Shown piece after piece: positions 1-64,000 of a stretch of DNA of 64,000 nt (its first letter is position 1; each line of letters opens with the position of its first letter). The stretch spans positions 186,001 through 250,000 of the IMG/VR virus record IMGVR_UViG_3300011113_000640. The stretch is one strand, 5' to 3'. A program made the position numbers and the translations under genes. The stretch comes from a virus. The notes beneath the pieces were generated by a model. That model was given only the letters and a program-made list of their open reading frames with translations. It was not told the DNA's origin and did not search any database.

Positions 1-29
1 ATCCCCACTGTACTTATTGTGGGGATTTT
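1..29. terminator. Hairpin with T-run at the left edge
   Basis: An 8-bp perfect stem (positions 1-8 with 19-26) around a 10-nt loop is followed on the plus strand by TTTT (26-29). It lies just beyond the stop of the minus-strand structural gene at 48-839. It could end a plus-strand transcript entering from the left. It could also act on the minus strand, but the bases needed to see a T-run there are outside the window. Confidence 0.55.
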
Positions 30-47
30 GGGTTGGCTACAAAAAAA

Positions 48-839
48 TTAAGTCTTGTAGTTTTCTACGATAGCAAGATCCAGGTTGCCTGTGCTGAGCT
101 GGCTGGTGCCTGCCCATGTGTCAACTTCGGCGCCCGACTTGGCTGTAACGCCTTCGTCGCTGAAGAAGTTGGCTGCAAACTCAACATCGTTGACCACTTG
201 TGCATAATTCCAAACATCGCCGGTGTTGGCATTGCCACCTGTGGCACCGCCAGCAAAGTTCTGCAAGAACTTGTTGGTCAGTTTGCTGATTGGTGTTTCA
301 GAAGAATCGTTGCTGAAGTAGCTGATGCTCATGTTACCAGCTGTGGGGCTTAAATCGCTGGTAAGAACACAGATACCTACTGCGTTTACACGACCAGAAC
401 CTGTGGAGCCCAAGGCAGCTGTGGCTGTGAAGATGGTTCCAAGTGCTGCGTTTGGAGCACCATAGCTGGCCCAGTCTGTGTTGCCTACCACTGTGATACG
501 ATAGGCTTGATTGGCTACCAAGGCTGTTCGGCTTGTGATATCTGCCACCAAGAATTTGTGTGAACCTTTTTGACGTATGATCTGTCCATCGGCTTCAGCG
601 AATCCTGTCACAAACACACGACACTTGACAATAGGATAGTTGGTGCTGGCCACGGTAGGAGGCTGAGCTCCGCCAACCACGCCTAGATATTCCGTGGCCG
701 AATCCCATACAGGACTAGGGTACACAGGTGCTGTCAAACTAGTTAGTGCATTGAAACCAATGTCTACACCTGGATTTGCACCGGTAGTAGAATTATAACC
801 AGTTTCGATAATTTTTTTAATTTTGAGAGGACGTCCCAT
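48..839 (-). CDS. Virion structural protein (T4-like marine phage type)
   Basis: A 263-residue protein predicted to be a virion component; I do not know its exact place. The start is the ATG at 839 because AAGGAG lies 9 nt upstream (849-854); an upstream TTG at 866 would bury this ribosome site. The N terminus (MGRPLKIKK) is basic. Around the middle are an EADG/RQKG segment and a Gly/Ala/Thr-rich stretch (TDWASYGAPNAALGTIFTAT) that recurs in phage virion proteins as a small beta-rich module. It has no Cys-rich or catalytic motif. A late-type promoter and a leader with three hairpins precede it, which fits a strongly expressed late protein. It is the last gene of the minus-strand head block, beyond major capsid and two glycosyltransferase-like genes. 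Head decoration is possible but not shown. Confidence 0.7.
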   Translation of the reverse strand: MGRPLKIKKIIETGYNSTTGANPGVDIGFNALTSLTAPVYPSPVWDSATEYLGVVGGAQPPTVASTNYPIVKCRVFVTGFAEADGQIIRQKGSHKFLVADITSRTALVANQAYRITVVGNTDWASYGAPNAALGTIFTATAALGSTGSGRVNAVGICVLTSDLSPTAGNMSISYFSNDSSETPISKLTNKFLQNFAGGATGGNANTGDVWNYAQVVNDVEFAANFFSDEGVTAKSGAEVDTWAGTSQLSTGNLDLAIVENYKT

Positions 840-867
840 TTTTGTTTTCTCCTTAAAGAAGCCCAAT

Positions 868-924
868 GCGAGTTCTAGTCGCTACGCGGTGGGGTTAATC
901 ACCGCATAAAACGCAGGATTGCGT
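868..924 (-). promoter_or_regulatory. Structured 5' leader of the 48-839 gene
   Basis: Three short hairpins lie between the late-promoter box and the ribosome site: 911-915 with 920-924 (5 bp), 886-891 with 900-905 (6 bp), and 868-871 with 879-882 (4 bp). They are perfect pairings seen by eye. They could stabilise a late mRNA or modulate translation; the role is inferred. Confidence 0.4.
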
Positions 925-931
925 TGACAAG

Positions 932-939
932 TATTTATG
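932..939 (-). promoter_or_regulatory. T4-type late promoter box CATAAATA
   Basis: CATAAATA on the minus strand matches the NATAAATA late-promoter element known from T4-like phages, which is recognised by the gp55 sigma factor. It stands about 93 nt upstream of the ATG at 839 and would give a roughly 85-nt leader. Confidence 0.65.
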
Positions 940-971
940 GCAAGGCAAATATTTTAGGTCAGTACATACAA

Positions 972-979
972 ATTAAATA
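972..979 (+). promoter_or_regulatory. Late promoter box next to the start codon at 985
   Basis: TTAAATA on the plus strand ends 5 nt before the ATG at 985, and no Shine-Dalgarno sequence intervenes. If the usual late-promoter geometry holds (start site about 6 nt after the box), the mRNA would begin at or within a base or two of the AUG. Confidence 0.5.
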
Positions 980-984
980 GAACC

Positions 985-2130
985 ATGCATACAGAAGAAC
1001 TCATAGCGTTAGGCAATCAAGCCCGAGAAGACAACAATCCAGAATTGGCCTTGCAGTACTATGTGCAGGCCTTGACTCAAGATCGCAATTCGGCAAGTGC
1101 ATTCAACAACTATGGCAATGTTTTGAGAGAGTGCGGTGATCCTGCGGGTGCCATACCTTTCTTGCAACGAAGCATAACTTTGGCTCCAGAGCATCCCACT
1201 GCGCAATTCAATTTGGCTGTGGCCTACTTGCTCATGGGCGACTACGAGCGCGGTTGGCCACAGTACGAAACACGCTGGAACTACGAACACCTGGCTGGCA
1301 CGTTGCCCAATTACACACAACCGCGTTGGACTGGACAAGATGTCCGAGACAAAACTGTGTTGATCATGGGCGAGCAAGGTCACGGTGACAACATACAGTT
1401 TGTGAGATTTGTTGAGGATATTAAAACCCGCGGCGCCCGAGTTATCTTGGCAGTCAGCGCCAGCCTCAAACCCTTGTTGCAGGGAGAGGCCATACCCGAC
1501 ATTGTTTGCCCGGGCGACGCCTTGCCAGAGTTTGATTATTGGATTCCCATAATGAGCATACCTGCTGTAGTGGGTAGCACCTTGGAAAATCTTGCTCCTG
1601 TGCAGTATTATCTCACAGCCGACACAGCATTACAACGTACCTGGCAACAACGCCTGGGACCAAAAACTCGCTTGCGTGTGGGCTTCTGTTGGTCGGGCCG
1701 CAGAGACACCTGGATCAATCGTCACAAAGGCATGCCTTTTGCAACCATGTTAGAACTGATAAAAAGAAATCCCACGTATGAATGGGTCAATCTGCAGTGC
1801 GATTGTACCCCTGAAGAAGAAGAAGCCCTGGTAGCTGCAGGAGTCACAGCTTATCCAGGTAGCATACAGAGCTTTGCAGATTCAGCGGCCTTGCTCATGC
1901 ACATGGATGTAGTCTTGAGTGTGGACACCGCTGTGGCGCACCTGGCCGGTGCATTGGGCAGACCTGTGTGGGTCATGCTGAGTCAATATGCTTTGGATTG
2001 GCGCTGGCTGTTGGATCGCGATTCAAGTCCTTGGTACACCACAGCCAGACTGTTCCGTCAACCTCAAATGGGTGATTGGAATTCTATCACTGACAAAATA
2101 CACAAATTTCTAAGCTGGTACAAGGTCTGA
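985..2130 (+). CDS. TPR protein with GT9-like glycosyltransferase domain
   Basis: A 381-residue protein. Residues about 1-105 hold tandem tetratricopeptide repeats (ALQYYVQAL, NNYGNVLRECGD, AQFNLAVAYLLMGDYERGW). Residues about 115-381 resemble the heptosyltransferase-like GT-B domain found fused to TPRs: MGEQGHGDNIQFVRF, a RVGFCWSG segment, then DVVLSVDTAVAHLAGALGRPVWV and WRWLLDRDSSPWY, the nucleotide-sugar half. These are family hallmarks, so a sugar-transfer role is likely; donor and acceptor are unknown. It stands alone on the plus strand and its last 21 bp overlap the convergent glycosyltransferase-like gene. A late-type box directly abuts its start, so it is probably expressed with virion genes, for instance to glycosylate capsid or tail proteins. 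Confidence 0.8.
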   Translation: MHTEELIALGNQAREDNNPELALQYYVQALTQDRNSASAFNNYGNVLRECGDPAGAIPFLQRSITLAPEHPTAQFNLAVAYLLMGDYERGWPQYETRWNYEHLAGTLPNYTQPRWTGQDVRDKTVLIMGEQGHGDNIQFVRFVEDIKTRGARVILAVSASLKPLLQGEAIPDIVCPGDALPEFDYWIPIMSIPAVVGSTLENLAPVQYYLTADTALQRTWQQRLGPKTRLRVGFCWSGRRDTWINRHKGMPFATMLELIKRNPTYEWVNLQCDCTPEEEEALVAAGVTAYPGSIQSFADSAALLMHMDVVLSVDTAVAHLAGALGRPVWVMLSQYALDWRWLLDRDSSPWYTTARLFRQPQMGDWNSITDKIHKFLSWYKV

Positions 2131-2997
2131 AGGGCCGTAAACACTGTCAATAAACGTAGGATCAATTCCATACCGAATTAGAACTGACCTGGTTACATCT
2201 AAACATCCAGGGTCTTCGAGTTTTCTGCTGTGTTTCCAGATAATTCTGGTGGGTTCTTGATCAAATTGCTGTGCCTGTTCGTGCATGCCTGCCAGGGTCT
2301 GATGCGTCCATCCACCCGCCGACAACATAGGTGCATCTGGATGCGTGAGAAATTTTATAGGTTTTTCGGAGTCGCAACAGGTAAACGCAAAATAGCTGTC
2401 ATATTCGGTTCCCCCTCCTATGAACATGCTGGGCCAGAGTTGATAATCTCCAAATCTGTCAATCATGTAGGTCCAAAATTTCTTTAATTGATCAACATTC
2501 CAGATCCACGGAGGCATGTTTTGTACTCCGGGTATGCGACTCATGTCTTGATCCAGCAGTTGTGTGGAATTAGGGTACACATCAAGATGCCTGAGTCCAG
2601 GCAATCGGTAGGTGGTTCGATATCGGTCTCCGGTTTTGAATGTGGCCAGGTCAGCTGGTCTCAACAAAAAATCTTTGGCATCAAGCACTATCACATCTTC
2701 AAAGCGTGAATCAAGGCTGAACATGACCTTGTTTACTGCTTGTTCTTTGTAGCCATTGCGATCTTGCACACGACCATCAACAAATTCAAGTTGCCAGTCT
2801 GGCAACAAATCACAGGCCACAGATTTGGTTTGATCATAGAATACTTGCCAATCTTGATCAGTAGTATACGGGGTTATAGAATTGACCACAACGGTGAGAA
2901 AACGATGACCTTGCCAGTTTTTGTTCAGGCAATGGCAAAACATTTTAAACTGCAGAGAATCGTGATTGTAAGTGGCAACAAGTAATTTGTGCGTCAT
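2110..2997 (-). CDS. Glycosyltransferase-like protein (DUF6492-like)
   Basis: A 295-residue protein with the layout of small GT-A-like sugar transferases. The N terminus is a beta strand (HKLLVATYNHDSLQF). A central VIVLDAKDFLL segment near residues 100-110 occupies the position of the metal-binding DxD region. A later stretch has WNVDQLKKFW and a FIGGGTEYDSYF segment, as in the uncharacterised DUF6492-type group. The assignment is by eye and the reaction is unknown. Its 3' end overlaps the convergent TPR-glycosyltransferase gene by 21 bp. It has its own late-type box 4 nt from the ATG and lies just beyond the capsid-gene terminator, so it is a separate late unit. It may cooperate with the neighbouring glycosyltransferase. 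Confidence 0.6.
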   Translation of the reverse strand: MTHKLLVATYNHDSLQFKMFCHCLNKNWQGHRFLTVVVNSITPYTTDQDWQVFYDQTKSVACDLLPDWQLEFVDGRVQDRNGYKEQAVNKVMFSLDSRFEDVIVLDAKDFLLRPADLATFKTGDRYRTTYRLPGLRHLDVYPNSTQLLDQDMSRIPGVQNMPPWIWNVDQLKKFWTYMIDRFGDYQLWPSMFIGGGTEYDSYFAFTCCDSEKPIKFLTHPDAPMLSAGGWTHQTLAGMHEQAQQFDQEPTRIIWKHSRKLEDPGCLDVTRSVLIRYGIDPTFIDSVYGPSDLVPA

Positions 2998-3001
2998 GCG
3001 T

Positions 3002-3009
3002 TATTTAAA
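3002..3009 (-). promoter_or_regulatory. Late promoter box next to the start codon at 2997
   Basis: TTTAAATA on the minus strand ends 4 nt before the ATG at 2997, the same spacing as several structural genes in this window. There is no Shine-Dalgarno sequence in the gap. Confidence 0.5.
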
Positions 3010-3031
3010 TGAACTATTGCAGGTCAACAAA

Positions 3032-3051
3032 AAAGCGCCTTGCGGCGCTTT
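3032..3051 (-). terminator. Rho-independent terminator after the major capsid gene
   Basis: An 8-bp GC-rich perfect stem (3032-3039 with 3044-3051) has a 4-nt loop. On the minus strand it is followed by TTTTTT-type sequence. It lies 45 nt past the stop of gene 23 and would end the head-gene transcript. It also separates that transcript from the downstream glycosyltransferase unit. Confidence 0.8.
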
Positions 3052-3095
3052 CTTGCTTCTTCCCATCCCTGAGAAAAATAAACTGTGTTCTCTGA

Positions 3096-4292
3096 TTAGG
3101 AGAATGACAAGTTCTGAACTGCGATCTCGCCAACATAGTCAGCTGCGTTACCAAAGCTGGATGCTGTGTTGGTCAACTCAACGAAGCCATAACGTGTCAT
3201 GAATGATACGACTGGTTCGAATGTTGTTGGGTCAAGAACAACACCGCTGCTCATTAAAGGAATATATGGGCAATAGAACGCGGCAGCATCTGCCTCGCTT
3301 GTGCCCTTATAACCTACCAACACAGAAGCTGTGTCAGAAGCATAGCTGTTTACAAACACACGCATAGCGCCATTCAATGTACCAACAAACTTGGTGTTTG
3401 TAGGTGCTTCAAATGTGCCTTCTGTTGTGCGAGCAAAAGCTGATGTTGTTGCAGATTGCAACACTGTCAAAGATGCTGGAGATACAACTGCCCAGTTACC
3501 AGCGCCACGACGTGTACGCTGAGCGATCAAGTTAGCAACGCGGTTGATCAACACTGCCAAAGCGGCATGCTCATCACCAACAAATGTTGCTGTACCAGAT
3601 ACTGTTGCTTGGTTGTATGTGTACTCTGTTGCAGCCAATGTGCTGAGCGACAAGAGAATCTCTTGATCAATCTCAGCGGTGATCTCTTGTGCAAGAGCCG
3701 CCATAATTTCAGCTTCAACATCAATACCGTGCATGGCTTGTGCATCTTGAGCAGATTCAAATGTCCAACGAGCTTGGAGTTTGCGTGTCTTAGCTTCAAC
3801 AGCTTGCTTCAAGATCTGTACGGAAATTTGCTTACCGCCTGTGCCTTCCATGGTCGCTGTGTTGTTACCAGTGTAACCTGTGGCTGTTGTGGTAGCCTGG
3901 GGTACAGTGGAGTAAGCTGTAGCGATTGTGAATGGGCTCAAAGCTTCAGAACCAGCTGCAACGCTTGTGGCGGCTGCGGATTGGTCATTCAAGCTCTGTG
4001 CATAGCGCACACGTAATGTGTGGATTTGGCCTACAGGACCTGTCATTGGCTGGACACCAACCAACTCGTTAGCAATAACAGTTGGCATTACACGACGGAT
4101 CACTGGCAGAATCACACGGTTTAATGTAGCGATGTTACCAGATACTGTGGAACCTGAACTTGCATTCTCACGCAAGTATTTCTTTGTGTTTTCAAGGATT
4201 ACGCTCATGGATGAACGCTTGGAGCCAGATAAACCCTCCAAGAGTGCGTCTTTAGTTTCGTCCCAACGACCTTCTAATAATTCTTGTGACAT
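3096..4292 (-). CDS. 23: Major capsid protein gp23
   Basis: A 398-residue homologue of T4 gp23, the hexamer-forming shell protein. The diagnostic N-terminal region is at about residues 55-100: NRVILPVIRRVMPTVIANEL, then GVQPMTGPVGQIHTLRVRY. The C-terminal part (VSFMTRYGFVEL) also fits HK97-fold T4 capsid proteins. It is shorter than T4 gp23 (521 aa), as in many marine T4-like phages. The N-terminal 50 residues probably include the propeptide removed by gp21 protease; LLEG sequences there resemble the L-x-E type of cleavage site, but no single site can be fixed. A strong AAGGAG (4299-4304) lies 6 nt before the ATG. It is last in the 20-21-22-23 run and is followed by a strong terminator. Confidence 0.96.
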   Translation of the reverse strand: MSQELLEGRWDETKDALLEGLSGSKRSSMSVILENTKKYLRENASSGSTVSGNIATLNRVILPVIRRVMPTVIANELVGVQPMTGPVGQIHTLRVRYAQSLNDQSAAATSVAAGSEALSPFTIATAYSTVPQATTTATGYTGNNTATMEGTGGKQISVQILKQAVEAKTRKLQARWTFESAQDAQAMHGIDVEAEIMAALAQEITAEIDQEILLSLSTLAATEYTYNQATVSGTATFVGDEHAALAVLINRVANLIAQRTRRGAGNWAVVSPASLTVLQSATTSAFARTTEGTFEAPTNTKFVGTLNGAMRVFVNSYASDTASVLVGYKGTSEADAAAFYCPYIPLMSSGVVLDPTTFEPVVSFMTRYGFVELTNTASSFGNAADYVGEIAVQNLSFS

Positions 4293-4319
4293 TTAAGTCT
4301 CCTTTATTAATGTCTTGGA

Positions 4320-5417
4320 TTACAGCCCTGCCAAACGCTTTAGATCGATCACGTTGGATTGTTCTTCAACTTGATCTGCATCTGGACTGCGGGCAGATTT
4401 ATCGCCAGTTGCTACGCTTACAGATTCTGTGATCACTTTACGGGCTTTCACAGTGCCTTCGGCGAGGACAGCTGGTAGATACTTTTCAAAAGCATTAGAC
4501 AAACGACTTGTCTGTACGCTTTCGAGCAAGTTCTTCATGATTTCGCGCTTCTCTTCGTTGAGAGGCGCGAGCAATTCTTCCATGGCGTTGGTACGCTGAT
4601 TGGATTCCTTGATCATGCGGATCTCGCGTTCTTTTGATTCAACAAGAACTTTTGCTTTCTTGGTGAACTGGACGGCTTCGGCCAACTTGGCATCCTTGGT
4701 TGCAATGATGTCGTGCAACTTGCGTACTTCGGCTTTCTCATTGAGATGAGTTGCGCCAAATTCTGCGGCGTATGCTTCAAAGATTCTGCGACCAAAATTG
4801 TTCTCACGAGCAACTTGGATGTCTTCTTTGAGTTGGTTGAGTTCAGCCTTGAGATGTGTGCTAACAGCCGTGGACATTTTCTGGGCGCTTTCTGTTACAA
4901 AACGTGCCTTGAGTTGTTCCAACTTGGCGCGAGCTTCTGCCACCAAACGAACTTTTGTCTCAACGACATCACGTTTGTCTTCGGCAAATTCTTGAATCTC
5001 GCGTGCAAGAGCATGAACAACGAATGATTCTAACTTCTCAATTCCTTCGTTGTGTGTCTTGCGGTCTTTACGCAGTTCGCCAATTTCTTCGGCCAGTTTG
5101 GTGATCATGAAGTTGTTAAACTTGGTTGCATCTTCTTTGATCCGGGCTTGGAACTTGACACGGTCTTCGGCCAGAGCTTGCTTTTCAGCTTGCACTGCTT
5201 GGACTTCTGCGGCTAGACCTTCTGTTACCATACGATCCAGGGCTTCTACCATCACTTGTTTGTCGTGCTCGTAGCGTTGTGCAAACTCTTCGCGGAGTTC
5301 TGCACGTACTTGTTCGCGAGCTTCATTTAACTTGGTTTCCCAAGCCTCAGTAATTTCTTGCTGAGCTTCTTCGCTTAACAGTTCGCTATCTAGTAACGGT
5401 TTAATAGCATCTTGCAT
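4320..5417 (-). CDS. 22: Prohead core scaffold protein gp22
   Basis: A 365-residue protein, highly charged and almost entirely helical or coiled-coil in appearance, as expected for the internal scaffold of the T4 prohead. The opening LLDSELLSEEAQQEITEAW and the long Glu/Lys/Ala-rich centre are typical of gp22 of T4-like phages; T4 gp22 is 269 aa. The C terminus (about residues 340-365) is a low-complexity tail. AGGAG (5426-5430) precedes the ATG and overlaps the stop region of gene 21, so the two genes are probably translationally linked. In T4 the scaffold is degraded by gp21 after assembly. Confidence 0.92.
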   Translation of the reverse strand: MQDAIKPLLDSELLSEEAQQEITEAWETKLNEAREQVRAELREEFAQRYEHDKQVMVEALDRMVTEGLAAEVQAVQAEKQALAEDRVKFQARIKEDATKFNNFMITKLAEEIGELRKDRKTHNEGIEKLESFVVHALAREIQEFAEDKRDVVETKVRLVAEARAKLEQLKARFVTESAQKMSTAVSTHLKAELNQLKEDIQVARENNFGRRIFEAYAAEFGATHLNEKAEVRKLHDIIATKDAKLAEAVQFTKKAKVLVESKEREIRMIKESNQRTNAMEELLAPLNEEKREIMKNLLESVQTSRLSNAFEKYLPAVLAEGTVKARKVITESVSVATGDKSARSPDADQVEEQSNVIDLKRLAGL

Positions 5418-5428
5418 GCTTATTTCTC

Positions 5429-6067
5429 CTAGATTTTGAGACCACGTATCAAGCGCATTACTTCGCTTTTTACGTATCTCTGTGCTTTGCCGCTCTTGGC
5501 TGGGTCCTTGAACATTTCCAACAGTCTAGCTCCGCCGGCATGATTTAACAGGCCTTCGTAGATTGCTGTGGGATATGCATTGGGGGCGCTGGGCTGAGCG
5601 ACCACATCTACAGTGACAATTTCAAAGTCACTGACATGTCCGTTGGCGTCGTTGACGTTACCGCTGCCACGACTGCTAACACCTAATTTCACACCGCTTG
5701 TGAGCATGGTTTTGACCAACTCACCCATGGGTGTGGGTAGTATCTTTAATTTTCCATAACCTGCAGGACCATCCATCCACATTTTTTCAATCATGTGGCT
5801 CACACGATCCAGATTGATCTTCAGGTCTTCGGGGTGATCTACTTCGCCCAGAACTGAATGACCAGTGGTGATCTGTTCGTTGATGGTGTCCACTGCTTTG
5901 GCTATTTCGTTGACAGGATATACTCGTTCGTTGGCATTGCGAACTCCGCCCTCAATGCAAATGCCTTTGAGGTACAGATTCTTACCAGATCCATCCGCGG
6001 CTTCCTCAGACAAGATTTCTGCTCTTGCCTGAGTGAAGCTTAGATGTTCTCTTAGATAGCGAGCCAT
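5429..6067 (-). CDS. 21: Prohead maturation protease gp21
   Basis: A 212-residue protein matching T4 gp21, the serine protease that trims the shell and destroys the scaffold. The catalytic His is visible in GEVDHPE (H78). The catalytic Ser is in GVSSRGSG (S131 or S132). Both sit at the usual spacing for this herpesvirus-like protease fold. The length matches T4 (212 aa). It lies 11 nt from gene 22 and 9 nt from the acidic core gene, in the T4 order. No clear Shine-Dalgarno precedes it, so coupling to the upstream gene is likely. Confidence 0.95.
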   Translation of the reverse strand: MARYLREHLSFTQARAEILSEEAADGSGKNLYLKGICIEGGVRNANERVYPVNEIAKAVDTINEQITTGHSVLGEVDHPEDLKINLDRVSHMIEKMWMDGPAGYGKLKILPTPMGELVKTMLTSGVKLGVSSRGSGNVNDANGHVSDFEIVTVDVVAQPSAPNAYPTAIYEGLLNHAGGARLLEMFKDPAKSGKAQRYVKSEVMRLIRGLKI

Positions 6068-6076
6068 ATCTAACTG

Positions 6077-6943
6077 TTAAGCCTTAGGAAATGGAGTTTT
6101 GGTGTTTACACCAGTGGCTTGTGCAAGGTGTGGCTTGGTAGCTGGTGTCATTTTCTTGTCACCGCCTACGCTGTTTTGCACTTTGCCAATCAACTCACCA
6201 GCTTTGGGAGCTGTGCGACCTTCGGCTGTGTCACCAGTCATTTTTACAGGACTAGCTACAGCACCTTTGGCGCCACTGTTGTTGGCATTGGTGCTCTTGG
6301 TGTTTGTGCCAGCTGGTTCAGATGTAACAGGAGCAGGAGCTTTGGCAAGATTAACTGCTTCCATCATGCCCATTTCAATTTCTTCTGAATCAGACTCTTC
6401 CTCTTCTTCGCCGTTGCCCATGTCAAAATCGGCTGTTTCTGTGTCGTCCATTTCTAAGTCGTCACCGCCCATTTCGTCACCAACTGCATCACCGCCTTCG
6501 TCGCCCATAAGGGACTCAAATTCGGCCATGAGTTCGTCTAATTTGTCTTCTAAGTCGACTACGCGATCTTCAAGATCTTCTTCGCCTTCGCCTTCTTGCA
6601 TTTCCATGCCTTGTTCTTCGGCTTCAACGTCGTTCATGAGTTCTTCATCGGCCATCATGGACTCGTCCATTTCTTCGTCTTCTTCCTCGTCCATGCGCTC
6701 TTTACGATCTTTTTTGTCGTCGTACTCGATGTCCTTGGTGACTTTCTCGCCGGCTTTTTCAGCTTTTTCGTCTTCTTTGTCAGTGGACTCGGCTTCGTCT
6801 AACTCTTCCTCTTCTTCTTCAGTCATGAGGTTTTCGTAGATTTCGCGGCTTTTTTCTACTACTATTTCGTGGAATAGTTCTTTGGCTTTCGCCTCTTCGT
6901 CGTTGATCACGTATTCGATCAACTGTTCAAATTTCGATGTCAT
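6077..6943 (-). CDS. Acidic prohead core protein (gp67/gp68 position)
   Basis: A 288-residue protein. Residues 1-40 form a compact helical segment (FEQLIEYVINDEEAKAKELF). About residues 40-195 are an extreme Glu/Asp-rich run with embedded Met and Lys. The C-terminal 90 residues are Ala/Thr/Gly-rich and probably disordered. In T4 the small prohead core proteins gp67 and gp68 lie between 20 and 21 and are acidic or charged. Position and composition point to that role, although the protein is longer than either and I cannot align it securely. AAGGAG (6949-6954) and an upstream late box support independent strong expression. The acid runs give a long antisense Ser-rich frame that is not a gene. 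Confidence 0.7.
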   Translation of the reverse strand: MTSKFEQLIEYVINDEEAKAKELFHEIVVEKSREIYENLMTEEEEEELDEAESTDKEDEKAEKAGEKVTKDIEYDDKKDRKERMDEEEDEEMDESMMADEELMNDVEAEEQGMEMQEGEGEEDLEDRVVDLEDKLDELMAEFESLMGDEGGDAVGDEMGGDDLEMDDTETADFDMGNGEEEEESDSEEIEMGMMEAVNLAKAPAPVTSEPAGTNTKSTNANNSGAKGAVASPVKMTGDTAEGRTAPKAGELIGKVQNSVGGDKKMTPATKPHLAQATGVNTKTPFPKA

Positions 6944-6976
6944 ATTATCTCCTTCGTAGGTTATGGCTCGTGATAA

Positions 6977-6984
6977 TATTTACA
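6977..6984 (-). promoter_or_regulatory. Late promoter box upstream of the core/21/22/23 run
   Basis: TGTAAATA on the minus strand is 33 nt upstream of the ATG at 6943, with AAGGAG in between. No equally good box was seen directly before genes 21, 22 or 23, so this may drive the whole run down to the terminator at 3032-3051. Confidence 0.5.
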
Positions 6985-7043
6985 TATTATCTAAAATATT
7001 GGTACTTTTGAGGTGTAAAACTGGAGGTTTTATGACTGCAATA

Positions 7044-7265
7044 TTACAGTGCAGGTGCCGCCGGCGGAGGTGCGTACTGCTTCTTGATATCTTTGAGTTT
7101 TTCTTTGTATTCAAAACTTCTTACATCATTCATCTGACGCAGTTTGTTCAACTGTTTCAGAGTCAATCGTGTCTTGCGCAGATCACCCAGGCGTGGCTGG
7201 CTATTGTCCTGCGACACATCCTGATAGGCTTCGGGGCTACGCTCGTAGATTTCGTTGAGGATCAT
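7044..7265 (-). CDS. Small conserved protein between portal and core genes
   Basis: A 73-residue basic protein starting MILNEIYERSPEAYQD, with a helical centre (RLTLKQLNKLRQMNDVRSFE) and an Ala/Pro tail. It begins 10 nt after the portal stop codon, and a longer frame that would overlap the portal gene is not needed. The sequence TAATAAATACAGT joins the portal stop, a late box and the start codon. Small charged proteins are common between genes 20 and 21 in T4-like phages. A role in the prohead core is inferred from position only. Confidence 0.7.
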   Translation of the reverse strand: MILNEIYERSPEAYQDVSQDNSQPRLGDLRKTRLTLKQLNKLRQMNDVRSFEYKEKLKDIKKQYAPPPAAPAL

Positions 7266-7269
7266 ACTG

Positions 7270-7277
7270 TATTTATT
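7270..7277 (-). promoter_or_regulatory. Late promoter box AATAAATA overlapping the portal stop
   Basis: AATAAATA on the minus strand overlaps the gene 20 stop codon and ends 4 nt before the ATG at 7265. There is no Shine-Dalgarno sequence in the gap. Confidence 0.5.
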
Positions 7278-9111
7278 AGAGTCCAGGCACGCCAGCTGGT
7301 GCCGGTGCTCCAGCTGTACCAGCGGTTCCGGGTGCAGTGGTAGGTGCTCCTGGTATGCCCTGCGGTGCGCCACCTTCGGCACCCAGTTCAGCACCAGCCA
7401 GTTCTTGGCCTGTGGCTATGTCGCTTTCTAGTCCGGCAGGTGTGATGCCTATGGCCCGCAGATCTTGTCCTTGCGTGGTGGCCAATTCAGGCTCGTCGCG
7501 CTCTTCCTTCCACATCTGTTCGTTTTCCATGATCTCTTCGTCGGACAGACCCAGGTAGCGTTTCATCATAAAACGCTTGCTGAGATACGGCAAAGGTTCC
7601 AAGCTGGTAAATGCCTGTATGCGGCTGGTGTCCAATTCGGCTTGACGATAACTGGCAAAATTCTGTGGTTCGCACAGCGCAATCGTGAACAAGCCAGCAT
7701 CAATGTTGAAACCTCTCCAGCGCAGGAACATCTTGAATTCGTCGTCCAGCTTCTGCATGATCAGGCCTTGCAGACGCTCGCAATACTGGTTGAAGCGATA
7801 TTCTTGTATAAGTGCGGTGCCTACTCGACCATCGTTCATGGCTCGATCTGAGTCGTCGGGACCTGTGGGCAGGTAGCTGCTTGGCACACGCAGACCACGT
7901 GCCATCTTGTTGTTGAAGTATTTTAAATCGTCGATTTCACCTAGATTGGCGCCACCGGGCAGGGTAGTGACGTCCGAACCTTTGCTGTCTGCGCTGACCG
8001 GAAAAAAGTAGTCTTCGTTGATACTAAGCGGGTTGTAGCTGGCATCCATCATGTTGGCACCACCACCGGTGTTGGTAGGGATCCTGCGTTGATGCATTTC
8101 GTTTTTGACCCGTTCCACAAACTGCATGGCCATGTGGCTGGGCATGTTGCCCACGTCAATCTTGAATATCCTACGTTCTGGAGCACGTTGCACACGGTAG
8201 ATCAACACTGAATCTTCCAGCAATTCTTTTTGCTTGAATACCTTGAATATGTTTTCCAAGATACTTTGTCCAAACGGCCAGAAAAAATCCAAGCCTTCGT
8301 TCAAGCTGAGATGCACCACATGCCTGGCATCAATACAGGTTTCGTTCATGGCCTGTGTGAATCTACTGTTGCCTGTTCCGCCACCTGCACCGCCATAGCC
8401 ACCACCATTGGGTGCTGTGTAGTTGTTTTGTCCGGCCACGCCTGTGGCACGGCTTACGTAGTAGTCTGACGTGGTCTTTTGTGCCACGCTCATGTTCTGG
8501 AAGTTAGGGTTGATGTCACGTATGATATACTGCTCAGGACGCTTGCCTTCGCTTTCGTTGACAATCACACGGGCCACTTTGACCATGTCTACCCACATCA
8601 TTTCAAAGGTCTCTGGGTCACGCACAAACACCTGATCGCCATACTTGATGGTGTTGCGGAACAGTTTAAATATGCGCTGATCCAGCTTGTTGAGCTTGGT
8701 CCACTGTTGCAACTGTTTTTTGATGATTTCTACTTCGTGGTCAGTGGGTTTGTCTGTAAACTGTATTTCAAACGGAGTCTTGTTGTCTTGATTGATCTGT
8801 GTTGAAAATTCTGCTATGATATCCAAACAGGCATTGACTTCACTATCGCAGTCCATGTTTTCATACTGATTGTAGCGTTCAATACGGTTGGGATGTCCGC
8901 TGTAAACTTCGGGCAAGCGTGACGCATAGTTGCGGAAAGCAAAATCGTTGGGTGTGCCTGTGCCGTCAGCATAGCCCACTCCGGTTTGTCTGGGATAATT
9001 TGGAAGTCCAAATTGGTTTTGTCCGCTGATTGGACTGAGTTGGCCGCCGGTGTTGGCGACCTTGAAATACTTTTTCCAGCCGCGTTTACGGTTATTGTCG
9101 TTGTCTGCCAT
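7276..9111 (-). CDS. 20: Portal vertex protein gp20
   Basis: A 611-residue homologue of T4 gp20 (524 aa), the dodecameric portal through which DNA is packaged. Recognisable blocks are RYNQYENMDCDSEVNACLDIIAE cut short here as NMDCDSEVNACLDI near residue 85, the ARHVVHLSLNEG region, RRIFKIDVGNMP, and DDLKYFNNKMARGLRVPSSY near residue 400. The C-terminal 60 residues are Gly/Ala/Pro-rich and unlike T4; tails of this type occur in marine relatives. It lies downstream of the tape-measure-like gene, with 49 nt between them holding a late box. The start is fixed by that spacing, although no Shine-Dalgarno sequence is visible. Confidence 0.95.
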   Translation of the reverse strand: MADNDNNRKRGWKKYFKVANTGGQLSPISGQNQFGLPNYPRQTGVGYADGTGTPNDFAFRNYASRLPEVYSGHPNRIERYNQYENMDCDSEVNACLDIIAEFSTQINQDNKTPFEIQFTDKPTDHEVEIIKKQLQQWTKLNKLDQRIFKLFRNTIKYGDQVFVRDPETFEMMWVDMVKVARVIVNESEGKRPEQYIIRDINPNFQNMSVAQKTTSDYYVSRATGVAGQNNYTAPNGGGYGGAGGGTGNSRFTQAMNETCIDARHVVHLSLNEGLDFFWPFGQSILENIFKVFKQKELLEDSVLIYRVQRAPERRIFKIDVGNMPSHMAMQFVERVKNEMHQRRIPTNTGGGANMMDASYNPLSINEDYFFPVSADSKGSDVTTLPGGANLGEIDDLKYFNNKMARGLRVPSSYLPTGPDDSDRAMNDGRVGTALIQEYRFNQYCERLQGLIMQKLDDEFKMFLRWRGFNIDAGLFTIALCEPQNFASYRQAELDTSRIQAFTSLEPLPYLSKRFMMKRYLGLSDEEIMENEQMWKEERDEPELATTQGQDLRAIGITPAGLESDIATGQELAGAELGAEGGAPQGIPGAPTTAPGTAGTAGAPAPAGVPGL

Positions 9112-9118
9112 GGTTGTA

Positions 9119-9126
9119 TATTTAGC
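9119..9126 (-). promoter_or_regulatory. Late promoter box upstream of the portal gene
   Basis: GCTAAATA on the minus strand ends 7 nt before the ATG at 9111. No Shine-Dalgarno sequence lies in the gap. Confidence 0.5.
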
Positions 9127-9160
9127 GGAGCCCAGCCTAGCTACAGCAGATTCTCAGTGC

Positions 9161-11257
9161 CTAAACTCCAGCATATTGCGAAGTTTTCTTTGTGTAATCG
9201 GCTATGTCTCGCATGACACGTGTCTGCGCATCCATTTGATCGCGCAGAACCGAAATGAGACCTTCCAGTTTCATGCCCATGTCGGCTCCGGGCAAGGCTG
9301 CCTGGGCGCCTGAGTTCAAGGGCACTATGGCTTCGGTGCCGTGCATGGTCAGATTGGGTTTGTATCCGCTCATGGGTCCGCTGAGTATGGCTCCGTTTGC
9401 AGCCGATACTTCGGCATGGAAATGCCCGGCAGTGGCTCTACTGCTAGGGAAGTTGTATTCGTCTTTGGCATAACTGGCACCAAGATTTTTCAGCTGAGCA
9501 ACAATGTTGCGCCCCTCTTCAGGTGACGGTTGGCGTCCTAGAGCAAAGTCCAAGGCCAGGCCTTTGTTGTGTTTGCTATCGCCAAGACCTTGATGATATT
9601 TGTCGTTGAATCCAGAAAAGTATGCAAATCCCGGCACTGCTTGTTGTATCATTCGGGCCAGACTCAACAAGTTGTTGCTGACGCCCGCACCTTCGGCCTG
9701 AACATCGCCGGTCTTGATTTTGAAACCCATTTTCTGCAGATCGCTTTGGCTCACAGCACCGGGTGCGGCTCCACCGCCCGGAGCTGAAGGGGTTGCTCCT
9801 GGAGCACCTGCACCGCCTGCAGGACCCTGGGCACCACCGCCTGATAGCCCTTTGCCAGTGAGTATACCTGTAACGCCTTGCACAACCTTGCCAAAACCTT
9901 CCATGATCGGTGTGGTGTGTTTGCCCACAGTGTCGCCTAGTTTCTGCAAGCTATCTCTGGAGCTCATCTGTGCTTGGCGCAGTGCTACCTGCGAAGCTGT
10001 ATTGGCATCGGTTCCTTTGGCATTGGCATCCACAGAAGCCACAGCATCTCGCAGACCTTTGGCATAGTCTTTGCCTTGCAGTATGTCGGCGTCTATAATT
10101 TTACCATATGTATCATGTGCAGCGCCTAATTGTCCCAAACTGGTCCTGAGCGGATCTGTTTCTGCGTAGGCAGCTTTTAGGCCTTCCATGAACTGCTCCA
10201 TGGTAATCTTTCCATCTCGAAGCGAATTACTCAATGTAACGCTGGCACCATTGGTGGCCAGGAACATTTCACTGGCTTCGTCGCTGGCGCCTACTAAACC
10301 GCTGGCAGTGTCGGCCATGCCCTTGGCCAACCTAGGGCTTATGGCGTTCAAGGCCAAGAAGCTGTCATACAAGCGTTTTTGAGCGTCTGGATCTAGGGTT
10401 TTGAGCGTAGCATAAAATATTTCAATCTGGTTGGCAGCTTCGCGTTGCTTTTCCAGTTCTTCGCGCTGTTGTCCTGTGAGCCGAGACAATATTTCCATTT
10501 CACGGATATAGGCCTTGGCCCCGGTGCTGATTTCAGCTTGTGTTTTGTTTTGTAATTGTCCCAGCTGACCTTGCATCTTGATATAGCCCATGATGCCTTT
10601 GTTGATGTCGTCCACGCTCATGCCCATGCGCATGAACTGGCCTTGTAAGTCGCTGTGCTGTATTTCGGTAGCCACATTGGCCACTTGTTGTATGCCTTGT
10701 GCCACAGTGGGTGCAAATCGACCTAGGTCGGCACTGTTTTCTCGAACCAAGCTGATCATCTTGTCCAGCTCTTCCAGGCCATAGCCAAACTTCTGCATGG
10801 TTGGGAACACTTCGCTCATGCCTTGTGCAGTGGCCATGCCCGAACGACTCAATTCTTGGTATGACTTGAACAATTGGTCCTGCTGTTTGGCTGCGGCATT
10901 TACTGCTTTGCCAAACAGGGCCAGTCCTCCAGCCACAGTGGCAAATATCCGTAGTGCCGGATTAATTATTGCAACCACGGCCAGGAGGCCGGCTATGGCA
11001 TCAGTTACTTGGCTGAGCTGTTCAGTAAAGACCTGAGCACCTTGCTTGCCTTCGTACATGGCCTTGCCAATGTCCACGGCACTTTTGGTAAGAATCTTGG
11101 TGAGATTGGTCTGTGCATCGGCATAGCCTTTGACGCCTTTGCTGGCGTCTTTCATGCGATCGGCCAGTTCCTTGGTTATAGGGCTGCCGGTTTTGAGAGC
11201 TTCGTTGTACTCGGCAAATATGCGCTGGATTTCTTCTGGGGTCATTTGTTCGGCCAT
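9161..11257 (-). CDS. Tape-measure-like tail protein with M15-like peptidase domain
   Basis: A 698-residue protein starting MAEQMTPEEIQ. Residues about 70-105 are hydrophobic (AIAGLLAVVAIINPALRIFA). Residues about 120-440 are helical, with the Gln/Ala/Ser-rich look of tape-measure proteins. A Gly/Ala/Pro linker lies at about 470-510. The C-terminal domain (about 530-640) contains SKHNKGLALDF and GHFHAEV, spaced like the zinc-binding SxHxxGxAxD and final His of M15-type D,D-peptidases. Such domains in tail proteins cut peptidoglycan during entry. The length exceeds T4 gp29 (590 aa) and synteny differs, so I do not call it 29. A 5' extension to 11305 is less likely because a perfect TATAAATA box lies within it. 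Confidence 0.7.
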   Translation of the reverse strand: MAEQMTPEEIQRIFAEYNEALKTGSPITKELADRMKDASKGVKGYADAQTNLTKILTKSAVDIGKAMYEGKQGAQVFTEQLSQVTDAIAGLLAVVAIINPALRIFATVAGGLALFGKAVNAAAKQQDQLFKSYQELSRSGMATAQGMSEVFPTMQKFGYGLEELDKMISLVRENSADLGRFAPTVAQGIQQVANVATEIQHSDLQGQFMRMGMSVDDINKGIMGYIKMQGQLGQLQNKTQAEISTGAKAYIREMEILSRLTGQQREELEKQREAANQIEIFYATLKTLDPDAQKRLYDSFLALNAISPRLAKGMADTASGLVGASDEASEMFLATNGASVTLSNSLRDGKITMEQFMEGLKAAYAETDPLRTSLGQLGAAHDTYGKIIDADILQGKDYAKGLRDAVASVDANAKGTDANTASQVALRQAQMSSRDSLQKLGDTVGKHTTPIMEGFGKVVQGVTGILTGKGLSGGGAQGPAGGAGAPGATPSAPGGGAAPGAVSQSDLQKMGFKIKTGDVQAEGAGVSNNLLSLARMIQQAVPGFAYFSGFNDKYHQGLGDSKHNKGLALDFALGRQPSPEEGRNIVAQLKNLGASYAKDEYNFPSSRATAGHFHAEVSAANGAILSGPMSGYKPNLTMHGTEAIVPLNSGAQAALPGADMGMKLEGLISVLRDQMDAQTRVMRDIADYTKKTSQYAGV

Positions 11258-11262
11258 AATTA

Positions 11263-11270
11263 TATTTATA
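11263..11270 (-). promoter_or_regulatory. Consensus late promoter box TATAAATA
   Basis: An exact match to the T4 late-promoter octamer on the minus strand, ending 5 nt before the ATG at 11257. It sits in the 25-nt gap shared with the divergent gene 26, whose ribosome site GAGG (11271-11274) abuts it. The gap leaves almost no room for a leader on the minus side. Confidence 0.7.
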
Positions 11271-11282
11271 GAGGTAAAATCC

Positions 11283-12122
11283 ATGAATCCTACGAATCCA
11301 CTCAAGCAGTATTTCCGGCAACCTGCTATCTACATACGCCTGCCCAGCCAAGGACAGGGCTATGCAGCCGGTGCTATAACAATGCCGCCCACAGGCGAAT
11401 TGGCTGTGTATCCCATGACAGCCATAGACGAAATCACTTATAGAACACCAGATGCACTCTACAACGGCCAGGCCACTGTGAGTGTTATACAAAGCTGTGT
11501 GCCCGAAATCAAGGATGCCTGGTCGCTGCCCTCAGTGGATCTGGACACCATCTTGGTGGCCATACGGGTCGCCACCTACGGACATGAAATGGATTTTGGT
11601 ACTACCTGCCCCAAGTGCAAAAACGAGTCAGAACATACCTTGGATCTGCGCACAGTGCTGGACAATTTGCGCACAGCAGACTACAGCCAGACCGTAAAGT
11701 CTGGAGACATGGAGATATTTTTCCGTCCGCTCAACTACAAAAACATCAACGACAACAATCAAGCACAGTTTGAAAATCAAAAACTACTGCAGGCCTTGCC
11801 CGATACCGGTGTGCCCGATGCAGAAAAATTTGGGGCGCTCAGTGATGCACTCAAAAAGATCACCGAAATCACAGTCAACATCCTGGCACAAAGCATAGCC
11901 ACTATCAAGACACCACAGGCCTTGGTCACCGAACCTGAATTCATACAGGACTTTTTAAAAAACTGTGATCGCAACTTGTTCAATCAGATACGTGATTTTA
12001 TTATAGACCTCAAGACCAAAAGTGAGATGCAACCATTGAAAATAACTTGTGATGCCTGCAACAACCAATACGAGCAGGCCATAACCCTGGACATGTCCAG
12101 TTTTTTCGCGTCCGCCTCTTAG
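11283..12122 (+). CDS. 26: Baseplate hub subunit gp26
   Basis: A 279-residue protein matching the gp26 family of T4-like baseplate proteins (T4 gp26 is 208 aa). Diagnostic stretches are YRTPDALYNGQATVSVIQSC and VDLDTILVAIRVATYGHEM near residues 55-105. Two CxxC pairs, TCPKC (near 110) and CDAC (near 255), suggest a structural zinc site. The start at 11283 is supported by GAGG 8 nt upstream; the longer frame back to 11130 would run through the divergent gene. It opens the plus-strand run of 26, a 58-aa gene and three accessory genes. It is an assembly component of the central baseplate hub. Confidence 0.88.
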   Translation: MNPTNPLKQYFRQPAIYIRLPSQGQGYAAGAITMPPTGELAVYPMTAIDEITYRTPDALYNGQATVSVIQSCVPEIKDAWSLPSVDLDTILVAIRVATYGHEMDFGTTCPKCKNESEHTLDLRTVLDNLRTADYSQTVKSGDMEIFFRPLNYKNINDNNQAQFENQKLLQALPDTGVPDAEKFGALSDALKKITEITVNILAQSIATIKTPQALVTEPEFIQDFLKNCDRNLFNQIRDFIIDLKTKSEMQPLKITCDACNNQYEQAITLDMSSFFASAS

Positions 12123-12160
12123 TCTCTACCCCTGAGCAAATTGCCAAAATTGTAGATCAA

Positions 12161-12337
12161 ATGGAAAAAGAAACCCTTGACATGCGCAAAGAAGCCCTGC
12201 AAATGGCCTGGTACATGCGCGGCGGCCTGACCTACGACCAGGCTCTGCAACTCAGTGTCAGCGAGCGAACCTTGATCAACAATCTGATCAAGGACAATCT
12301 TGAAACAACCAAAAAATCTGGACTGCCGTTTTTCTGA
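12161..12337 (+). CDS. Small protein following gp26 (gene 51 position)
   Basis: A 58-residue protein from the ATG at 12161, ending in TGATG, which overlaps the next start. Clear segments are MAWYMRGGLTYDQALQLSVS and a C terminus ETTKKSGLPFF. In this frame codons stay open upstream to the gene 26 stop, so a non-ATG start adding about 12 residues is possible. In T4, gene 51 (baseplate hub assembly, 249 aa) follows 26. Position suggests a related hub-assembly factor, but the protein is far shorter and I cannot prove homology. The codon-perfect fit between neighbours makes it a real gene. Confidence 0.65.
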   Translation: MEKETLDMRKEALQMAWYMRGGLTYDQALQLSVSERTLINNLIKDNLETTKKSGLPFF

Positions 12338-12840
12338 TGCTAGACCTAGAACGAGTCACCTACGACATAGAACGCTGGATCGCAAACTTTGTAGAAGTTC
12401 CACATCCAAGTCTGGGTGGCTGGGCTCCGTGTCCTTATGCCAGAAAGGCCAGGCTGGATCGTGACTTTGAAGTCAGGCTGGGTGTGAATCCTTATTTTGA
12501 TTTGAAAGTTGTTGCTCAAACTGGCATTGCCAAAAGTGTTGTAATTTTTGTTTACGAATCAACAGCTTACAACTACGAGCAGTTCCATGCTCACGTTGAG
12601 TCAGCCAACACAGAATTTTTATTGGGACAAGACCTGCTGGCCTTGGAGGATCATCCCGACAGTGCCGAGATAGTCAACGGTGTGAGCATGAATCAAGGTA
12701 CCTATGCCTTGGCCTTGGTACAATGTCTCAGCGACTTGGACAACAAAGCGCAGTTGATGGCCGGCAAGGGATTTTACGAGACTTGGCCAGAAGATTACTT
12801 GCACGAATTGTTCCAGCACAGAAAGGATCCCAGATCATGA
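12337..12840 (+). CDS. Conserved protein with CPYA motif, function unknown
   Basis: A 167-residue soluble protein. Near residue 30 it has a GGWAPCPYARKARL stretch, reminiscent of the CP(F/Y)A motif of DUF1415-type proteins, which would make the single Cys a candidate active or ligand residue. The rest is alpha/beta with no signal or membrane segment. It overlaps the previous gene (TGATG) and the next (ATGA), so it belongs to a three-gene cassette with the acetyltransferase-like and DUF6614-like proteins. I do not assign a reaction. A small-molecule or protein-modifying role is only suggested by the partners. Confidence 0.55.
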   Translation: MLDLERVTYDIERWIANFVEVPHPSLGGWAPCPYARKARLDRDFEVRLGVNPYFDLKVVAQTGIAKSVVIFVYESTAYNYEQFHAHVESANTEFLLGQDLLALEDHPDSAEIVNGVSMNQGTYALALVQCLSDLDNKAQLMAGKGFYETWPEDYLHELFQHRKDPRS

Positions 12841-13271
12841 CCTATCAGTTTGCCAGAATTAATCTTGACCAAGTCACATATCAACCCACCGTGTCTTGGG
12901 AATACTTGCGCGAACCCAATATACCTGTGTTGCAGGACATCTATCGAACCTACTGTATCTACAAGCACTTTGCCAGCGTCATGCCCTTGTTTGACAGCCA
13001 ATTCCGTGATACCATGACTGATGTGATCGGTTATAGAGAAGACGGTGAACTGGTGGCTTTTAGTTTGATGAAACGGCTAGATGATCGAAATGTATTGGCC
13101 AGTCAGTTTGCGTGGACCTATCACAATCCCAAGACTAGACTGGGCATGGAGAGTTTGAAGACCGAATGTGCTATCTATAGAGATCGCGGTTTTAGTTACT
13201 TGTACTTGGATCAAGCACACCTGTACAAACAAGGCCTTGAAGGCTTTGAAATTTTAGGACCTATACAATAA
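12837..13271 (+). CDS. GNAT-like acetyltransferase domain protein
   Basis: A 144-residue protein whose ATG overlaps the previous stop (ATGA); the longer frame upstream is embedded in the neighbour and is not needed. The central VIGYREDGELVAFSLMKRLD looks like the beta-hairpin entering the acyl-CoA fold. The later GMESLKTECAIYRDRGFSYLYL matches the helix and strand after the CoA site in GNAT proteins. The canonical R/Q-x-x-G-x-G/A pyrophosphate loop is not obvious, so it may be a divergent or non-catalytic member. The last base of its stop is the first base of the next start. Confidence 0.5.
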   Translation: MTYQFARINLDQVTYQPTVSWEYLREPNIPVLQDIYRTYCIYKHFASVMPLFDSQFRDTMTDVIGYREDGELVAFSLMKRLDDRNVLASQFAWTYHNPKTRLGMESLKTECAIYRDRGFSYLYLDQAHLYKQGLEGFEILGPIQ

Positions 13272-13606
13272 TGGCAGACTTATACACAATTTGGGCAAAC
13301 AAAGAAGGCGATATCAGTGATATTGATTGGGTCAACGGAATGAAAAGTTTCTTTGACCACTTGGTAACTGAAGGCAAAATGCAAAGCTACAGGATCACTA
13401 GATGCAAAATGGGATTCCGTAGCATTGCAGACATGCCCGAATGGATGATACTCATGGAGTTCCGAGACATGGCACAAATGGATGCAGCATTCCGACGTGT
13501 TGCTCCGCTTGAAGGCGAACTCGAAACAAAACACAAATCATTTAATCAGTTTGTCGCCGGAGACATACAACACGCACTGTTTAGGGATTGGCCTGATCAG
13601 TTCTGA
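13271..13606 (+). CDS. Small alpha/beta protein, DUF6614-like
   Basis: A 111-residue protein with the pattern of the short DUF6614-type family: LYTIW at the N terminus, SYRITRCKMGF in the middle, EWMILMEFRDMAQMDAAFRRV, and a closing ALFRDWPDQF. This resembles ferredoxin-like dimeric alpha/beta-barrel proteins. The function is unknown. It is the last gene of the plus-strand 26 operon. A 7-bp hairpin (13614-13620 with 13625-13631) begins 8 nt after the stop but lacks a T-run, so termination there is uncertain. Confidence 0.6.
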   Translation: MADLYTIWANKEGDISDIDWVNGMKSFFDHLVTEGKMQSYRITRCKMGFRSIADMPEWMILMEFRDMAQMDAAFRRVAPLEGELETKHKSFNQFVAGDIQHALFRDWPDQF

Positions 13607-13689
13607 TTGTTCAAGATCTCTAACGAGATCTATTGATTCGCTTTGCTCATCAATGCTTTGCTTTTCCGTATTATCCAGATCTTGTGGTC

Positions 13690-13990
13690 ACAATTCACCC
13701 AGTAACGGGTGAATTTGATCTGCATTATCCGAGTCGGAGCAGTCACTTCATTCCAATGAGATTGTAGTTTCCTACACGGAGGCGGTTGACCGGTACCCCC
13801 TACTCAAGCTTCACACGTCAACGGAACCCTAGTGACCCGAGAAAGAACCAAGTCCTATGAGCATGAGTTGTGTCTTTTTCACAGAGCTCAAACCATTTGT
13901 TGCCTTAAGTTAGCAATTGCCTTTCACACACAAGATCATCCGGACCGGGTATCTCACCGTTCCTCCTTGCGAGTCGAGCTACCTCGACCA
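13690..13990 (-). ncRNA. Group I intron-like structured RNA
   Basis: No protein gene explains this stretch. Read on the minus strand, helices appear in group I order. P2 is hairpin 13988-13973 (6 bp). P3 is 13966-13962 with 13782-13778 (GGAGG/CCTCC). P7 is 13836-13831 with 13747-13742 (GTCACT/AGTGAC). P7.1 is 13822-13817 with 13790-13785 (6 bp). P8 is 13776-13763, closed by a GAAA tetraloop. P9 is 13742-13720, and a 9-bp P9.1 hairpin is 13715-13692. P1, P4, P5 and P6 are not resolved, and splice sites and exons are not identified. A GIY-YIG endonuclease gene adjoins its 5' side, which is typical of phage group I introns. It could be an intron, a degenerate copy, or another structured RNA. Confidence 0.5.
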
Positions 13991-14017
13991 AACAGAGTGT
14001 GTTGTTGCCTGTCTAGT

Positions 14018-14446
14018 TTAAATTTTGTTTTTTATGTGACTACCATGTATACGGCAAACTATCTGTCCGTTGTAGTAGTCGTCTGACTCTAATACTCTAT
14101 GATTAAATTGTTCTCTGGCTTCTACGTAACTACAAGCTGCCTTTGAGTTGCAATAAAATAATATTTCTCTTGTGAAGTTGTCTGAGCCTAGCTCTGCAAT
14201 GTCTCGGTTGAGTTGATCGTTGCTTCCATAGTATAGTTGCCAGTCTGAATCTATTTTGCTTCTTATTTTCTTACGTTTCTTGTTGCCGTTCTTTAATTTT
14301 ACTACTTTGTATGTTGTCTTACTGAATTTTGCTAATTTTTTTCCAATATACTTTCTGCCGGTTACGTTATTTGTGATCAAATAAACAAAACCAACACAAT
14401 CATCGGGCAGTGTTTCAATTTGTGTGTTTTCGTACAACCATACCAT
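14018..14446 (-). CDS. GIY-YIG homing endonuclease
   Basis: A 142-residue protein with the GIY-YIG catalytic module at its N terminus: GFVYLITN (residues 19-26) followed by KYIGKKL (32-38). A basic segment (NGNKKRKKIRSK) follows, then SDWQLYYGSND and EAREQFNHRVLESDDYYNG, the conserved C-terminal half with the metal-binding Glu. There is no separate DNA-binding tail, unlike I-TevI. Freestanding and intron-borne proteins of this type cut intron-less or variant alleles to spread. It sits 18 nt after a radical SAM stop codon and directly before the structured RNA on the same strand, which suggests a mobile unit. There is no Shine-Dalgarno sequence. Confidence 0.88.
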   Translation of the reverse strand: MVWLYENTQIETLPDDCVGFVYLITNNVTGRKYIGKKLAKFSKTTYKVVKLKNGNKKRKKIRSKIDSDWQLYYGSNDQLNRDIAELGSDNFTREILFYCNSKAACSYVEAREQFNHRVLESDDYYNGQIVCRIHGSHIKNKI

Positions 14447-14464
14447 GGACTAATAGTTATCATT

Positions 14465-15475
14465 TTACCACTCAGTTGCATATTTTTCATCCACCCTGCT
14501 GGCTATACACTTAGTCTGGCACTCTTGCCATCCAAACGTTTTAAATGTTGTCGCCCAAAAATCATCAGTTACAGCATCAGCAAGTGTGCGACGATTCAAA
14601 TCAAATTTAGCGGCAATAGCTTTCCATTCTGAGTTGTGGCTGTAGCGGTTTGCCACCCAACAGCAAGGAAACAATCTACCTTGTGCGTCAATGTAAAGTC
14701 CTTTGTTGCCAATTTCACACAGGGGTTTTACACCGTTGACCTCTGTTGCTGATTTGTATAATTGTATGTTCTTGGTGTTTGCCTGTGAATTGAGCCCACG
14801 CGAGCTTAACAAAACAACATCTCTTTCAAATCTATGCGAGCCGCTGACAAACTTTCTGCTGGGTTCTAGTGGATCGTCTTTGCCGTACCCGGGATAGATT
14901 GTTCCAAACTTGGTGCTTTTTGTTAATTGAAATGCATCCATGCCCAAGGACAGGGCTAAATTTTTCATATGATCTATACGATCTTCGTTAAATTTAAATG
15001 CAATAGCGGCCCAAACTAACCGACAGTTGCTGTTATCTCGTAGTACCTCGACCCCGGTAACAATACTGTTAAAATCACTGTTTACTCGATACAAATTATT
15101 GCTGTCATTGTCGTAGCCATCAACGCTAAAATGTACAGTGTCCTGTTCAGTGAGCACACGGCCTAGTTCTTGCCACCATTCTGGTTTCTTGTGTGATCCA
15201 TTGGTGACAATAACGATCTCTACAGGTTTGATGGACTTGATATATTCAATCACTGGTACAAGATCGTGGGCATAGATAGGATCACCGTCGTCGCCGCAGA
15301 ATGTGATCTTTTCTACATGGTCAAGCACAAATTCTGCGGTAAAGTTTCTTTTGAAAAATTCTAAATCTAGTTCAGTGTTTACTAAACTGTCAGGAACTTC
15401 TTGTCTAGCACAACGAGGACAACGCAAGGTACACTTTGAACTGATTTCAATGTGAAAATGCCAAGTGGCTAACAT
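14465..15475 (-). CDS. Radical SAM protein with C-terminal SPASM-like region (copy A)
   Basis: A 336-residue protein. The [4Fe-4S]/SAM motif is CTLRCPRC (C15, C19, C22). The usual GGE motif is replaced by FCGDDGDP, shared as CGxxGDP with the two sister genes. The C-terminal part has LCEIGNKGLYIDAQGRLFPC followed by CW, and a final CQTKC, typical of SPASM/twitch auxiliary-cluster domains. SPASM enzymes usually modify peptides or carbohydrates; the substrate here is unknown. The start at 15475 is preferred because GAGAGG lies 7 nt upstream; an ATG at 15496 is the alternative. It overlaps the previous radical SAM gene by 7 nt, so the two are co-translated. Confidence 0.87.
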   Translation of the reverse strand: MLATWHFHIEISSKCTLRCPRCARQEVPDSLVNTELDLEFFKRNFTAEFVLDHVEKITFCGDDGDPIYAHDLVPVIEYIKSIKPVEIVIVTNGSHKKPEWWQELGRVLTEQDTVHFSVDGYDNDSNNLYRVNSDFNSIVTGVEVLRDNSNCRLVWAAIAFKFNEDRIDHMKNLALSLGMDAFQLTKSTKFGTIYPGYGKDDPLEPSRKFVSGSHRFERDVVLLSSRGLNSQANTKNIQLYKSATEVNGVKPLCEIGNKGLYIDAQGRLFPCCWVANRYSHNSEWKAIAAKFDLNRRTLADAVTDDFWATTFKTFGWQECQTKCIASRVDEKYATEW

Positions 15476-16335
15476 AGTTGTACCTCTCGTTGCCATTGAT
15501 CTTGAAATACTGTTTTATTTTTGTTTGTACTACAAGCACTGGCACACACTGAATTGGGGGTGTCTGTTTTCCAGGTCAATTTTACAGTTGCCAAATCATC
15601 TTTGACAAAATCTCGTTGAGTGGCTCCAAGCCAGCAACAGGCACTGACACGACCTTGCGCATCGATGTACATGCTTTTTTCATTGAGCACATGACATTTG
15701 ATAGGCCCTGGCTTGACCGCGGGCTGCTGCCATCCTATGGGAAATTCCAAATGGTCAGTGAATCCGCGTTTGCTGACCTTGGCACGAAACCACTTGAATC
15801 CCATGTCACGGGCCAATTGCTCGCAAGCATCCACCTGATGTTGATTGTGTTTGTATACCAGCATGTCCCAATGGGCACTTCCGCCCGCGGCAATGTAGGC
15901 TTGAACATTGCTCATCAGCTTGGCCCAATTGACATTTTTTCGATAAACATGATTGGTATCTTGTAATCCATCTATGCTAAACACGCAGTAATCTTTGGGC
16001 TGATCAAACAAACGTCCTAGTGCATGCCAAAAGAACGTGCTCTGCACAGCACCATTGGTATTCATGCCCAACACAATGTTGGGATTGATTTTTCTAAAGT
16101 ATTTGTAGATGTCCATGGTATAGTAGCCTGCAGCCGGATCGCCATAGTTGCCACACATGAACATTTTGTCCAGATTACCAATCACTCGGTCACTGAAATG
16201 TTGTTGTATTTGTTCCATCCGCAGGTGATGCTTGACGTCTTTTCTGAATTGCGTATCAGTCTCTCTGGCACACATGGGACATGCGGCCTGGCAAACGTCT
16301 GTGGGTTCAATGTGCAAGACCTTGATTCTACGCAA
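15469..16335 (-). CDS. Radical SAM protein with C-terminal SPASM-like region (copy B)
   Basis: A 288-residue protein with CQAACPMC (C15, C19, C22), MCGNYGDP in place of GGE, FSIDGLQDTNHVYRKNVNW in the barrel, and a C-terminal MYIDAQGRVSACCWLG auxiliary-cluster region. It is a clear paralogue of the gene at 19246-20313: both have a VNWAKLM or ASWNRLM segment followed by AHWDxxVxxHNQHQV. The start overlaps the last 8 nt of gene 46, and its own end overlaps copy A. Two different radical SAM proteins made from one overlapping pair may form a complex or act in sequence. The product is unknown. Confidence 0.87.
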   Translation of the reverse strand: MRRIKVLHIEPTDVCQAACPMCARETDTQFRKDVKHHLRMEQIQQHFSDRVIGNLDKMFMCGNYGDPAAGYYTMDIYKYFRKINPNIVLGMNTNGAVQSTFFWHALGRLFDQPKDYCVFSIDGLQDTNHVYRKNVNWAKLMSNVQAYIAAGGSAHWDMLVYKHNQHQVDACEQLARDMGFKWFRAKVSKRGFTDHLEFPIGWQQPAVKPGPIKCHVLNEKSMYIDAQGRVSACCWLGATQRDFVKDDLATVKLTWKTDTPNSVCASACSTNKNKTVFQDQWQREVQLC

Positions 16336-18091
16336 TTTCTACATCCGTGTTGTAACTGGTAAAGCCGCCTTCTTTGACTACCCGCAGTATGTTTTCCACA
16401 CGCCCGGCCAACTCATCTCTGTGGCTGACCAACCAAATAGATTTGTGACGTTCGCGACTCATGTGCTTGAGCAAGGCCAAGGCGTTCTCCACGCCCTGTG
16501 TGTCTAGACCCGAATCGATCATTTCGTCTATGAACAGCACATTGATTGGCTGATACAGGCTTTCAAACACATCACGGAAGGCCCAGCTCATGCTGAGGAT
16601 CAATCTATTGCGTTCGCCACGTGAAAGGTTATCAAAGTCCAGTTCACGACCCAACTCTTCAATGCTGACTGTGAGATCGTTCTGGAACACTACGGTGTGT
16701 GGCAAGCCGATCCTGTCCAAGTAGTGTGTGAGTCGTGAATTCAAATAGCTCAGATTCTGTTCAATGATCTTTTTGCGTATGAAACTGTCCTTGCTGGTCA
16801 GAAGTTTGAGCAAGAAGTCTTGATGTTCCTGCAACCTGGTCAGCTCATTGAGTGTATCATATGTAATCACCTGCAAGGCCTGTCCCTGCATGTCTTCTAT
16901 CTGTTCGCCATAAGGATCTGTTTCGGCCTGTTTGTTTTCCAACTGCGTTTGCAGTGCGGCCAGACTAGACCTATGATCGATGGCATCCTCCTCACGGTCA
17001 TAAAACATCACAGGAGGTTTACCTAGCGTGCCCAAGGCGGTGTGGGCAGTCTCAAGTTCTGATAAGATTCGTGTATGTTCTTGGCACGCCGTTCGCGCTG
17101 CCACCAGATCAGCCTGCTTACCCGCCAGGACCTGTTGGTGCTTATGGTCGTGGAAAGCCTGCCCGCAAGTGTGACATGTGTGATTTTCAAGTGTCGCAAT
17201 CTCCTTGCCAAGCTTCTCAATGCTTTTTGTCTCGCGGTCCTTATCAAGCTTCGTGCGGGAGATCTGTCCAGCCAGGTCGTTAAGGTCCTTGCGCTTCTGG
17301 TCCCATACTTTATGGGCCTTGTGGGCCGCGATCTCGGCTTCAATGTCAATCTTCTTGAGCTCTTCGAGCGCGGTTTCAAGTTTGGTAATCTCTTCTTCAT
17401 GCTTGGTCGTCCATAGTTGTTGACGCCGGCGCAAGGCTTCAATCTGTTCTTCGATGCGCTTGTTGGCTTCTTGTACCGCACGTATGCGGAATTCTTCCTG
17501 CTGTATAGCCTCTTTGGTTTGTCTATTGTGTTCTTTGATACGATCGGCACGCTCACTGAGCATGGTAATGCCCAAGAGCTGTTCGATGATTGTGCGTTGA
17601 TCATTGGCCTTCAAACTCAAGAATGGTTCGGTGTAGGTGTTGAGCGCCAGGATATGTTTGAACATGTCGTGGCTGAGACCCAGAGTATGTTCTATAGCAT
17701 CTTGAGTTTCTCTACTATCACCTTGTGCTTCGTCGGTGATGGCCTGTTCTTTGTTGTTGACATAAAATCTCAGCACATTGGGCTTGCGGCCTCGTTCGAT
17801 CTTGTACTCTTGATTGTTCACAATAAAATCCAAGCTGACCAACATGTTCTTGCCATTGGTCTTGTTCACAAGATTGTCTTTGCGTATGTTGCTGAGAGCA
17901 TTGCCATACAAGGCATAGCTGAGAGCATTTATGATTGTGGTCTTGCCAGTGCCGTTACGGCTTCCGTCGCCGCCCAGGTCCAGATTTTCTCCCAGCACCA
18001 AGGTTAGATCTCTGCGATCAAAGTCAATGCCTTGTGTGTTGTTGCCCACACTCATGAAGTTTTTGACCGTGAGTTTTTTTATCTGTATCAT
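16328..18091 (-). CDS. 46: Recombination endonuclease subunit gp46 (Rad50/SbcC-like)
   Basis: A 587-residue SMC-type ATPase, close in length to T4 gp46 (560 aa). The Walker A region is GENLDLGGDGSRNGTGKTTI (residues 34-53) with the extended loop seen in phage gp46. A long coiled coil with a CHTC zinc hook near residue 303 splits the ATPase head. The signature LSRGERNRLIL and Walker B NVLFIDEMIDSGLD lie near the C terminus. With gp47 it resects DNA ends for recombination-dependent replication and host DNA breakdown. In T4, 47 and 46 are nearly adjacent; here a micro-gene, a radical SAM gene and a TEK-motif gene lie between them. Confidence 0.97.
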   Translation of the reverse strand: MIQIKKLTVKNFMSVGNNTQGIDFDRRDLTLVLGENLDLGGDGSRNGTGKTTIINALSYALYGNALSNIRKDNLVNKTNGKNMLVSLDFIVNNQEYKIERGRKPNVLRFYVNNKEQAITDEAQGDSRETQDAIEHTLGLSHDMFKHILALNTYTEPFLSLKANDQRTIIEQLLGITMLSERADRIKEHNRQTKEAIQQEEFRIRAVQEANKRIEEQIEALRRRQQLWTTKHEEEITKLETALEELKKIDIEAEIAAHKAHKVWDQKRKDLNDLAGQISRTKLDKDRETKSIEKLGKEIATLENHTCHTCGQAFHDHKHQQVLAGKQADLVAARTACQEHTRILSELETAHTALGTLGKPPVMFYDREEDAIDHRSSLAALQTQLENKQAETDPYGEQIEDMQGQALQVITYDTLNELTRLQEHQDFLLKLLTSKDSFIRKKIIEQNLSYLNSRLTHYLDRIGLPHTVVFQNDLTVSIEELGRELDFDNLSRGERNRLILSMSWAFRDVFESLYQPINVLFIDEMIDSGLDTQGVENALALLKHMSRERHKSIWLVSHRDELAGRVENILRVVKEGGFTSYNTDVEIA

Positions 18092-18098
18092 TTGCTTA

Positions 18099-19256
18099 TT
18101 ATAATTGATTATTGATCAAGTTTTCGACCATGGTTCCACCAAAAACTTGCAGGTAATGATCAAAGTTGTATTCTAATATGTCCTGCATTTCTAAAGCAAT
18201 ATTCTGTAACTGATTTTGATCATAATGGCAAAACTTTGATAGTGCCCGGAGGGCAACATCACATCTACCTGCAAAGTATTTCTGGTTGTCGTAAGATTCG
18301 TCGATCCAACGATCGAATGTTTTGAAACCTAGGTTTTTGATCTGATTCAGTGAATGATGTCCGCCCAGTAAAATAAATGGGCGTTTGGTTAAAACCGCTT
18401 TCCAAGTTTTTTCAGTAAAATAAGAGTAAGGATATTCGCCCACAGTTTCGGTTACTACATTCCATAGTGCTAGTTGTAAAAAATTGGCCTGATACTTTGA
18501 ATCATGTTCGTTCGGGTTTCCTTCGAGTATGGAAGAACGGTGTTTGGTCAATTTGTCAACCCATTTTAACATTATAGTTCTTTGTTCGCGAGTTAGTATC
18601 AACTGGTCATTTATCCGAGAGAGATTACTTGTCAGGCACAGATCCAAATTTTTTAGGATTGACAGATCGGCGGTGGTGTTCTTTGTAAGAGAGCCGGGTT
18701 TGTTTTCAAACCACAGCGAAGTTGCTCCTAAATCAAAAATCTCAAGCTCTTTCATCATGGCCAGAGTGTACATTCTATGCGATCTAGCCTCACCATTCAT
18801 GCACAAAAATGCAGTTTTAATTTTGTCGGTGTTTATATCCAACGACCTTACATATTGTGGCTCCAGGCACCATTGATATGGGCAATACACTGTCTGCATC
18901 CCCGGAACGTGGTATTGTCTGGCCAATCTTTCAGATTCGTCATGGATGTCATAGCTTGTGTGTAAAAATATCACATACTCGCTGGAAACATTTAGATAAG
19001 AAAAAACTTTGTAAAGATTTTGTAAAAAAAATCCCGAACTGTCTGATTCATAATAATATTCGGTGTCTTTTTGATGAATTACAATTCTTTGATCATGGTT
19101 TAACTCTTTATTTGCCCATGGTAAAAATCTTTCATAAAGTTTGTTTGGCAAAATATCAACGGACTCTCTCATAACGTCTATCCAGTCAATTATGTTATAT
19201 TTTTGTTCAAGGGCCTGGCGTATGCTGGGCCATACATTACCATGTTTATAAATCAT
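18099..19256 (-). CDS. TEK-motif protein, glycosyltransferase-like (copy 1)
   Basis: A 385-residue soluble protein. The C-terminal third has VTETVGEYPYSYFTEKTWKA, then PFILLGG, LGFKTFDRWIDESYDN and a following Arg. The xTEK...P(x)3G order resembles the donor-binding part of GT10-type fucosyltransferases, so a sugar-transfer role is possible. This is a motif-level inference. The N-terminal half is unassigned. It is a paralogue of the protein at 57745-58935, which shares the same C-terminal blocks. In both places the gene is linked to a radical SAM gene: here its start overlaps the end of the radical SAM gene by 11 nt. It ends 7 nt before gene 46. Confidence 0.55.
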   Translation of the reverse strand: MIYKHGNVWPSIRQALEQKYNIIDWIDVMRESVDILPNKLYERFLPWANKELNHDQRIVIHQKDTEYYYESDSSGFFLQNLYKVFSYLNVSSEYVIFLHTSYDIHDESERLARQYHVPGMQTVYCPYQWCLEPQYVRSLDINTDKIKTAFLCMNGEARSHRMYTLAMMKELEIFDLGATSLWFENKPGSLTKNTTADLSILKNLDLCLTSNLSRINDQLILTREQRTIMLKWVDKLTKHRSSILEGNPNEHDSKYQANFLQLALWNVVTETVGEYPYSYFTEKTWKAVLTKRPFILLGGHHSLNQIKNLGFKTFDRWIDESYDNQKYFAGRCDVALRALSKFCHYDQNQLQNIALEMQDILEYNFDHYLQVFGGTMVENLINNQL

Positions 19257-20313
19257 AATTGACCATTTGATTTTGTTCTTGTATGAGATTCACACGATCT
19301 CCACATAACCAAGCACACCTTTCAAGTTGATTACTACCCCAAGAGTTATGTATAGATGTAAACCACGGTCCGTCAACAATTTGTTTCAAAGGAGTGGAAA
19401 AACAGTTGGCTATGTGCTTGCCTCCGCTCTGTTCCATCATATCAAACAAGATTTTTCGATCTACCGAATTTTCACTTTCAACTCCGTACAGTCTATCATG
19501 TAACCAACCACAGGGAAAGACAAACCCATCAGCACCAATGTAAATTTCATTTTTATGCAAATAATAGCAATTTATTTTTGCAGTTGTAGTATAAGAGTCA
19601 GTGTCAATCCTGTGTAGTATATCATACTGCTGATTCAAATAGGCTGGATCGGTAGAAGGTTTGATTTGATAAACAGGTCGAAGATCGTCGTCAAGAACTT
19701 GCACAAAGGGAACAAGTTTGTGTTGCTTGTTGAAAAATCGAGAGGTTTTTTTCACATTGAATGTGTTGAACCCCAACTGTTGGCTGAGCAATCTGGCCCC
19801 TTCGACTTGATGCTGATTGTGCTCAAATACAATAAAATCCCAGTGAGCACATCCTCCTGAGTCAATAAAAGTTTGGACGTTGTTCATCAAACGATTCCAA
19901 CTTGCGTTTCTACGATAAAGATGATTGGTGTCCTCCAACCCGTCGATTCCAAATGCCATAAAGTCTGCCAATTGTGCCAGCTCTTGATATTGCCCAGGAC
20001 GCCCTAACGACCCATTGGTATGGATGCCTATTTGCAATTCAGGGTTGGCAGTTTTCAACCACGAACACATGTCAACTATATTTTTGTTGAACATGGGGTC
20101 TCCATAGGTGCCACAAAAATATATGAATTCTAATTGATTTATAAAATCGATGTCAAGTATATTTTTTAAATCCTGGAGACTCCAGTTGATTAACGGTAAA
20201 TCGGCAACTGTTGGCCCACCATAATGATTTCTAGGACATTGGGGACAGGCAACATTGCAGTGCGAACTTATCTCAAGTTGCAAAGACTGAATGTTTTGAT
20301 AGGCATACCTCAT
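19246..20313 (-). CDS. Radical SAM protein with C-terminal SPASM-like region (copy C)
   Basis: A 355-residue protein with CNVACPQC (C19, C23, C26), FCGTYGDP at the GGE position, and GIDGLEDTNHLYRRNASWNR. An EIYIGADGFVFPCGW C-terminal cluster region has PCG where copies A and B have CC, so one ligand may differ. It ends with CAWLCGD. It is closest to copy B. The start overlaps the stop of a 28-codon micro-gene (ATGA), which itself overlaps the stop of gene 47, so ribosomes could pass from 47 through to this enzyme. The end overlaps the TEK-motif gene. The reaction is unknown. Confidence 0.87.
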   Translation of the reverse strand: MRYAYQNIQSLQLEISSHCNVACPQCPRNHYGGPTVADLPLINWSLQDLKNILDIDFINQLEFIYFCGTYGDPMFNKNIVDMCSWLKTANPELQIGIHTNGSLGRPGQYQELAQLADFMAFGIDGLEDTNHLYRRNASWNRLMNNVQTFIDSGGCAHWDFIVFEHNQHQVEGARLLSQQLGFNTFNVKKTSRFFNKQHKLVPFVQVLDDDLRPVYQIKPSTDPAYLNQQYDILHRIDTDSYTTTAKINCYYLHKNEIYIGADGFVFPCGWLHDRLYGVESENSVDRKILFDMMEQSGGKHIANCFSTPLKQIVDGPWFTSIHNSWGSNQLERCAWLCGDRVNLIQEQNQMVNYDL

Positions 20314-20396
20314 TTGGATTCACCCACCACAACATAGTCGTGCAAGGCTTTGCTGATGCTTCGTGACAAATCACCGATTCCTAAAATTAGTATCAT
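20310..20396 (-). CDS. 28-aa micro-gene coupled to gene 47 and a radical SAM gene
   Basis: A 28-residue reading frame between gene 47 and radical SAM copy C. Both junctions are ATGA overlaps: its ATG (20394-20396) overlaps the gene 47 stop, and its stop (20310-20312) overlaps the next ATG. That exact packing argues for translation. The product begins with a hydrophobic strand and ILGIGDLSRSISKAL, like the first beta-alpha turn of a Rossmann domain (GxGxxS), then ends VVVGESK. It may be a remnant of a dinucleotide-binding domain, a spacer that secures coupling, or a substrate peptide for the radical SAM enzyme. It has no Cys. Confidence 0.5.
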   Translation of the reverse strand: MILILGIGDLSRSISKALHDYVVVGESK

Positions 20397-21406
20397 AAAT
20401 TTTGATAGATTTTCAACAATAACTTGGGATCGTAAAAGTCGCTTTCAATATTGGTCAGCTGATCTGTGACGATCTGATCCACGCTTTCAAACTTGACTTC
20501 ACCGGGCGCCATATCCGTATCTACCGCTGTGCTTTTAACTGGAATCAGGGCCATTTCTCTCAGGCTGTAATCTCGGACAAAGGTGTCCTTGATAAAATTA
20601 GCTTCTTCATAGCTGATGTCAATGTCCAGTTCCACACGCACATGCATGTTCCGGGCCAACAATGTGGGTGCGTTGTCAATGACCTGGCTCAGTTTCAATA
20701 CTTTGTAAAGAGGTTGTCCAGGCCAAGCATGGAACACAGGTTCCTGACCCCACGCTAAGGTCATCATGCCACGTGCAGCATCGCCGGCGTCGGCATAGTT
20801 GTGTGGAAAGCAGTTGCCGATGTAGTGTATGTTCTTTTTCTGTTGCCGTAAATGGAAGTGCCCAGAGAACACACGTTCAAAGTTGCCAAAGTGGTCAACC
20901 TGTATGTCGCCGTGATCGGGCATTTCCACCATGGCATTCATTTTGAAATGTGGCAGTTCAAAGTGCCCAAACATGTACTGGCCTTTTAATTTTGGTATCT
21001 TTTTATGATCATCTCCGACCAGCCAAGGTGCTATGACTACATCGCCGTCTTGAAACCAGTCATTGACGATTTGGATGTTGGGTATGTGTCGGGCCCATTC
21101 GGTTGAATAGATATCACGCTTGTCACGATAGTACAAGTCATGGTTGCCAGGAATAAAGTAAAATCTATCAAAAGCCGCTGATAATTTTTCCAGGCTACGC
21201 AAACTATACTGTAGCGTTTGCATATTGATTGCCGCACGCTGATGGCTCCAGTCGCCTAGGAACATACCGGTTTCGCAACCATTGGCCTGGGCCGTGGCAA
21301 TAAACCAATCAATGAAGTCACTGCAATCTTGATTGTGGACCAGGCTGTTTGACTTTAAGCCAAAGTGGATATCGGTGCAAACAGCAACTTTACGAAATAA
21401 ATTCAA
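20393..21406 (-). CDS. 47: Recombination endonuclease subunit gp47 (Mre11/SbcD-like)
   Basis: A 337-residue calcineurin-like phosphoesterase, matching T4 gp47 (339 aa). The metal-binding motifs are in order: CTDIHFG (D12, H14), LGDWSH near residue 50, PGNHDLY near 98, and SGHFHLR near 198. It forms the nuclease half of the 46/47 complex that processes DNA ends. Its ATG overlaps the stop of the SGNH-like gene (ATGA), and its stop overlaps the 28-aa micro-gene. The block order 55, 47, 46 matches T4, with extra genes added between. Confidence 0.96.
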   Translation of the reverse strand: MNLFRKVAVCTDIHFGLKSNSLVHNQDCSDFIDWFIATAQANGCETGMFLGDWSHQRAAINMQTLQYSLRSLEKLSAAFDRFYFIPGNHDLYYRDKRDIYSTEWARHIPNIQIVNDWFQDGDVVIAPWLVGDDHKKIPKLKGQYMFGHFELPHFKMNAMVEMPDHGDIQVDHFGNFERVFSGHFHLRQQKKNIHYIGNCFPHNYADAGDAARGMMTLAWGQEPVFHAWPGQPLYKVLKLSQVIDNAPTLLARNMHVRVELDIDISYEEANFIKDTFVRDYSLREMALIPVKSTAVDTDMAPGEVKFESVDQIVTDQLTNIESDFYDPKLLLKIYQNL

Positions 21407-22209
21407 AATTTATACTTTTTTTCAATGTAATGTAAAATGGCATTTGAAATCGCTGTGTTGACCAGATGTCCTGGGTGGGCACCGTCGTCAGCATAATCTC
21501 TCACCAAAGTTGGATCCAGTCCATAAATCGTCTCGATGCGATTATATCCTATGCAGTTTGATTTGTCTATAGATAGGTAAGCCAAAATAAGAGATGACAA
21601 TTTTTTGTAAAGATAGTCATCAGAATTGTCATCAAAATTTAGTAGGTCTTTGATGCAAGATGGAATATTCAAGGAAGGAATATTGTCTTTAGGCCACTGT
21701 TCTGCTAATGTTTCAAGTTCTGGTATATAATTTATAGATCCTCTTACAAACACATAAGGTATACAATTTTTATTTAAGAAAGATTGTATCATGATCTGAT
21801 CATGCAACCAATGTTTTAAAGCCATGTAATCATTTAGATAATGGGATACTAGCAGTTTTTCAATTGTGTATGGAGCATTGCCAACTGTCATACGTCCCTT
21901 CGCCGAAGGCAAGATCTGAGTCTCGTCGTCAACATTGTTGAGTTCCTCATACAACCAAAATCGATGCAAACTACTCCATTGCACTATACAAAAATCATAA
22001 TGATCTGACAGACAATTCTCTACAGTTCTTTGAGCTATTTCTCGATTGCTGCATCCACCCATTGCCCGATTGGTAATTTTCCATCCGGTTTTAGCTTCTA
22101 TTATACCGTGGTAGGTTTTGTCTAAGTTGTTTTCCTTCCACCCAGATTGTTCATTATTTGCGCTATAAGAACATCCTGTAATGAGAACTTTTTGGATATT
22201 GTGGGTCAT
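21403..22209 (-). CDS. SGNH/GDSL-like hydrolase or carbohydrate esterase
   Basis: A 268-residue protein with the order of SGNH hydrolase blocks: ITGCSYSANNE at the N terminus (nucleophile Ser in GCSYS), MGGCSN (the Gly block) near residue 50, and a C-terminal DDGAHPGHLVN with the Asp and His of the triad. These enzymes remove acyl groups from sugars or lipids, so action on a surface polysaccharide or on phage-made glycans is possible. No signal peptide is seen, so it is probably cytoplasmic or virion-borne. It lies between genes 55 and 47 and overlaps 47 by 4 nt. The substrate is unknown. Confidence 0.65.
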   Translation of the reverse strand: MTHNIQKVLITGCSYSANNEQSGWKENNLDKTYHGIIEAKTGWKITNRAMGGCSNREIAQRTVENCLSDHYDFCIVQWSSLHRFWLYEELNNVDDETQILPSAKGRMTVGNAPYTIEKLLVSHYLNDYMALKHWLHDQIMIQSFLNKNCIPYVFVRGSINYIPELETLAEQWPKDNIPSLNIPSCIKDLLNFDDNSDDYLYKKLSSLILAYLSIDKSNCIGYNRIETIYGLDPTLVRDYADDGAHPGHLVNTAISNAILHYIEKKYKF

Positions 22210-22221
22210 TTAGCGATTATA

Positions 22222-23124
22222 CTACTGTTCAGAGATGATTACGACCTCTCCGGCAACGTGAGCAGGATTCTTTCGACCAGCATTCTGGCGAGTCCACGAT
22301 GGATTGAGTCCGGCTTGTTCCAGCATGTCATCACGAATGTTTTGATTTTTCTTTTCTAGATTCAAGATTCTTGTAAAACTATTTGTGATGGCCGCTGTGT
22401 AATAGGCAAAAGGATTTTGACTTTTTGATTCATCAAATTGCAGGCCGATCTGGCTGAGTTGTAACAGCGCCTGGCCACGCATTTCTTCGTTGTAGGTATA
22501 GCCACGCCAGTTTGATCTAGTGGCATAGCGTTCGCATAATTTCATAAACATGGTGGCCAAGATACGGGTCATGGTGCCGTGATCCTTGCTGAACTCGCCG
22601 TGCTCGAGGTCACCCTTCCAGTGGCTCTTGCCCACCAGGTATGGCACCTTGTTTTCGTCCAAGCGATAGTGATAAAAAGGAGGAAAGTTCAAGCGCACAT
22701 GTTTTTCATCCAACACAGGTTGTTCCAACAATTCAGCAAGTGGATCGTCCTCATCCAACACGTCCAGTTCAAATATGTCTTCTATTTTCTTTTTCTTTTG
22801 CTGACTTTTTGGAATTTTTTTGGGTGCCATGGGTATGTGTTCCCAGCAGGTTATGCGGAACACCAGATCTGTGTTGGGGATTTTTTTAGGATCAACGTCT
22901 ACGCCAGTTTCGCGTCGTATACGATCTGCACGATTTCTCCTGGCTTCCGCCACGGTGCGCTGATTGATTTTAGCCACTGTGGGCAAAATTATGTCATACT
23001 GGTGATCTGTCGCAGGGTCACGATAGGTGCAGTAGGTATTTTTGCTTAGGTGTATCTGTTTTAAGATGTCTCTGTTGTTGAGATAGTTGGTTTTTGCTGG
23101 GGTTCTTGTGACAGTGTTTGGCAC
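22222..23124 (-). CDS. 55: Late-transcription sigma factor gp55
   Basis: A 300-residue protein. The C-terminal part (about 195-275) has YTYNEEMRGQALLQLSQIGL, QFDESKSQNPFAYYTAAITN and SFTRILNLEKKNQN, the sigma region 2 core of T4-like gp55 that binds host RNA polymerase and melts NATAAATA promoters. It is longer than T4 gp55 (185 aa). The N-terminal 190 residues include a Lys-rich PKSQQKKKK run and an acidic DVLDEDDPLAELLE run and are unassigned. The start is GTG at 23124, with AGGAG (23132-23136) 7 nt upstream. A late-type box precedes it. It is the first gene of the minus-strand 55-47-46 block. Confidence 0.9.
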   Translation of the reverse strand: MPNTVTRTPAKTNYLNNRDILKQIHLSKNTYCTYRDPATDHQYDIILPTVAKINQRTVAEARRNRADRIRRETGVDVDPKKIPNTDLVFRITCWEHIPMAPKKIPKSQQKKKKIEDIFELDVLDEDDPLAELLEQPVLDEKHVRLNFPPFYHYRLDENKVPYLVGKSHWKGDLEHGEFSKDHGTMTRILATMFMKLCERYATRSNWRGYTYNEEMRGQALLQLSQIGLQFDESKSQNPFAYYTAAITNSFTRILNLEKKNQNIRDDMLEQAGLNPSWTRQNAGRKNPAHVAGEVVIISEQ

Positions 23125-23143
23125 TAAAATTCTCCTGAGATAT

Positions 23144-23151
23144 TATTTATT
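23144..23151 (-). promoter_or_regulatory. Late-type box upstream of the gene 55 GTG
   Basis: AATAAATA on the minus strand, 19 nt before the GTG at 23124 with AGGAG in between. If active, the late sigma factor would activate its own gene. Confidence 0.4.
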
Positions 23152-23165
23152 GTAGCACAAAAAGC

Positions 23166-23180
23166 CAGGTTGTCAACCTG
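23166..23180. promoter_or_regulatory. 15-bp palindrome in the divergent 55/baseplate gap
   Basis: CAGGTTG and CAACCTG flank a single T, giving a perfect inverted repeat between the two divergent late boxes. It could be an operator. As RNA on the minus strand it could fold as a 6-bp hairpin followed by GCTTTTTG, so it might stop antisense transcription into gene 55. Confidence 0.3.
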
Positions 23181-23210
23181 AATCATAATATAGGTGGTTT
23201 ATTTTTACGG

Positions 23211-23216
23211 TAAATA
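23211..23216 (+). promoter_or_regulatory. Late promoter box upstream of the baseplate operon
   Basis: GGTAAATA, with TAAATA at 23211-23216, precedes the ATG at 23235 by 18 nt. AGGAAA lies in the gap as a ribosome site. It is placed to drive the baseplate run up to gene 5. Confidence 0.5.
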
Positions 23217-23234
23217 CGGTATAGGAAAACAACA

Positions 23235-24476
23235 ATGGCCGACCAACCACCACTACCAGTAGATCCTGCTGTAGATCCTGATGTACCGCAAGGCACTGTG
23301 ACCATTACAGGAGCTTCCTCTATCTTTGACAATGCACTGCCTGTGGATCCTGCTGTAGATCCTGATGTCCCACAACCCAACAATCAAAATAATTTGCCTG
23401 TAGAACAAGAATTTGGCAACACCGATGGTTACGGTGCCCAGAATGAGATTGCGGTTTCTATCACAGATATAAACACTGAGCCTTCTATCATTGGCGACGA
23501 AGATGCGCAACAGCGAGCATTCCGAACAGGTGTTGCACCCGGCGACGAAGATGCGCAACAAAGGCCATTCCAAACATTTGCCGCACCCGGCGATGAAGAT
23601 GCGCAACAGGCAGCATTCAGGAGCAGTGAAGTACAGGTAGGCACCATACAGGCTCGGAATCAACAAACCAATGCCAGCCTGGCCCAGGCCACGTTTCCAC
23701 AAAACAACGACTGGCGTGTGACCCTGCGTCTAGCGCCCAATGCCAACTACCTGTACAAGGCCGGATACAGCAAAGACAATCCCAACGGTCCCGGTATCCT
23801 GGCACCCTTGGCCGTGACCAATGGTGTGGTGTTCCCCTACACTCCTGCCATCAGCACTGCCTACAAGGCTGACTACAGTAGCTATGATCTAATACACAGC
23901 AACTACCGTGGCTATTTTTACAAAAACAGTTATATGGATCAAATCACCATGAATGCAACCTTTACGGCCCAGAGCACATCTGATGCACAATATGTGTTGG
24001 CCGTGATACATTTTTTCCGCAGTGTGACCAAAATGTTTTATGGTCAGGATGCACAGAAAGGAAGCCCTCCTCCTTTGGTGTTCCTCAGCGGACTTGGAGA
24101 TTTTCAATACAACAATCATCCCTGCTTGGTCAGCCAGTTCAACTACAAGTTGCCGGCCGATGTTGACTACATCAGTTCAGGCACACCCAACAATCTTGGC
24201 CTGAACCTGGCTCCCTTGCAAAATCTTTTTTCCACTACCATAAATTCTTTTGGACCCACGGCTCAAAGATTGGCCCAGGCCTTTTTGCCACCAGGTGCGC
24301 AGAATGCCTTGCCAGCACCCCTGCAACAGTTGATCAATTCCAATCCCACATATGTTCCCAGCAAGATAGACATTGATCTGATCTTGTATCCGGTACAAAC
24401 ACGTCAGCAGGTCAGCACGCAGTTCAGTCTCAAAAACTTTGCTTCTGGACAACTACTTAGAGGAGGGTTCTGGTAA
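23235..24476 (+). CDS. Baseplate tube-cap-like protein (gp48/gp54 position)
   Basis: A 413-residue protein. Residues 1-140 are a low-complexity, repeat-bearing acidic extension. Residues about 160-300 hold the conserved part: YRGYFYKNSYMDQITMNATF, then AVIHFFRSVTKMFYGQDA and GDFQYNNHPCLVSQFNYKLP. The latter is a block common in virion proteins placed directly before gene 53 in T4-like marine phages. By synteny it should cap the tail tube or link it to the baseplate (T4 gp48/gp54 role); I cannot tell which. Its stop overlaps the gene 53 start (TAATG). The N-terminal extension is unusual and may be a flexible arm. Confidence 0.65.
   Translation: MADQPPLPVDPAVDPDVPQGTVTITGASSIFDNALPVDPAVDPDVPQPNNQNNLPVEQEFGNTDGYGAQNEIAVSITDINTEPSIIGDEDAQQRAFRTGVAPGDEDAQQRPFQTFAAPGDEDAQQAAFRSSEVQVGTIQARNQQTNASLAQATFPQNNDWRVTLRLAPNANYLYKAGYSKDNPNGPGILAPLAVTNGVVFPYTPAISTAYKADYSSYDLIHSNYRGYFYKNSYMDQITMNATFTAQSTSDAQYVLAVIHFFRSVTKMFYGQDAQKGSPPPLVFLSGLGDFQYNNHPCLVSQFNYKLPADVDYISSGTPNNLGLNLAPLQNLFSTTINSFGPTAQRLAQAFLPPGAQNALPAPLQQLINSNPTYVPSKIDIDLILYPVQTRQQVSTQFSLKNFASGQLLRGGFW
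23253..23636 (+). repeat. Two sets of in-frame tandem repeats
   Basis: The PVDPAVDPDVPQ-coding unit occurs at about 23256 and 23340 (spacing 84 bp). The GDEDAQQ-coding unit starts at 23493, 23541 and 23589 (exact 48-bp period, 16 residues). All lie in the N-terminal extension of the 413-aa baseplate protein, and copy number could vary between relatives. Confidence 0.8.
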
Positions 24477-24778
24477 TGGCCGGACAATACACTTCGACCA
24501 GTCCATATTTCTTGACTGGCTACAGCCAATTCTTTCTGGATGTTATGACCAACAGGCCCATACCCAGGGCCACAGATGATCTCCTGTTTACCATCAATAC
24601 CACGTTCCAGTATAGACCCGATCTTTTGGCCTATGACCTTTATGGTGATGCTGGCCTATGGTGGGTGTTCTATCAACGCAACCCTAATAGTCTGACTGCA
24701 CCGCCCATGGACTTTGAAGCCGGTGTTCCTATCTATCTTCCCAAGTTGGAAACACTGAAAACAGTGCTAGGATTCTAA
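24476..24778 (+). CDS. 53: Baseplate wedge protein gp53
   Basis: A 100-residue protein matching the N-terminal half of gp53 (T4 196 aa). It starts YFLTGYSQFFLDVMTNRPIP, then TTFQYRPDLLAYDLYGDAGL with WWVFYQRNPN. It ends in VPIYLPKLETL, the LysM-like tail that is the common form in marine T4-like phages. gp53 clamps neighbouring wedges into the baseplate ring. The start overlaps the preceding stop (TAATG), and the next gene begins 1 nt after its stop. Confidence 0.85.
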   Translation: MAGQYTSTSPYFLTGYSQFFLDVMTNRPIPRATDDLLFTINTTFQYRPDLLAYDLYGDAGLWWVFYQRNPNSLTAPPMDFEAGVPIYLPKLETLKTVLGF

Positions 24779-24779
24779 C

Positions 24780-26132
24780 ATGAGTAGTTTGACTGCTGTT
24801 CCAGGGTACACCGAACTCAACAATCGTATTGAAGCTTTAGTAGCTCAAAACAGTGCATTGGCCGAGCAAGAATCAGCTGCACTTTCAAGCGGGAATACTC
24901 AAGCAGCCGAAAGTTATAGAAATCAATCTGCGGAGTTAATAATACAGATATCTGAACTACAGGCACAACGGCAAACCTTGGTTGAGGACTATGTGACATC
25001 TGGACAAAATTTGGCCAGCCCTGCAGTGACCACGAGTCAAAGTCAAAGCACTCCGCCTGCCAATGCCCGAGACGATGGCCTCGCACAAGCCCCAAGTCAA
25101 GGCGGCGTGGGCGCTGGTACGAGCAACAACTCTCAAGCCAGTATTAATGCTGACAACAATCCCACACCCACTGGTGTGTCTAATCAGGTATCTATCAGCA
25201 CGTCCACAGCCGCACTAAACAAGCTGATTCCCACCCAGCCCAATCAGCTGGATCAGTACAGCAGTTATACCTACAACATTGGTTGGTATCTGCTGACACC
25301 ACAGCAGTTCAATGCCATGCAAAGAAGTCAGAAACCCAGTGCGGCTGGTTGGCAGTTGCTGATGCAAAGTGGAGGCGCACCCATTGCCGGTCGCAGTCCA
25401 GCATTTCCACTTGACTACTACATGGACGATCTGGAAATTGATACTAGAATACTTGGCGGCGGCAGCAACTTGGCCAACATAGCCACGGATATCAGATTCA
25501 AGGTGGTCGAACCCAATGGCATAACCTTGATTGAAAACTTGTTCAGAGCCGTGGTTTCTGCCTACGGTCGAGCACAACAACCACAGGCCACGACTACCAA
25601 CAATGGTGCCTCATCTGCCACAGCACCAGTGACCAATCAGACTCCAAATTACGTAGCGGCCTTTTATTGCTTGGTTATCTCTTTTTACGGCTACGACAAA
25701 GATGGCAATGTCGTGGCTCCTGTCAAGGGCGGTTTTAACACCGAGACCGGTTATGGCAAAACTGATGTGATAACCAAGTACTATCCTTTCAGGATCACAG
25801 ACATCAAATTCACCGTGGCCAACCGTGCCATAGAGTACTCAATCACAGCCAAACCACAGTCTTATAGCATGCATGCCACCACGGACCGTGGCACTGTGCC
25901 GTTTCCATTTGTCATGACCGGGCAGACTGTACAACAACTACTCACAGGCAGTCCTGTGGGCACTACCTATGGCACCAATCAAGCTGATCCTGCAGCTCGC
26001 CAAGATCAGCCTGCCCCAGTCAATCAAGCAGTGGCTGCATCGGTGTTGGTCGAACAAAGCCGTGCAGGTGTTGATGCCAACGGTAATTTCACTGGTGAAA
26101 CCACCAGTCCCTTTAATATAGTAGCTCCATAA
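24780..26132 (+). CDS. Baseplate hub-region structural protein (450 aa)
   Basis: A 450-residue protein. Residues 1-75 are coiled-coil-like, and 80-145 are Ser/Asn/Gln-rich and probably disordered. From about 155 the fold is globular: YNIGWYLLTPQQFNAMQ, FPLDYYMDDLEIDTRI, FKVVEPNGITLIENLFRAV, then KYYPFRITDIKFTVANRAIE. The VEPNG.TL.ENL segment occurs in hub proteins of the gp27/late-control-D type, so a tail-hub role is likely. It lies between gene 53 and another hub-like gene, then gene 5, which in T4 partners gp27. I do not assign a T4 number. Confidence 0.6.
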   Translation: MSSLTAVPGYTELNNRIEALVAQNSALAEQESAALSSGNTQAAESYRNQSAELIIQISELQAQRQTLVEDYVTSGQNLASPAVTTSQSQSTPPANARDDGLAQAPSQGGVGAGTSNNSQASINADNNPTPTGVSNQVSISTSTAALNKLIPTQPNQLDQYSSYTYNIGWYLLTPQQFNAMQRSQKPSAAGWQLLMQSGGAPIAGRSPAFPLDYYMDDLEIDTRILGGGSNLANIATDIRFKVVEPNGITLIENLFRAVVSAYGRAQQPQATTTNNGASSATAPVTNQTPNYVAAFYCLVISFYGYDKDGNVVAPVKGGFNTETGYGKTDVITKYYPFRITDIKFTVANRAIEYSITAKPQSYSMHATTDRGTVPFPFVMTGQTVQQLLTGSPVGTTYGTNQADPAARQDQPAPVNQAVAASVLVEQSRAGVDANGNFTGETTSPFNIVAP

Positions 26133-26134
26133 TC

Positions 26135-27778
26135 ATGACAAATCTATTTGAAGCTGAATTTGGAGGAGCGGCCGGCATAGCCGAAGCCACAGGCACCACG
26201 TCTCGAGGCTTTACCGCAGGTATTACCAACACCAGTGCGCCACCCAATGCCTCGGCAGCACCCACAGCGGCCAAAGAAAACATATTCACTGGTCTGTGCG
26301 AAGCCCTTAACACTTATCAGCAAGGCCTGATCAAGGCCAAAAAGCGTGAAGTGGCCGATCAGTATGTGATTGAATTTGCACCACCTCAAATTGGCGCCAG
26401 CACTGTACAACGCCCAGGACCACAGGATACCACTACGGCACCCATGCAGACTCCCAACTCCGCAAGCAAACTTAATCCTGCAGAAAACAAAGTCAATCGC
26501 TCCGGTAGGACCTGGCCCATTGAAGCCGGCACCCAGATCATCAAGGTTATAGATGATGTCATGCGCAACAGCAGTTATATCACCGATCAACAAAATGTCG
26601 AAGTATCAACAGCCACAGACCCTGTGACCGGTATACAACAGCAAAAAAGAAATGTCAAACCCGGATCTGGCGATATGCGTTGGTACAAAATAAACCTAGC
26701 GGTGGAATGGCTGGCCTATGACAATATCATCAGAGATCATGCCTATAAAATGACATTCTTGATCACACCATATCCAGTAGGACAGATGACCAGCATCTAT
26801 TTTCCTGACAGCAGATACCGCGGTGTTCACAAGGCCTACAACCATTGGTTCACCGGCGACAACACACAGATTCTGCAGTATGAACAGCAGTACAACAACA
26901 CATTCCGCATAGTGATGAACGGCACTGGGCCCAACCCACAGCCACCTAGTCGGATTGATTTCCGTGATCAGAATCGTTATATCTACATGGCCACCAGTAG
27001 TGATCAGGCCACCGGAGCAAAAAATTATGCCAACGCACCCGGCGACAGTGCTGCCAGTTTTTTCTACGATCCCAAAAGTTTAAGCCAGGTCAAACTGCGC
27101 ATTGTGGGCGATCCGGCCTGGATGCAACAGGGCGAAGTTGCCACTGGAGTCACAGCTAGAACCTTTGATTTTAATCCATTCAATGCAGATGGAACCATAA
27201 ATTATGACAGTCAGGCCGTGATGTTTAGCGTGGCATTTAACGCACCCGATGACTACAATCTCGCCACAGGCCTGGTAGACGTAAACAAACAACGACGCGG
27301 TGGACAACCACAGGAATACTACACGTTCCAGGCTACCAAATGCAAAAACGTATTCAGCAAAGGCAAATTTGAACAAGAATTGGAAGGCAAATTGGTAACA
27401 GAAAAGAACACGCAACCCAATCGCGCCACCGCAACCACGGCCAGTGGCAGAACCACCACACCCGGAGCCGGCACAGTGACCCCTGGTATCGCAAGAACAA
27501 CCGGCGTTCCTACCTCATTGCCTTATGATGGCTCGTTGGGTTATGCCATACAGGACGAAACCGGGCAGGTCAGTGACCTTAGACGCAACGAGTATGGGGA
27601 CCTTTATGAACCAACAGCCCAGAACTATGACACCACTGGCATACCCGCACCACAGCCGGCCAATCCACCCGAACCACCTGACAGCACCGGCGACATTGAT
27701 GTTTTTGCTGGATTGGCAGGAACAGATCCAGGGTCAACCAGTCAAGGACCACAAATCATAGCCAAGGATGATGCATAA
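26135..27778 (+). CDS. Baseplate hub-region structural protein (547 aa)
   Basis: A 547-residue protein directly upstream of gene 5. Residues about 45-330 contain ENIFTGLCEALNTYQQGL, then ADQYVIEFAPPQIG, WYKINLAVEWLAYDNIIRD, and RGVHKAYNHWFTGDNTQILQ, a block seen in hub proteins of T4-like marine phages. Residues about 425-547 are Thr/Pro/Gly-rich and low complexity. It and the 450-aa neighbour probably build the hub that holds the gp5 needle. The start is 2 nt after the preceding stop, and the end overlaps the gene 5 ATG (TAATG). No enzymatic motif was seen. Confidence 0.6.
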   Translation: MTNLFEAEFGGAAGIAEATGTTSRGFTAGITNTSAPPNASAAPTAAKENIFTGLCEALNTYQQGLIKAKKREVADQYVIEFAPPQIGASTVQRPGPQDTTTAPMQTPNSASKLNPAENKVNRSGRTWPIEAGTQIIKVIDDVMRNSSYITDQQNVEVSTATDPVTGIQQQKRNVKPGSGDMRWYKINLAVEWLAYDNIIRDHAYKMTFLITPYPVGQMTSIYFPDSRYRGVHKAYNHWFTGDNTQILQYEQQYNNTFRIVMNGTGPNPQPPSRIDFRDQNRYIYMATSSDQATGAKNYANAPGDSAASFFYDPKSLSQVKLRIVGDPAWMQQGEVATGVTARTFDFNPFNADGTINYDSQAVMFSVAFNAPDDYNLATGLVDVNKQRRGGQPQEYYTFQATKCKNVFSKGKFEQELEGKLVTEKNTQPNRATATTASGRTTTPGAGTVTPGIARTTGVPTSLPYDGSLGYAIQDETGQVSDLRRNEYGDLYEPTAQNYDTTGIPAPQPANPPEPPDSTGDIDVFAGLAGTDPGSTSQGPQIIAKDDA

Positions 27779-29280
27779 TGAGTGAACAAACCCCGTCGAC
27801 CTCGCAGTTACCAAGCAACTACCGAGATCCTTTACCGCCTGGAGCCTATCTTGGTGTGGTCAAGAACAATGTGGACTCGGCACGCTCGGGACGTTTGCAG
27901 GTCTACGTGCAACATCGTGGGGCTGCCGATCCCAACAATCCGGCCAACTGGCAGACCGTGGTCTACTGTCCACCATTCTATGGCACCACACCTGTTGGAG
28001 CCCAGGCCGGCACAGGGGCTTACTTACAAGGCAATCCACAGAGCTACGGCATGTGGTTCACACCACCTGATCTAGGCACACAGGTCTTGATACTGCAGGT
28101 GAGCGGAGAAGCCATGGCCTACTATGTAGGGTGTGTGCCGTCCTTGTATGCCACGCACATGATTCCGGCCATTGGCAGCGTGCCCAAAAGCCAAGCCCAA
28201 ACTCAGAATTCGGCACAGTCCAGTTATTTTGCTGGCAGTGCTAGATTGCCAGTGACAGAAATCAATGTGACTGATACCCGGATCAGCCAGAATCCCAAAT
28301 ACTTTGATCAACCCAAACCAGTTCACAGCTACGTGGCCGGCATCTTGTTTCAACAAGGTCTGATCAATGATCCCATACGTGGCACCATAGGTTCAACCAG
28401 CCAGCGTGAAAGCCCCAGCAACTGTTATGGTATCAGCACACCTGGTCGCGCTATCTATGCCGGAGGCATTGGGGCCGGCACTGGTGGTGACGAAGGCATA
28501 GATGCCAACCAACTGCAGGGGCTACCGCCCAGCGCAGCCAAGATCATAGGACGGCGTGGCGGTCACAGCATAGTCATGGACGATGGAGATCTCAACGGTG
28601 AAGACAATCTCATCAGGATAAGGACCAGCAAAGGTCACCAAATAACCATGAGCGACGACGGCAACTGTTTTTATATCTGCCACGCCAACGGACAAAGCTG
28701 GGTAGAACTGGGCCAAGAAGGCACCTTGGATGTGTACAGCACCAACAGTATAAACCTGCGCACCGACGGCACTATAAATCTACATGCCGACAAAGATGTC
28801 AATATCTATGCCGGTGAAAATCTCAACATGAGAGCCAAACAAAACGTGGCTCTCCAGGCTGAAGAAGATCTCAATGTGGCCAACAAAGGCAAGATGACCA
28901 TATTCAGTCAAGGCGCCATAGGTATCAAGAGCAAGAGCACATTAAGTCTGGACAGCCAGCTGGGATCATGGAGTACCAAAGCCGCGCTAAGCCTCAAAGG
29001 GTCGGTTTTGTTGCTCAACAGCGGACCTGGCTTGCCAGTGTCCGCCCCCAAGGGCATTACCAAGTATCTGCAACCCAGCACAGAATACAACGCCAGCACA
29101 GGCTGGGCAGTATCGCCCACAGGCACAGAAAGCATCTGCACACGAGCTCCTACACACGAACCCTACCCTTATCACAATCAAGGTGTAAATGCAATGACCA
29201 CGCTCAGTGATGATTTTGATTCATCACCGCCCGACACACCCAACTTGCCCGACGGTGTTTCTATCCGAGCCGAAAACTAA
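27778..29280 (+). CDS. 5: Baseplate hub needle protein gp5-like (no lysozyme domain)
   Basis: A 500-residue gp5/VgrG-type spike. Residues about 20-130 form the OB-fold (GAYLGVVKNNVDSARSGRLQ, then GMWFTPPDLGTQVLILQVSG). Residues about 255-300 are the second VgrG-like part (HSIVMDDGD, NLIRIRTSKGHQITMSDDGN). About 310-385 are short repeats (INLRTDGTINLHADKDVNIY, LNMRAKQNVALQAEEDLNVA) that fit a triple-stranded beta-helix needle. The T4 protein carries a lysozyme domain between OB and helix; the matching stretch here (130-250) shows no lysozyme motif. Peptidoglycan cutting may be done by the tape-measure M15-like domain or the next gene. Confidence 0.88.
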   Translation: MSEQTPSTSQLPSNYRDPLPPGAYLGVVKNNVDSARSGRLQVYVQHRGAADPNNPANWQTVVYCPPFYGTTPVGAQAGTGAYLQGNPQSYGMWFTPPDLGTQVLILQVSGEAMAYYVGCVPSLYATHMIPAIGSVPKSQAQTQNSAQSSYFAGSARLPVTEINVTDTRISQNPKYFDQPKPVHSYVAGILFQQGLINDPIRGTIGSTSQRESPSNCYGISTPGRAIYAGGIGAGTGGDEGIDANQLQGLPPSAAKIIGRRGGHSIVMDDGDLNGEDNLIRIRTSKGHQITMSDDGNCFYICHANGQSWVELGQEGTLDVYSTNSINLRTDGTINLHADKDVNIYAGENLNMRAKQNVALQAEEDLNVANKGKMTIFSQGAIGIKSKSTLSLDSQLGSWSTKAALSLKGSVLLLNSGPGLPVSAPKGITKYLQPSTEYNASTGWAVSPTGTESICTRAPTHEPYPYHNQGVNAMTTLSDDFDSSPPDTPNLPDGVSIRAEN

Positions 29281-31044
29281 ATGAACAAGTTTACCTACAC
29301 TCTTCCGTCGGGCAAACGCTTTACCATGACCACTCCAGATTCAGTAACGCAAATACAAGCGGATGCGATCTTTTACGGTCAGGTGGCGTCGGGTGCCTTG
29401 GCAGGATTTGTAGCTGGACAGACCAAAAGCACGTTGCAAACTCAAGCAGTAAAGTTTTTGCTCAGTCGTCTGGATCGTGGCACAGCCGGAGTAGATGATC
29501 GTGTGATTTTGAGCATAGTCAGTGGTATCCCTAACATCACGGGCTTGCCCAACCTGATCAATGTGCCTTTAGAAAATCCAATCACGCAAGGTGATCTGGC
29601 CAACATTGGATTTGATAATTCTTATACACCTCCGTCCATAGGACCACTGAACTCCAGTCAGGTGCAAGGATTGTTGGCTCAGATTGCCAACTATGTGGCA
29701 CAAGCTCCTGATGTCATGTCCGATACCACAGGTGTAGGACAGTATGGTTTTGATTGCCAGCAACTTGAACAATCTGGTTACGTCAAACCTGGCACCTATA
29801 GAGAGTTTATATTTGACCCCAGTCCGTTGACCAGTGTGCTGAGTGCGCCTGGGATCTGGACCGGAAGAAATGGTATCAATTCGGCCACTGAGTTCTTGAA
29901 TAATCCAGTGGCACAAAACAATGCCATGGCCACCCTGTTGCAACAGAGTTATACCAGTCTCACAGCCAATGGCACCATAACTCCGCCATTTGCACCTCCA
30001 GTGACTGCCGCAGTGGGACAAGTTTTCACACAGAGTGGCCTGCAGACTGTGTCACGATTGAGTGCTGCCACTGGTATCTCTTTACCGGTGCCTACCAACT
30101 TGGTGCCGGTCTTGAGCAACACCAACATCTCCAGCCTGATATCTACTCCTTTGACCAACATTGGCAGTCTGGCCAGCGGGGCTCTAAACAACTTTGCTGG
30201 CGGCAGTCTTCCAAACGTGAGCAGTATTGCCAGTAGTCTTTCAAACACTGTCACTGGCGGAGTTGCTGCCTTGGTTTCAAATGGTAGTATATTTGGCACA
30301 TCAGCAGTGACACAGTGGGCCAAGAGCGGTAGCCTTGACCAATTGTTAACAGGAGGTGGTGGCATTGGAGGTGCTCTAACCAGTGGAGTAACTTCACTGA
30401 CCAACAACATAGCCGGACTCAACGTGCTGGGCAAGGCTTCACAGTTTGCATCCGGTTTTTCAAATCCCTTGACCAGTCTCAGCAACTTGGGCAATTTCAA
30501 TATCAGCAGCCTTACTTCTGGACTGCCCGACATAGGTAGTCTAAGCAATCTAAGCAGCACTTTGACCGGCAGTCTTTCCGGACTATCGTCAAATCTCACT
30601 GGATCGCTCACAGGTCTAGTATCGGGGCAACTGAGCAGTATCACAGGTGCTCTTTCGGGACAACTGGGCAGTTTGACCTCTAGTCTAGGCAGCCTAGGAA
30701 ACTTTGGTAGCCTGGCCAGCCTGCCGGGCCTGGGCAGTCTAGGTGATATAGGTGGCTTGTTTGGTGGTGGTGGCGATGCCCTGGTTAGCTCGGTTCAAGT
30801 GGCACCTGGCTACAGCAACACAGTCAACAGAGCTGAGGTTGATGTGGCCTTTGGCAAAATATTGGGTAGCGCCAAGATACCCAGGCCCTCGTTTGATTAT
30901 TCCGGCCCAGGCAGTGCATCGTTGGGTGCCAACGGAGACATAGCATTTGCACAAAATGCCTTAAAAGCCCTGCAAGGTGCCGGCAACAGAATATTAGAGC
31001 TGGGCACCACGGTGTTTAATCCTAATGAAACTGCTTCTGCCTAA
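29281..31044 (+). CDS. Tail structural protein with lysozyme-like segment and Gly/Ser/Leu repeats
   Basis: A 587-residue protein. Residues about 1-110 are unassigned globular. Residues about 155-220 contain GVGQYGFDCQQLEQSGYVKP, then APGIWTGRNGINSATEFLNN and MATLLQQSY, a block that recurs in phage tail proteins and resembles the core of small muralytic domains. The catalytic Glu cannot be fixed. About 270-510 is a long Ser/Leu/Gly/Asn-rich stretch with irregular SLSNLG, SLTG and GSL units. About 510-587 is globular (NRAEVDVAFGKILGSAKIPR). It lies between gp5 and gp25, so it is a baseplate or hub component. It begins on the base after the gene 5 stop. Confidence 0.55.
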   Translation: MNKFTYTLPSGKRFTMTTPDSVTQIQADAIFYGQVASGALAGFVAGQTKSTLQTQAVKFLLSRLDRGTAGVDDRVILSIVSGIPNITGLPNLINVPLENPITQGDLANIGFDNSYTPPSIGPLNSSQVQGLLAQIANYVAQAPDVMSDTTGVGQYGFDCQQLEQSGYVKPGTYREFIFDPSPLTSVLSAPGIWTGRNGINSATEFLNNPVAQNNAMATLLQQSYTSLTANGTITPPFAPPVTAAVGQVFTQSGLQTVSRLSAATGISLPVPTNLVPVLSNTNISSLISTPLTNIGSLASGALNNFAGGSLPNVSSIASSLSNTVTGGVAALVSNGSIFGTSAVTQWAKSGSLDQLLTGGGGIGGALTSGVTSLTNNIAGLNVLGKASQFASGFSNPLTSLSNLGNFNISSLTSGLPDIGSLSNLSSTLTGSLSGLSSNLTGSLTGLVSGQLSSITGALSGQLGSLTSSLGSLGNFGSLASLPGLGSLGDIGGLFGGGGDALVSSVQVAPGYSNTVNRAEVDVAFGKILGSAKIPRPSFDYSGPGSASLGANGDIAFAQNALKALQGAGNRILELGTTVFNPNETASA

Positions 31045-31046
31045 CG

Positions 31047-31054
31047 AGTAAATA
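31047..31054 (+). promoter_or_regulatory. Late promoter box next to the gene 25 start
   Basis: GAGTAAATA with TAAATA at 31049-31054 ends 4 nt before the ATG at 31059 and has no Shine-Dalgarno sequence in the gap. Confidence 0.45.
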
Positions 31055-31058
31055 CATC

Positions 31059-31433
31059 ATGCCCACTTTTATAGGATTCAATACCATCAATCAGAACAAA
31101 AAATTCACAGCCGTGGATTTTGATCTGATCAAGATAGATCTTCTCAATGCTTTCAACATACGTCAAGGTGAGTTGCCAGGAAGACCCGGCTATGGAACCA
31201 TAATCTGGACTTATCTGTTTGAAAATCAAACGCAGGAGACCCAGGCTGCCATAGTCAACGAAATCCAGCGTGTGGCTGGTGGAGATCCCCGAGTCTACAT
31301 CAGTGGCGTGCAGTTATTTCCACAGCAAAATGGCATCTTGATCCAGCTGGGTTTGGCTGTGGTACCCAGCACACAGGCACAACAGTTGAGCATATTTTTT
31401 GATCAACAACAACGTTCTGCCAGCTACGTTTAA
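31059..31433 (+). CDS. 25: Baseplate wedge protein gp25
   Basis: A 124-residue member of the gp25 family (T4 132 aa; also related to TssE of type VI secretion). The hallmark is residues about 24-55: DLINAFNIRQGEL-type sequence (here DLLNAFNIRQGELPGRPGYG) with TIIWTYLFENQTQ. In contractile machines gp25 anchors the first sheath ring to the wedge. It precedes gene 6, as expected for wedge partners. A late box immediately abuts the start. Confidence 0.95.
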   Translation: MPTFIGFNTINQNKKFTAVDFDLIKIDLLNAFNIRQGELPGRPGYGTIIWTYLFENQTQETQAAIVNEIQRVAGGDPRVYISGVQLFPQQNGILIQLGLAVVPSTQAQQLSIFFDQQQRSASYV

Positions 31434-31452
31434 CTACCCAGTTTATAATATT

Positions 31453-31460
31453 GGTAAATA
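31453..31460 (+). promoter_or_regulatory. Late promoter box upstream of gene 6
   Basis: GGTAAATA, with TAAATA at 31455-31460, precedes the ATG at 31479 by 18 nt. CAGGGAA in between can serve as ribosome site. This gives a conventional short leader, unlike gene 25. Confidence 0.5.
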
Positions 31461-31478
31461 TTAGAACAGGGAACATTC

Positions 31479-34400
31479 ATGGCCACAACGTCTAGACAAA
31501 CAGCGATTTTTGGTGTAGAAGATTGGAAGCAGATCTATCAAACCTATCAAGAAGCCAACTTTCAAAGCTATGATTTTGAAACACTGCGCAAGACTTTTGT
31601 GGATTATTTGCGCACCTACTATCCAGAAACATTCAACGACTACATTGAAAGTTCAGAATTCATTGCCTTGCTGGATGTCATGGCATTTATGGGCCAGGCC
31701 CTGGCTTTCCGCACAGATCTCAACACCAGAGAAAACTATTTAGACACTGCCGAGCGTCGCGACAGTGTGGTCAAGCTGGCCAACTTGGTAAGTTATAGTC
31801 CCAAGCGAAATACCGAAGCTTCGGGCTTGCTCAAGGTATTCAGCATTTCTACTACAGAAAACATCATAGACTTTACTGGAGCTAATCTGGCCAACATCAC
31901 GGTCAACTGGGCCGACCCTACAAATTTAAACTGGCAAGAACAGTTTACCACCATCTTGAATGCGGCCTTGGTCAACACACAAAAATTTGGTAACCCCGGT
32001 GCAAATCAAGTCATCCTGGGAGTTGACACACAAGAATATACCATAAACCTGGTTCCTGGATACTTGCCGGTCATACCCTATACCTCCACCATAGACACAG
32101 TCAACATGCCATTTGAAGTGGTCAGTAGCACCACCTTGGGCGAAAATTTCATCTACGAACCTCCGCCTTTACCTAATGGTCAGTTCAACATCCTGTTTAG
32201 GAATGATCAACAGGGATTTCTTAGTGCCAACACTGGTTTCTTTTTCTTGTTCAAACAAGGAGTACTACAGAATCAAGATTTCAACTTGCCAGAACGCATA
32301 ACCAATCGTGCTGTGGCCATCAACATTGAAGGGGTAAACAACACTGATGTATGGTTGTATCAACTTGACAACGTGGGCAACATTTCCAACTATTGGCAAA
32401 AGGTACAAAGTGTTTATGCGGCAGCAGTTGAACAGTTGGCACCCGGAACAAGAAATATCTACAGTGTGACCAGCCGTACCAATGATCAGATCACTCTTAA
32501 CTTTGGCGACGGTGTGTTTTCTACCATACCAGTAGGTACCTTCCGTACCTATGTGCGTGCCAGCAATGGTCTTACCTACATTATCAACCCGGTAGAGATG
32601 CAAAGCGTGGCCATACCCATCAGTTATGTCAGCCGCACAGGGCAGATCGAAACCATGACTCTTACCTGTGGATTGACCAATCCTGTGACCAACGCCCAGG
32701 CACGCGAGACCATAACCACCATCAAACAACGAGCACCTGCACAATATTACACACAGAACAGGATGGTCAACGGTGAAGACTATTCGCAGTTTCCATTCAC
32801 ACAATACAACAGTATTTTAAAAAGCACAGCCGTCAATCGTGCCAGCATTGGTACCAGCCGTTATCTCGATCTAGTGGACCCCACTGGAAAATATTCCAGC
32901 ACCGACATTTTTGCCAGCGATGGCGCACTATGGGAAAGCAATGATCTCTATAGCTTTCAATTTTCTTGGTTGACTACCAACGATATTTCAGATGCTGTAA
33001 TCAACCAGATCTCGCCCTTGGCGTTGCGTGCAGGGCTACAACAATTTTACTATGCCAATTATGTCAGACCCAATTTAGCAGTGCTGAATTTTACTTGGAA
33101 TCAAAGCACAGTGCTGACCAATGAGACCACGGGCTATTTTCAAAACGCAGCCGGCAATCCTGTGCCCATTGGTATCTTTACCAGCAACAATGCCAAATAC
33201 ATAACAGAACGAAGCCTGGTACAATTTGCTGCACCCACTGGCTTTTACTTCGACGCAAACAATCACCTGGTGGTAGGAGTCCCCACACGTGCCGATGACA
33301 AGCTGACCATATGGGCCAGCCCCACCGCGGTGTACGAAGCCGGCAATGCCCAGGGCTATGGCAATCTTCCGTCTGGAGTGGGTCCTGTGGTACTCAACAA
33401 TTACGTGCCCACAGGTGCTATACCTGTGCAGGTCATTCCGGTTTTTATCACTGACATTCCTGTGTCTGTGCAACAAAGCATAGTATCACAGATAGCATTG
33501 AATCAGAATTTTGGACTGGGATATAATAATCTCACAGCTACCTGGTATGTGATCACTTCCAATAATCTAGCAACAAATGCTGCATTTAGCTTGGCCAATG
33601 CCCAAAGCACAACTGGAACCAACCAGGATGCCAGTTGGTTGGTACAGGCCACCTACAATGGAACAAGCTACACCGTGGTATCCAGGAGTCTAGATTATTT
33701 CTTTGGCAGTGTATTACAGACAAGATTTTTCTTTTATACCAGCGATCCCATCTACGACAGCAGGACCGGCACTGTGATCAGTGACTATGTGAACATACTT
33801 AAAATCAACACACAACCAGATTTGGCTGAGCCATTGGGATCTGACACAGTGTTGAACATAATAGATCAACCTGTGCTCAGTGATGGACTGGTGGACGATT
33901 TCCAGGTTGTGGTCAGTTTTGCCCAGGCACCCGACAATCTCACTCCAGTGAATCCAGACTTCTTTACTGATATAGTGGCACCCACAGTGGATGCCAATTC
34001 TAAATTGGTTTTCTTTGAAGCCACAGTGGATTTTGACAACCTACAGCGTTTCCTGTTGCTGGAACCTGGTGTGGTCAACAGTGATTATGCCACAAAAACC
34101 GCCATACAAGCTGTACAGACTCAATATGTCACAGGACAAGTTTTCTATGCCTATAGCGAGGGAAATTTCTATGTGTTGAGTCTAGACAGTCTAGGTGATC
34201 CTACCTTGCTTTCAAGCACAAATTATTTGGCAAAAACAGGCAGACAAGACTTGTATTTCCAATACAGACACAATAGTCCGTTGACCAGTAGAATCGATCC
34301 AGGCAGTACCAACATCATCGATGCCTATGTGGTCACCAATGCTTACTATACTGCTTATATCAATTGGTTGCAAGATACCACAGGCACAGTTGTTGAACCT

Positions 34401-34883
34401 TTGCCTCCTACCATCGATGAATTAAACACGGCCTATCAAGGACTACAAGATTTCAAGATGTTGTCTGACAACATGATCCTCAACAGCGTGGATTTTCAAC
34501 CCTTGTTTGGGCAAAAGGCCGACCCAGCCTTGCGTGGAATAATCAAGGTCATACGTGCAGCTGGTAGCACAGCCAGTGTAAGTACCATAAAAAATCTTGT
34601 GCTGGCCAATCTCAATGCATTTTTTGATATAGCTAACTGGAACTTTGGCGACACCTTTTATTTCAGCGAACTATCGGCCTACATACATCAAAACATTGGT
34701 GACACCGTCAGCAGTGTGGTCTTGGTTCCACTTAATACACAAAAGAGCTTTGGTGACTTGTACGAGATAAGATGTGCCCCCAATCAGATTTTTGTCAACG
34801 GTGCCACGGTCAATGACATTGAAGTGATCACTGCTTTGACCAGCACCAATCTGCAGACTGCTCCTGGTAGTGGAGTGATTTAA
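31479..34883 (+). CDS. 6: Baseplate wedge protein gp6
   Basis: A 1,134-residue protein with the gp6 N-terminal signature: SYDFETLRKTFVDYLRTYYP, FNDYIESSEFIALLDVMAFM, GQALAFRTDLNTRENYLDTA and VSYSPKRNTEASG. The central part includes ITLNFGDGVFSTIPVGTFRT and NRMVNGEDYSQFPFTQYNSI, conserved in J-like wedge proteins. T4 gp6 is 660 aa, so this is much longer, with an expanded C-terminal half rich in Thr/Asn/Gln and beta structure. gp6 dimers form the inner ring of the baseplate. The stop overlaps the next start (TAATG). Confidence 0.93.
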   Translation: MATTSRQTAIFGVEDWKQIYQTYQEANFQSYDFETLRKTFVDYLRTYYPETFNDYIESSEFIALLDVMAFMGQALAFRTDLNTRENYLDTAERRDSVVKLANLVSYSPKRNTEASGLLKVFSISTTENIIDFTGANLANITVNWADPTNLNWQEQFTTILNAALVNTQKFGNPGANQVILGVDTQEYTINLVPGYLPVIPYTSTIDTVNMPFEVVSSTTLGENFIYEPPPLPNGQFNILFRNDQQGFLSANTGFFFLFKQGVLQNQDFNLPERITNRAVAINIEGVNNTDVWLYQLDNVGNISNYWQKVQSVYAAAVEQLAPGTRNIYSVTSRTNDQITLNFGDGVFSTIPVGTFRTYVRASNGLTYIINPVEMQSVAIPISYVSRTGQIETMTLTCGLTNPVTNAQARETITTIKQRAPAQYYTQNRMVNGEDYSQFPFTQYNSILKSTAVNRASIGTSRYLDLVDPTGKYSSTDIFASDGALWESNDLYSFQFSWLTTNDISDAVINQISPLALRAGLQQFYYANYVRPNLAVLNFTWNQSTVLTNETTGYFQNAAGNPVPIGIFTSNNAKYITERSLVQFAAPTGFYFDANNHLVVGVPTRADDKLTIWASPTAVYEAGNAQGYGNLPSGVGPVVLNNYVPTGAIPVQVIPVFITDIPVSVQQSIVSQIALNQNFGLGYNNLTATWYVITSNNLATNAAFSLANAQSTTGTNQDASWLVQATYNGTSYTVVSRSLDYFFGSVLQTRFFFYTSDPIYDSRTGTVISDYVNILKINTQPDLAEPLGSDTVLNIIDQPVLSDGLVDDFQVVVSFAQAPDNLTPVNPDFFTDIVAPTVDANSKLVFFEATVDFDNLQRFLLLEPGVVNSDYATKTAIQAVQTQYVTGQVFYAYSEGNFYVLSLDSLGDPTLLSSTNYLAKTGRQDLYFQYRHNSPLTSRIDPGSTNIIDAYVVTNAYYTAYINWLQDTTGTVVEPLPPTIDELNTAYQGLQDFKMLSDNMILNSVDFQPLFGQKADPALRGIIKVIRAAGSTASVSTIKNLVLANLNAFFDIANWNFGDTFYFSELSAYIHQNIGDTVSSVVLVPLNTQKSFGDLYEIRCAPNQIFVNGATVNDIEVITALTSTNLQTAPGSGVI

Positions 34884-37800
34884 TGGCCAAGCAAGTACGC
34901 AGTGTAGATTTTCTTCCAGAGATCTTCCAGACTCCGATCAACAAACAATTTTTGTCAGCCACGCTGGATCAGCTGATACAAAATCCTGAGTTCTCTCAAA
35001 CACAAGGCTTTGTGGGTCGGCGCATAGGCCCCGGAGTCAATGCCAATGACTACTATGTGATTGAACCTACCAAGACCCGTACTGACTATCAGTTAGAGCC
35101 CGGAGTAGTGCAGGTAGATCCAGACAACATTCAACAAGTGGTAGATGCCATAACCTATCCCGGAATCAACGATGGCCTGGGCACACAAGGCGCATATACC
35201 AACAACGCCGATCGCTTGTATACCAGCGATTATTATACTTGGGATCCATTTGTGGATTTTGACAAGTTTGTCAACTATGCACAATATTATTGGTTACCAG
35301 GAGGTCCCTTGCCCGTGGATGTCAGCAGCACTGAAATTCCACTCACAGACACTTTTACAGTGACACGAGCCAATGGTGCCTACACCATCACAGGTGCGAC
35401 CGGAACCAATCCAGAAATCACGCTGGCACGTGGAGGCAGTTATGAATTTAAGGTAGCACAAAACGCCCAAGAAACTGAAACATTTTCAGTTAGAAACGCT
35501 GACACCAGCAACTGGAACATAGACTTCCAGGCCAATCCTACCTTGACCTTGACACGTGGCAACACTTATGTGTTCAATCTCACACAGACATTTCCTTGGA
35601 GTTTTTGGATCAAGACCGAGGCCACTCTGGGCACCACCAACATCTATGATCCAACCTTGCCCAATGGCATCAAGGCCATCAGCAACAACGGTGCCGGCAC
35701 TGGCTTGATCACATTTACAGTGCCACAAACGGCACCTGATACCTTGTACTATGCCAACGATGTAGAATTCAACTTGCGTGGCCAGATCAACGTCATAGAC
35801 GCAACCCCCGGAACCGGTGCTGGTTTTTGGATACAAACAGATCCCGGTGTAAATGGACGTATTCCGTCTACGCCCAATATCAGCAGCCGACTTGGCACCG
35901 AACAAGGAGTGATCAACAACGGAGAAGATTTAGGTACTATTACATTCAATGTGCCTGCAGTGACCGCACAAGATTTTTACTTCAACATGCCTAACATAGG
36001 ACTAGTAGATGTGGTCACTGATCTAGGCTTCAATGATATCAATGGTGTGTACCTTGACGACTTTTTTGCTGCATATCCCACTGGTATAGATGGTACTACT
36101 AGTTTGCAAAATCTCACCTTGGTATTCCTTAGCCAGGATGCTAATCCGACCCCAGCAAATCTCTATGATCTCTGGCGCATTCAGTATTTGACCGACGTCA
36201 ATGGAACTTATTTTAATTTGCAATACGTTGAAAGCATTGATGTTGAAAACAAATTTGTGGTTGGATTTGGCGAGGTCACATCCAATACCAGTTGGTACAA
36301 GACCACCGACGGATGGTTTGAACAAATACCTTTGTTGACCGCAGATCGTGATGTGTTGTTTTATCAAGATGGTACTGACCCAGGAATATTTGGTCGCATA
36401 CGCTTGGTAGATGCTGTGGGATCGCCTTTGCCTGTCAACGAAATCATTGGCGCCAAGAACTACACAAGTCCCAATGGAGTCGCATTCAGCAACGGAATGA
36501 AAGTGGTATTCCGTGGTCCTGTGACACCTGCCTCTTATCAAAACAACGAATACTATGTGGAAGGTGTAGGAACGGCCATTCAACTATTGCTGACTGATGA
36601 ATTTGTAACTCCAGAAACTTATACTCAATCAGCTTTGGTACCATATGATACTACTCCGTATGACACTGACCCTTTTGATGACAGCCTAAACCAACCTCTA
36701 GTACCGGATTATCTCACCATCAACCGTGCCAGTCCAGATCTCAATGCCTGGACCCGAAGCAATCGTTGGTTTCACATAGACGTAATCAACGCATCTGCGG
36801 CCTACAATAATTTTGTACCTACCCTGGACAATCGTTTTAGAGCACGCAGACCAATCTTGGAGTTCCGTGCAGGAACAAGATTGTATAATTCAGGCACGCA
36901 AGGCTTGCCACCTGTCAACCTAGTGGATCTTGTGACCACTGATGCCTTGAGCACAGTCAACGGTAGCCTTGGTTACAGTTCAGATGGTTACACTCTGCTT
37001 GATGGAAGTACGGTAATCTTTGCTGCAGACACAGACCCAGAAGTGCGCAATAAAGTTTATCAAGTACAGTTTGTTACTGTGGACACCAATGCAGAAGATT
37101 CTACCATAGTTGATGTGCCTGTGATAGTATTGACACCAATAGCCACAGCCCAAGTAGACAACACCGTGGTATGTTTGGACGGAATAGAATACCAGGGTTT
37201 CACATACTACTACGATGGGGCAGAATGGGTAGAAGCACAACTCAAAATCAGTGTCAATCAACCTCCGCTGTTTGATGTCTATGATACCAATGGCATAAGT
37301 TTCGGCAATCAAACCATTTATCCTAGTTCAAATTTCACAGGCAGTCCGTTGTTCAGTTATGCCATTGGGGATGCAGAGCCTGATTTGGTGCTGGGATTTC
37401 CTTTGACTTATCTCAGCTTGACCAATATAGGTGACATAGTATTTGACAACAACCTTTACAAGGACTCATTTTCATACACTGTAAACAGTCAAGGCCAATC
37501 TGTGCCTATCAGCACAGGTTTTGTAAGACAGTATTCTGATCGTTTGAACTATCAACGCGAGTTGGGCTGGCAAACAGGTATTACCTCCAGTCTGGTCCGT
37601 CAACAGTTCCGTTTTGTCTATGATGGTGCTCCTTTGTTGTTGGATGTGGCGGTAACTACCGATAACACAGTACCTGCCGTACAAATATTCATCAATGGAC
37701 TGTTTGTAGAATCCAATAATTATACCTACACCATTGGTACCAACACAACAACCATAAATTTCTCTACTACCTATGTGCCCAGCGATGTGATTGAAGTGTC

Positions 37801-40800
37801 GGTGTTGAGTGACCAGATCAGTGTGCAAGGATTTTATCAGGTTCCTATGAATCTCAGCAACAATCCCTTGAACGGCAACAGTGATCAATTTACTCTAGGA
37901 ACTATAAGGAATCACTACAGCACCATTGGTCAAAATTTGGTAGATCTCACAGGTCCTGTGATTGGTGCCAACAACAGCCGAGACCTTGGCAACATTGTGC
38001 CCTACGGTCTGCAGATACTACAACAAAGTTCGCCTTTGACCCTGACCGGTTATTTCATGCGCGATCGCAGTTACAATATTTTTGCATCCTTGGCCTACAA
38101 CAGCGGAGAATATGTCAGCTTCAAGGAACAATTACTCAGTGCGGTGTCCACTTTTGGCATAGCCGACTATGGCAACTGGAGCACGGCCACATTACTGGAC
38201 AACTGCATAGCCAAGATTACCTCGGGTCGCACCAACCTTAACAGTTTTTATTGGAGCGACATGTTGCCCACAGGCACCACGTTTGTGTCCAACAGTTACA
38301 CCGTAAATCCTATAACCACCAATCGATTCAATTTGATCCAGAGCTATGATTTTACCACATCAAACTATCAAGGCTTGTGCGTTTACATCAACAATGTGAT
38401 TCTGGTGCGTGGCCGTGACTATGTGGTCAGCACCGAAGGACCTACACTCACTATCACAGTAACATTGAACATTGGTGACGTGGTCGTCATCAATGAATAC
38501 ACCGACACGGCTGGTAATTTTGTACCCAACACACCGACCAAACTGGGACTTTATCCCAAGTATGAACCGCGTTATTTCTATGACACCAACTATGTGAATC
38601 CTACCTGGGTCATACAAGGACACGATGGATCAATCACTGTGGCCTTTGGCACACCCACCGAACCAGATCCTAGAGACGCTGTGTTGCTGGAATTTGAAAC
38701 CAGGATCTACAGCAACCTCAAAAATGATGGCAATCCTCCACCCCTGGTGGCCGAAGATGTGATTCCTGGCTATTTCAGAACCACTGATTATACCGCCGCA
38801 GAAACAACCACTATTTTGGGCGAAAGTTTCTTGACCTGGGTGGGCGCCAACAAGTTGGATTACACACAACAAACCTACCAGGTCACAAACGAATTTACCT
38901 ACAACTACAGCCAAGCCGCCAACAGACTAGACAATCAACCCTTGTTGGGCGCATGGCGTGGTATCTATAGATATTTCTATGACACACTCACACCCAACTC
39001 CACTCCTTGGGAAATGTTGGGTTTCAGCGAACAACCCATCTGGTGGGAAGACCAGTATGGTCCAGCACCTTACACCAGCGACAACTTGGTGCTGTGGGGC
39101 GACCTTGAGGCCGGCCTGGTCAACGATCCAGTGGCACCGTATGTGATACCCAAATATCGTAGACCTGGACTTACTTCGGTGATTCCTGTGGATGATCAAG
39201 GACAACTACTGCCTCCATTCTACAGCGTGATGGGGGCATACAACCCTCAAGGATTCCAGAAAAGTTGGCAGGTCGGCGATGGTGGCCCAGTAGAAGCTTC
39301 GTGGTGGCAGAGCTCAAATTATCCATTTGCTGTCATGCGATTGTTGTTGCTTACAAGACCAGCACAGTTTTTCAGCCTGTTTGCTGATCGTGATCTCTAC
39401 AGATACGATGTTGAATTTGATCAGTATCTCTACAATGGCCGCTATCGATTAAGACCCCAGGACATCCAAGTCTATGGCAATGGAGTCAGCAAGGCCAGTT
39501 ACATAAACTGGATAGTGGATTACAACCAACAGTGGGCAGTCAACAGCACCAGCGCATTGACCACAGATTTGAGTAATATTGATGTGCGTTTGTGTTATCG
39601 TTTTGCTTCGTTTGTGACAGGATCAAACCTAAGACTGTTTTTAGAAAAAGGCGCACCACAAAGTGAGAATGACAGCTTGTTGATACCGCCTGAAAGTTAC
39701 AACCTATTTGTTTATAAAAATCAACCAGCCAATCGTCTGAACTACAGTGCCGTGGTCGTAGAAATTGTTGAAGGTGGCTACAGTGTGTACGGATACAGTA
39801 CCACAGATCCTTATTTCAGCATTTATTCCAGCCGCACAGCCGGCACTGGACAAACTATCAGTGCCGGAGGTTACAGTGTGACAGTGCCGGCCGAATACAG
39901 TTCTACTGTGATTGAAATTCCTTATGGTTACACATTTACCAGCCGTGCCAGCGTGGTAGATTTCTTGCTCAGCTATGGCAAATATTTAGAAGGCCAGGGT
40001 CTCAGTTTTGTAGTGCAGGAAAATGGTTATACTTTGAACTGGGCACAAATGGCTCAGGAATTCCTTTACTATGCTGGACAAGGTTGGACCACAGGCACCA
40101 TAATAAATCTCAATCCGTCGGCCACACAGATACAGGCCTTGAAACCCGGGGCTGTGGTTGATTCTCTACAGACATACACGCCTGAAAATCTCATACAGGA
40201 TCAGAATCGTAGAGAATTGCCGGCCAAGAATCTCATAATCTATAGACAGGACAACACTTTCCAACTCAATCCTGATCCAGCCGGCAATCAAACTGTGAGT
40301 TATCTACAATTACAGTTTACGGATCTTGAAGACATCTTGATCCTGAACAATCGCACCATATTCAATGATCTGATCTATGACACTGTCACAGCTGAGAGAC
40401 AACAACGCCTGCGGTTGGCTGCTACCACCAGCACACAGTGGAATGGAACTCTCAATGCTCAGGGTTTCATACTGAACCAAAACAATGTGGTAGCTTGGCA
40501 ACCCAATGAGAAATATACCAAGGGCGAAATTGTATTATACAAAAACAATTATTGGCAAGCAGCTGCCTTGGTCCAGCCCAAGGAAAAATTCGAGTATTCT
40601 GATTGGTACAAGAGCAACTTTGATCGAATCCAACAGGGATTGTTACAGAACCTGGCAACCAAGGCCGATCAGTTGGCCAACAGCTACAATACTCAAACGG
40701 CCAATCTCAACCGAGACAACGATCTATTGGCCTATGGGCTGATAGGATTCCAGCCAAGACAGTACATGATAGATCTCAATCTCACTGATACTAGTCAGGT

Positions 40801-43800
40801 CGGTTTGTATCAACAGTTTATCAAGACCATGGGTAGCCGTCGTGCCACGCAGTTGTTGACACAGGCCAACTTGAATCCCTTGACCGCACAATACAATATC
40901 TATGAAACCTGGGGCATATTGGTCGGCACCTATGGAGCACAGGCCAATCGCAGCTGGTTTGAGGTCGATCTTGATGAAGCCTTGTTGAGTGGCAACCCGA
41001 GCACATTCCAAATAATAGAACCTGGGCAAACCACAGAAGCCAATCAAGCAATTCTGTTGCAAAATCTCTGGGCTGAAAGCTATGCCATACCCAACACCAA
41101 CATACTGCCTACTACCTATTCGAGAAATCTAGACACTGCTTTGCCATCGGCCGGCTATGTCAATGTCAATGATGTTGATATCACAGTGTTCAACTTGAAT
41201 GACCCTACCAACATAGCTGCCAATCTTTCTCGCATAGGTTTAGGCACCCGTATTTGGGTAGCACAAGACAACAGCTACGATTGGAACATTTACCAGTGTG
41301 CTCAAGTGCCAGGTCGTTTGACATCAATATCAGACAATCTCAACGGTACCTCTCGCGCCACATTTAGTTCACAGATCAGTCTTGTTCGCGGTGATCTTAT
41401 CATCATCAGATATTTCAGTGATTTGGTAGATGGTGTGTATCGAGTACTCAGTGTGCCTAACATAAACTCCGTGGTCATAGAATATGCTTTTGTCAATACC
41501 AATCAAACCACACTGACCGGTACAGGGTTAGCATTCTATCTCCAGACCATGCGTGTGGCTCAGGCCAGCGATGTTATCACGTTGCCGTACGCAAACCAAC
41601 TGATTCCAGGAGCACAGGTCTGGGTCGACGACAACGGTTCTGGACACTGGACAGTGCTGGAAAAAACTGATCCTTTCCAACCCACACAGGCATTGACAAA
41701 CCCAAATCAAGGTGTCAATTCTAGATTTGGCGCCAGCGTAGCACAGTCCAGCAACCATTTCTCGATGGTGGCCGGAGCCCCCAATGATGAATCAGGTGAT
41801 GGTGCTGTTTACACTTATCGTATAAATCTTTTCAATCAATACGTGGAAAACGTCATACTGTTTTTGATAGCAACTGGTGCGGCAGGGTATGGCAACAGTG
41901 TGGACTTTGGAGACAGGACCTGGGCAGTGGCTGGTGCCAGTGCCAGCAACGGCGGAACCGGCTATGTGACACCGATCTATCTTGTGCCCGGCAGCAATAC
42001 ATTCTTACAAACTCAACTGTTGGTGGCTCCGGACCCTGACTACAGCACCATCAGTGAATTTGGAGCTGCAGTCAAACTCAGTGGTGACGAACGCTGGTTG
42101 TATGTGGGCGCACCAGCTACCAACACTGTGTATGCCTATGCCCGAGTAGACATACCGCAACAATCTGCGACCTATACAGCCAATGGCACAACTCAGAGTT
42201 TCAACTGGTCAAACACAATACAGATAGATTACACCAAGCCCGACCAGATGATCGTGGTTGTCAACAACACCGTGCAACAATACGGCACAGATTATACACT
42301 GACCAACAATTTGGTATCATTTTCCTCTGTGCCTACGCTCAACAACCAGATCAAATTCACCCGTCGCACGTTCAAACAGCTAGACTCAAACACCTACCTC
42401 AACGTGACTCAAAACAGTGCCACTGGATCTGGTTCAGGAGCTAGATTTACTGTGACCAATACACGTGGCGATTATCAGGTCAGTATCACCGCACCTGGCA
42501 CCAGTTATGCTCCAGGCGATCAGCTGACAATCAGTTATACTCAGGTTGATCCTATTGGAAGCGCGGCCAACAATTTGATCATCACTGTGGTTTCCGTGGT
42601 CAGTGGAGGAATCACAGGGTTTACCACAGCAGGCAGCGGGGTTGGCAACACTGCTGTGTTTGATCTGTCAGACTCATTGTATACAGCCACCAACATATGG
42701 TCATTTACAGTCACAGTCAATGGAGTATTGCAACGTCCATACCTGGATTATACCTTTGCAGGAACCACTATTACTTTTGTCACAGTGCCACCAGCTGAAG
42801 CAGTGATTTACGTTGACAGTGCCAGCCAGGGAGCTTATTGGCAGTACGTGGACCAAATGCAAGTGGCCGGCATAGATGCCAACGCAACTCTTGGCGCCAG
42901 CATAACCACAGACGGTCTTGGACGTCAGATACTGTTGGGTGCACCGCAGGCATCGGCCGACGATGCCGAGGGCGATCCCATAGCCAATGCCGGTGCTGTG
43001 TATGCGTTTGATCGCAGCGTGTACAGATATATTGTTGACAACTCAACACAGCTGACCTATGCCATACCGGGCACATTGACCGGTCCAATAGCAGTGAGAT
43101 TAAACAGCCAATATCTCACCAACTCGGCACAATACATCAACGGCGAATTCACAGTATCGGGTTCTAACGTAGTGCTATCTAGCTCGGTGGCATTGACCGT
43201 GGGCGATTTTTTAGAAATTGAAACCAATCAATTCCAACAGTTGCAAAAGTTTGCCAGCAACACAGTGATAGACGAAAGCCAATTTGGCGCTAGCCTTGAT
43301 ATATGTTCCAACAGTTGCAGTCTGTATGTTGGAGCACCCAAAGACACCTACGCTTCCGAGGTCATACAGTCAGGCATGGTCCAGCGCCAGGTCAATCAAT
43401 CAAGGATCTATGGAATTATCTCCAGCACCATAGCTAACCCAAGTCTTACCTCGGGTGATACCATCAGGATAAATCTTGAACTGGTTGCTGTTCCAGCATC
43501 ACCCAACAACACTGTGGCAGGTCTAGCGGATGCTATAAATTCTTCAGGCATACCCAATGTCAGAGCAACCCCCACCGCAGATGTTTATTACATTGGTGAT
43601 GGCAACACCAAGATCTACAGCATAGGCAATATGTATTCAGCGGCCGAGTCTTATACTTCGGTAGTTTATGTCAACGACGTGTTGCAAACACAGGGCGTGA
43701 ACTATACTTACAACAACACCACTCAAGAAATAAGTTTTGTTACAGCCCCGGCTCTTGATGCCAGCATACAAATAGTGTCAGGTCGTTTGGTTCTAACAGT

Positions 43801-46800
43801 GATCAATGCTGCAGCTGCCGTGGAGTTTGACAAACTCACTGTGTTACCGGGAACATCTGGCACGGCCTTTGATGATCTGGGATTTGTGACTTATGCCTAC
43901 ACACAGACCATAGTAAGCCCCAACCCCACGGACTATGCCAATTTTGGCACCAGCCTCAGCGTCAACACCGGCGCGGTCAATCTCGTGGTTGGCGCCCCCA
44001 ATGGCGATGTGTATGAACCAGTTATCTTTGACAACGGCAACACATATTTTGACGATCGTAGCACCACATTCTTTGACTACACAGTGAATTCTGGGGTGGT
44101 TTACACCTATGATTTCCTGCCCAGCGCCACTACTAGTCTAGCCAACCCTGGAAAATTTGTGTTTGGACAACAGGTATATGTTGACAACATGGCCGCCCTG
44201 GATCAGTTTGGATTCTCTGTGAACTACCGAAGTGGTAGATTGACAGTGGGTTCTCCCGGTGCTGACTTTGGGGACAGCACAGCAAATTATGGTGGAGTAT
44301 ATGTGTTAGACAATGCCGACAATGACTCGGTATGGAAACCGATTTACACCCAATTGCCAGTTGTTGACGTCGATCTGTTGAATTCTGTGTATTCTTACAA
44401 CAAGTTTTTGGGTAGCACCCAGACTTATTTTGACTATATTGACCCATTGCAAGGCAAAATACTCGGGGTTGCCCGCAGAAACATAGACTATATTGGCGCA
44501 GTAGATCCTGCCAGCTACAACGCCGGTCCGGTGCACAATATTGGCACCAGTTGGGGAGCTGCGAATGTGGGAGAAATTTGGTGGGATACCAACACAGTGA
44601 GATTTATTGATGCCAATCAAGACAATCTGGTCTATGCCAGCCGACAGTGGGGACAGGTTTTTCCTGGCAGCGTGATTGACATTTATCAATGGACAGCCAG
44701 CGACACGGCCCCAGCCAACTACACTGGTCCTGGTGTGCCCTTGAGCACAGTTAGTTACACGGTAAGATCGGCCCTAAATGATCAAGGGATCATTGTCACT
44801 ACCTACTATTTCTGGGTCAAAGGCATAACGACCACTGCTGCTCAGTATGGCAAAACCTTGAGCCCAGTGGCCATAGCCTCATACATCTTGAATCCTATCA
44901 GCAGTGGCCTGCCTTACATAGCCGCTATCAATGCCAACTCGGTGGCGCTTTACAATGCGGCAGGACTTTTATCGGCCAACGACACTATCTTGCATGTGGA
45001 ATATGATCGCCAGGCCGCCGGTGGTGGCAATGACATCCATACCGAATACGAATTCATAGGTCAGGGCAAGGCCAACGACTTTTTGAATCCAAACCTGTAT
45101 CGAAAGTACCTGGACAGTTTCTGCGGTGTGACCACATCTGGAGCAGCTGTACCAGACCCATTGTTGAGCCCAGGCATGCGTTATGGTCTACAGTTCCGTC
45201 CACGCCAAAGCATGTTTGTCGATCGTTTCCAGGCTTTGGAAAATTATCTTAGCTACTGCAACAAGATCTTGGCACAGTATCCTATCACAGAAATACGCAC
45301 ATTCAATCTCTTGAACAGTCAAGAGCCCACACCAGCAGCTAACTCGGGTGCCTGGGATTATCAGGTACCCAACCTTACCATACTGAGCTATCAGAACCTC
45401 AATACAGTGCCCTTGGGTTATCTATATCTAGTGGATTCAGACAGTGGGCAAGATGGACGCTGGACCATTTATGAAGTACAGGCCACATCCACTCCGGGTC
45501 AACGCACCTTGGCTCTGGTGCGTGTGCAGAACTATGACACACCCTTGTACTGGAATTATATTGATTGGTATCTGCCCGGTTACAACAACACCATACAGCC
45601 CGTGGCCACAGTGACCAACACAGCTGGCCTACAAACCTTGAGCTTGGACACAGCACCCATAGGTAGCAGTGTCAAGATCAGCAACAATGGGCAAGGCAAG
45701 TTTGAAGTGTACCTGCGTGTGGCTGCAGATCCTGTGACCGGTTGGCAACGGGTGGGACTTGAAGATGGAACCATAGCTATCAGTGAAGTAATCTGGAATT
45801 ATCCTGCTGGTGGGTTTGGGTTTGATGCTGAAGTGTTTGACGCACAGTATTTTGATCAAGAGCCAGTGATAGAAACCCGTTATATCCTGCGGGCTATCAA
45901 CGAAGAACTGTTTACTGGTGACTTATTGATTTTCAGGAATGAAGCACTCATGCTCATGTTCCAGTTTATATACACAGAGCAAGCCAGCCCTAGCTGGTTG
46001 ATTAAGACCAGTTATATTGAAGTGGATCATGTGGTGCGAGGCCTTTATCCGTATGAACTTTACCAACCCGACAATCAGACTTTTGTAGAGGATTACCTTA
46101 CCGAAGTCAAACCCTATCATGTGCAGACTTTAAACTTCAACCTAATCTATGAAGGTCTGGACACTTATCCAGGCGGAATAGCCGACTTTGACGTGCCAGC
46201 ATATTGGTTACCAGGACCAGCCTTGCCACAATTTGTGAGCCCGGTCCTAACACCTTACACTTACAGCGACAGCGTGGTACAAAGTTTGGTCAGTGATGCC
46301 GCCACAGATGCGCAAGTTTGGTTGACCTGGCCCTACTCCAATTGGTTCAACAACTATAGTCTCAGCTTAGACAGTGTTACAGTGTATGATACCACCACTG
46401 TATATGCAGACATTCCTGTGATCACCATTGGTCGTGATTGGCAGGCCAACACTGCATATGCACTGGGTCAACAAGTGTCCTATGGAACAAATTTATACAC
46501 AGTGGCCCAGGCAGGAACCACTGGGGACTCGGCACCCACATTTACCAATGGCAACAAAGCCAACGGGTCTGCCACACTGACCTATGCAGGCCTGCGAGCT
46601 CAAGGCACGGCTATACTATTTGCCAATGGAACCATAAGTCATGTCACTGTGACACAACCCGGCAATGGGTATTTGTTGACTCCTGATATAGGTATAAATG
46701 GAGTATTTCCTAATTTTGCCGCTGGAACTTTTGATGGTGCTGTGGCCAAACTACTTGCTGTCATGGGCAACAATCTGGTGCGCGATTTCTCTACTGTGAT

Positions 46801-49648
46801 CAAATATGACCGATATCAGTATGCCAGCACTATACAAGCCTGGCAGGCCAACTTGGTTTATGCGGCCGGTGATCGTGTGAGATACAACAATCTTGTGTGG
46901 AGTAGCGACACCACCCAGTCCTCATCCACTTTTGTACTGGCTGATTGGACCTTGGTACCTGCAGATGAACTCAGTGGTGTGGATCGTACCATGGGATATT
47001 ACACACCCACTGTCAGCATGCCTGGGCTGAGCCTGCCCTTGTTGATCACTGGAGTGGAATATCCCGGAGTGCAGGTACAAGCACCCGGATTCAATCAGAA
47101 CACTGGATTTGATGTAGGTAACTTTGACATCAATCCATTCGACAACATCACTGTTGGACCTGAAGGTCGTCCAACCTATAGCTACAGCATACTGGATGCT
47201 AGATACATGAGTTCATATCTGGACACATATCTAGGCACCCGCCCCTCAGACATCAATGTAGATGGCGGCGGCTACATAGATACCTACAGCAGTTATGCTC
47301 CAGAAGAGCTGATTCCTGGCAGCGAGTTTGACACCCTGGACCTGCGTGTTTACACCACACCTGGCACAGATTGGACCGGCGGAGGACACGGATTCCCAGC
47401 TGGCAATCGTAGATATGTGTATGAAAGTGCCAATCCTACTGTGAGTTTCGCAGGCATCGTTGATTACCCATTTACTGTGCAAATATTTAATGCCACCCTG
47501 GGCATAGCAATAGAACCTGTGAGCTATGATTGGGCCAATTACGAGGTCACTCTAGGGCTTACTGAAACCGACGGCGACACAATCAACATTTATGTAACCG
47601 GTGTAGGCGGGGGTAATCAACTGTATCTCAATACCTATTTAGGCAACACCATTGGCGATACTGTAGTTGTACCATTTCCTTACGATGCCATTTATGAATT
47701 CTTGATCTACAATGGCGAACAGCGCCTTGAACCCGGAACTGATTACACCTGGGCTGAGGAAACATCAACAAGCACTCGAGTAACATTTACCTCTACTTAT
47801 GGTGCCACCGATCGAATAAATCTCTTGGCCTTGGGATATGCTCCAAACAATCAAACTACTCGCAGCTGGAGCCTGCCTGTTTTCCAAACTGAAACGTCAG
47901 ATGGCTCATTGAGCATACCAGTAACAAACAGCCTACAGGGCACCAATCCTGCCAACATGATAGTGACCAGCAATGGCGCCAGATTAAGGCCACCCGAGGA
48001 TGCGAAATACACAGCCGACGGATCAACTGTATTGTTTGCCTTGCCCGCCGATGGTGGCTATAGTCCAGGTTTGATTTCCGACAACGATGTCACAGTTTAT
48101 GTAAACAATCAATTGATAGTGCAGAATATTGATTATGTGGTGGATGCCTACGATGGCTCAACCGCCAGAACTATAACTTTTTTCACAGCTCCCAGCGCAG
48201 GAAGCCAGGTGTTGATTTCAGTGCGTACTGCAGCAGAATATTGGGTGCTTGACACAGACCTGGTATTCCAACCAGCCAATGGATACACACCTGCTCCAGG
48301 AGATATCATTGATATAGTGACCTGGAATGACACCAGTGAACAAGACATATTAACACAGGTGTTTGTGGGCCCCGGTGCCTTGCCCAACAATACCTATGAC
48401 ACGGGTCGACTCATTGAAAATCCTGACAGACTGTTGGTCACCCTAGACGGCGAGTGGTTATTTGCTGGATTGAATTATACAGTGTTGGATGGAACCAAGA
48501 TCAGTATTGCCGAACCTGTGTCTGGCAGTTCGGTCATAGCTGTGACCAATTTCACACAGAGTGTGGTTCCGGGTGCCATGGCCTTCCGCATATTCCAAGA
48601 CATGCGTGGGGTGCAGGCCACATACAGGATTACCGCTGACACTACCACGGTCACAACTGCTCCTGTGGCCATAACCGATGACGTAATTTATGTGGCTAAT
48701 GCTGCCGCACTGCCAGAACCAAATTTTGCCAACAACAACAATATCTGGGGCATGATAACCATTGGTGCTGAACGCATCATGTATCGCGATAGAGATTTGA
48801 TAGCCAACACAGTCAGTGGTCTGCTGAGAGGCACAGCAGGCACAGCTATAACCACACATCTATCTGGAGCCACAGTTTACAACATAGGTACAGGCAATTT
48901 ACTACCAGCAGAATATCAAGATTACATTGACATCAATACGTTCACTGGTGACAACACCACCACAGAATTTACCACAGACATCGTGGTCGACAATCGGCCA
49001 CTGGTGTATATTGGTGGCACGGTGTCTGTGTCTATAAACGGAACACTGCAACCTGCCAACAGTTACACTATCACACAGGTTGAGCCAGTGGCTGTTAGCT
49101 TCACCGTGCCGCCGGCGCAGGGATCCAGTGTTCTGATCACCATAACCTATCTGGATTTGACCACAGACAGCGAATTGTTTACCGCCACTGGAAGCCAGGT
49201 TATAACCACAACCATGCCTATTGGTTTGGTCGAGCAGACCTCCAGCGCTTATGTGATCGACAGCTTTGATCCTGTGATAATCACGTTTGACACACCACCA
49301 CCAGCACAGCACGTGGTTTATATCCGTAATCAACGCGGTGCTGAAAATGAATTTGATTTTAGCATAGCCAATGGCACAGCAACCACATTCAATACCAACA
49401 TAAACCTTACCATACCTGTGCGTGTTTATGTGGCAGGAATTGAACAAGATCCCAGCACGTATCAGGTCACATCATTGGATCCGGTAACAGTGCTGTTTGA
49501 CACTGCGCCGCCAAGTTCAGTAGAAATAGCTATATTTGTAAGATTAGGAGTGACCTGGTATGCACCTGGAGCTGGTACGCCCAGCAATGGAGTACCCTTG
49601 CAAGATACCAACACACCGGCAGCAAGGTTTTTACGGGGCTTGATTTAA
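34883..49648 (+). CDS. 7: Giant baseplate wedge protein, gp7-like (4,921 aa)
   Basis: One open frame of 4,921 codons. Residues 1-150 (VDFLPEIFQTPINKQFLSAT, FVGRRIGPGV, DYYTWDPFVDFDKFVNYAQY) are the conserved N terminus of the large protein after gp6 in marine T4-like phages; position and partner suggest the gp7 wedge role, though T4 gp7 is 1,032 aa. About 215-310 is a cupredoxin-like module without visible copper ligands. About 2280-3145 carries seven FG-GAP-type repeats interleaved with other beta modules. From about 2420 onward, units of about 70 residues with VYVNxxLQ...Y recur. About 3700-3800 has QPDNQTFVEDYLTEVKPYHV. It may combine wedge and host-range functions. No stop or frameshift is visible. 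Confidence 0.85.
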   Translation: MAKQVRSVDFLPEIFQTPINKQFLSATLDQLIQNPEFSQTQGFVGRRIGPGVNANDYYVIEPTKTRTDYQLEPGVVQVDPDNIQQVVDAITYPGINDGLGTQGAYTNNADRLYTSDYYTWDPFVDFDKFVNYAQYYWLPGGPLPVDVSSTEIPLTDTFTVTRANGAYTITGATGTNPEITLARGGSYEFKVAQNAQETETFSVRNADTSNWNIDFQANPTLTLTRGNTYVFNLTQTFPWSFWIKTEATLGTTNIYDPTLPNGIKAISNNGAGTGLITFTVPQTAPDTLYYANDVEFNLRGQINVIDATPGTGAGFWIQTDPGVNGRIPSTPNISSRLGTEQGVINNGEDLGTITFNVPAVTAQDFYFNMPNIGLVDVVTDLGFNDINGVYLDDFFAAYPTGIDGTTSLQNLTLVFLSQDANPTPANLYDLWRIQYLTDVNGTYFNLQYVESIDVENKFVVGFGEVTSNTSWYKTTDGWFEQIPLLTADRDVLFYQDGTDPGIFGRIRLVDAVGSPLPVNEIIGAKNYTSPNGVAFSNGMKVVFRGPVTPASYQNNEYYVEGVGTAIQLLLTDEFVTPETYTQSALVPYDTTPYDTDPFDDSLNQPLVPDYLTINRASPDLNAWTRSNRWFHIDVINASAAYNNFVPTLDNRFRARRPILEFRAGTRLYNSGTQGLPPVNLVDLVTTDALSTVNGSLGYSSDGYTLLDGSTVIFAADTDPEVRNKVYQVQFVTVDTNAEDSTIVDVPVIVLTPIATAQVDNTVVCLDGIEYQGFTYYYDGAEWVEAQLKISVNQPPLFDVYDTNGISFGNQTIYPSSNFTGSPLFSYAIGDAEPDLVLGFPLTYLSLTNIGDIVFDNNLYKDSFSYTVNSQGQSVPISTGFVRQYSDRLNYQRELGWQTGITSSLVRQQFRFVYDGAPLLLDVAVTTDNTVPAVQIFINGLFVESNNYTYTIGTNTTTINFSTTYVPSDVIEVSVLSDQISVQGFYQVPMNLSNNPLNGNSDQFTLGTIRNHYSTIGQNLVDLTGPVIGANNSRDLGNIVPYGLQILQQSSPLTLTGYFMRDRSYNIFASLAYNSGEYVSFKEQLLSAVSTFGIADYGNWSTATLLDNCIAKITSGRTNLNSFYWSDMLPTGTTFVSNSYTVNPITTNRFNLIQSYDFTTSNYQGLCVYINNVILVRGRDYVVSTEGPTLTITVTLNIGDVVVINEYTDTAGNFVPNTPTKLGLYPKYEPRYFYDTNYVNPTWVIQGHDGSITVAFGTPTEPDPRDAVLLEFETRIYSNLKNDGNPPPLVAEDVIPGYFRTTDYTAAETTTILGESFLTWVGANKLDYTQQTYQVTNEFTYNYSQAANRLDNQPLLGAWRGIYRYFYDTLTPNSTPWEMLGFSEQPIWWEDQYGPAPYTSDNLVLWGDLEAGLVNDPVAPYVIPKYRRPGLTSVIPVDDQGQLLPPFYSVMGAYNPQGFQKSWQVGDGGPVEASWWQSSNYPFAVMRLLLLTRPAQFFSLFADRDLYRYDVEFDQYLYNGRYRLRPQDIQVYGNGVSKASYINWIVDYNQQWAVNSTSALTTDLSNIDVRLCYRFASFVTGSNLRLFLEKGAPQSENDSLLIPPESYNLFVYKNQPANRLNYSAVVVEIVEGGYSVYGYSTTDPYFSIYSSRTAGTGQTISAGGYSVTVPAEYSSTVIEIPYGYTFTSRASVVDFLLSYGKYLEGQGLSFVVQENGYTLNWAQMAQEFLYYAGQGWTTGTIINLNPSATQIQALKPGAVVDSLQTYTPENLIQDQNRRELPAKNLIIYRQDNTFQLNPDPAGNQTVSYLQLQFTDLEDILILNNRTIFNDLIYDTVTAERQQRLRLAATTSTQWNGTLNAQGFILNQNNVVAWQPNEKYTKGEIVLYKNNYWQAAALVQPKEKFEYSDWYKSNFDRIQQGLLQNLATKADQLANSYNTQTANLNRDNDLLAYGLIGFQPRQYMIDLNLTDTSQVGLYQQFIKTMGSRRATQLLTQANLNPLTAQYNIYETWGILVGTYGAQANRSWFEVDLDEALLSGNPSTFQIIEPGQTTEANQAILLQNLWAESYAIPNTNILPTTYSRNLDTALPSAGYVNVNDVDITVFNLNDPTNIAANLSRIGLGTRIWVAQDNSYDWNIYQCAQVPGRLTSISDNLNGTSRATFSSQISLVRGDLIIIRYFSDLVDGVYRVLSVPNINSVVIEYAFVNTNQTTLTGTGLAFYLQTMRVAQASDVITLPYANQLIPGAQVWVDDNGSGHWTVLEKTDPFQPTQALTNPNQGVNSRFGASVAQSSNHFSMVAGAPNDESGDGAVYTYRINLFNQYVENVILFLIATGAAGYGNSVDFGDRTWAVAGASASNGGTGYVTPIYLVPGSNTFLQTQLLVAPDPDYSTISEFGAAVKLSGDERWLYVGAPATNTVYAYARVDIPQQSATYTANGTTQSFNWSNTIQIDYTKPDQMIVVVNNTVQQYGTDYTLTNNLVSFSSVPTLNNQIKFTRRTFKQLDSNTYLNVTQNSATGSGSGARFTVTNTRGDYQVSITAPGTSYAPGDQLTISYTQVDPIGSAANNLIITVVSVVSGGITGFTTAGSGVGNTAVFDLSDSLYTATNIWSFTVTVNGVLQRPYLDYTFAGTTITFVTVPPAEAVIYVDSASQGAYWQYVDQMQVAGIDANATLGASITTDGLGRQILLGAPQASADDAEGDPIANAGAVYAFDRSVYRYIVDNSTQLTYAIPGTLTGPIAVRLNSQYLTNSAQYINGEFTVSGSNVVLSSSVALTVGDFLEIETNQFQQLQKFASNTVIDESQFGASLDICSNSCSLYVGAPKDTYASEVIQSGMVQRQVNQSRIYGIISSTIANPSLTSGDTIRINLELVAVPASPNNTVAGLADAINSSGIPNVRATPTADVYYIGDGNTKIYSIGNMYSAAESYTSVVYVNDVLQTQGVNYTYNNTTQEISFVTAPALDASIQIVSGRLVLTVINAAAAVEFDKLTVLPGTSGTAFDDLGFVTYAYTQTIVSPNPTDYANFGTSLSVNTGAVNLVVGAPNGDVYEPVIFDNGNTYFDDRSTTFFDYTVNSGVVYTYDFLPSATTSLANPGKFVFGQQVYVDNMAALDQFGFSVNYRSGRLTVGSPGADFGDSTANYGGVYVLDNADNDSVWKPIYTQLPVVDVDLLNSVYSYNKFLGSTQTYFDYIDPLQGKILGVARRNIDYIGAVDPASYNAGPVHNIGTSWGAANVGEIWWDTNTVRFIDANQDNLVYASRQWGQVFPGSVIDIYQWTASDTAPANYTGPGVPLSTVSYTVRSALNDQGIIVTTYYFWVKGITTTAAQYGKTLSPVAIASYILNPISSGLPYIAAINANSVALYNAAGLLSANDTILHVEYDRQAAGGGNDIHTEYEFIGQGKANDFLNPNLYRKYLDSFCGVTTSGAAVPDPLLSPGMRYGLQFRPRQSMFVDRFQALENYLSYCNKILAQYPITEIRTFNLLNSQEPTPAANSGAWDYQVPNLTILSYQNLNTVPLGYLYLVDSDSGQDGRWTIYEVQATSTPGQRTLALVRVQNYDTPLYWNYIDWYLPGYNNTIQPVATVTNTAGLQTLSLDTAPIGSSVKISNNGQGKFEVYLRVAADPVTGWQRVGLEDGTIAISEVIWNYPAGGFGFDAEVFDAQYFDQEPVIETRYILRAINEELFTGDLLIFRNEALMLMFQFIYTEQASPSWLIKTSYIEVDHVVRGLYPYELYQPDNQTFVEDYLTEVKPYHVQTLNFNLIYEGLDTYPGGIADFDVPAYWLPGPALPQFVSPVLTPYTYSDSVVQSLVSDAATDAQVWLTWPYSNWFNNYSLSLDSVTVYDTTTVYADIPVITIGRDWQANTAYALGQQVSYGTNLYTVAQAGTTGDSAPTFTNGNKANGSATLTYAGLRAQGTAILFANGTISHVTVTQPGNGYLLTPDIGINGVFPNFAAGTFDGAVAKLLAVMGNNLVRDFSTVIKYDRYQYASTIQAWQANLVYAAGDRVRYNNLVWSSDTTQSSSTFVLADWTLVPADELSGVDRTMGYYTPTVSMPGLSLPLLITGVEYPGVQVQAPGFNQNTGFDVGNFDINPFDNITVGPEGRPTYSYSILDARYMSSYLDTYLGTRPSDINVDGGGYIDTYSSYAPEELIPGSEFDTLDLRVYTTPGTDWTGGGHGFPAGNRRYVYESANPTVSFAGIVDYPFTVQIFNATLGIAIEPVSYDWANYEVTLGLTETDGDTINIYVTGVGGGNQLYLNTYLGNTIGDTVVVPFPYDAIYEFLIYNGEQRLEPGTDYTWAEETSTSTRVTFTSTYGATDRINLLALGYAPNNQTTRSWSLPVFQTETSDGSLSIPVTNSLQGTNPANMIVTSNGARLRPPEDAKYTADGSTVLFALPADGGYSPGLISDNDVTVYVNNQLIVQNIDYVVDAYDGSTARTITFFTAPSAGSQVLISVRTAAEYWVLDTDLVFQPANGYTPAPGDIIDIVTWNDTSEQDILTQVFVGPGALPNNTYDTGRLIENPDRLLVTLDGEWLFAGLNYTVLDGTKISIAEPVSGSSVIAVTNFTQSVVPGAMAFRIFQDMRGVQATYRITADTTTVTTAPVAITDDVIYVANAAALPEPNFANNNNIWGMITIGAERIMYRDRDLIANTVSGLLRGTAGTAITTHLSGATVYNIGTGNLLPAEYQDYIDINTFTGDNTTTEFTTDIVVDNRPLVYIGGTVSVSINGTLQPANSYTITQVEPVAVSFTVPPAQGSSVLITITYLDLTTDSELFTATGSQVITTTMPIGLVEQTSSAYVIDSFDPVIITFDTPPPAQHVVYIRNQRGAENEFDFSIANGTATTFNTNINLTIPVRVYVAGIEQDPSTYQVTSLDPVTVLFDTAPPSSVEIAIFVRLGVTWYAPGAGTPSNGVPLQDTNTPAARFLRGLI
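41722..44320 (+). repeat. Seven FG-GAP-type repeats in the giant wedge protein
   Basis: Protein-level repeats begin near 41724 (FGASVAQ..VAGAPND), 41887 (YGNSVDF..VAGASAS), 42058 (FGAAVKL..YVGAPAT), 42889 (LGASITT..LLGAPQA), 43280 (FGASLDI..YVGAPKD), 43940 (FGTSLSV..VVGAPNG) and 44207 (FGFSVNY..TVGSPGA). Each is followed by a VYxY or VYxx strand. Seven copies equals the blade number of integrin-type beta-propellers. Several blades are separated by inserts of 130-270 residues. Confidence 0.7.
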
Positions 49649-49656
49649 GGTAAATA
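49649..49656 (+). promoter_or_regulatory. Late promoter box next to the start at 49661
   Basis: GGTAAATA immediately follows the giant gene stop. TAAATA (49651-49656) ends 4 nt before the ATG at 49661, with no Shine-Dalgarno sequence. Confidence 0.45.
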
Positions 49657-49660
49657 CTTC

Positions 49661-49804
49661 ATGACGCAAAATAACAAACCAACTGATCACACAACCAAAC
49701 CCAGCAACAAGCGGCCCAACGAAACTGGCACCGTTAGAGTTGAAGGATTTGTGAGAATTTTTGATCCAAAAACCCAACAAGTATTTGTGGAGAAACGAGC
49801 ATGA
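49661..49804 (+). CDS. 47-aa protein resembling the N terminus of the next gene
   Basis: A 47-residue protein: a polar Asn/Lys/Thr-rich start, then GTVRVEGFVRIFDPKTQQVF and VEKRA. That second half parallels the first 28 residues of the following protein (CRIEGFVKISDPNTGEILVD, KKNA), so it looks like a duplicated N-terminal module without the body. The stop overlaps the next start (ATGA at 49801-49804), so the two are coupled. It may be a small virion peptide or the leftover of a duplication; the intact frame and coupling argue for translation. Confidence 0.6.
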   Translation: MTQNNKPTDHTTKPSNKRPNETGTVRVEGFVRIFDPKTQQVFVEKRA

Positions 49805-50418
49805 TCCAGCCTGGACTTTGTCGCATCGAAGGCTTTGTGAAAATATCTGACCCAAACACGGGTGAAATTTTGGTTGACAAAAAGAATGCCATACATTACG
49901 AGAATATTTCAATTGCCATGGCCGAAACTCTCAGCAACAGAACCAGTGCGCAGGGCGGAGGCTGGATCTATGAAATGGCCTTTGGCAACGGCGGCAGCGC
50001 TGTGGATCCAACTGGTGTAATAACTTATCTACCACCCAACACAACTGGAGCCAATGCCAGTCTTTACAATCAAACTTATCAAAAAGTCGTGGACGACAAT
50101 TCAGCGTCCAACACAGATCCAGCCAACAACTACATGACCGTGGTTCATACTTCGGGTGCGGTTTATACCGATATCATCACCACCTGTTTGCTGGACTACG
50201 GTGAGCCCTTGGGCCAGCAGGCCTTTGACAACAGCACAAATTTCAACGGTGAGTACGTGTTTGATGAACTGGGTCTTAAAGCCTGGAACGGCAGTGCTTC
50301 AAATCTGTTGCTGATCACGCATGTGATTTTCCATCCAGTACAAAAGAGCTTGAATCGCCAGATACAGATAGATTATACCCTGCGTATACAGACACTTACA
50401 AACTTGAGTGCCGCATAA
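49801..50418 (+). CDS. Virion structural protein after gp7-like gene
   Basis: A 205-residue protein with KKNAIHYENISIAMAETLSN, then GGGWIYEMAFGNGGSAVDPT, GVITYLPPNTT and TTCLLDYGEPLGQ. Proteins with this block order are common in T4-like marine phages and prophage-like regions and are generally taken as tail or baseplate components; I cannot place it on a T4 number. No enzymatic motif is present. The N-terminal 28 residues are mirrored by the preceding 47-aa gene. The stop codon lies inside a late box that belongs to the next gene. Confidence 0.6.
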   Translation: MIQPGLCRIEGFVKISDPNTGEILVDKKNAIHYENISIAMAETLSNRTSAQGGGWIYEMAFGNGGSAVDPTGVITYLPPNTTGANASLYNQTYQKVVDDNSASNTDPANNYMTVVHTSGAVYTDIITTCLLDYGEPLGQQAFDNSTNFNGEYVFDELGLKAWNGSASNLLLITHVIFHPVQKSLNRQIQIDYTLRIQTLTNLSAA

Positions 50419-50446
50419 ATATATGCAGATAATAGAGCGATAAATA
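50414..50446 (+). promoter_or_regulatory. Two tandem late promoter boxes before the tail-fibre-like gene
   Basis: CATAAATA (50414-50421, overlapping the previous stop) and GATAAATA (50439-50446) are 25 nt apart. The ATG at 50466 follows, with GGAG (50456-50459) as ribosome site. Doubling suggests strong late expression. Confidence 0.6.
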
Positions 50447-50465
50447 TAGGATAATGGAGTAAACA

Positions 50466-51869
50466 ATGGCATATACAATTAGTCTAACCGATGGCAACGT
50501 GTTTGCTACCATAGCCGACGGCACCATCAACACAGCCAGTTCCATGGTGCTGGTTGGTAGAAACTACGCTGGATACGGACAGTTTTTAGACACTAATTTT
50601 ATACACTTGTTGGAAAATTCCAGCAATACAACAGCACCCGGCGCACCACTTACTGGTCAACTATGGTGGGATTCAGGCAATGGCCTGCTCAAGGTCTACA
50701 ACGGAAGCACATTCAAAACAGTTTCGGCAGCCACGGCCAGCAGTTCAGCTCCCAGCGGTGCCAACAGCGTCGTGGGCGATCTTTGGTATGACACTGTCAA
50801 TGCACAGTTAAATGTCTACACCGGCGCAACTTGGTTGTTGGTAGGTCCACAAAGCACATCAGGACAAGGCACTTCGGGTGCGATCGTTTCCACGGTCACA
50901 GACAATCTCAGTGTGAATCACGTTGTGGTCCAACTCTGGGTCAACAACAGCATTGTGGGCATGATCAGCAAAGATGCCACTTTTGTGCCTGGTACAGCTA
51001 TCGGCGGAGGATGGGGCATACAAGCGGTCAGTCCAGGTATAACCTTGGCCACCACAGTGGGCACACAGACACCATTGTTCAATGGCACAGCCACTGTGGC
51101 TCAAAGTTTGTTGGGATTCAATCCTTCGGCATTCATGCAGACCGGCAACAACACCGGCACCACAGGCACTCTCAGCGTGACCAACAACACTGGTTTGTTT
51201 GTGGGCCTCAACAGCGATTTCCGTGCATTTATTTCGGGCACGCAAGTCAACCTACAGAATCAAACCACCAATGGCAATCTTGTTATTGGTGTATCTAACT
51301 TTGCCAACTCCATACAAGTCAATGGCACAACCGGGGTGGTCACTATTCCAAGCCTGTCATTCTCAGCATTTGGTGACATAACGGTTGGTAATGTTATAAA
51401 TGCCAATGGTAATGGCGTAGGCAACATCGGTAATTCAACAGGCTACTTTAATACTATATTTGCCCAGGCCACTAGTGCCCAGTACGCAGACGTGGCTGAA
51501 AGATTTGCCTCAGACCAAGAATATCCAGCTGGCACTGTGGTGGAACTGGGCGGCACAGCCGAAATTACCAGTAGTAAGCAGGATTTGAGCGATAATGTGT
51601 TTGGAGTCATAAGTACACGTGCAGCCTATCTAATGAACAGTGCAGCAGGAAATGATCAAACTCATCCTCCTGTGGCTATCACAGGCCGTGTGCCAGTTAG
51701 AGTGATTGGCAGTGTTAAAAAGGGAGATAGATTGGTTGGTGCAGGCGGCGGGTTGGCTCGAGCAGCCAAGGCAGGAGAAATTACTGCTTTCAATGTGATT
51801 GGACGAGCATTGCATGACAAATCGGATGATGGACTAGGCTCAATAGAAGCCATTGTAATGATTAAATAG
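50466..51869 (+). CDS. Tail-fibre-like protein with conserved C-terminal domain
   Basis: A 467-residue protein. Residues 1-120 contain LLENSSNTTAPGAPLTGQLW and WDSGNGLLKVYNG, then a second GDLWYDTVNAQLNVYTG unit, short beta repeats typical of phage fibres. The middle (about 130-330) is Asn/Thr/Gly-rich. The C-terminal 130 residues (AQYADVAERFASDQEYPAGT, VVELGGTAEI, RVPVRVIGSVKKGDRLVGAG) form a domain found at the end of many phage tail proteins. It probably lies on a tail fibre or spike and contacts the host or carries other fibres. Two late boxes and a clear ribosome site precede it. Confidence 0.7.
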   Translation: MAYTISLTDGNVFATIADGTINTASSMVLVGRNYAGYGQFLDTNFIHLLENSSNTTAPGAPLTGQLWWDSGNGLLKVYNGSTFKTVSAATASSSAPSGANSVVGDLWYDTVNAQLNVYTGATWLLVGPQSTSGQGTSGAIVSTVTDNLSVNHVVVQLWVNNSIVGMISKDATFVPGTAIGGGWGIQAVSPGITLATTVGTQTPLFNGTATVAQSLLGFNPSAFMQTGNNTGTTGTLSVTNNTGLFVGLNSDFRAFISGTQVNLQNQTTNGNLVIGVSNFANSIQVNGTTGVVTIPSLSFSAFGDITVGNVINANGNGVGNIGNSTGYFNTIFAQATSAQYADVAERFASDQEYPAGTVVELGGTAEITSSKQDLSDNVFGVISTRAAYLMNSAAGNDQTHPPVAITGRVPVRVIGSVKKGDRLVGAGGGLARAAKAGEITAFNVIGRALHDKSDDGLGSIEAIVMIK

Positions 51870-51942
51870 AGGACAAAATCACCCAGCGATCGGCAACGAT
51901 TGCGTTGAGATTGATCAACTAATACAAAGGGAAAAAAGTAAA
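51863..51942 (+). promoter_or_regulatory. Late-type box and structured leader of the 51943 gene
   Basis: TTAAATAG (TAAATA at 51863-51868) overlaps the preceding stop codon. The 73-nt gap holds a 7-bp hairpin with GCAA tetraloop (51886-51892 with 51897-51903, one G-U pair) and a 5-bp hairpin (51904-51908 with 51915-51919). AAGGGA follows before the ATG. Together they look like a structured 5' leader. Confidence 0.4.
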
Positions 51943-52926
51943 ATGACATATTCAGTTGGCGGACTAATAGAAGCAACAGACTATAACGGGTTTGTTAGCA
52001 CCACAGCAAATGCAAATATCAATGCTACCTGGAACAGCACCTATGGCCAAACTGCATTGAGCACTGTCAGCGCCGGCGGGGTAGTAACAGCCACACAATG
52101 GTCCACATTGAACTCGACCATTTCTACCATGGCCAGCCATCAGAATACCACAATTACTAGTAGGACCAACCCAACTGCAGGTAATACCATCACCATATTG
52201 AACAACGTCAACACCGACATTGGCAGTTGCTATACACGACGTTTTTTTGCAGCTGGCAGTGGTGCTCAATTCACAGGTTGGACCGGAACTGCCAGCCAGA
52301 CCAGCAAGGTTGGAGACACCAATACCAACTGGACAATCACGTTCACAGACACCATTACCTTTGCCAACGCCACGGCCTGTACCAACTTTTTTGGCGCCGG
52401 TGGCTTGATCAAGACTGAATTCAGCAAGACCAGCACCGGTGAAGATGCCGATCCAGAGTGGAACAACCTGGTCAATTCCATCTGCGGAGACGTGTATTTT
52501 TCTTCTGATGCATCCAGCAAGACCATAGCAGGCACGTCATACACAGGAACCACGGTCATTGGTGGCTCAGGAACACCATCCACTTTGGCCACTGGCACAG
52601 GATTCAATCAACTGTCTACCGGCGTGCCGGTAACCATCTACAAACAGTTTGATACGGCTTATACCTATACCACCAACTATGTTGAAGTCATTGTTACCAA
52701 AACTTCAGCCACAGTGTTGACCTTTACCACAAACTGGTTCTCGGCGGCACGAAGCACATCTGGAAGCAGCCGAAGCATTTCAGGCGGTACAGCCACAACA
52801 GGCATCACGTTTGGAACAGCTCCTACCACGGTGGTTACATATTTCCCACCATCAACATCTTTCTTGACCAACACCTGGGGTGCACCCACAGTGGCCAGCA
52901 CAGTCAGCGCAACACCTTACAGTTAA
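51943..52926 (+). CDS. Putative tail or fibre structural protein
   Basis: A 327-residue Thr/Ser/Asn-rich protein with few charged residues, as in fibre or spike proteins. It starts TYSVGGLIEATDYNGFVSTT, which resembles the opening of virion proteins in marine phages. Later stretches such as TITFTDTITFANATACTNFF, FFGAGGLIKTEFSKT and ITFGTAPTTVVTYFPPSTSF suggest repeated beta strands. It has no recognisable enzyme motif. It is the last gene of the plus-strand tail operon, ahead of a strong terminator, and has its own structured leader. Its partner is probably the preceding tail-fibre-like protein. Confidence 0.6.
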   Translation: MTYSVGGLIEATDYNGFVSTTANANINATWNSTYGQTALSTVSAGGVVTATQWSTLNSTISTMASHQNTTITSRTNPTAGNTITILNNVNTDIGSCYTRRFFAAGSGAQFTGWTGTASQTSKVGDTNTNWTITFTDTITFANATACTNFFGAGGLIKTEFSKTSTGEDADPEWNNLVNSICGDVYFSSDASSKTIAGTSYTGTTVIGGSGTPSTLATGTGFNQLSTGVPVTIYKQFDTAYTYTTNYVEVIVTKTSATVLTFTTNWFSAARSTSGSSRSISGGTATTGITFGTAPTTVVTYFPPSTSFLTNTWGAPTVASTVSATPYS

Positions 52927-52945
52927 AGCAATCCAATTTGCTCAA

Positions 52946-52965
52946 AAAGGGGCTTCGGCCCCTTT
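52946..52965 (+). terminator. Rho-independent terminator after the tail operon
   Basis: An 8-bp stem (52946-52953 with 52958-52965) is closed by a stable TTCG tetraloop. A TTTTT run follows at 52977-52981. It ends the late tail operon 20 nt after the last stop codon and separates it from the radical SAM/glycosyltransferase operon. Confidence 0.85.
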
Positions 52966-52991
52966 ACCTTATCTAGTTTTTGCTGTATAAT
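52963..52991 (+). promoter_or_regulatory. Sigma70-type promoter of the right-hand operon
   Basis: TTTACC (52963-52968) and a perfect TATAAT (52986-52991) are 17 bp apart. The expected start site is at or next to the ATG at 52998, giving a leaderless message. A host-type promoter here, in place of a NATAAATA box, suggests early expression of the downstream operon. Confidence 0.55.
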
Positions 52992-52997
52992 ATCTAC

Positions 52998-53300
52998 ATG
53001 GATACCAACGAACTCATCTCCCACAGCCGCGCCCGTTTCGATCATCACCAAGCACGCCAGGTATTGAAAGAAAAATATCAAGCTAAATTTGTTTTTGCCC
53101 ATGCTGGCGGCATGTGGCAAGCTGGCCCAGAATTATTGACCTTGTTGAAATGTTGTTCAGGCCCAGTGGTCATTTTGGACCTGTATGAAACACCTGTGCA
53201 AGTCAACGCCGAAGAATTTTATGAACAAGTTTTACAACGCTGGCAAGAACAACTCAATGCCTGGTTGGTAGAATATCAGGAAATGAACAAAAATAGATGA
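52998..53300 (+). CDS. Small conserved phage protein, first gene of the right-hand operon
   Basis: A 100-residue protein starting MDTNELISHSRARFDHHQAR, with FAHAGGMWQAGPELLTLL and IVLDLYETPVQVN-type sequence (here VVILDLYETPVQVNAEEF) and a C-terminal RWQEQLNAWLVEYQE. Homologous small proteins occur in many T4-like phages without known function. The start at 52998 is preferred to an upstream TTG because the -10 hexamer lies inside that extension. The stop overlaps the next gene (ATGA). Confidence 0.7.
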   Translation: MDTNELISHSRARFDHHQARQVLKEKYQAKFVFAHAGGMWQAGPELLTLLKCCSGPVVILDLYETPVQVNAEEFYEQVLQRWQEQLNAWLVEYQEMNKNR

Positions 53301-54103
53301 CACGCGGTGTACTGATTTTTGCTTTCAACAACGAGCATGTGGACTATTTGAGCATGGCCGCTTGGTCAGCTCAACGAATTCACCGACACCTTGATTTACC
53401 TGTGTGTGTAGTAACCGACAGGACCGACGCCTGTGACAACAAACATTTTGATCGAGTAGTGCTAGTAGATCTGCCCAGCTCGGGCCGTCCACGCTATTTC
53501 AAAGACTACAAAAAAGTAGCAGTGTGGCACAACACCAATCGAGCCAATGCTTATGAATTGTCACCCTGGGACCATACTTTGGTCTTGGATGCGGACTATG
53601 TGGTGGCCTCCGATCAATTGGCCTGTTTGTTTGATGTTGACCAAGATTTTCTAGCCCATCGATGGGCGCATGATGTGTCCGGTCAAGGGGCATTCTACGA
53701 CAACAACTGGTTTGGCATGTATCGCATGCCCATGAGCTGGGCCACGGTCATGTGTTTCCAACGCAGTAAAAAAGCTCAATTCATATTTGACACCATGCAA
53801 ATGATACGCGACAACTGGGATCATTACCGACATCTTTATCACATTGGGGAAAACAGCTATCGCAACGATTACTCAATGAGCATAGCTCAAAATCTAGTGG
53901 ATGGACACACGCTGTCATCGCCACACATACCCTGGAGTCTGGTCACAGTTACTCCAGAAACCAAGCTGGAACAAGTTGATCAAGATACATACAAAATCAC
54001 CTATGAAACCGCAGAATCAAAAATCAAATGGATGTATTTGAAACAAGATTTCCATGCCATGGGCAAACAGGCCTTGGAGACCATAATTGCCGGTAACAGC
54101 TGA
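53297..54103 (+). CDS. Glycosyltransferase-like protein (GT-A type), copy 1
   Basis: A 268-residue protein with a Rossmann-like N terminus (GVLIFAFNNEHVDYLSMAAW, LPVCVVTD) and a central TLVLDADYVV near residue 95 that fits the DxD metal/nucleotide-sugar motif. It continues with FDVDQDFLAHRWAHDV, then DNNWFGMYRMPMSWATVMCF. The overall order fits small GT-A glycosyltransferases. The sugar and acceptor are unknown. It overlaps its upstream neighbour (ATGA) and the next gene by 17 nt. With the next two glycosyltransferase-like proteins it forms the front part of the radical SAM operon. Confidence 0.6.
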   Translation: MTRGVLIFAFNNEHVDYLSMAAWSAQRIHRHLDLPVCVVTDRTDACDNKHFDRVVLVDLPSSGRPRYFKDYKKVAVWHNTNRANAYELSPWDHTLVLDADYVVASDQLACLFDVDQDFLAHRWAHDVSGQGAFYDNNWFGMYRMPMSWATVMCFQRSKKAQFIFDTMQMIRDNWDHYRHLYHIGENSYRNDYSMSIAQNLVDGHTLSSPHIPWSLVTVTPETKLEQVDQDTYKITYETAESKIKWMYLKQDFHAMGKQALETIIAGNS

Positions 54104-54827
54104 ACGCGGCTATGTCATACCGGCCATAAATTCAGGCCAGGTTGATTTTGTGGCCTGTGCCGAACAGTTAGCAGACAGTCTACGCCAATATCACCCCGAC
54201 GCCAACATAACCATACTCACAAAAGAAATGTTGCCATACGGTGATCAGGGTGGTTGGGCCAATGATTGGCAGTGTTTTCAAGCCAGCCCTTACCGACAGA
54301 CCATCAAACTGGAAGCCGACATGTTGGTAACCAGTCCTGTTGATCATTGGTGGACCTTGTTTGAAAACCGCGATGTTGTGATCAGTCAAGGTTGCAGAAA
54401 TTTTTACAACGAATCTGCCACATCAAGAAAATACCGACAGTTGTTTGACAACAACCAACTGCCCGATGTTTACAATGCTATAACCTACTGGCGTCTCAGT
54501 GCTACAGCGCAAGAATTTTTTTCGCGGGTGCGAGAGATATTTGAAAACTGGGAACGATTCAAATGTCTTTTAAAATTCCCCGATGAAGCGCCCAGCACTG
54601 ATGTGGTCTATGCCATGGTAGCAGTGATCATGGGACCAGAACGAGTGATGTTGCCGCAAGGACTAGGGCCGTCGATAACGCACATGAAACAGTCAATCAT
54701 TCCTACGCAAACATCTGACTGGACCAAAGAACTGGTCTGGGAAAATACAGATCCAGGCTTGCGTGTACAGACTGTGGCACAGTCGGGATTGTTTCACTAT
54801 CACATCAAAGATTGGAGAGCAACATGA
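54087..54827 (+). CDS. Glycosyltransferase-like protein (GT-A type), copy 2
   Basis: A 246-residue protein. The start is a TTG at 54087 with GGAG (54076-54079) 7 nt upstream, inside the preceding gene; no good ATG lies nearby. The N terminus (GYVIPAINSGQVDFVACAEQ, ANITILTKEM) and YRQTIKLEADMLVTSPVDHW (E-A-D at the metal-motif position) follow the GT-A pattern of its neighbour. A C-terminal GPSITHMKQ/LFHYHIKDW segment supplies the usual late His. It is probably a sugar transferase, with unknown donor. The stop overlaps the next ATG. Confidence 0.55.
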   Translation: MPVTAERGYVIPAINSGQVDFVACAEQLADSLRQYHPDANITILTKEMLPYGDQGGWANDWQCFQASPYRQTIKLEADMLVTSPVDHWWTLFENRDVVISQGCRNFYNESATSRKYRQLFDNNQLPDVYNAITYWRLSATAQEFFSRVREIFENWERFKCLLKFPDEAPSTDVVYAMVAVIMGPERVMLPQGLGPSITHMKQSIIPTQTSDWTKELVWENTDPGLRVQTVAQSGLFHYHIKDWRAT

Positions 54828-55096
54828 GTGATGATTCGCAACGTATCAAACACAGCCGACGCATCAGCAGAACACGTGATGCAGAATTGCGCCAGGTCAG
54901 AATAGCCCGGGCCCATGGTATCACTGTAAAAGAATATCATAGATATGCCAAACATCACGCCATGAACTGTGGCCGTCCAAATTGTTTGCTTTGCACAAAT
55001 CCCCGTCGCACCTGGAAAGAAAAAACCATACAGGAAAAAAGTTTCGAGGGGCAGATACGTGCCGATCAGAGAAAACCCGACGACCATGATGACTGA
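54824..55096 (+). CDS. Small basic protein with Cys/His cluster
   Basis: A 90-residue protein: a basic N-terminal half (KHSRRISRTRDAELRQVRIA), then KHHAMNCGRPNCLLCTNPRR, which has His and three Cys (H..C(4)C(2)C) suited to bind one zinc, then a polar tail. The start overlaps the previous stop (ATGA) and GGAGAG lies just upstream. A nucleic-acid or protein-binding adaptor is plausible. Similar small proteins occur in T4-like phages without assigned role. It overlaps the next gene by 11 nt. Confidence 0.65.
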   Translation: MSDDSQRIKHSRRISRTRDAELRQVRIARAHGITVKEYHRYAKHHAMNCGRPNCLLCTNPRRTWKEKTIQEKSFEGQIRADQRKPDDHDD

Positions 55097-55442
55097 ACAA
55101 GAGTTTTTAGAGATATGGCTTAGTCAAACCGTTACTCAAGTTGAAATTGAATATCGACTCTACTATGATGCGCAAGGATGGCCCTTATTTTACAGCACCG
55201 AACAGGTAGAAGGTAATTACATTGTTGTTGACCGACAAACATACCTAGACAGCCCCAAGCACATTCGAATTGTCGAAGGTAAAATCAAACGCATCAAAGT
55301 TTTATTTGGAAAAAAATTAGTACCTGCGGAACAGGGACAATCCTGTGATTCAGCAGATGTGTGTGTGATAGTCGCAGATCAGTTGTCCAGTAAAAAATGG
55401 GCCATAAAACACGAGGAACCCGAGGAAGATGAAGCAAGTTGA
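55086..55442 (+). CDS. Unknown small protein in the radical SAM operon
   Basis: A 118-residue protein starting MMTEQEFLEIWLSQT (a second ATG at 55089 is equally possible). It has a beta-rich centre (EIEYRLYYDAQGWPLFYSTE, YIVVDRQTYL) and an acidic end (EEPEEDEAS). I do not recognise a family. It overlaps both neighbours (11 nt upstream and 14 nt downstream), so it is translated with the operon. It could be a chaperone or substrate-recognition partner for the flanking enzymes, but that is only position-based. Confidence 0.55.
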   Translation: MMTEQEFLEIWLSQTVTQVEIEYRLYYDAQGWPLFYSTEQVEGNYIVVDRQTYLDSPKHIRIVEGKIKRIKVLFGKKLVPAEQGQSCDSADVCVIVADQLSSKKWAIKHEEPEEDEAS

Positions 55443-56358
55443 CATAGCAGATTTAGATTGCATATATTTGACCTATGATGAGCCACAGAAAGAGGAATTC
55501 TGGGTGCGAATCAAGAACATGATTCCCTGGGCCAAACGAGTAGATGGAGTCCAAGGAAGTGACGCTGCACACAAAGCAGCCGGCGAGGCCAGCGACACTG
55601 AACGTTTCATATTGATCGATGGCGACAACATACCCAATGAACGTTTTTTTAACCTGACCTTGGAATTGCCAGATGGCGAATGGGAAAATGCTGTATTCCG
55701 CTGGCGGGCGAGAAATCATGTCAATGGCCTTATGTATGGCAATGGTGGAATCAGTTCGTGGACTAGAACTCATGTGCGTAACATGCGCACCCACGAAGCT
55801 TCCGAAGGAGCCACCGAAACCGAAGTAGAATTTTGTTTTCATCCACTATATTGGCCCATGCACGATTGTTACAGTACAACATATCCCAATGGCAGTGCCT
55901 TCCATGCCTGGCGTGCTGGATTCCGTGAAGGTGTCAAGATGTGCTTGAATTATGGAGCCAGACCCACAGTGTCTGCTTTCCGTGAGCGAGTGCATCAACG
56001 CAATCTTGATCACTTGACCATATGGCACAATGTGGGTCGTGATGTAGAACATGGAATCTGGGCCATAGCCGGCAGCAGGATGGGCACTTACATGACCATG
56101 ATCACGCCGCAGTGGGATCATCGCATGGTGCAAGACTTCGCAGAATTACAAAAACTTTGGGACACAGTCAAAGATTCGAACCCAGAAATCGTATGTGGTC
56201 GTGTGGCCGAAGATCTTGCTACACAGTTGAATCTGCCCATGACGGTAATGCAGGCTCCAGAAAGTGTTTTTTTCAAACAACACTATAGGTCAAACTGGCA
56301 CAATCAAGGTGTCATGGTTAGAGAAATGGATGTGATTCGGAGGCAAGAAGGGTGGTAA
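55429..56358 (+). CDS. Glycosyltransferase-like protein, copy 3
   Basis: A 309-residue protein. The N terminus has DCIYLTYDEPQKEEFWVRIK, NMIPWAKRVDGVQGSDAAHK, then FILIDGDNIPNERFFNL, where DGD is the likely metal motif of a GT-A fold. RWRARNHVNGLMYGNGGISS and HPLYWPMHDCYSTTYPNG follow as likely acceptor-side loops. This set of blocks occurs in glycosyltransferase-like proteins of marine phages. It is the third of three in a row and ends in the GTG start of the first radical SAM gene, so the two enzymes are made together. Confidence 0.6.
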   Translation: MKQVDIADLDCIYLTYDEPQKEEFWVRIKNMIPWAKRVDGVQGSDAAHKAAGEASDTERFILIDGDNIPNERFFNLTLELPDGEWENAVFRWRARNHVNGLMYGNGGISSWTRTHVRNMRTHEASEGATETEVEFCFHPLYWPMHDCYSTTYPNGSAFHAWRAGFREGVKMCLNYGARPTVSAFRERVHQRNLDHLTIWHNVGRDVEHGIWAIAGSRMGTYMTMITPQWDHRMVQDFAELQKLWDTVKDSNPEIVCGRVAEDLATQLNLPMTVMQAPESVFFKQHYRSNWHNQGVMVREMDVIRRQEGW

Positions 56359-57770
56359 ACAACAAAGGTGACGAAGTTACCAAAGAGTTTAAAAGTGTTT
56401 TTTTAAACAGCGCAGAACAAATGCAACAGGCTCTAGGCAAAGGTTTGTGCCTGGCCAAGTGGAAACAGGTCAGCCTGCACTTACCCACAGGATTAAATAA
56501 CAGTTGCTATCATCCACCCTTGCACGAAATACCCGCTGAATTATTGGCAGATAATCCCAGCGCCTTACACAATACTCCATACAAAAAACAACAAAGAAAG
56601 ATCATGCTCAAGCATGAAAGACCCACGGAATGTGGATACTGCTGGGCCATGGAGGATAATGGCAAACTCAGCGATCGTCATTATAGATCAGGCGAGCCTT
56701 GGGCCGCTAAAGATTTTGATAGTATTATAAATTCAACCGGAGATGAGGATGTTGTACCTAGTTATGTTGAAGTTAACTTTAATCACGCTTGTAATTTGGC
56801 ATGTAGCTACTGTAGTCCTCAATTTAGTTCAACCTGGCAACAAGAAATGGATCAGCATGGCGCTTATCCTACTAGCACTAGACACAACGATCCTAGTCAT
56901 TTTGTTGGCCGCAACCGTCCTATCCCCGTTAGAGAAGATAATCCTTATGTAGATGCCTTCTGGTCTTGGTGGCCCGCACTGTATCCAGAACTCAAACATT
57001 TCCGCATGACCGGCGGCGAGCCTATGTTGGACAAAAATACCTATCGTGTGTTTGATTATGTGTTGGCCAATCCCAAACCAGACTTACATTTAAATGTAAC
57101 CAGTAACTTCAGCGTGGATGAGAAGTCGTGGCAGAAGTATTTAGGCTATGTCAAAGAGCTATGTGAAGGCGAACGGATCGAACACTTCATGCAGTACATT
57201 AGTCTCGATAGCTTTGGACCTCAAGCCGAATACATCAGACACGGCTTGGATTTTGATTTGCTGTGGGATCGTGTGAATCAATTCTTGACAGAGATCCCGG
57301 GCCGTAACAGCGTAACATTTATTGTGACCATGAACAATTTAAGTGTCACAGGCTTACCACATTTGTTTGCTGGCATACTGGGACTTAGAAAGATCTATTC
57401 AACAACCTATCAACGAGTATGGTTTGACACACCAGTGCTACGTCAACCCACCTGGCAAAGTCTGCAACTGTTGCCAGAAAGCTATGTGGAGCAACTGGAA
57501 CATCTCTGGGCCTGGATGATACGACAGATCGAAACTGAATCAACCCGCTTCCAAGGATTCAAAGACTATGAGATAGCACGCCTGGATCGTGACATAGCCT
57601 GGATGCGCGACGGACAGAAACTAGATTCTGCATACGTCAAACAAAACAAGGCAGATTTTTATAAATTCTTTGCCGAGCATGATCGCCGTCGTGGCACTGA
57701 CTTTCTACGGACTTTTCCTGAAATGAAGACCTGGTGGGCAGAATGTGAGTATCATGCTAGGCAATCGTAA
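56352..57770 (+). CDS. Radical SAM protein with N-terminal Cys-rich (twitch-like) region, copy 1
   Basis: A 472-residue protein. The GTG start at 56352 is backed by GGAGG (56339-56343) 8 nt upstream. Residues 1-135 hold a Cys/His-rich domain: NSCYHPPLHEIP, ALHNTPYKKQQRKIML, RPTECGYCWAMED. The radical SAM motif CNLACSYC is at C147/C151/C154 and FRMTGGEPMLD follows. The order, auxiliary cluster first and radical SAM barrel second, is that of proteins annotated as twitch domain-containing radical SAM proteins. The closest relative here is the gene at 58932. The substrate is unknown. It overlaps the glycosyltransferase-like gene before it and the TEK-motif gene after it. Confidence 0.88.
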   Translation: MVNNKGDEVTKEFKSVFLNSAEQMQQALGKGLCLAKWKQVSLHLPTGLNNSCYHPPLHEIPAELLADNPSALHNTPYKKQQRKIMLKHERPTECGYCWAMEDNGKLSDRHYRSGEPWAAKDFDSIINSTGDEDVVPSYVEVNFNHACNLACSYCSPQFSSTWQQEMDQHGAYPTSTRHNDPSHFVGRNRPIPVREDNPYVDAFWSWWPALYPELKHFRMTGGEPMLDKNTYRVFDYVLANPKPDLHLNVTSNFSVDEKSWQKYLGYVKELCEGERIEHFMQYISLDSFGPQAEYIRHGLDFDLLWDRVNQFLTEIPGRNSVTFIVTMNNLSVTGLPHLFAGILGLRKIYSTTYQRVWFDTPVLRQPTWQSLQLLPESYVEQLEHLWAWMIRQIETESTRFQGFKDYEIARLDRDIAWMRDGQKLDSAYVKQNKADFYKFFAEHDRRRGTDFLRTFPEMKTWWAECEYHARQS

Positions 57771-58935
57771 ATTAATCATAGACGATCACTCCGAGGTTTA
57801 TAGAGAACTGTGGCCTTGGGCCGACGGCGAGTTTTGGGATATCACCCAACACCAGATTGTTCCAGGTGCAGTTTACATATTTTGTAGAGAGCATGTCAAC
57901 AAATACAATTATGAAATACAACAGCTGGCTCGCAGTGACCAGGTAACTGTGGTCATAGAAAATGCTGCCGAAGGTTCCGAAACTCTGGTAACCTGGTGTT
58001 TTATCAAAGGGTTAGTGCCACTGATTGAACAAGGCAAGATCCTGCTCATAGGCGGCGGGGACATGGATCCTGACAAGTGGCCCTACATGAGCTACGAATA
58101 TTTCCTGCCAAAGATCTTTGATTTTGATGAAAATGTCGAAGCCGGCGCCAGGCTAGATAAATATTTCAGTCAAACAGTTAAACCTTATAAATTTTTGTTT
58201 TTGAATGGCCGACTGCGAGCACATAGGAAATATCTACAGGAAAGATTCCGGACCACTGGCGTTTTAGAACAAAGCCTGTGGACCAACCTTGACACAGATC
58301 TTGCCTTGATCAAAAGCGTACCACAACAACGTTGGCAAAATTTCAACAATCTCAAATCCGTAAAATTGGAATATTTGCACAATGGCGTTGACATGATAGA
58401 AGCGCCAACATCCTTGAAACTGCTATCCGAGTCCTATGAGGCACCCAGATTCAGGACCAATCTTGACAAGATACCCAGTGGTGGAAATGTCAAACGCAAC
58501 TTGTTTGACAATGCCTGGGGAGATGCCACAGTAGATGGTAACGCCTACAGAGACACCTATTTCAGCCTGGTCACCGAGACAGTGTTTAACTATCCCTACA
58601 GTTTTAGGACAGAAAAGATCTGGAAACCCATGGCTGTAGGGCATCCTTGGATAGCAGTGGCTAACACAGGTTTCTATAGAGATCTACACCACATGGGATT
58701 CAAAACATTTGCACATGTCTTAGATGAATCATTTGACTCAATCGCAGACAACCAATCGCGTATTGAAAGAATAGCACAGGTCGTGGAAGACTTATGTCGC
58801 CAAGATCTTGCAAGTTTCTATCAAGAATGCTATAATGTATGTAAATACAATCAACAGCATTATGCGGAATACAGACACCGTGTTCCGCAAGAACTTCCGC
58901 AACAGTTCCAACGATTTATAGAAAAATATCAATGA
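57745..58935 (+). CDS. TEK-motif protein, glycosyltransferase-like (copy 2)
   Basis: A 396-residue paralogue of the 18099-19256 product. The shared C-terminal blocks are VTETVFNYPYSFRTEKIWKP, a P-W-I-A-V strand, and MGFKTFAHVLDESFDS followed by R. The N-terminal half differs but both have a FLFLNGRLRAHRKYLQERF or equivalent turn (here near residue 155; AFLCMNGEARSHRMYTL in copy 1). The xTEK region recalls GT10-type fucosyltransferases. GTG (57745) and ATG (57754) are alternative starts. It is sandwiched between two radical SAM genes and overlaps both, repeating the pairing seen on the left side. Confidence 0.55.
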   Translation: MSIMLGNRKLIIDDHSEVYRELWPWADGEFWDITQHQIVPGAVYIFCREHVNKYNYEIQQLARSDQVTVVIENAAEGSETLVTWCFIKGLVPLIEQGKILLIGGGDMDPDKWPYMSYEYFLPKIFDFDENVEAGARLDKYFSQTVKPYKFLFLNGRLRAHRKYLQERFRTTGVLEQSLWTNLDTDLALIKSVPQQRWQNFNNLKSVKLEYLHNGVDMIEAPTSLKLLSESYEAPRFRTNLDKIPSGGNVKRNLFDNAWGDATVDGNAYRDTYFSLVTETVFNYPYSFRTEKIWKPMAVGHPWIAVANTGFYRDLHHMGFKTFAHVLDESFDSIADNQSRIERIAQVVEDLCRQDLASFYQECYNVCKYNQQHYAEYRHRVPQELPQQFQRFIEKYQ

Positions 58936-60269
58936 CGGATTTAGAATTTCGTAGACAACACCTTGACACCAAAAGTGCCAGCTTCTGTGGCGCCAAATGG
59001 TACAATGCCACCATATGGTTGGGATCTGGTCAGACCACCAGTTGTCATCATCCACCAGCTCATGCCATAGACACAGAAGCTATCAAAACCAATCCCAAGG
59101 CCATACATAATACCCCACAAAAGAAACAAGATCGAAATCAAATGCAACAGGGACAACGTCCTGCCGGATGTGAATACTGTTGGAAGATTGAAGACATGGG
59201 AGTGGATGCCATCAGTGATCGTGTGTATAAAAGCAAAATATATTCCATAGAGGCCTTGGATGAAGCATACAACAAAGACTCTCAAGAGGACATGAATCTT
59301 CGTACTCTTGAAATAGCGTTTGACCGCACTTGTCAATTTGCTTGTAGTTATTGCAATCCTGCCTTTAGTTCAACCTGGGTCAAGGATATCAAAAACAACG
59401 GTGCTTACACAAATCTTGTCAGTGATGGTCGCAATCATTTCACACACAAACACGACAGTGCTCAGTTGTATCAATTTGGCGAAACCAATCCTTACGTAGA
59501 AGCCTTCTTTGCTTGGTGGGAGTCTGACCTACACAAGACCTTGCAGGAGTTGAGAATCACTGGAGGAGAACCTACCATGAGTGGCGAGCTGTGGAAGTTG
59601 ATTGACTGGTTCAAATCCAACAAAGGAAAAAGCTCAACTCGGTTGGCCATCAACAGTAACTTGGGCATGGATAGACCAAAGCTGTTTGAATTTAGAGATG
59701 CTTTGAAGGACATTCCGCACGTGGAAATCTACACCAGCATGGAAGCGGTAGGAACGCAGGCTGAATACATACGAGACGGCCTGGACTATGATCTATGGAT
59801 GCACAACGTACAAGAACTTCTTGAACACGATCACATACGTGCAGTCCACTGTATGGCTACCATCAATGCCCTGTGCCTGGACAGTTTGGATGAATTTTTA
59901 GATCAATGGATACGATTGAAAAAGGTGTATGGCCGCGAAAGAGTGAACTACACATTGAATATATTACGTTTTCCCAGTTTTCAAAGTCCGTTGGTGTTGC
60001 CAAAAAATCTTTTGGAACTCTACAGTGATAAGTTAACCCAGTGGTTGGATCAACATCGTGATCAACCATACATGCATGAACATGAAATCAATCACATGAC
60101 TCGTTTGATCGAGTATCTAAATCGTGTAAAAAAACCACACAGCGAAGCATTTGAAATGCCCAAACTTTTCAATGACTTTAAACAATTTTACACACAATAC
60201 GATCAACGTCGCAACAAAATTTTTGTTGCGACATTTCCTCGCTTGGCAGAATGGTATCAAACACTATGA
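58932..60269 (+). CDS. Radical SAM protein with N-terminal Cys-rich (twitch-like) region, copy 2
   Basis: A 445-residue paralogue of copy 1. The N-terminal region has TSCHHPPAHAID, KAIHNTPQKKQDRNQM and RPAGCEYCWKIED. The radical SAM motif is CQFACSYC (C134/C138/C141), with LRITGGEPTMS after it. The barrel end RDKIFVATFP-type sequence here reads RRNKIFVATFPRL and matches RRGTDFLRTFPEM in copy 1. Start and stop both overlap neighbours by ATGA. Two non-identical paralogues separated by a TEK-motif gene point to an enzyme set instead of a simple duplication, since the sequences have diverged widely. Confidence 0.88.
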   Translation: MTDLEFRRQHLDTKSASFCGAKWYNATIWLGSGQTTSCHHPPAHAIDTEAIKTNPKAIHNTPQKKQDRNQMQQGQRPAGCEYCWKIEDMGVDAISDRVYKSKIYSIEALDEAYNKDSQEDMNLRTLEIAFDRTCQFACSYCNPAFSSTWVKDIKNNGAYTNLVSDGRNHFTHKHDSAQLYQFGETNPYVEAFFAWWESDLHKTLQELRITGGEPTMSGELWKLIDWFKSNKGKSSTRLAINSNLGMDRPKLFEFRDALKDIPHVEIYTSMEAVGTQAEYIRDGLDYDLWMHNVQELLEHDHIRAVHCMATINALCLDSLDEFLDQWIRLKKVYGRERVNYTLNILRFPSFQSPLVLPKNLLELYSDKLTQWLDQHRDQPYMHEHEINHMTRLIEYLNRVKKPHSEAFEMPKLFNDFKQFYTQYDQRRNKIFVATFPRLAEWYQTL

Positions 60270-61582
60270 CAAAAATTTTAGGCAAATACAACTGGAATGA
60301 TCGAGTACCTAGTTATATTCCGTTGGAGCAGTTGACAGACGTTCAGCGTCATAGGCTCATAGACAGTGAAACATTTTGCATGTTGCCTTGGATACACTTG
60401 CATGCCTGGCCCGATGGACGTGCATATCCCTGTTGCATGGGTCGAGCCCAGCATTCTGTAGGCAACTTCAAAGAAAAGCCCATGCGTGAAATCTGGAATG
60501 ATCAACCCATGCGCGAGATGCGCTTAAACATGCTGGAAGATAAACCTTGTGCCGAGTGCGGTCACTGTTATGAACAAGAGAAATCTGGATTTGCCAGCAT
60601 GAGAAACAATTCAAACAAGAATTTTGGACAACACATTCAAAAAATAGATGATACCCGTGCCGACGGCAGTCTGCCTGATTTTAAACTACACTATTGGGAC
60701 GTGCGATTTAGCAATATCTGTCAACTGAAGTGCCGCAGCTGTGGAAGCATATTCAGCAGTCGCTGGTATGACGATGATGTCAAACTCTGGGGCAAAGAGC
60801 TAAGACCTCGTGTGAGCTTTGCTGGACGACACGAAGAGGATGTATGGGAGCAGATGCAGGAACATGTTCCCCACTTGGACCAGATATACTTTGCTGGCGG
60901 TGAGCCCTTGATCATGGAGGAACATAATCGCATACTTAAACTGCTGATTGAAAAAGGCAACACCAAGGTGCATTTGATCTACAATACCAATCTCAATGAA
61001 CTGCGATACAAACGTGAATCGGTGTTGGACCTGTGGAAGCATTTTCCTAATATTTGTGTAGCGGCCAGTTTAGATGACATGGGAGCTCGGGCTGAAATCA
61101 TACGCAGCGGTACTGATTGGGACAAAGTAGAACAAAACATTAGAGATTTAAAACGAGAATGTCCGCATATAGATTTCATGATCAGTCCCACCCTGAGTGT
61201 CATGAACATCTGGAACTTTACACGATTTCATCGTTACATGGTCGAGTCTGGATTTATTGAAGCCAAAGATTTCAACTTGAATATCTTACAAGGGCCCAAG
61301 GAATATAGAATAGACTTGTTACCTCAGGATATAAAGTTTCGTTTCAAGCAAGAATTTGAACAACATATCGAATGGTTACGCCCCTTGGATACAATACAGC
61401 GAGCAACTGGCGGATTTGAAGCTGCCATACAGTTCATGATGGCACAAGATAACAGTTATTTGCTTGGCGAGTTTTGGGAAACCACCAGCGATATGGATTG
61501 GAGTCGTGATGAACGTTTGATCTCGGCTGTTCCTGAACTGGCCGAAATATTACAATACAAACCAGCACACACACGAGTATGA
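60266..61582 (+). CDS. Radical SAM protein with N-terminal SPASM/twitch-like region, copy 3
   Basis: A 438-residue protein starting at the ATG that overlaps the previous stop. The N-terminal cluster region has FCMLPWIHLHAWPDGRAYPC followed by CMGRAQ, GNFKEKPMREIWND, and CAECGHCYEQE, the same elements that normally form a C-terminal SPASM/twitch domain. The radical SAM motif is CQLKCRSC (C152/C156/C159), followed by SIFSSRW and IYFAGGEPLIM. A C-terminal helical tail of about 80 residues follows. It is one of three tandem proteins of this subtype with the next two genes. The substrate is unknown. Confidence 0.88.
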   Translation: MTKILGKYNWNDRVPSYIPLEQLTDVQRHRLIDSETFCMLPWIHLHAWPDGRAYPCCMGRAQHSVGNFKEKPMREIWNDQPMREMRLNMLEDKPCAECGHCYEQEKSGFASMRNNSNKNFGQHIQKIDDTRADGSLPDFKLHYWDVRFSNICQLKCRSCGSIFSSRWYDDDVKLWGKELRPRVSFAGRHEEDVWEQMQEHVPHLDQIYFAGGEPLIMEEHNRILKLLIEKGNTKVHLIYNTNLNELRYKRESVLDLWKHFPNICVAASLDDMGARAEIIRSGTDWDKVEQNIRDLKRECPHIDFMISPTLSVMNIWNFTRFHRYMVESGFIEAKDFNLNILQGPKEYRIDLLPQDIKFRFKQEFEQHIEWLRPLDTIQRATGGFEAAIQFMMAQDNSYLLGEFWETTSDMDWSRDERLISAVPELAEILQYKPAHTRV

Positions 61583-62799
61583 AACTACCACACGAAAAAT
61601 TCTGTGTACTACCTTGGGTCAGCCTGGAAGCCAGTCCCATTGGCACGGTCAGACCCTGTTGCTTGGCCGATGATGAAATTGTGGACAACAACGGAGAAAA
61701 ATTCAATCTTGCCGCAGCCAATTTTGCCAACATACAAAACAGCAACGACATGCGCAGTTTACGTCAACAATTTTTGGATGGACAACAACCACAGACCTGT
61801 AGAAAATGCTGGCGTGAAGAGCGCAGTGGCCGCACCAGTAAACGTCAGCATACCTTGGACAGATTAAAACACATCTTGGCCGACCATGATTCGTGGACAG
61901 CAGATGCCAAGCCATTGATATTTTTAGATCTCAAACTGGGCAATATCTGCAATCTCAAATGCCGAATCTGTGGTAGTTGGAGTTCCAGTACATTTGCCAC
62001 CGAAGAGTTACAATGGCTCAAACGCGGTGAAGACAAAAAACAAAGCCATCACTATCAAATGTTGCGACAAGGTGCTTGGCCCAGAGAAAATCAGCAGTTT
62101 TGGTCAGAGATAGATCAGATAGTGAATCAAATACGATACATAGAATTCACTGGTGGCGAACCTTTCATGATACAAGAACACTTTGACATGTTGCAAGGGT
62201 TGATAGATCGTGGCATAGCCCATCAGGTAGAAATACACTACAACACCAATGGAACCCAATGGCCAGAACAAGCCGAAGCGATATGGCGTCATTTCAAAAC
62301 TGTTGAGATTGCGTTCAGCATTGATGATGTGGGTGCTAGATTTGAATATCAACGGACCAATGCAGTTTGGGATGAAGTAGTGGCCAACATTGAAAAATTT
62401 AAACAGTTGCGTCAACGTCACAGCAACATAAAACTACAAGCGTGCATCACAGTCAATGTTTTCAATGTATATTATTTGGAATCAGTGGCCTTATGGGTTG
62501 CACAGCAAGGTTTTAATTTCGTTTATTGGAACATGTTGCATGATGCATATTATTTTAGCATAGCCACACTGCCAGAATCAGCCAAGATTGGAATAGCCAA
62601 AAAATTACAACAGGCACAGGTACCAGAATCAATCCGACGAGAGTTTGAAAAAATAATTGAATTTATGAACAACGGTGCTGGTCTTGATGGCAAGTTATTG
62701 AAAATTAGAACCACAGATTTTGACTACAAACGCGGTCAAAACTTGGCCGTGGTTGCACCTGAATATGCTGCCCTGATAGATTATGCCGGCCCCAATTAA
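61579..62799 (+). CDS. Radical SAM protein with N-terminal SPASM/twitch-like region, copy 4
   Basis: A 406-residue protein with FCVLPWVSLEASPIGTVRPC followed by CLADD, then CRKCWREERSG, in the N-terminal region. The radical SAM motif is CNLKCRIC (C124/C128/C131), with GSWSSSTFA next to it and IEFTGGEPFMI after. It has YNTNGTQWPE where copy 3 has YNTNLNEL. Its start overlaps the copy 3 stop (ATGA), and its end overlaps the next gene by 17 nt. Same fold order as copies 3 and 5. Confidence 0.88.
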   Translation: MKLPHEKFCVLPWVSLEASPIGTVRPCCLADDEIVDNNGEKFNLAAANFANIQNSNDMRSLRQQFLDGQQPQTCRKCWREERSGRTSKRQHTLDRLKHILADHDSWTADAKPLIFLDLKLGNICNLKCRICGSWSSSTFATEELQWLKRGEDKKQSHHYQMLRQGAWPRENQQFWSEIDQIVNQIRYIEFTGGEPFMIQEHFDMLQGLIDRGIAHQVEIHYNTNGTQWPEQAEAIWRHFKTVEIAFSIDDVGARFEYQRTNAVWDEVVANIEKFKQLRQRHSNIKLQACITVNVFNVYYLESVALWVAQQGFNFVYWNMLHDAYYFSIATLPESAKIGIAKKLQQAQVPESIRREFEKIIEFMNNGAGLDGKLLKIRTTDFDYKRGQNLAVVAPEYAALIDYAGPN

Positions 62800-64000
62800 T
62801 CGTCCTGAAACCCTGTGCATGGCCCCATGGACACACACATATCTCAGTCCACAAACCGAAAGACGCATGTGCTGTGCCAGCCGAGAACCCGCACAAAACT
62901 TCGAACAGTATATAGACACAGCTGCAGGTTCTGGAAAATATACACCTGTGAGCCTGGATGAGCACTGGAACAATCCTCACATACGAAGTGTGCGACTGAG
63001 GATGATGCAGGGAGAAATTTTGCCCGAGTGTGAAGTATGTAACAATAAGTTATTGAACACTGACGTATACAGAGACTACTTCAATCGATTATTTGGTCAC
63101 AAATATGAAGAGTGCATGCGTGCCACCGATCGCTATGGGTTCACCAAAGTAAGACCAGTCAGTTGGGATTATAGGTTCAGTAATCTATGTAACTTCAAAT
63201 GTCGCATGTGTGGAGACATGCTGAGCAGTGCCTGGGAAAGTGAACAACGACAGCACAATATGATTGACTGGTCAAATCCAAAAAATACATGGATGCGACC
63301 CGAGGTACGAGAAAAGATTTCAGCTTATCAAGATTCGCAGATTGAGGCCGAATTCGCTTTGGCGGTAGAGCAACATCGTGTGGAAGAAGTATACTGGGTG
63401 GGTGGTGAACCACTCATGTACGAACAACACTGGCGTTATATGCAACGTATTATTGAACTTGGAGATGGACCACGTGTGTATGCCAGATACAACACCAATC
63501 TCAGTAGGGTAGATTATCGCGGAACAAATCTTTATCGTGATATTCTGGCACACATACGTGATTGGCAAATCTGTGCAAGCCTGGATGGCACTGGTGCTAC
63601 GGGCGAATATATAAGGACAGGGTTGGATTATGTTGCATGGTTAGAGAATTTCAAACAAGGGCTAGAAATTACACATCATCGCAGACAGATGCGCATTGAT
63701 TTCACGTTGACATTGCCTGGCCTGTTTGAAGTTGTAAATATCCAGAGACTGGCCGATGAGTTAAATGTAGACATACTGGCCAAAGTAATATTTAGTTTTA
63801 CTCCAGACATTGTAATGAGTCCCTTGGCATTGCCCAGACCTGTTTTAGAGAGAGTGGTTGATGAACTTGCTGACCAAATACCCAACGGAGCACTCCGAGA
63901 TGTGCTAAATCAACTCAAACAACGACCGACCTTTGCCGAACAATGGCCAGATTCTTATCAGGCAGGACTTGCAAAAGGCAAGGCTCGTGTGCTAAAATTA
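62783..64000 (+). CDS. Radical SAM protein, copy 5 (partial, runs off the right edge)
   Basis: Open from the ATG at 62783 to the last base, 406 codons with no stop, so the C terminus is outside the window. The N-terminal region has LCMAPWTHTYLSPQTERRMC followed by CASRE, and CEVCNNK. The radical SAM motif is CNFKCRMC (C136/C140/C143) and VYWVGGEPLMY follows. YARYNTNLSRVDY and ICASLDGTGATGEYIRTG match the SAM-binding half of copies 3 and 4. It overlaps the end of copy 4 by 17 nt. It is the fifth radical SAM gene in this operon; whether more follow cannot be seen. Confidence 0.87.
   Translation, partial: MPAPINRPETLCMAPWTHTYLSPQTERRMCCASREPAQNFEQYIDTAAGSGKYTPVSLDEHWNNPHIRSVRLRMMQGEILPECEVCNNKLLNTDVYRDYFNRLFGHKYEECMRATDRYGFTKVRPVSWDYRFSNLCNFKCRMCGDMLSSAWESEQRQHNMIDWSNPKNTWMRPEVREKISAYQDSQIEAEFALAVEQHRVEEVYWVGGEPLMYEQHWRYMQRIIELGDGPRVYARYNTNLSRVDYRGTNLYRDILAHIRDWQICASLDGTGATGEYIRTGLDYVAWLENFKQGLEITHHRRQMRIDFTLTLPGLFEVVNIQRLADELNVDILAKVIFSFTPDIVMSPLALPRPVLERVVDELADQIPNGALRDVLNQLKQRPTFAEQWPDSYQAGLAKGKARVLKL

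Follow-up and report, generated by a model that had tools for sequence, protein, structure and literature searches.

Several T4-like cyanophages, namely P-SSM2, S-SM2 and S-SSM7, carry large clusters of sugar or LPS-type genes, which are described as present in the larger genomes and proximal to tRNAs (PMC3037559, PMC2984593). Their function is unproven, although they have been suggested to alter the host surface, and the question of whether they do anything or are mere filler was left open (PMC3037559). Radical SAM enzymes with SPASM or twitch domains are mostly peptide maturases, but there is a precedent for a twitch enzyme acting on an aminocyclitol, namely the dehydrogenase BtrN of butirosin biosynthesis (PMC9012708). 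Carbamoyltransferases of the TobZ/NodU type and amidinotransferases of the StrB type are likewise used on aminocyclitols and aminosugars. The NCBIfam family N_Twi_rSAM (NF033640; twitch domain-containing radical SAM protein) is named after its domains, with no reaction in its name.

We analyzed a 64,000-nucleotide stretch of viral DNA (hereafter the window; positions 186,001 to 250,000 of the IMG/VR record IMGVR_UViG_3300011113_000640). A group of giant phages known mainly from metagenomes, to which this virus belongs, carries next to its tail genes a nearly never-lost set of five different radical enzymes (R1-R5) together with putative sugar-handling enzymes, which probably build and decorate an unusual surface sugar, something phages were not known to do with this kind of chemistry. 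No paper describing such an operon was found in the open-access literature searched, and searches for radical SAM proteins in connection with jumbo phages, carbamoyltransferases and glycosyltransferases gave nothing relevant.

Gene content and boundaries of the operon

The original prediction, of a phage operon with overlapping genes that encode five radical SAM proteins, three glycosyltransferase-like proteins and a TEK-motif protein, proved to be real. The ORFs, their order and their overlaps are as it described (Table 1); neighbors overlap by 4–26 nt, and the same overlaps recur in relatives, e.g. R3 and R4 overlap by exactly 4 nt in 49 loci. R1-R5 all match the N_Twi_rSAM model along its whole length, far above the curated cut-off of 170 bits, whereas the next-best families score far below their own cut-offs. 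The CxxxCxxC and GGEP motifs are present in all five window proteins. These proteins are characterized by an N-terminal cysteine cluster of the twitch/SPASM-like type that precedes the CxxxCxxC radical SAM core: four or five N-terminal cysteines together with CxxxCxxC are invariant in all five ortholog groups of 58–68 sequences (98% in R3), and SPASM matches were recovered N-terminally in R3-R5.

Three corrections are nevertheless required. First, the operon is larger than originally described: it begins at the gene o1, behind its own terminator and sigma70-type promoter, and continues beyond the window, where the end of R5 is followed by a 368-aa protein and a carbamoyltransferase that extends to position 252,669 of the genome, and which face an amidinotransferase. 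The carbamoyltransferase contains both the Carbam_trans_N (PF02543, 122 bits) and Carbam_trans_C (PF16861, 167 bits) domains of the NodU/TobZ type. The amidinotransferase shows similarity along the protein, including the C-terminal Cys motif and the HxD motif, with profile matches to 1jdw/2jdx in three stretches and to 1bwd; it matches AGAT, inosamine-phosphate amidinotransferase and SxtG structures with E-values down to 3.5e-18, though its substrate remains a matter of inference. A fold search with the 368-aa protein recovered no PDB match, and only uncharacterized phage proteins. The T4 late promoter sequence TATAAATA is absent at the operon, with a single copy in the window on the other strand. 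Second, none of the three proteins labeled glycosyltransferase-like (GTa, GTb and GTc), nor the TEK protein, matches a glycosyltransferase family in Pfam, NCBIfam or the PDB by sequence, and the label rests only on conserved DxD-like motifs and a weak fold hint. GTa and GTb are tandem paralogs that share an invariant [DE]AD motif, whereas GTc has only a weak hint of a GT-A fold. Third, the record as a whole holds 17 radical SAM matches, with 8 genes over the N_Twi_rSAM cut-off. The load in one operon had been considered not to be a described system; while it is unusual, it is best compared with the phage LPS-type gene clusters (PMC3037559).

Table 1. Features of the operon and its upstream flank, in window coordinates
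Position	Strand	Feature	Supporting observations
49801..52926	+	Tail/fibre genes up205, up467 (Peptidase_G2-like) and up327	Outside the operon; used as unbiased marker
52946..52965	+	Intrinsic-terminator hairpin AAAGGGGC-TTCG-GCCCCTTT closing the tail-gene transcript	Perfect arm >=7 bp in 73/81 relatives against 3% in shuffles; compensatory changes, covariation score 0.306 against 0.101 shuffled (0/500)
52963..52991	+	Sigma70-type promoter: TTTACC (-35), 17 nt, TATAAT (-10) ending 6 nt before the ATG of o1; apparently leaderless transcript	-10 with >=5/6 match 5–7 nt before ATG in 79/81 loci (3% in shuffles); -35 with >=4/6 match in 74
52998..53300	+	o1, 100 aa, unknown	In 18 of 29 loci where covered; ATGA overlap with GTa in 16 of 18
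53297..54103	+	GTa, 268 aa, putative GT-A glycosyltransferase (invariant D98-A-D100)	39/39 loci; motif invariant in 21; no Pfam family
54087..54827	+	GTb, 246 aa, paralog of GTa (invariant E76-A-D78)	42/42 loci; hhalign GTa-GTb E 4.8e-17; phrog_1903 (unknown function) E 2e-6
54824..55096	+	o94, Cys-rich small protein (NCGRPxCxLCxNPRR), variable presence	tblastn match in 35 of 106 loci
55089..55442	+	o117, small protein (starts MTEQEFLEIW), unknown	tblastn match in 106 of 106 loci
55429..56358	+	GTc, 309 aa, putative GT-A-like protein (invariant DGDN)	51/52 loci; 77% mean column identity; AlphaFold pLDDT 68; Foldseek 2p72 (PBCV-1 capsid glycosyltransferase) prob 0.93, E 0.02
56352..57770	+	R1, N_Twi_rSAM radical SAM protein, 472 aa	314 bits; 59/59 loci; C33, C52, C94, C97 and C147, C151, C154 invariant
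57745..58935	+	TEK protein, 396 aa, putative transferase (invariant FRTEKI and NGR motifs)	57/60 loci; TEK motif invariant in 25 aligned homologs; no family or PDB match
58932..60269	+	R2, N_Twi_rSAM, 445 aa	314.5 bits; 63/63 loci
60251..61582	+	R3, N_Twi_rSAM, 443 aa; two allelic types among relatives	402.6 bits; 67/67 loci; two subclades
61579..62799	+	R4, N_Twi_rSAM, 406 aa	344 bits; query gene of the neighborhood survey
62783..64000	+	R5, N_Twi_rSAM, 435 aa; cut by the window edge, ends at genome 250,090	282.6 bits on the full protein; 66/66 loci

Conservation of the gene set in related phages

To determine whether these genes form a functional unit or a chance accumulation, we examined the features that had been named beforehand as capable of refuting the pathway, namely sporadic occurrence, broken frames and changed motifs. 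In a neighborhood survey of 67 non-redundant relatives starting from R4, R1-R5, the 368-aa protein and the carbamoyltransferase are present wherever the region is covered (59/59 to 67/67), and the set is collinear in 63 of the 67 loci. As a survey starting from one of the operon genes might be biased, it was repeated from a neighboring virion gene, and 37 of the 39 loci that were long enough have R1. One relative (locus L177) keeps GTc but lacks the rest. In complete copies from relatives the CxxxCxxC and GGEP motifs are both present in all of R1 (57), R2 (60), R4 (67) and R5 (63), and in 63 and 64 of 64 R3. Frames are intact, and dN/dS is about 0.06–0.15, indicating purifying selection. Each of R1-R5 forms its own ancient clade, so the five steps are not redundant. 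The locus does take up extra genes at insertion hot spots, and stuffer DNA without a joint function has been raised for phage LPS clusters (PMC3037559); however, near-total retention across deep divergence of intact, constrained and non-redundant paralogs makes gene accumulation highly unlikely here. The set is so conserved, collinear and constrained that it must be used, and its compact form with a defined promoter makes the question left open for cyanophages testable.

At least 552 stretches in IMG/VR encode an R4 relative, suggesting that this phage group appears there at least in the hundreds. It thereby supplies dozens of natural variants of five radical SAM enzymes of unknown reaction, and several conserved protein families without any Pfam or PDB match. 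The search for bacterial orthologs of R4 recovered one lone gene in a Bacteriovoracaceae assembly, which is not in a similar operon. A betaproteobacterial host is a guess from TorF- and TctC-like genes.

Contextual evidence for the predicted biochemical role

The interpretation originally offered, namely a phage-encoded biosynthetic or modification pathway that might build an unusual sugar and attach it to virion, envelope or host molecules, is partly supported. That the operon encodes a biosynthetic or modification pathway is well supported, whereas the proposal that its product is an unusual sugar attached to a surface is supported by gene context only. Pfam searches with ten inserted ORFs, picked by eye, recovered NDP-sugar epimerase/dehydratase, UDP-glucose/GDP-mannose dehydrogenase, GHMP kinase, PfkB-family kinase (HldE-like by eye), FkbM methyltransferase, Stf0 sulfotransferase, DegT aminotransferase and APS-kinase-like domains. 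The record itself carries an RfbH above the NCBIfam cut-off, a second DegT plus a weak third, and four epimerase/dehydratase genes, with one DegT/epimerase pair lying just beyond the operon; no CMP-sugar synthetase (PF02348) was found in it. Independent clusters provide comparable associations. The marine virus AG-345-D19 has an amidinotransferase, two SGNH-like proteins (identified by eye), a carbamoyltransferase 51% identical and an N_Twi-like radical SAM protein on 8 kb. Vibrio phage K566 has a four-rSAM cluster beside a transferase similar to lipopolysaccharide 3-alpha-galactosyltransferase, PagP and an LpxC-like gene, and cyanophage S-SCSM2R has its amidinotransferase next to KdsA and KdsB. 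These associations point to surface-glycan chemistry of the LPS type.

Taken together, these observations suggest, with moderate confidence, that the operon encodes a glycan-building and glycan-tailoring pathway that the phage installs in the infected cell. In this view GTa, GTb, GTc and the TEK protein would assemble or extend a short saccharide in the host cytoplasm, and the five non-redundant twitch-type enzymes would carry out distinct radical steps on it or on its precursor (for example dehydrogenation, epimerization or deoxygenation). The carbamoyltransferase and the facing amidinotransferase would cap hydroxyl and amino groups, while nucleotide sugars would come from the host and from the phage's own dehydratase, DegT and RfbH genes, and swappable cassettes (sulfotransferase, methyltransferase, SGNH-like, epimerase and sugar kinases) would vary the decoration. 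The acceptor is most likely a host surface glycan of LPS type, which might change what other phages or grazers see. Our analysis directly establishes the gene set, its co-occurrence, the conserved promoter sequence, the intact motifs, the purifying selection and the absence of predicted membrane segments, whereas the sugar substrate, the order of steps, the acceptor, any change in a surface polysaccharide and the benefit to the phage are inferred. Against this proposal, no transferase of the operon has a recognized family, the operon contains no flippase, polymerase or ligase, most characterized SPASM enzymes act on peptides, and R1-R5 have no characterized close homolog, the best PDB hit of R4 being the peptide enzyme SkfB (E 0.006); in addition, L177 keeps GTc but lacks the rest. 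A more far-reaching version of it can be held only tentatively: the five N-twitch enzymes might act in sequence, with the 368-aa protein of unmatched fold and the unassigned transferases, in a previously unknown multi-step radical pathway that makes a surface modification with chemistry not known from any phage and is a core trait of an abundant jumbo-phage clade.

The same pathway might instead build a glycan that is attached to tail-fibre or capsid proteins of the phage itself. The operon lies directly behind the tail-fibre genes in the relatives, all its products are predicted to be soluble, which would fit a cytoplasmic protein acceptor, and the best, albeit weak, glycosyltransferase fold hint for GTc is to the PBCV-1 capsid enzyme. 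However, the terminator and promoter separate the operon from the tail transcript, and lipid A/Kdo genes accompany the related clusters in isolates, making the virion a second and less likely choice of acceptor.

The main rival with a different chemistry is radical modification of a peptide or protein, in which R1-R5 would be RiPP-like maturases that cross-link, epimerize or otherwise alter a virion or host protein that the transferases glycosylate. SPASM/twitch enzymes are mostly peptide maturases, the N-terminal cysteine domain matches SPASM in R3-R5, and the 368-aa protein, which has no PDB fold match, could bind a peptide. Nevertheless, among the small ORFs surveyed, which excluded those under 60 aa, no universally conserved Cys-rich precursor was found: o94 is present in only a minority of loci, and o117, though universal, does not look like a precursor. 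Further, no RiPP recognition domain was reported by Pfam or NCBIfam, and the inserted cassettes are sugar enzymes. This reading is considered unlikely.

Phages also use glycosyltransferases and carbamoyl groups on nucleobases, and the record has QueE-like and QueD-like genes elsewhere, which raises the possibility of DNA or RNA hypermodification. However, no thymidylate-synthase/hydroxymethylase family (PF00303) was detected in the 320-kb record, which may be incomplete, and the neighbors are of the sugar-nucleotide and LPS type, making this alternative very improbable.

Comparison with described systems

Like the clusters of P-SSM2, S-SM2 and S-SSM7, the locus combines a large set of genes, including predicted sugar-tailoring enzymes, in a big T4-like phage, and carbamoyltransferases are also present in such phages. 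It differs from them in being a nearly invariant operon with its own promoter next to the tail genes, and in containing five radical SAM enzymes and several families unknown to Pfam. Its carbamoyltransferase, amidinotransferase and inserted sugar-nucleotide enzymes match recognized families, unlike its core transferases. With respect to N_Twi_rSAM, the unusual aspect is the presence of five distinct, ancient paralogs in one operon. The combination of a twitch radical SAM enzyme with carbamoyl and amidino transfer is similar to the tool set represented by BtrN, TobZ/NodU and StrB-type enzymes; however, the twitch-like domain is N-terminal in the phage proteins and C-terminal in BtrN, and no sequence-level orthology was shown. 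The cluster of Vibrio phage K566, an isolated 255-kb phage, and of its close relative K567 likewise has N_Twi-type radical SAM proteins in tandem with unknown proteins, and a convergent radical SAM protein and transferase. It shares only about 23–25% identity with the present set, has no annotated carbamoyltransferase and no match to the 368-aa or TEK proteins detectable by hhalign, and lies beside the PagP/LpxC-like genes.

Composition and conservation of the operon

The observation in the original prediction, that five radical SAM genes lie together in one phage operon, holds. The assignment of the phage as T4-like is right, and the term jumbo can be added, as the major head protein matches phrog_138 and is about 66% identical to those of jumbo T4-like phages such as PA5oct, Paride and Vibrio phage 2.275.O. 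The single operon runs in the order o1, GTa, GTb, o94, o117, GTc, R1, TEK, R2, R3, R4 and R5, where R1-R5 are the radical SAM proteins, GTa, GTb, GTc and TEK are putative transferases, and o1, o94 and o117 are small proteins. Past the window edge it continues with a 368-aa protein (o368) and a carbamoyltransferase, and facing it lie a sixth N_Twi_rSAM gene, an amidinotransferase (o339) and o370. R1-R5 score 282-403 bits against the NF033640 (N_Twi_rSAM) profile, which has a cut-off of 170 bits, and the whole record has eight such genes over this cut-off. The open reading frames (ORFs) in this analysis were called mechanically.

Features discussed in the text; window positions refer to bases 186,001-250,000 of the 320,541-base IMG/VR virus record
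Feature	Location	Strand	Description
Operon start (o1)	window 52,998		first gene of the operon, which runs rightwards
Upstream region	window 52,963-52,998		TATAAT exactly 6 nt before the ATG
R3	window 60,251-61,582		radical SAM protein; two allelic types in relatives
o368	genome 250,011-251,117		368-aa protein
Carbamoyltransferase	genome 251,203-252,669		NodU/TobZ type
Sixth N_Twi_rSAM	genome, from 252,662		faces the operon
DegT/epimerase pair	record, about 257.8-259.8 kb		sugar enzymes
RfbH and other sugar genes	record, about 284-296 kb		RfbH, dTDP-glucose-dehydratase-like genes, split transketolase, sugar dehydrogenase
Radical SAM group	window 14,018-21,406	-	three further radical SAM proteins around an SMC/RecN-like protein, with a metallophosphatase and a SegE-type GIY-YIG endonuclease next to them
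Other gene starts with TATAAT	window 22,209 and 18,091	-	TATAAT exactly 6 nt before ATG
Long ORF	window 34,883-49,648		4,921 aa, between the baseplate genes and the fibre genes
QueE-like gene	L262:4481-5353	-	only the N-terminal part matches
QueD-like gene	L262:14466-14912	-	assigned by eye
TorF-family putative porin	L263:8495-9232	-	146.9 bits
TctC-like secreted protein	L263:1092-2003	-	assigned by eye
Vibrio phage K566 cluster (L252)	K566 record 160,041-172,827		four N_Twi-type radical SAM genes with unknown proteins

To investigate whether this gene set is a chance or sporadic association, we used R4 as bait, and found 130 IMG/VR stretches that encode a close relative and at least 552 with an R4 alignment. 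In 67 non-redundant loci, with each gene counted only where its region lies inside the locus, the set comprises GTa in 39/39, GTb in 42/42, GTc in 51/52, R1 in 59/59, TEK in 57/60, R2 in 63/63, R3 in 67/67, R4 in 67/67 (the bait), R5 in 66/66, o368 in 62/62, the carbamoyltransferase in 59/59, o339 in 45/45 and o370 in 41/41. Of these loci 63 of 67 are collinear, whereas in the four exceptions the best TEK copy is placed between R4 and R5. Because R4 had served as the bait, the survey was repeated from the virion gene up205, which lies upstream of the operon. Among the 66 non-redundant loci recovered, those with enough downstream sequence hold GTa in 55/56, GTb in 54/55, GTc in 47/48 and R1 in 37/39. 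Of the exceptions, the locus L213 fills its length with inserted genes, while L177, a relative by its virion genes, lacks the block and keeps only an o94-like gene and a diverged GTc (49%) behind the fibre gene, and could represent either a natural comparator or a rearranged contig. Both surveys keep the 80 most similar loci and hence describe one clade; near-identical records may be left out. Within it the gene set is neither a chance nor a sporadic association.

Sequence constraint and the predicted promoter

The median dN/dS is 0.065-0.154 for the operon genes and 0.062 for o339, although these values derive from few unsaturated pairs (1-36 per gene, with a single pair for R3). The CxxxCxxC and GGEP motifs are intact in practically all copies, and four or five N-terminal cysteines and the three core cysteines are invariant in each ortholog group, with R3 at 98%. 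In a maximum-likelihood tree R1, R2, R3, R4 and R5 each fall in one clade (98-100% of bootstrap trees), while the paralogues of the window share only 23-35% identity. Five different, ancient and non-redundant enzymes are therefore kept together. R3 exists in relatives as two allelic types, about 80% and 48% identical to the window protein, which do not follow the grouping of its neighbours, suggesting exchange.

Between the last tail gene and o1 there is a hairpin followed by the arrangement TTTAC(C/T)-17 nt-TATAAT-6 nt-ATG. In 81 sequences the -10 box lies 5-7 nt before the start codon in 79 (in 57 of them at exactly 6 nt), against 3% in shuffled sequences, and a hairpin arm of at least 7 bp is present in 73. 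The hairpin additionally shows compensatory changes. These observations indicate that the operon is separated from the tail genes, and, as an inference from consensus sequences alone, that it is probably read by the host sigma70 polymerase as a leaderless message. The same spacing of TATAAT and ATG recurs at several other genes of this phage, suggesting that leaderless sigma70-type promoters are common in it.

Predicted functions of the products and their gene context

The carbamoyltransferase is 51% identical to that of a marine single-cell virus and about 30% identical to cyanophage copies. The o339 protein is an amidinotransferase related to AGAT, inosamine-phosphate amidinotransferase and SxtG. 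GTa and GTb are paralogues with an invariant [DE]AD motif, whereas GTc is highly conserved, contains a DGDN motif and shows only a weak match to the GT-A fold. TEK is the most variable core protein, and many of the inserted ORFs are paralogues of it or of o370. The o368 protein yields a confident structural model (pLDDT 83), for which a fold search found no match in the PDB, but ten matches among uncharacterised phage proteins. No core protein has a predicted membrane segment, and none of 263 inserted ORFs is a multi-span membrane protein by a simple hydropathy test.

The gene context points to sugars. Ten inserted ORFs, chosen by eye, were scanned against Pfam and include an NDP-sugar epimerase/dehydratase, a UDP-glucose/GDP-mannose dehydrogenase, a GHMP kinase, a PfkB kinase, an FkbM methyltransferase, an Stf0 sulfotransferase, a DegT aminotransferase, an APS-kinase-like protein, a DUF6071 protein with an SGNH-like start, and a weak match to the arginine-deiminase family. 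The record itself adds the two groups of sugar genes listed in the table, of which the RfbH scores over its cut-off. Related tool sets occur in marine virus AG-345-D19, in Vibrio phage K566, where the cluster lies beside PagP and an LpxC-like gene, and in cyanophage S-SCSM2R with KdsA/KdsB. As K566 is an isolated 255-kb phage, it offers a cultivable model. The phage of the window also encodes the QueE-like and QueD-like genes, which are possibly part of a 7-deazaguanine DNA modification, while a betaproteobacterial host for it is suggested only by the TorF- and TctC-like genes.

Interpretation and comparison with known phage clusters

A glycan pathway with radical tailoring is the reading that uses most of these facts, and the interpretation in the original prediction, a phage-encoded biosynthetic or modification pathway that might build and attach an unusual sugar, is partly supported. 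The composition of the operon, the co-occurrence of its genes, the promoter sequence, and the integrity and constraint of the genes are established by the analysis, whereas it is inferred that the substrate is a sugar, that the acceptor is more likely a host surface glycan than the virion, and that the gain is altered recognition. Twitch enzymes can act on an aminocyclitol (BtrN) and on GTP (MoaA) (PMC9012708), as well as on peptides (SkfB, PMC6231123). Modification of a peptide or protein is the main alternative, because most characterised SPASM enzymes do this and the only PDB similarity is to SkfB, at E 0.006. We consider the glycan reading somewhat more likely than not; this estimate covers either acceptor, and hence overlaps with the variant in which the virion is the acceptor, which by itself appears doubtful.

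An invariant operon with five radical SAM enzymes was not found in the literature searched. Phage LPS-type gene clusters are already known (PMC3037559, PMC2984593), and their function was left open there, with stuffer DNA named as one option. We regard the present operon as a putative variant of such clusters, which differs from those described in its near-invariant set of genes and its five radical SAM enzymes.
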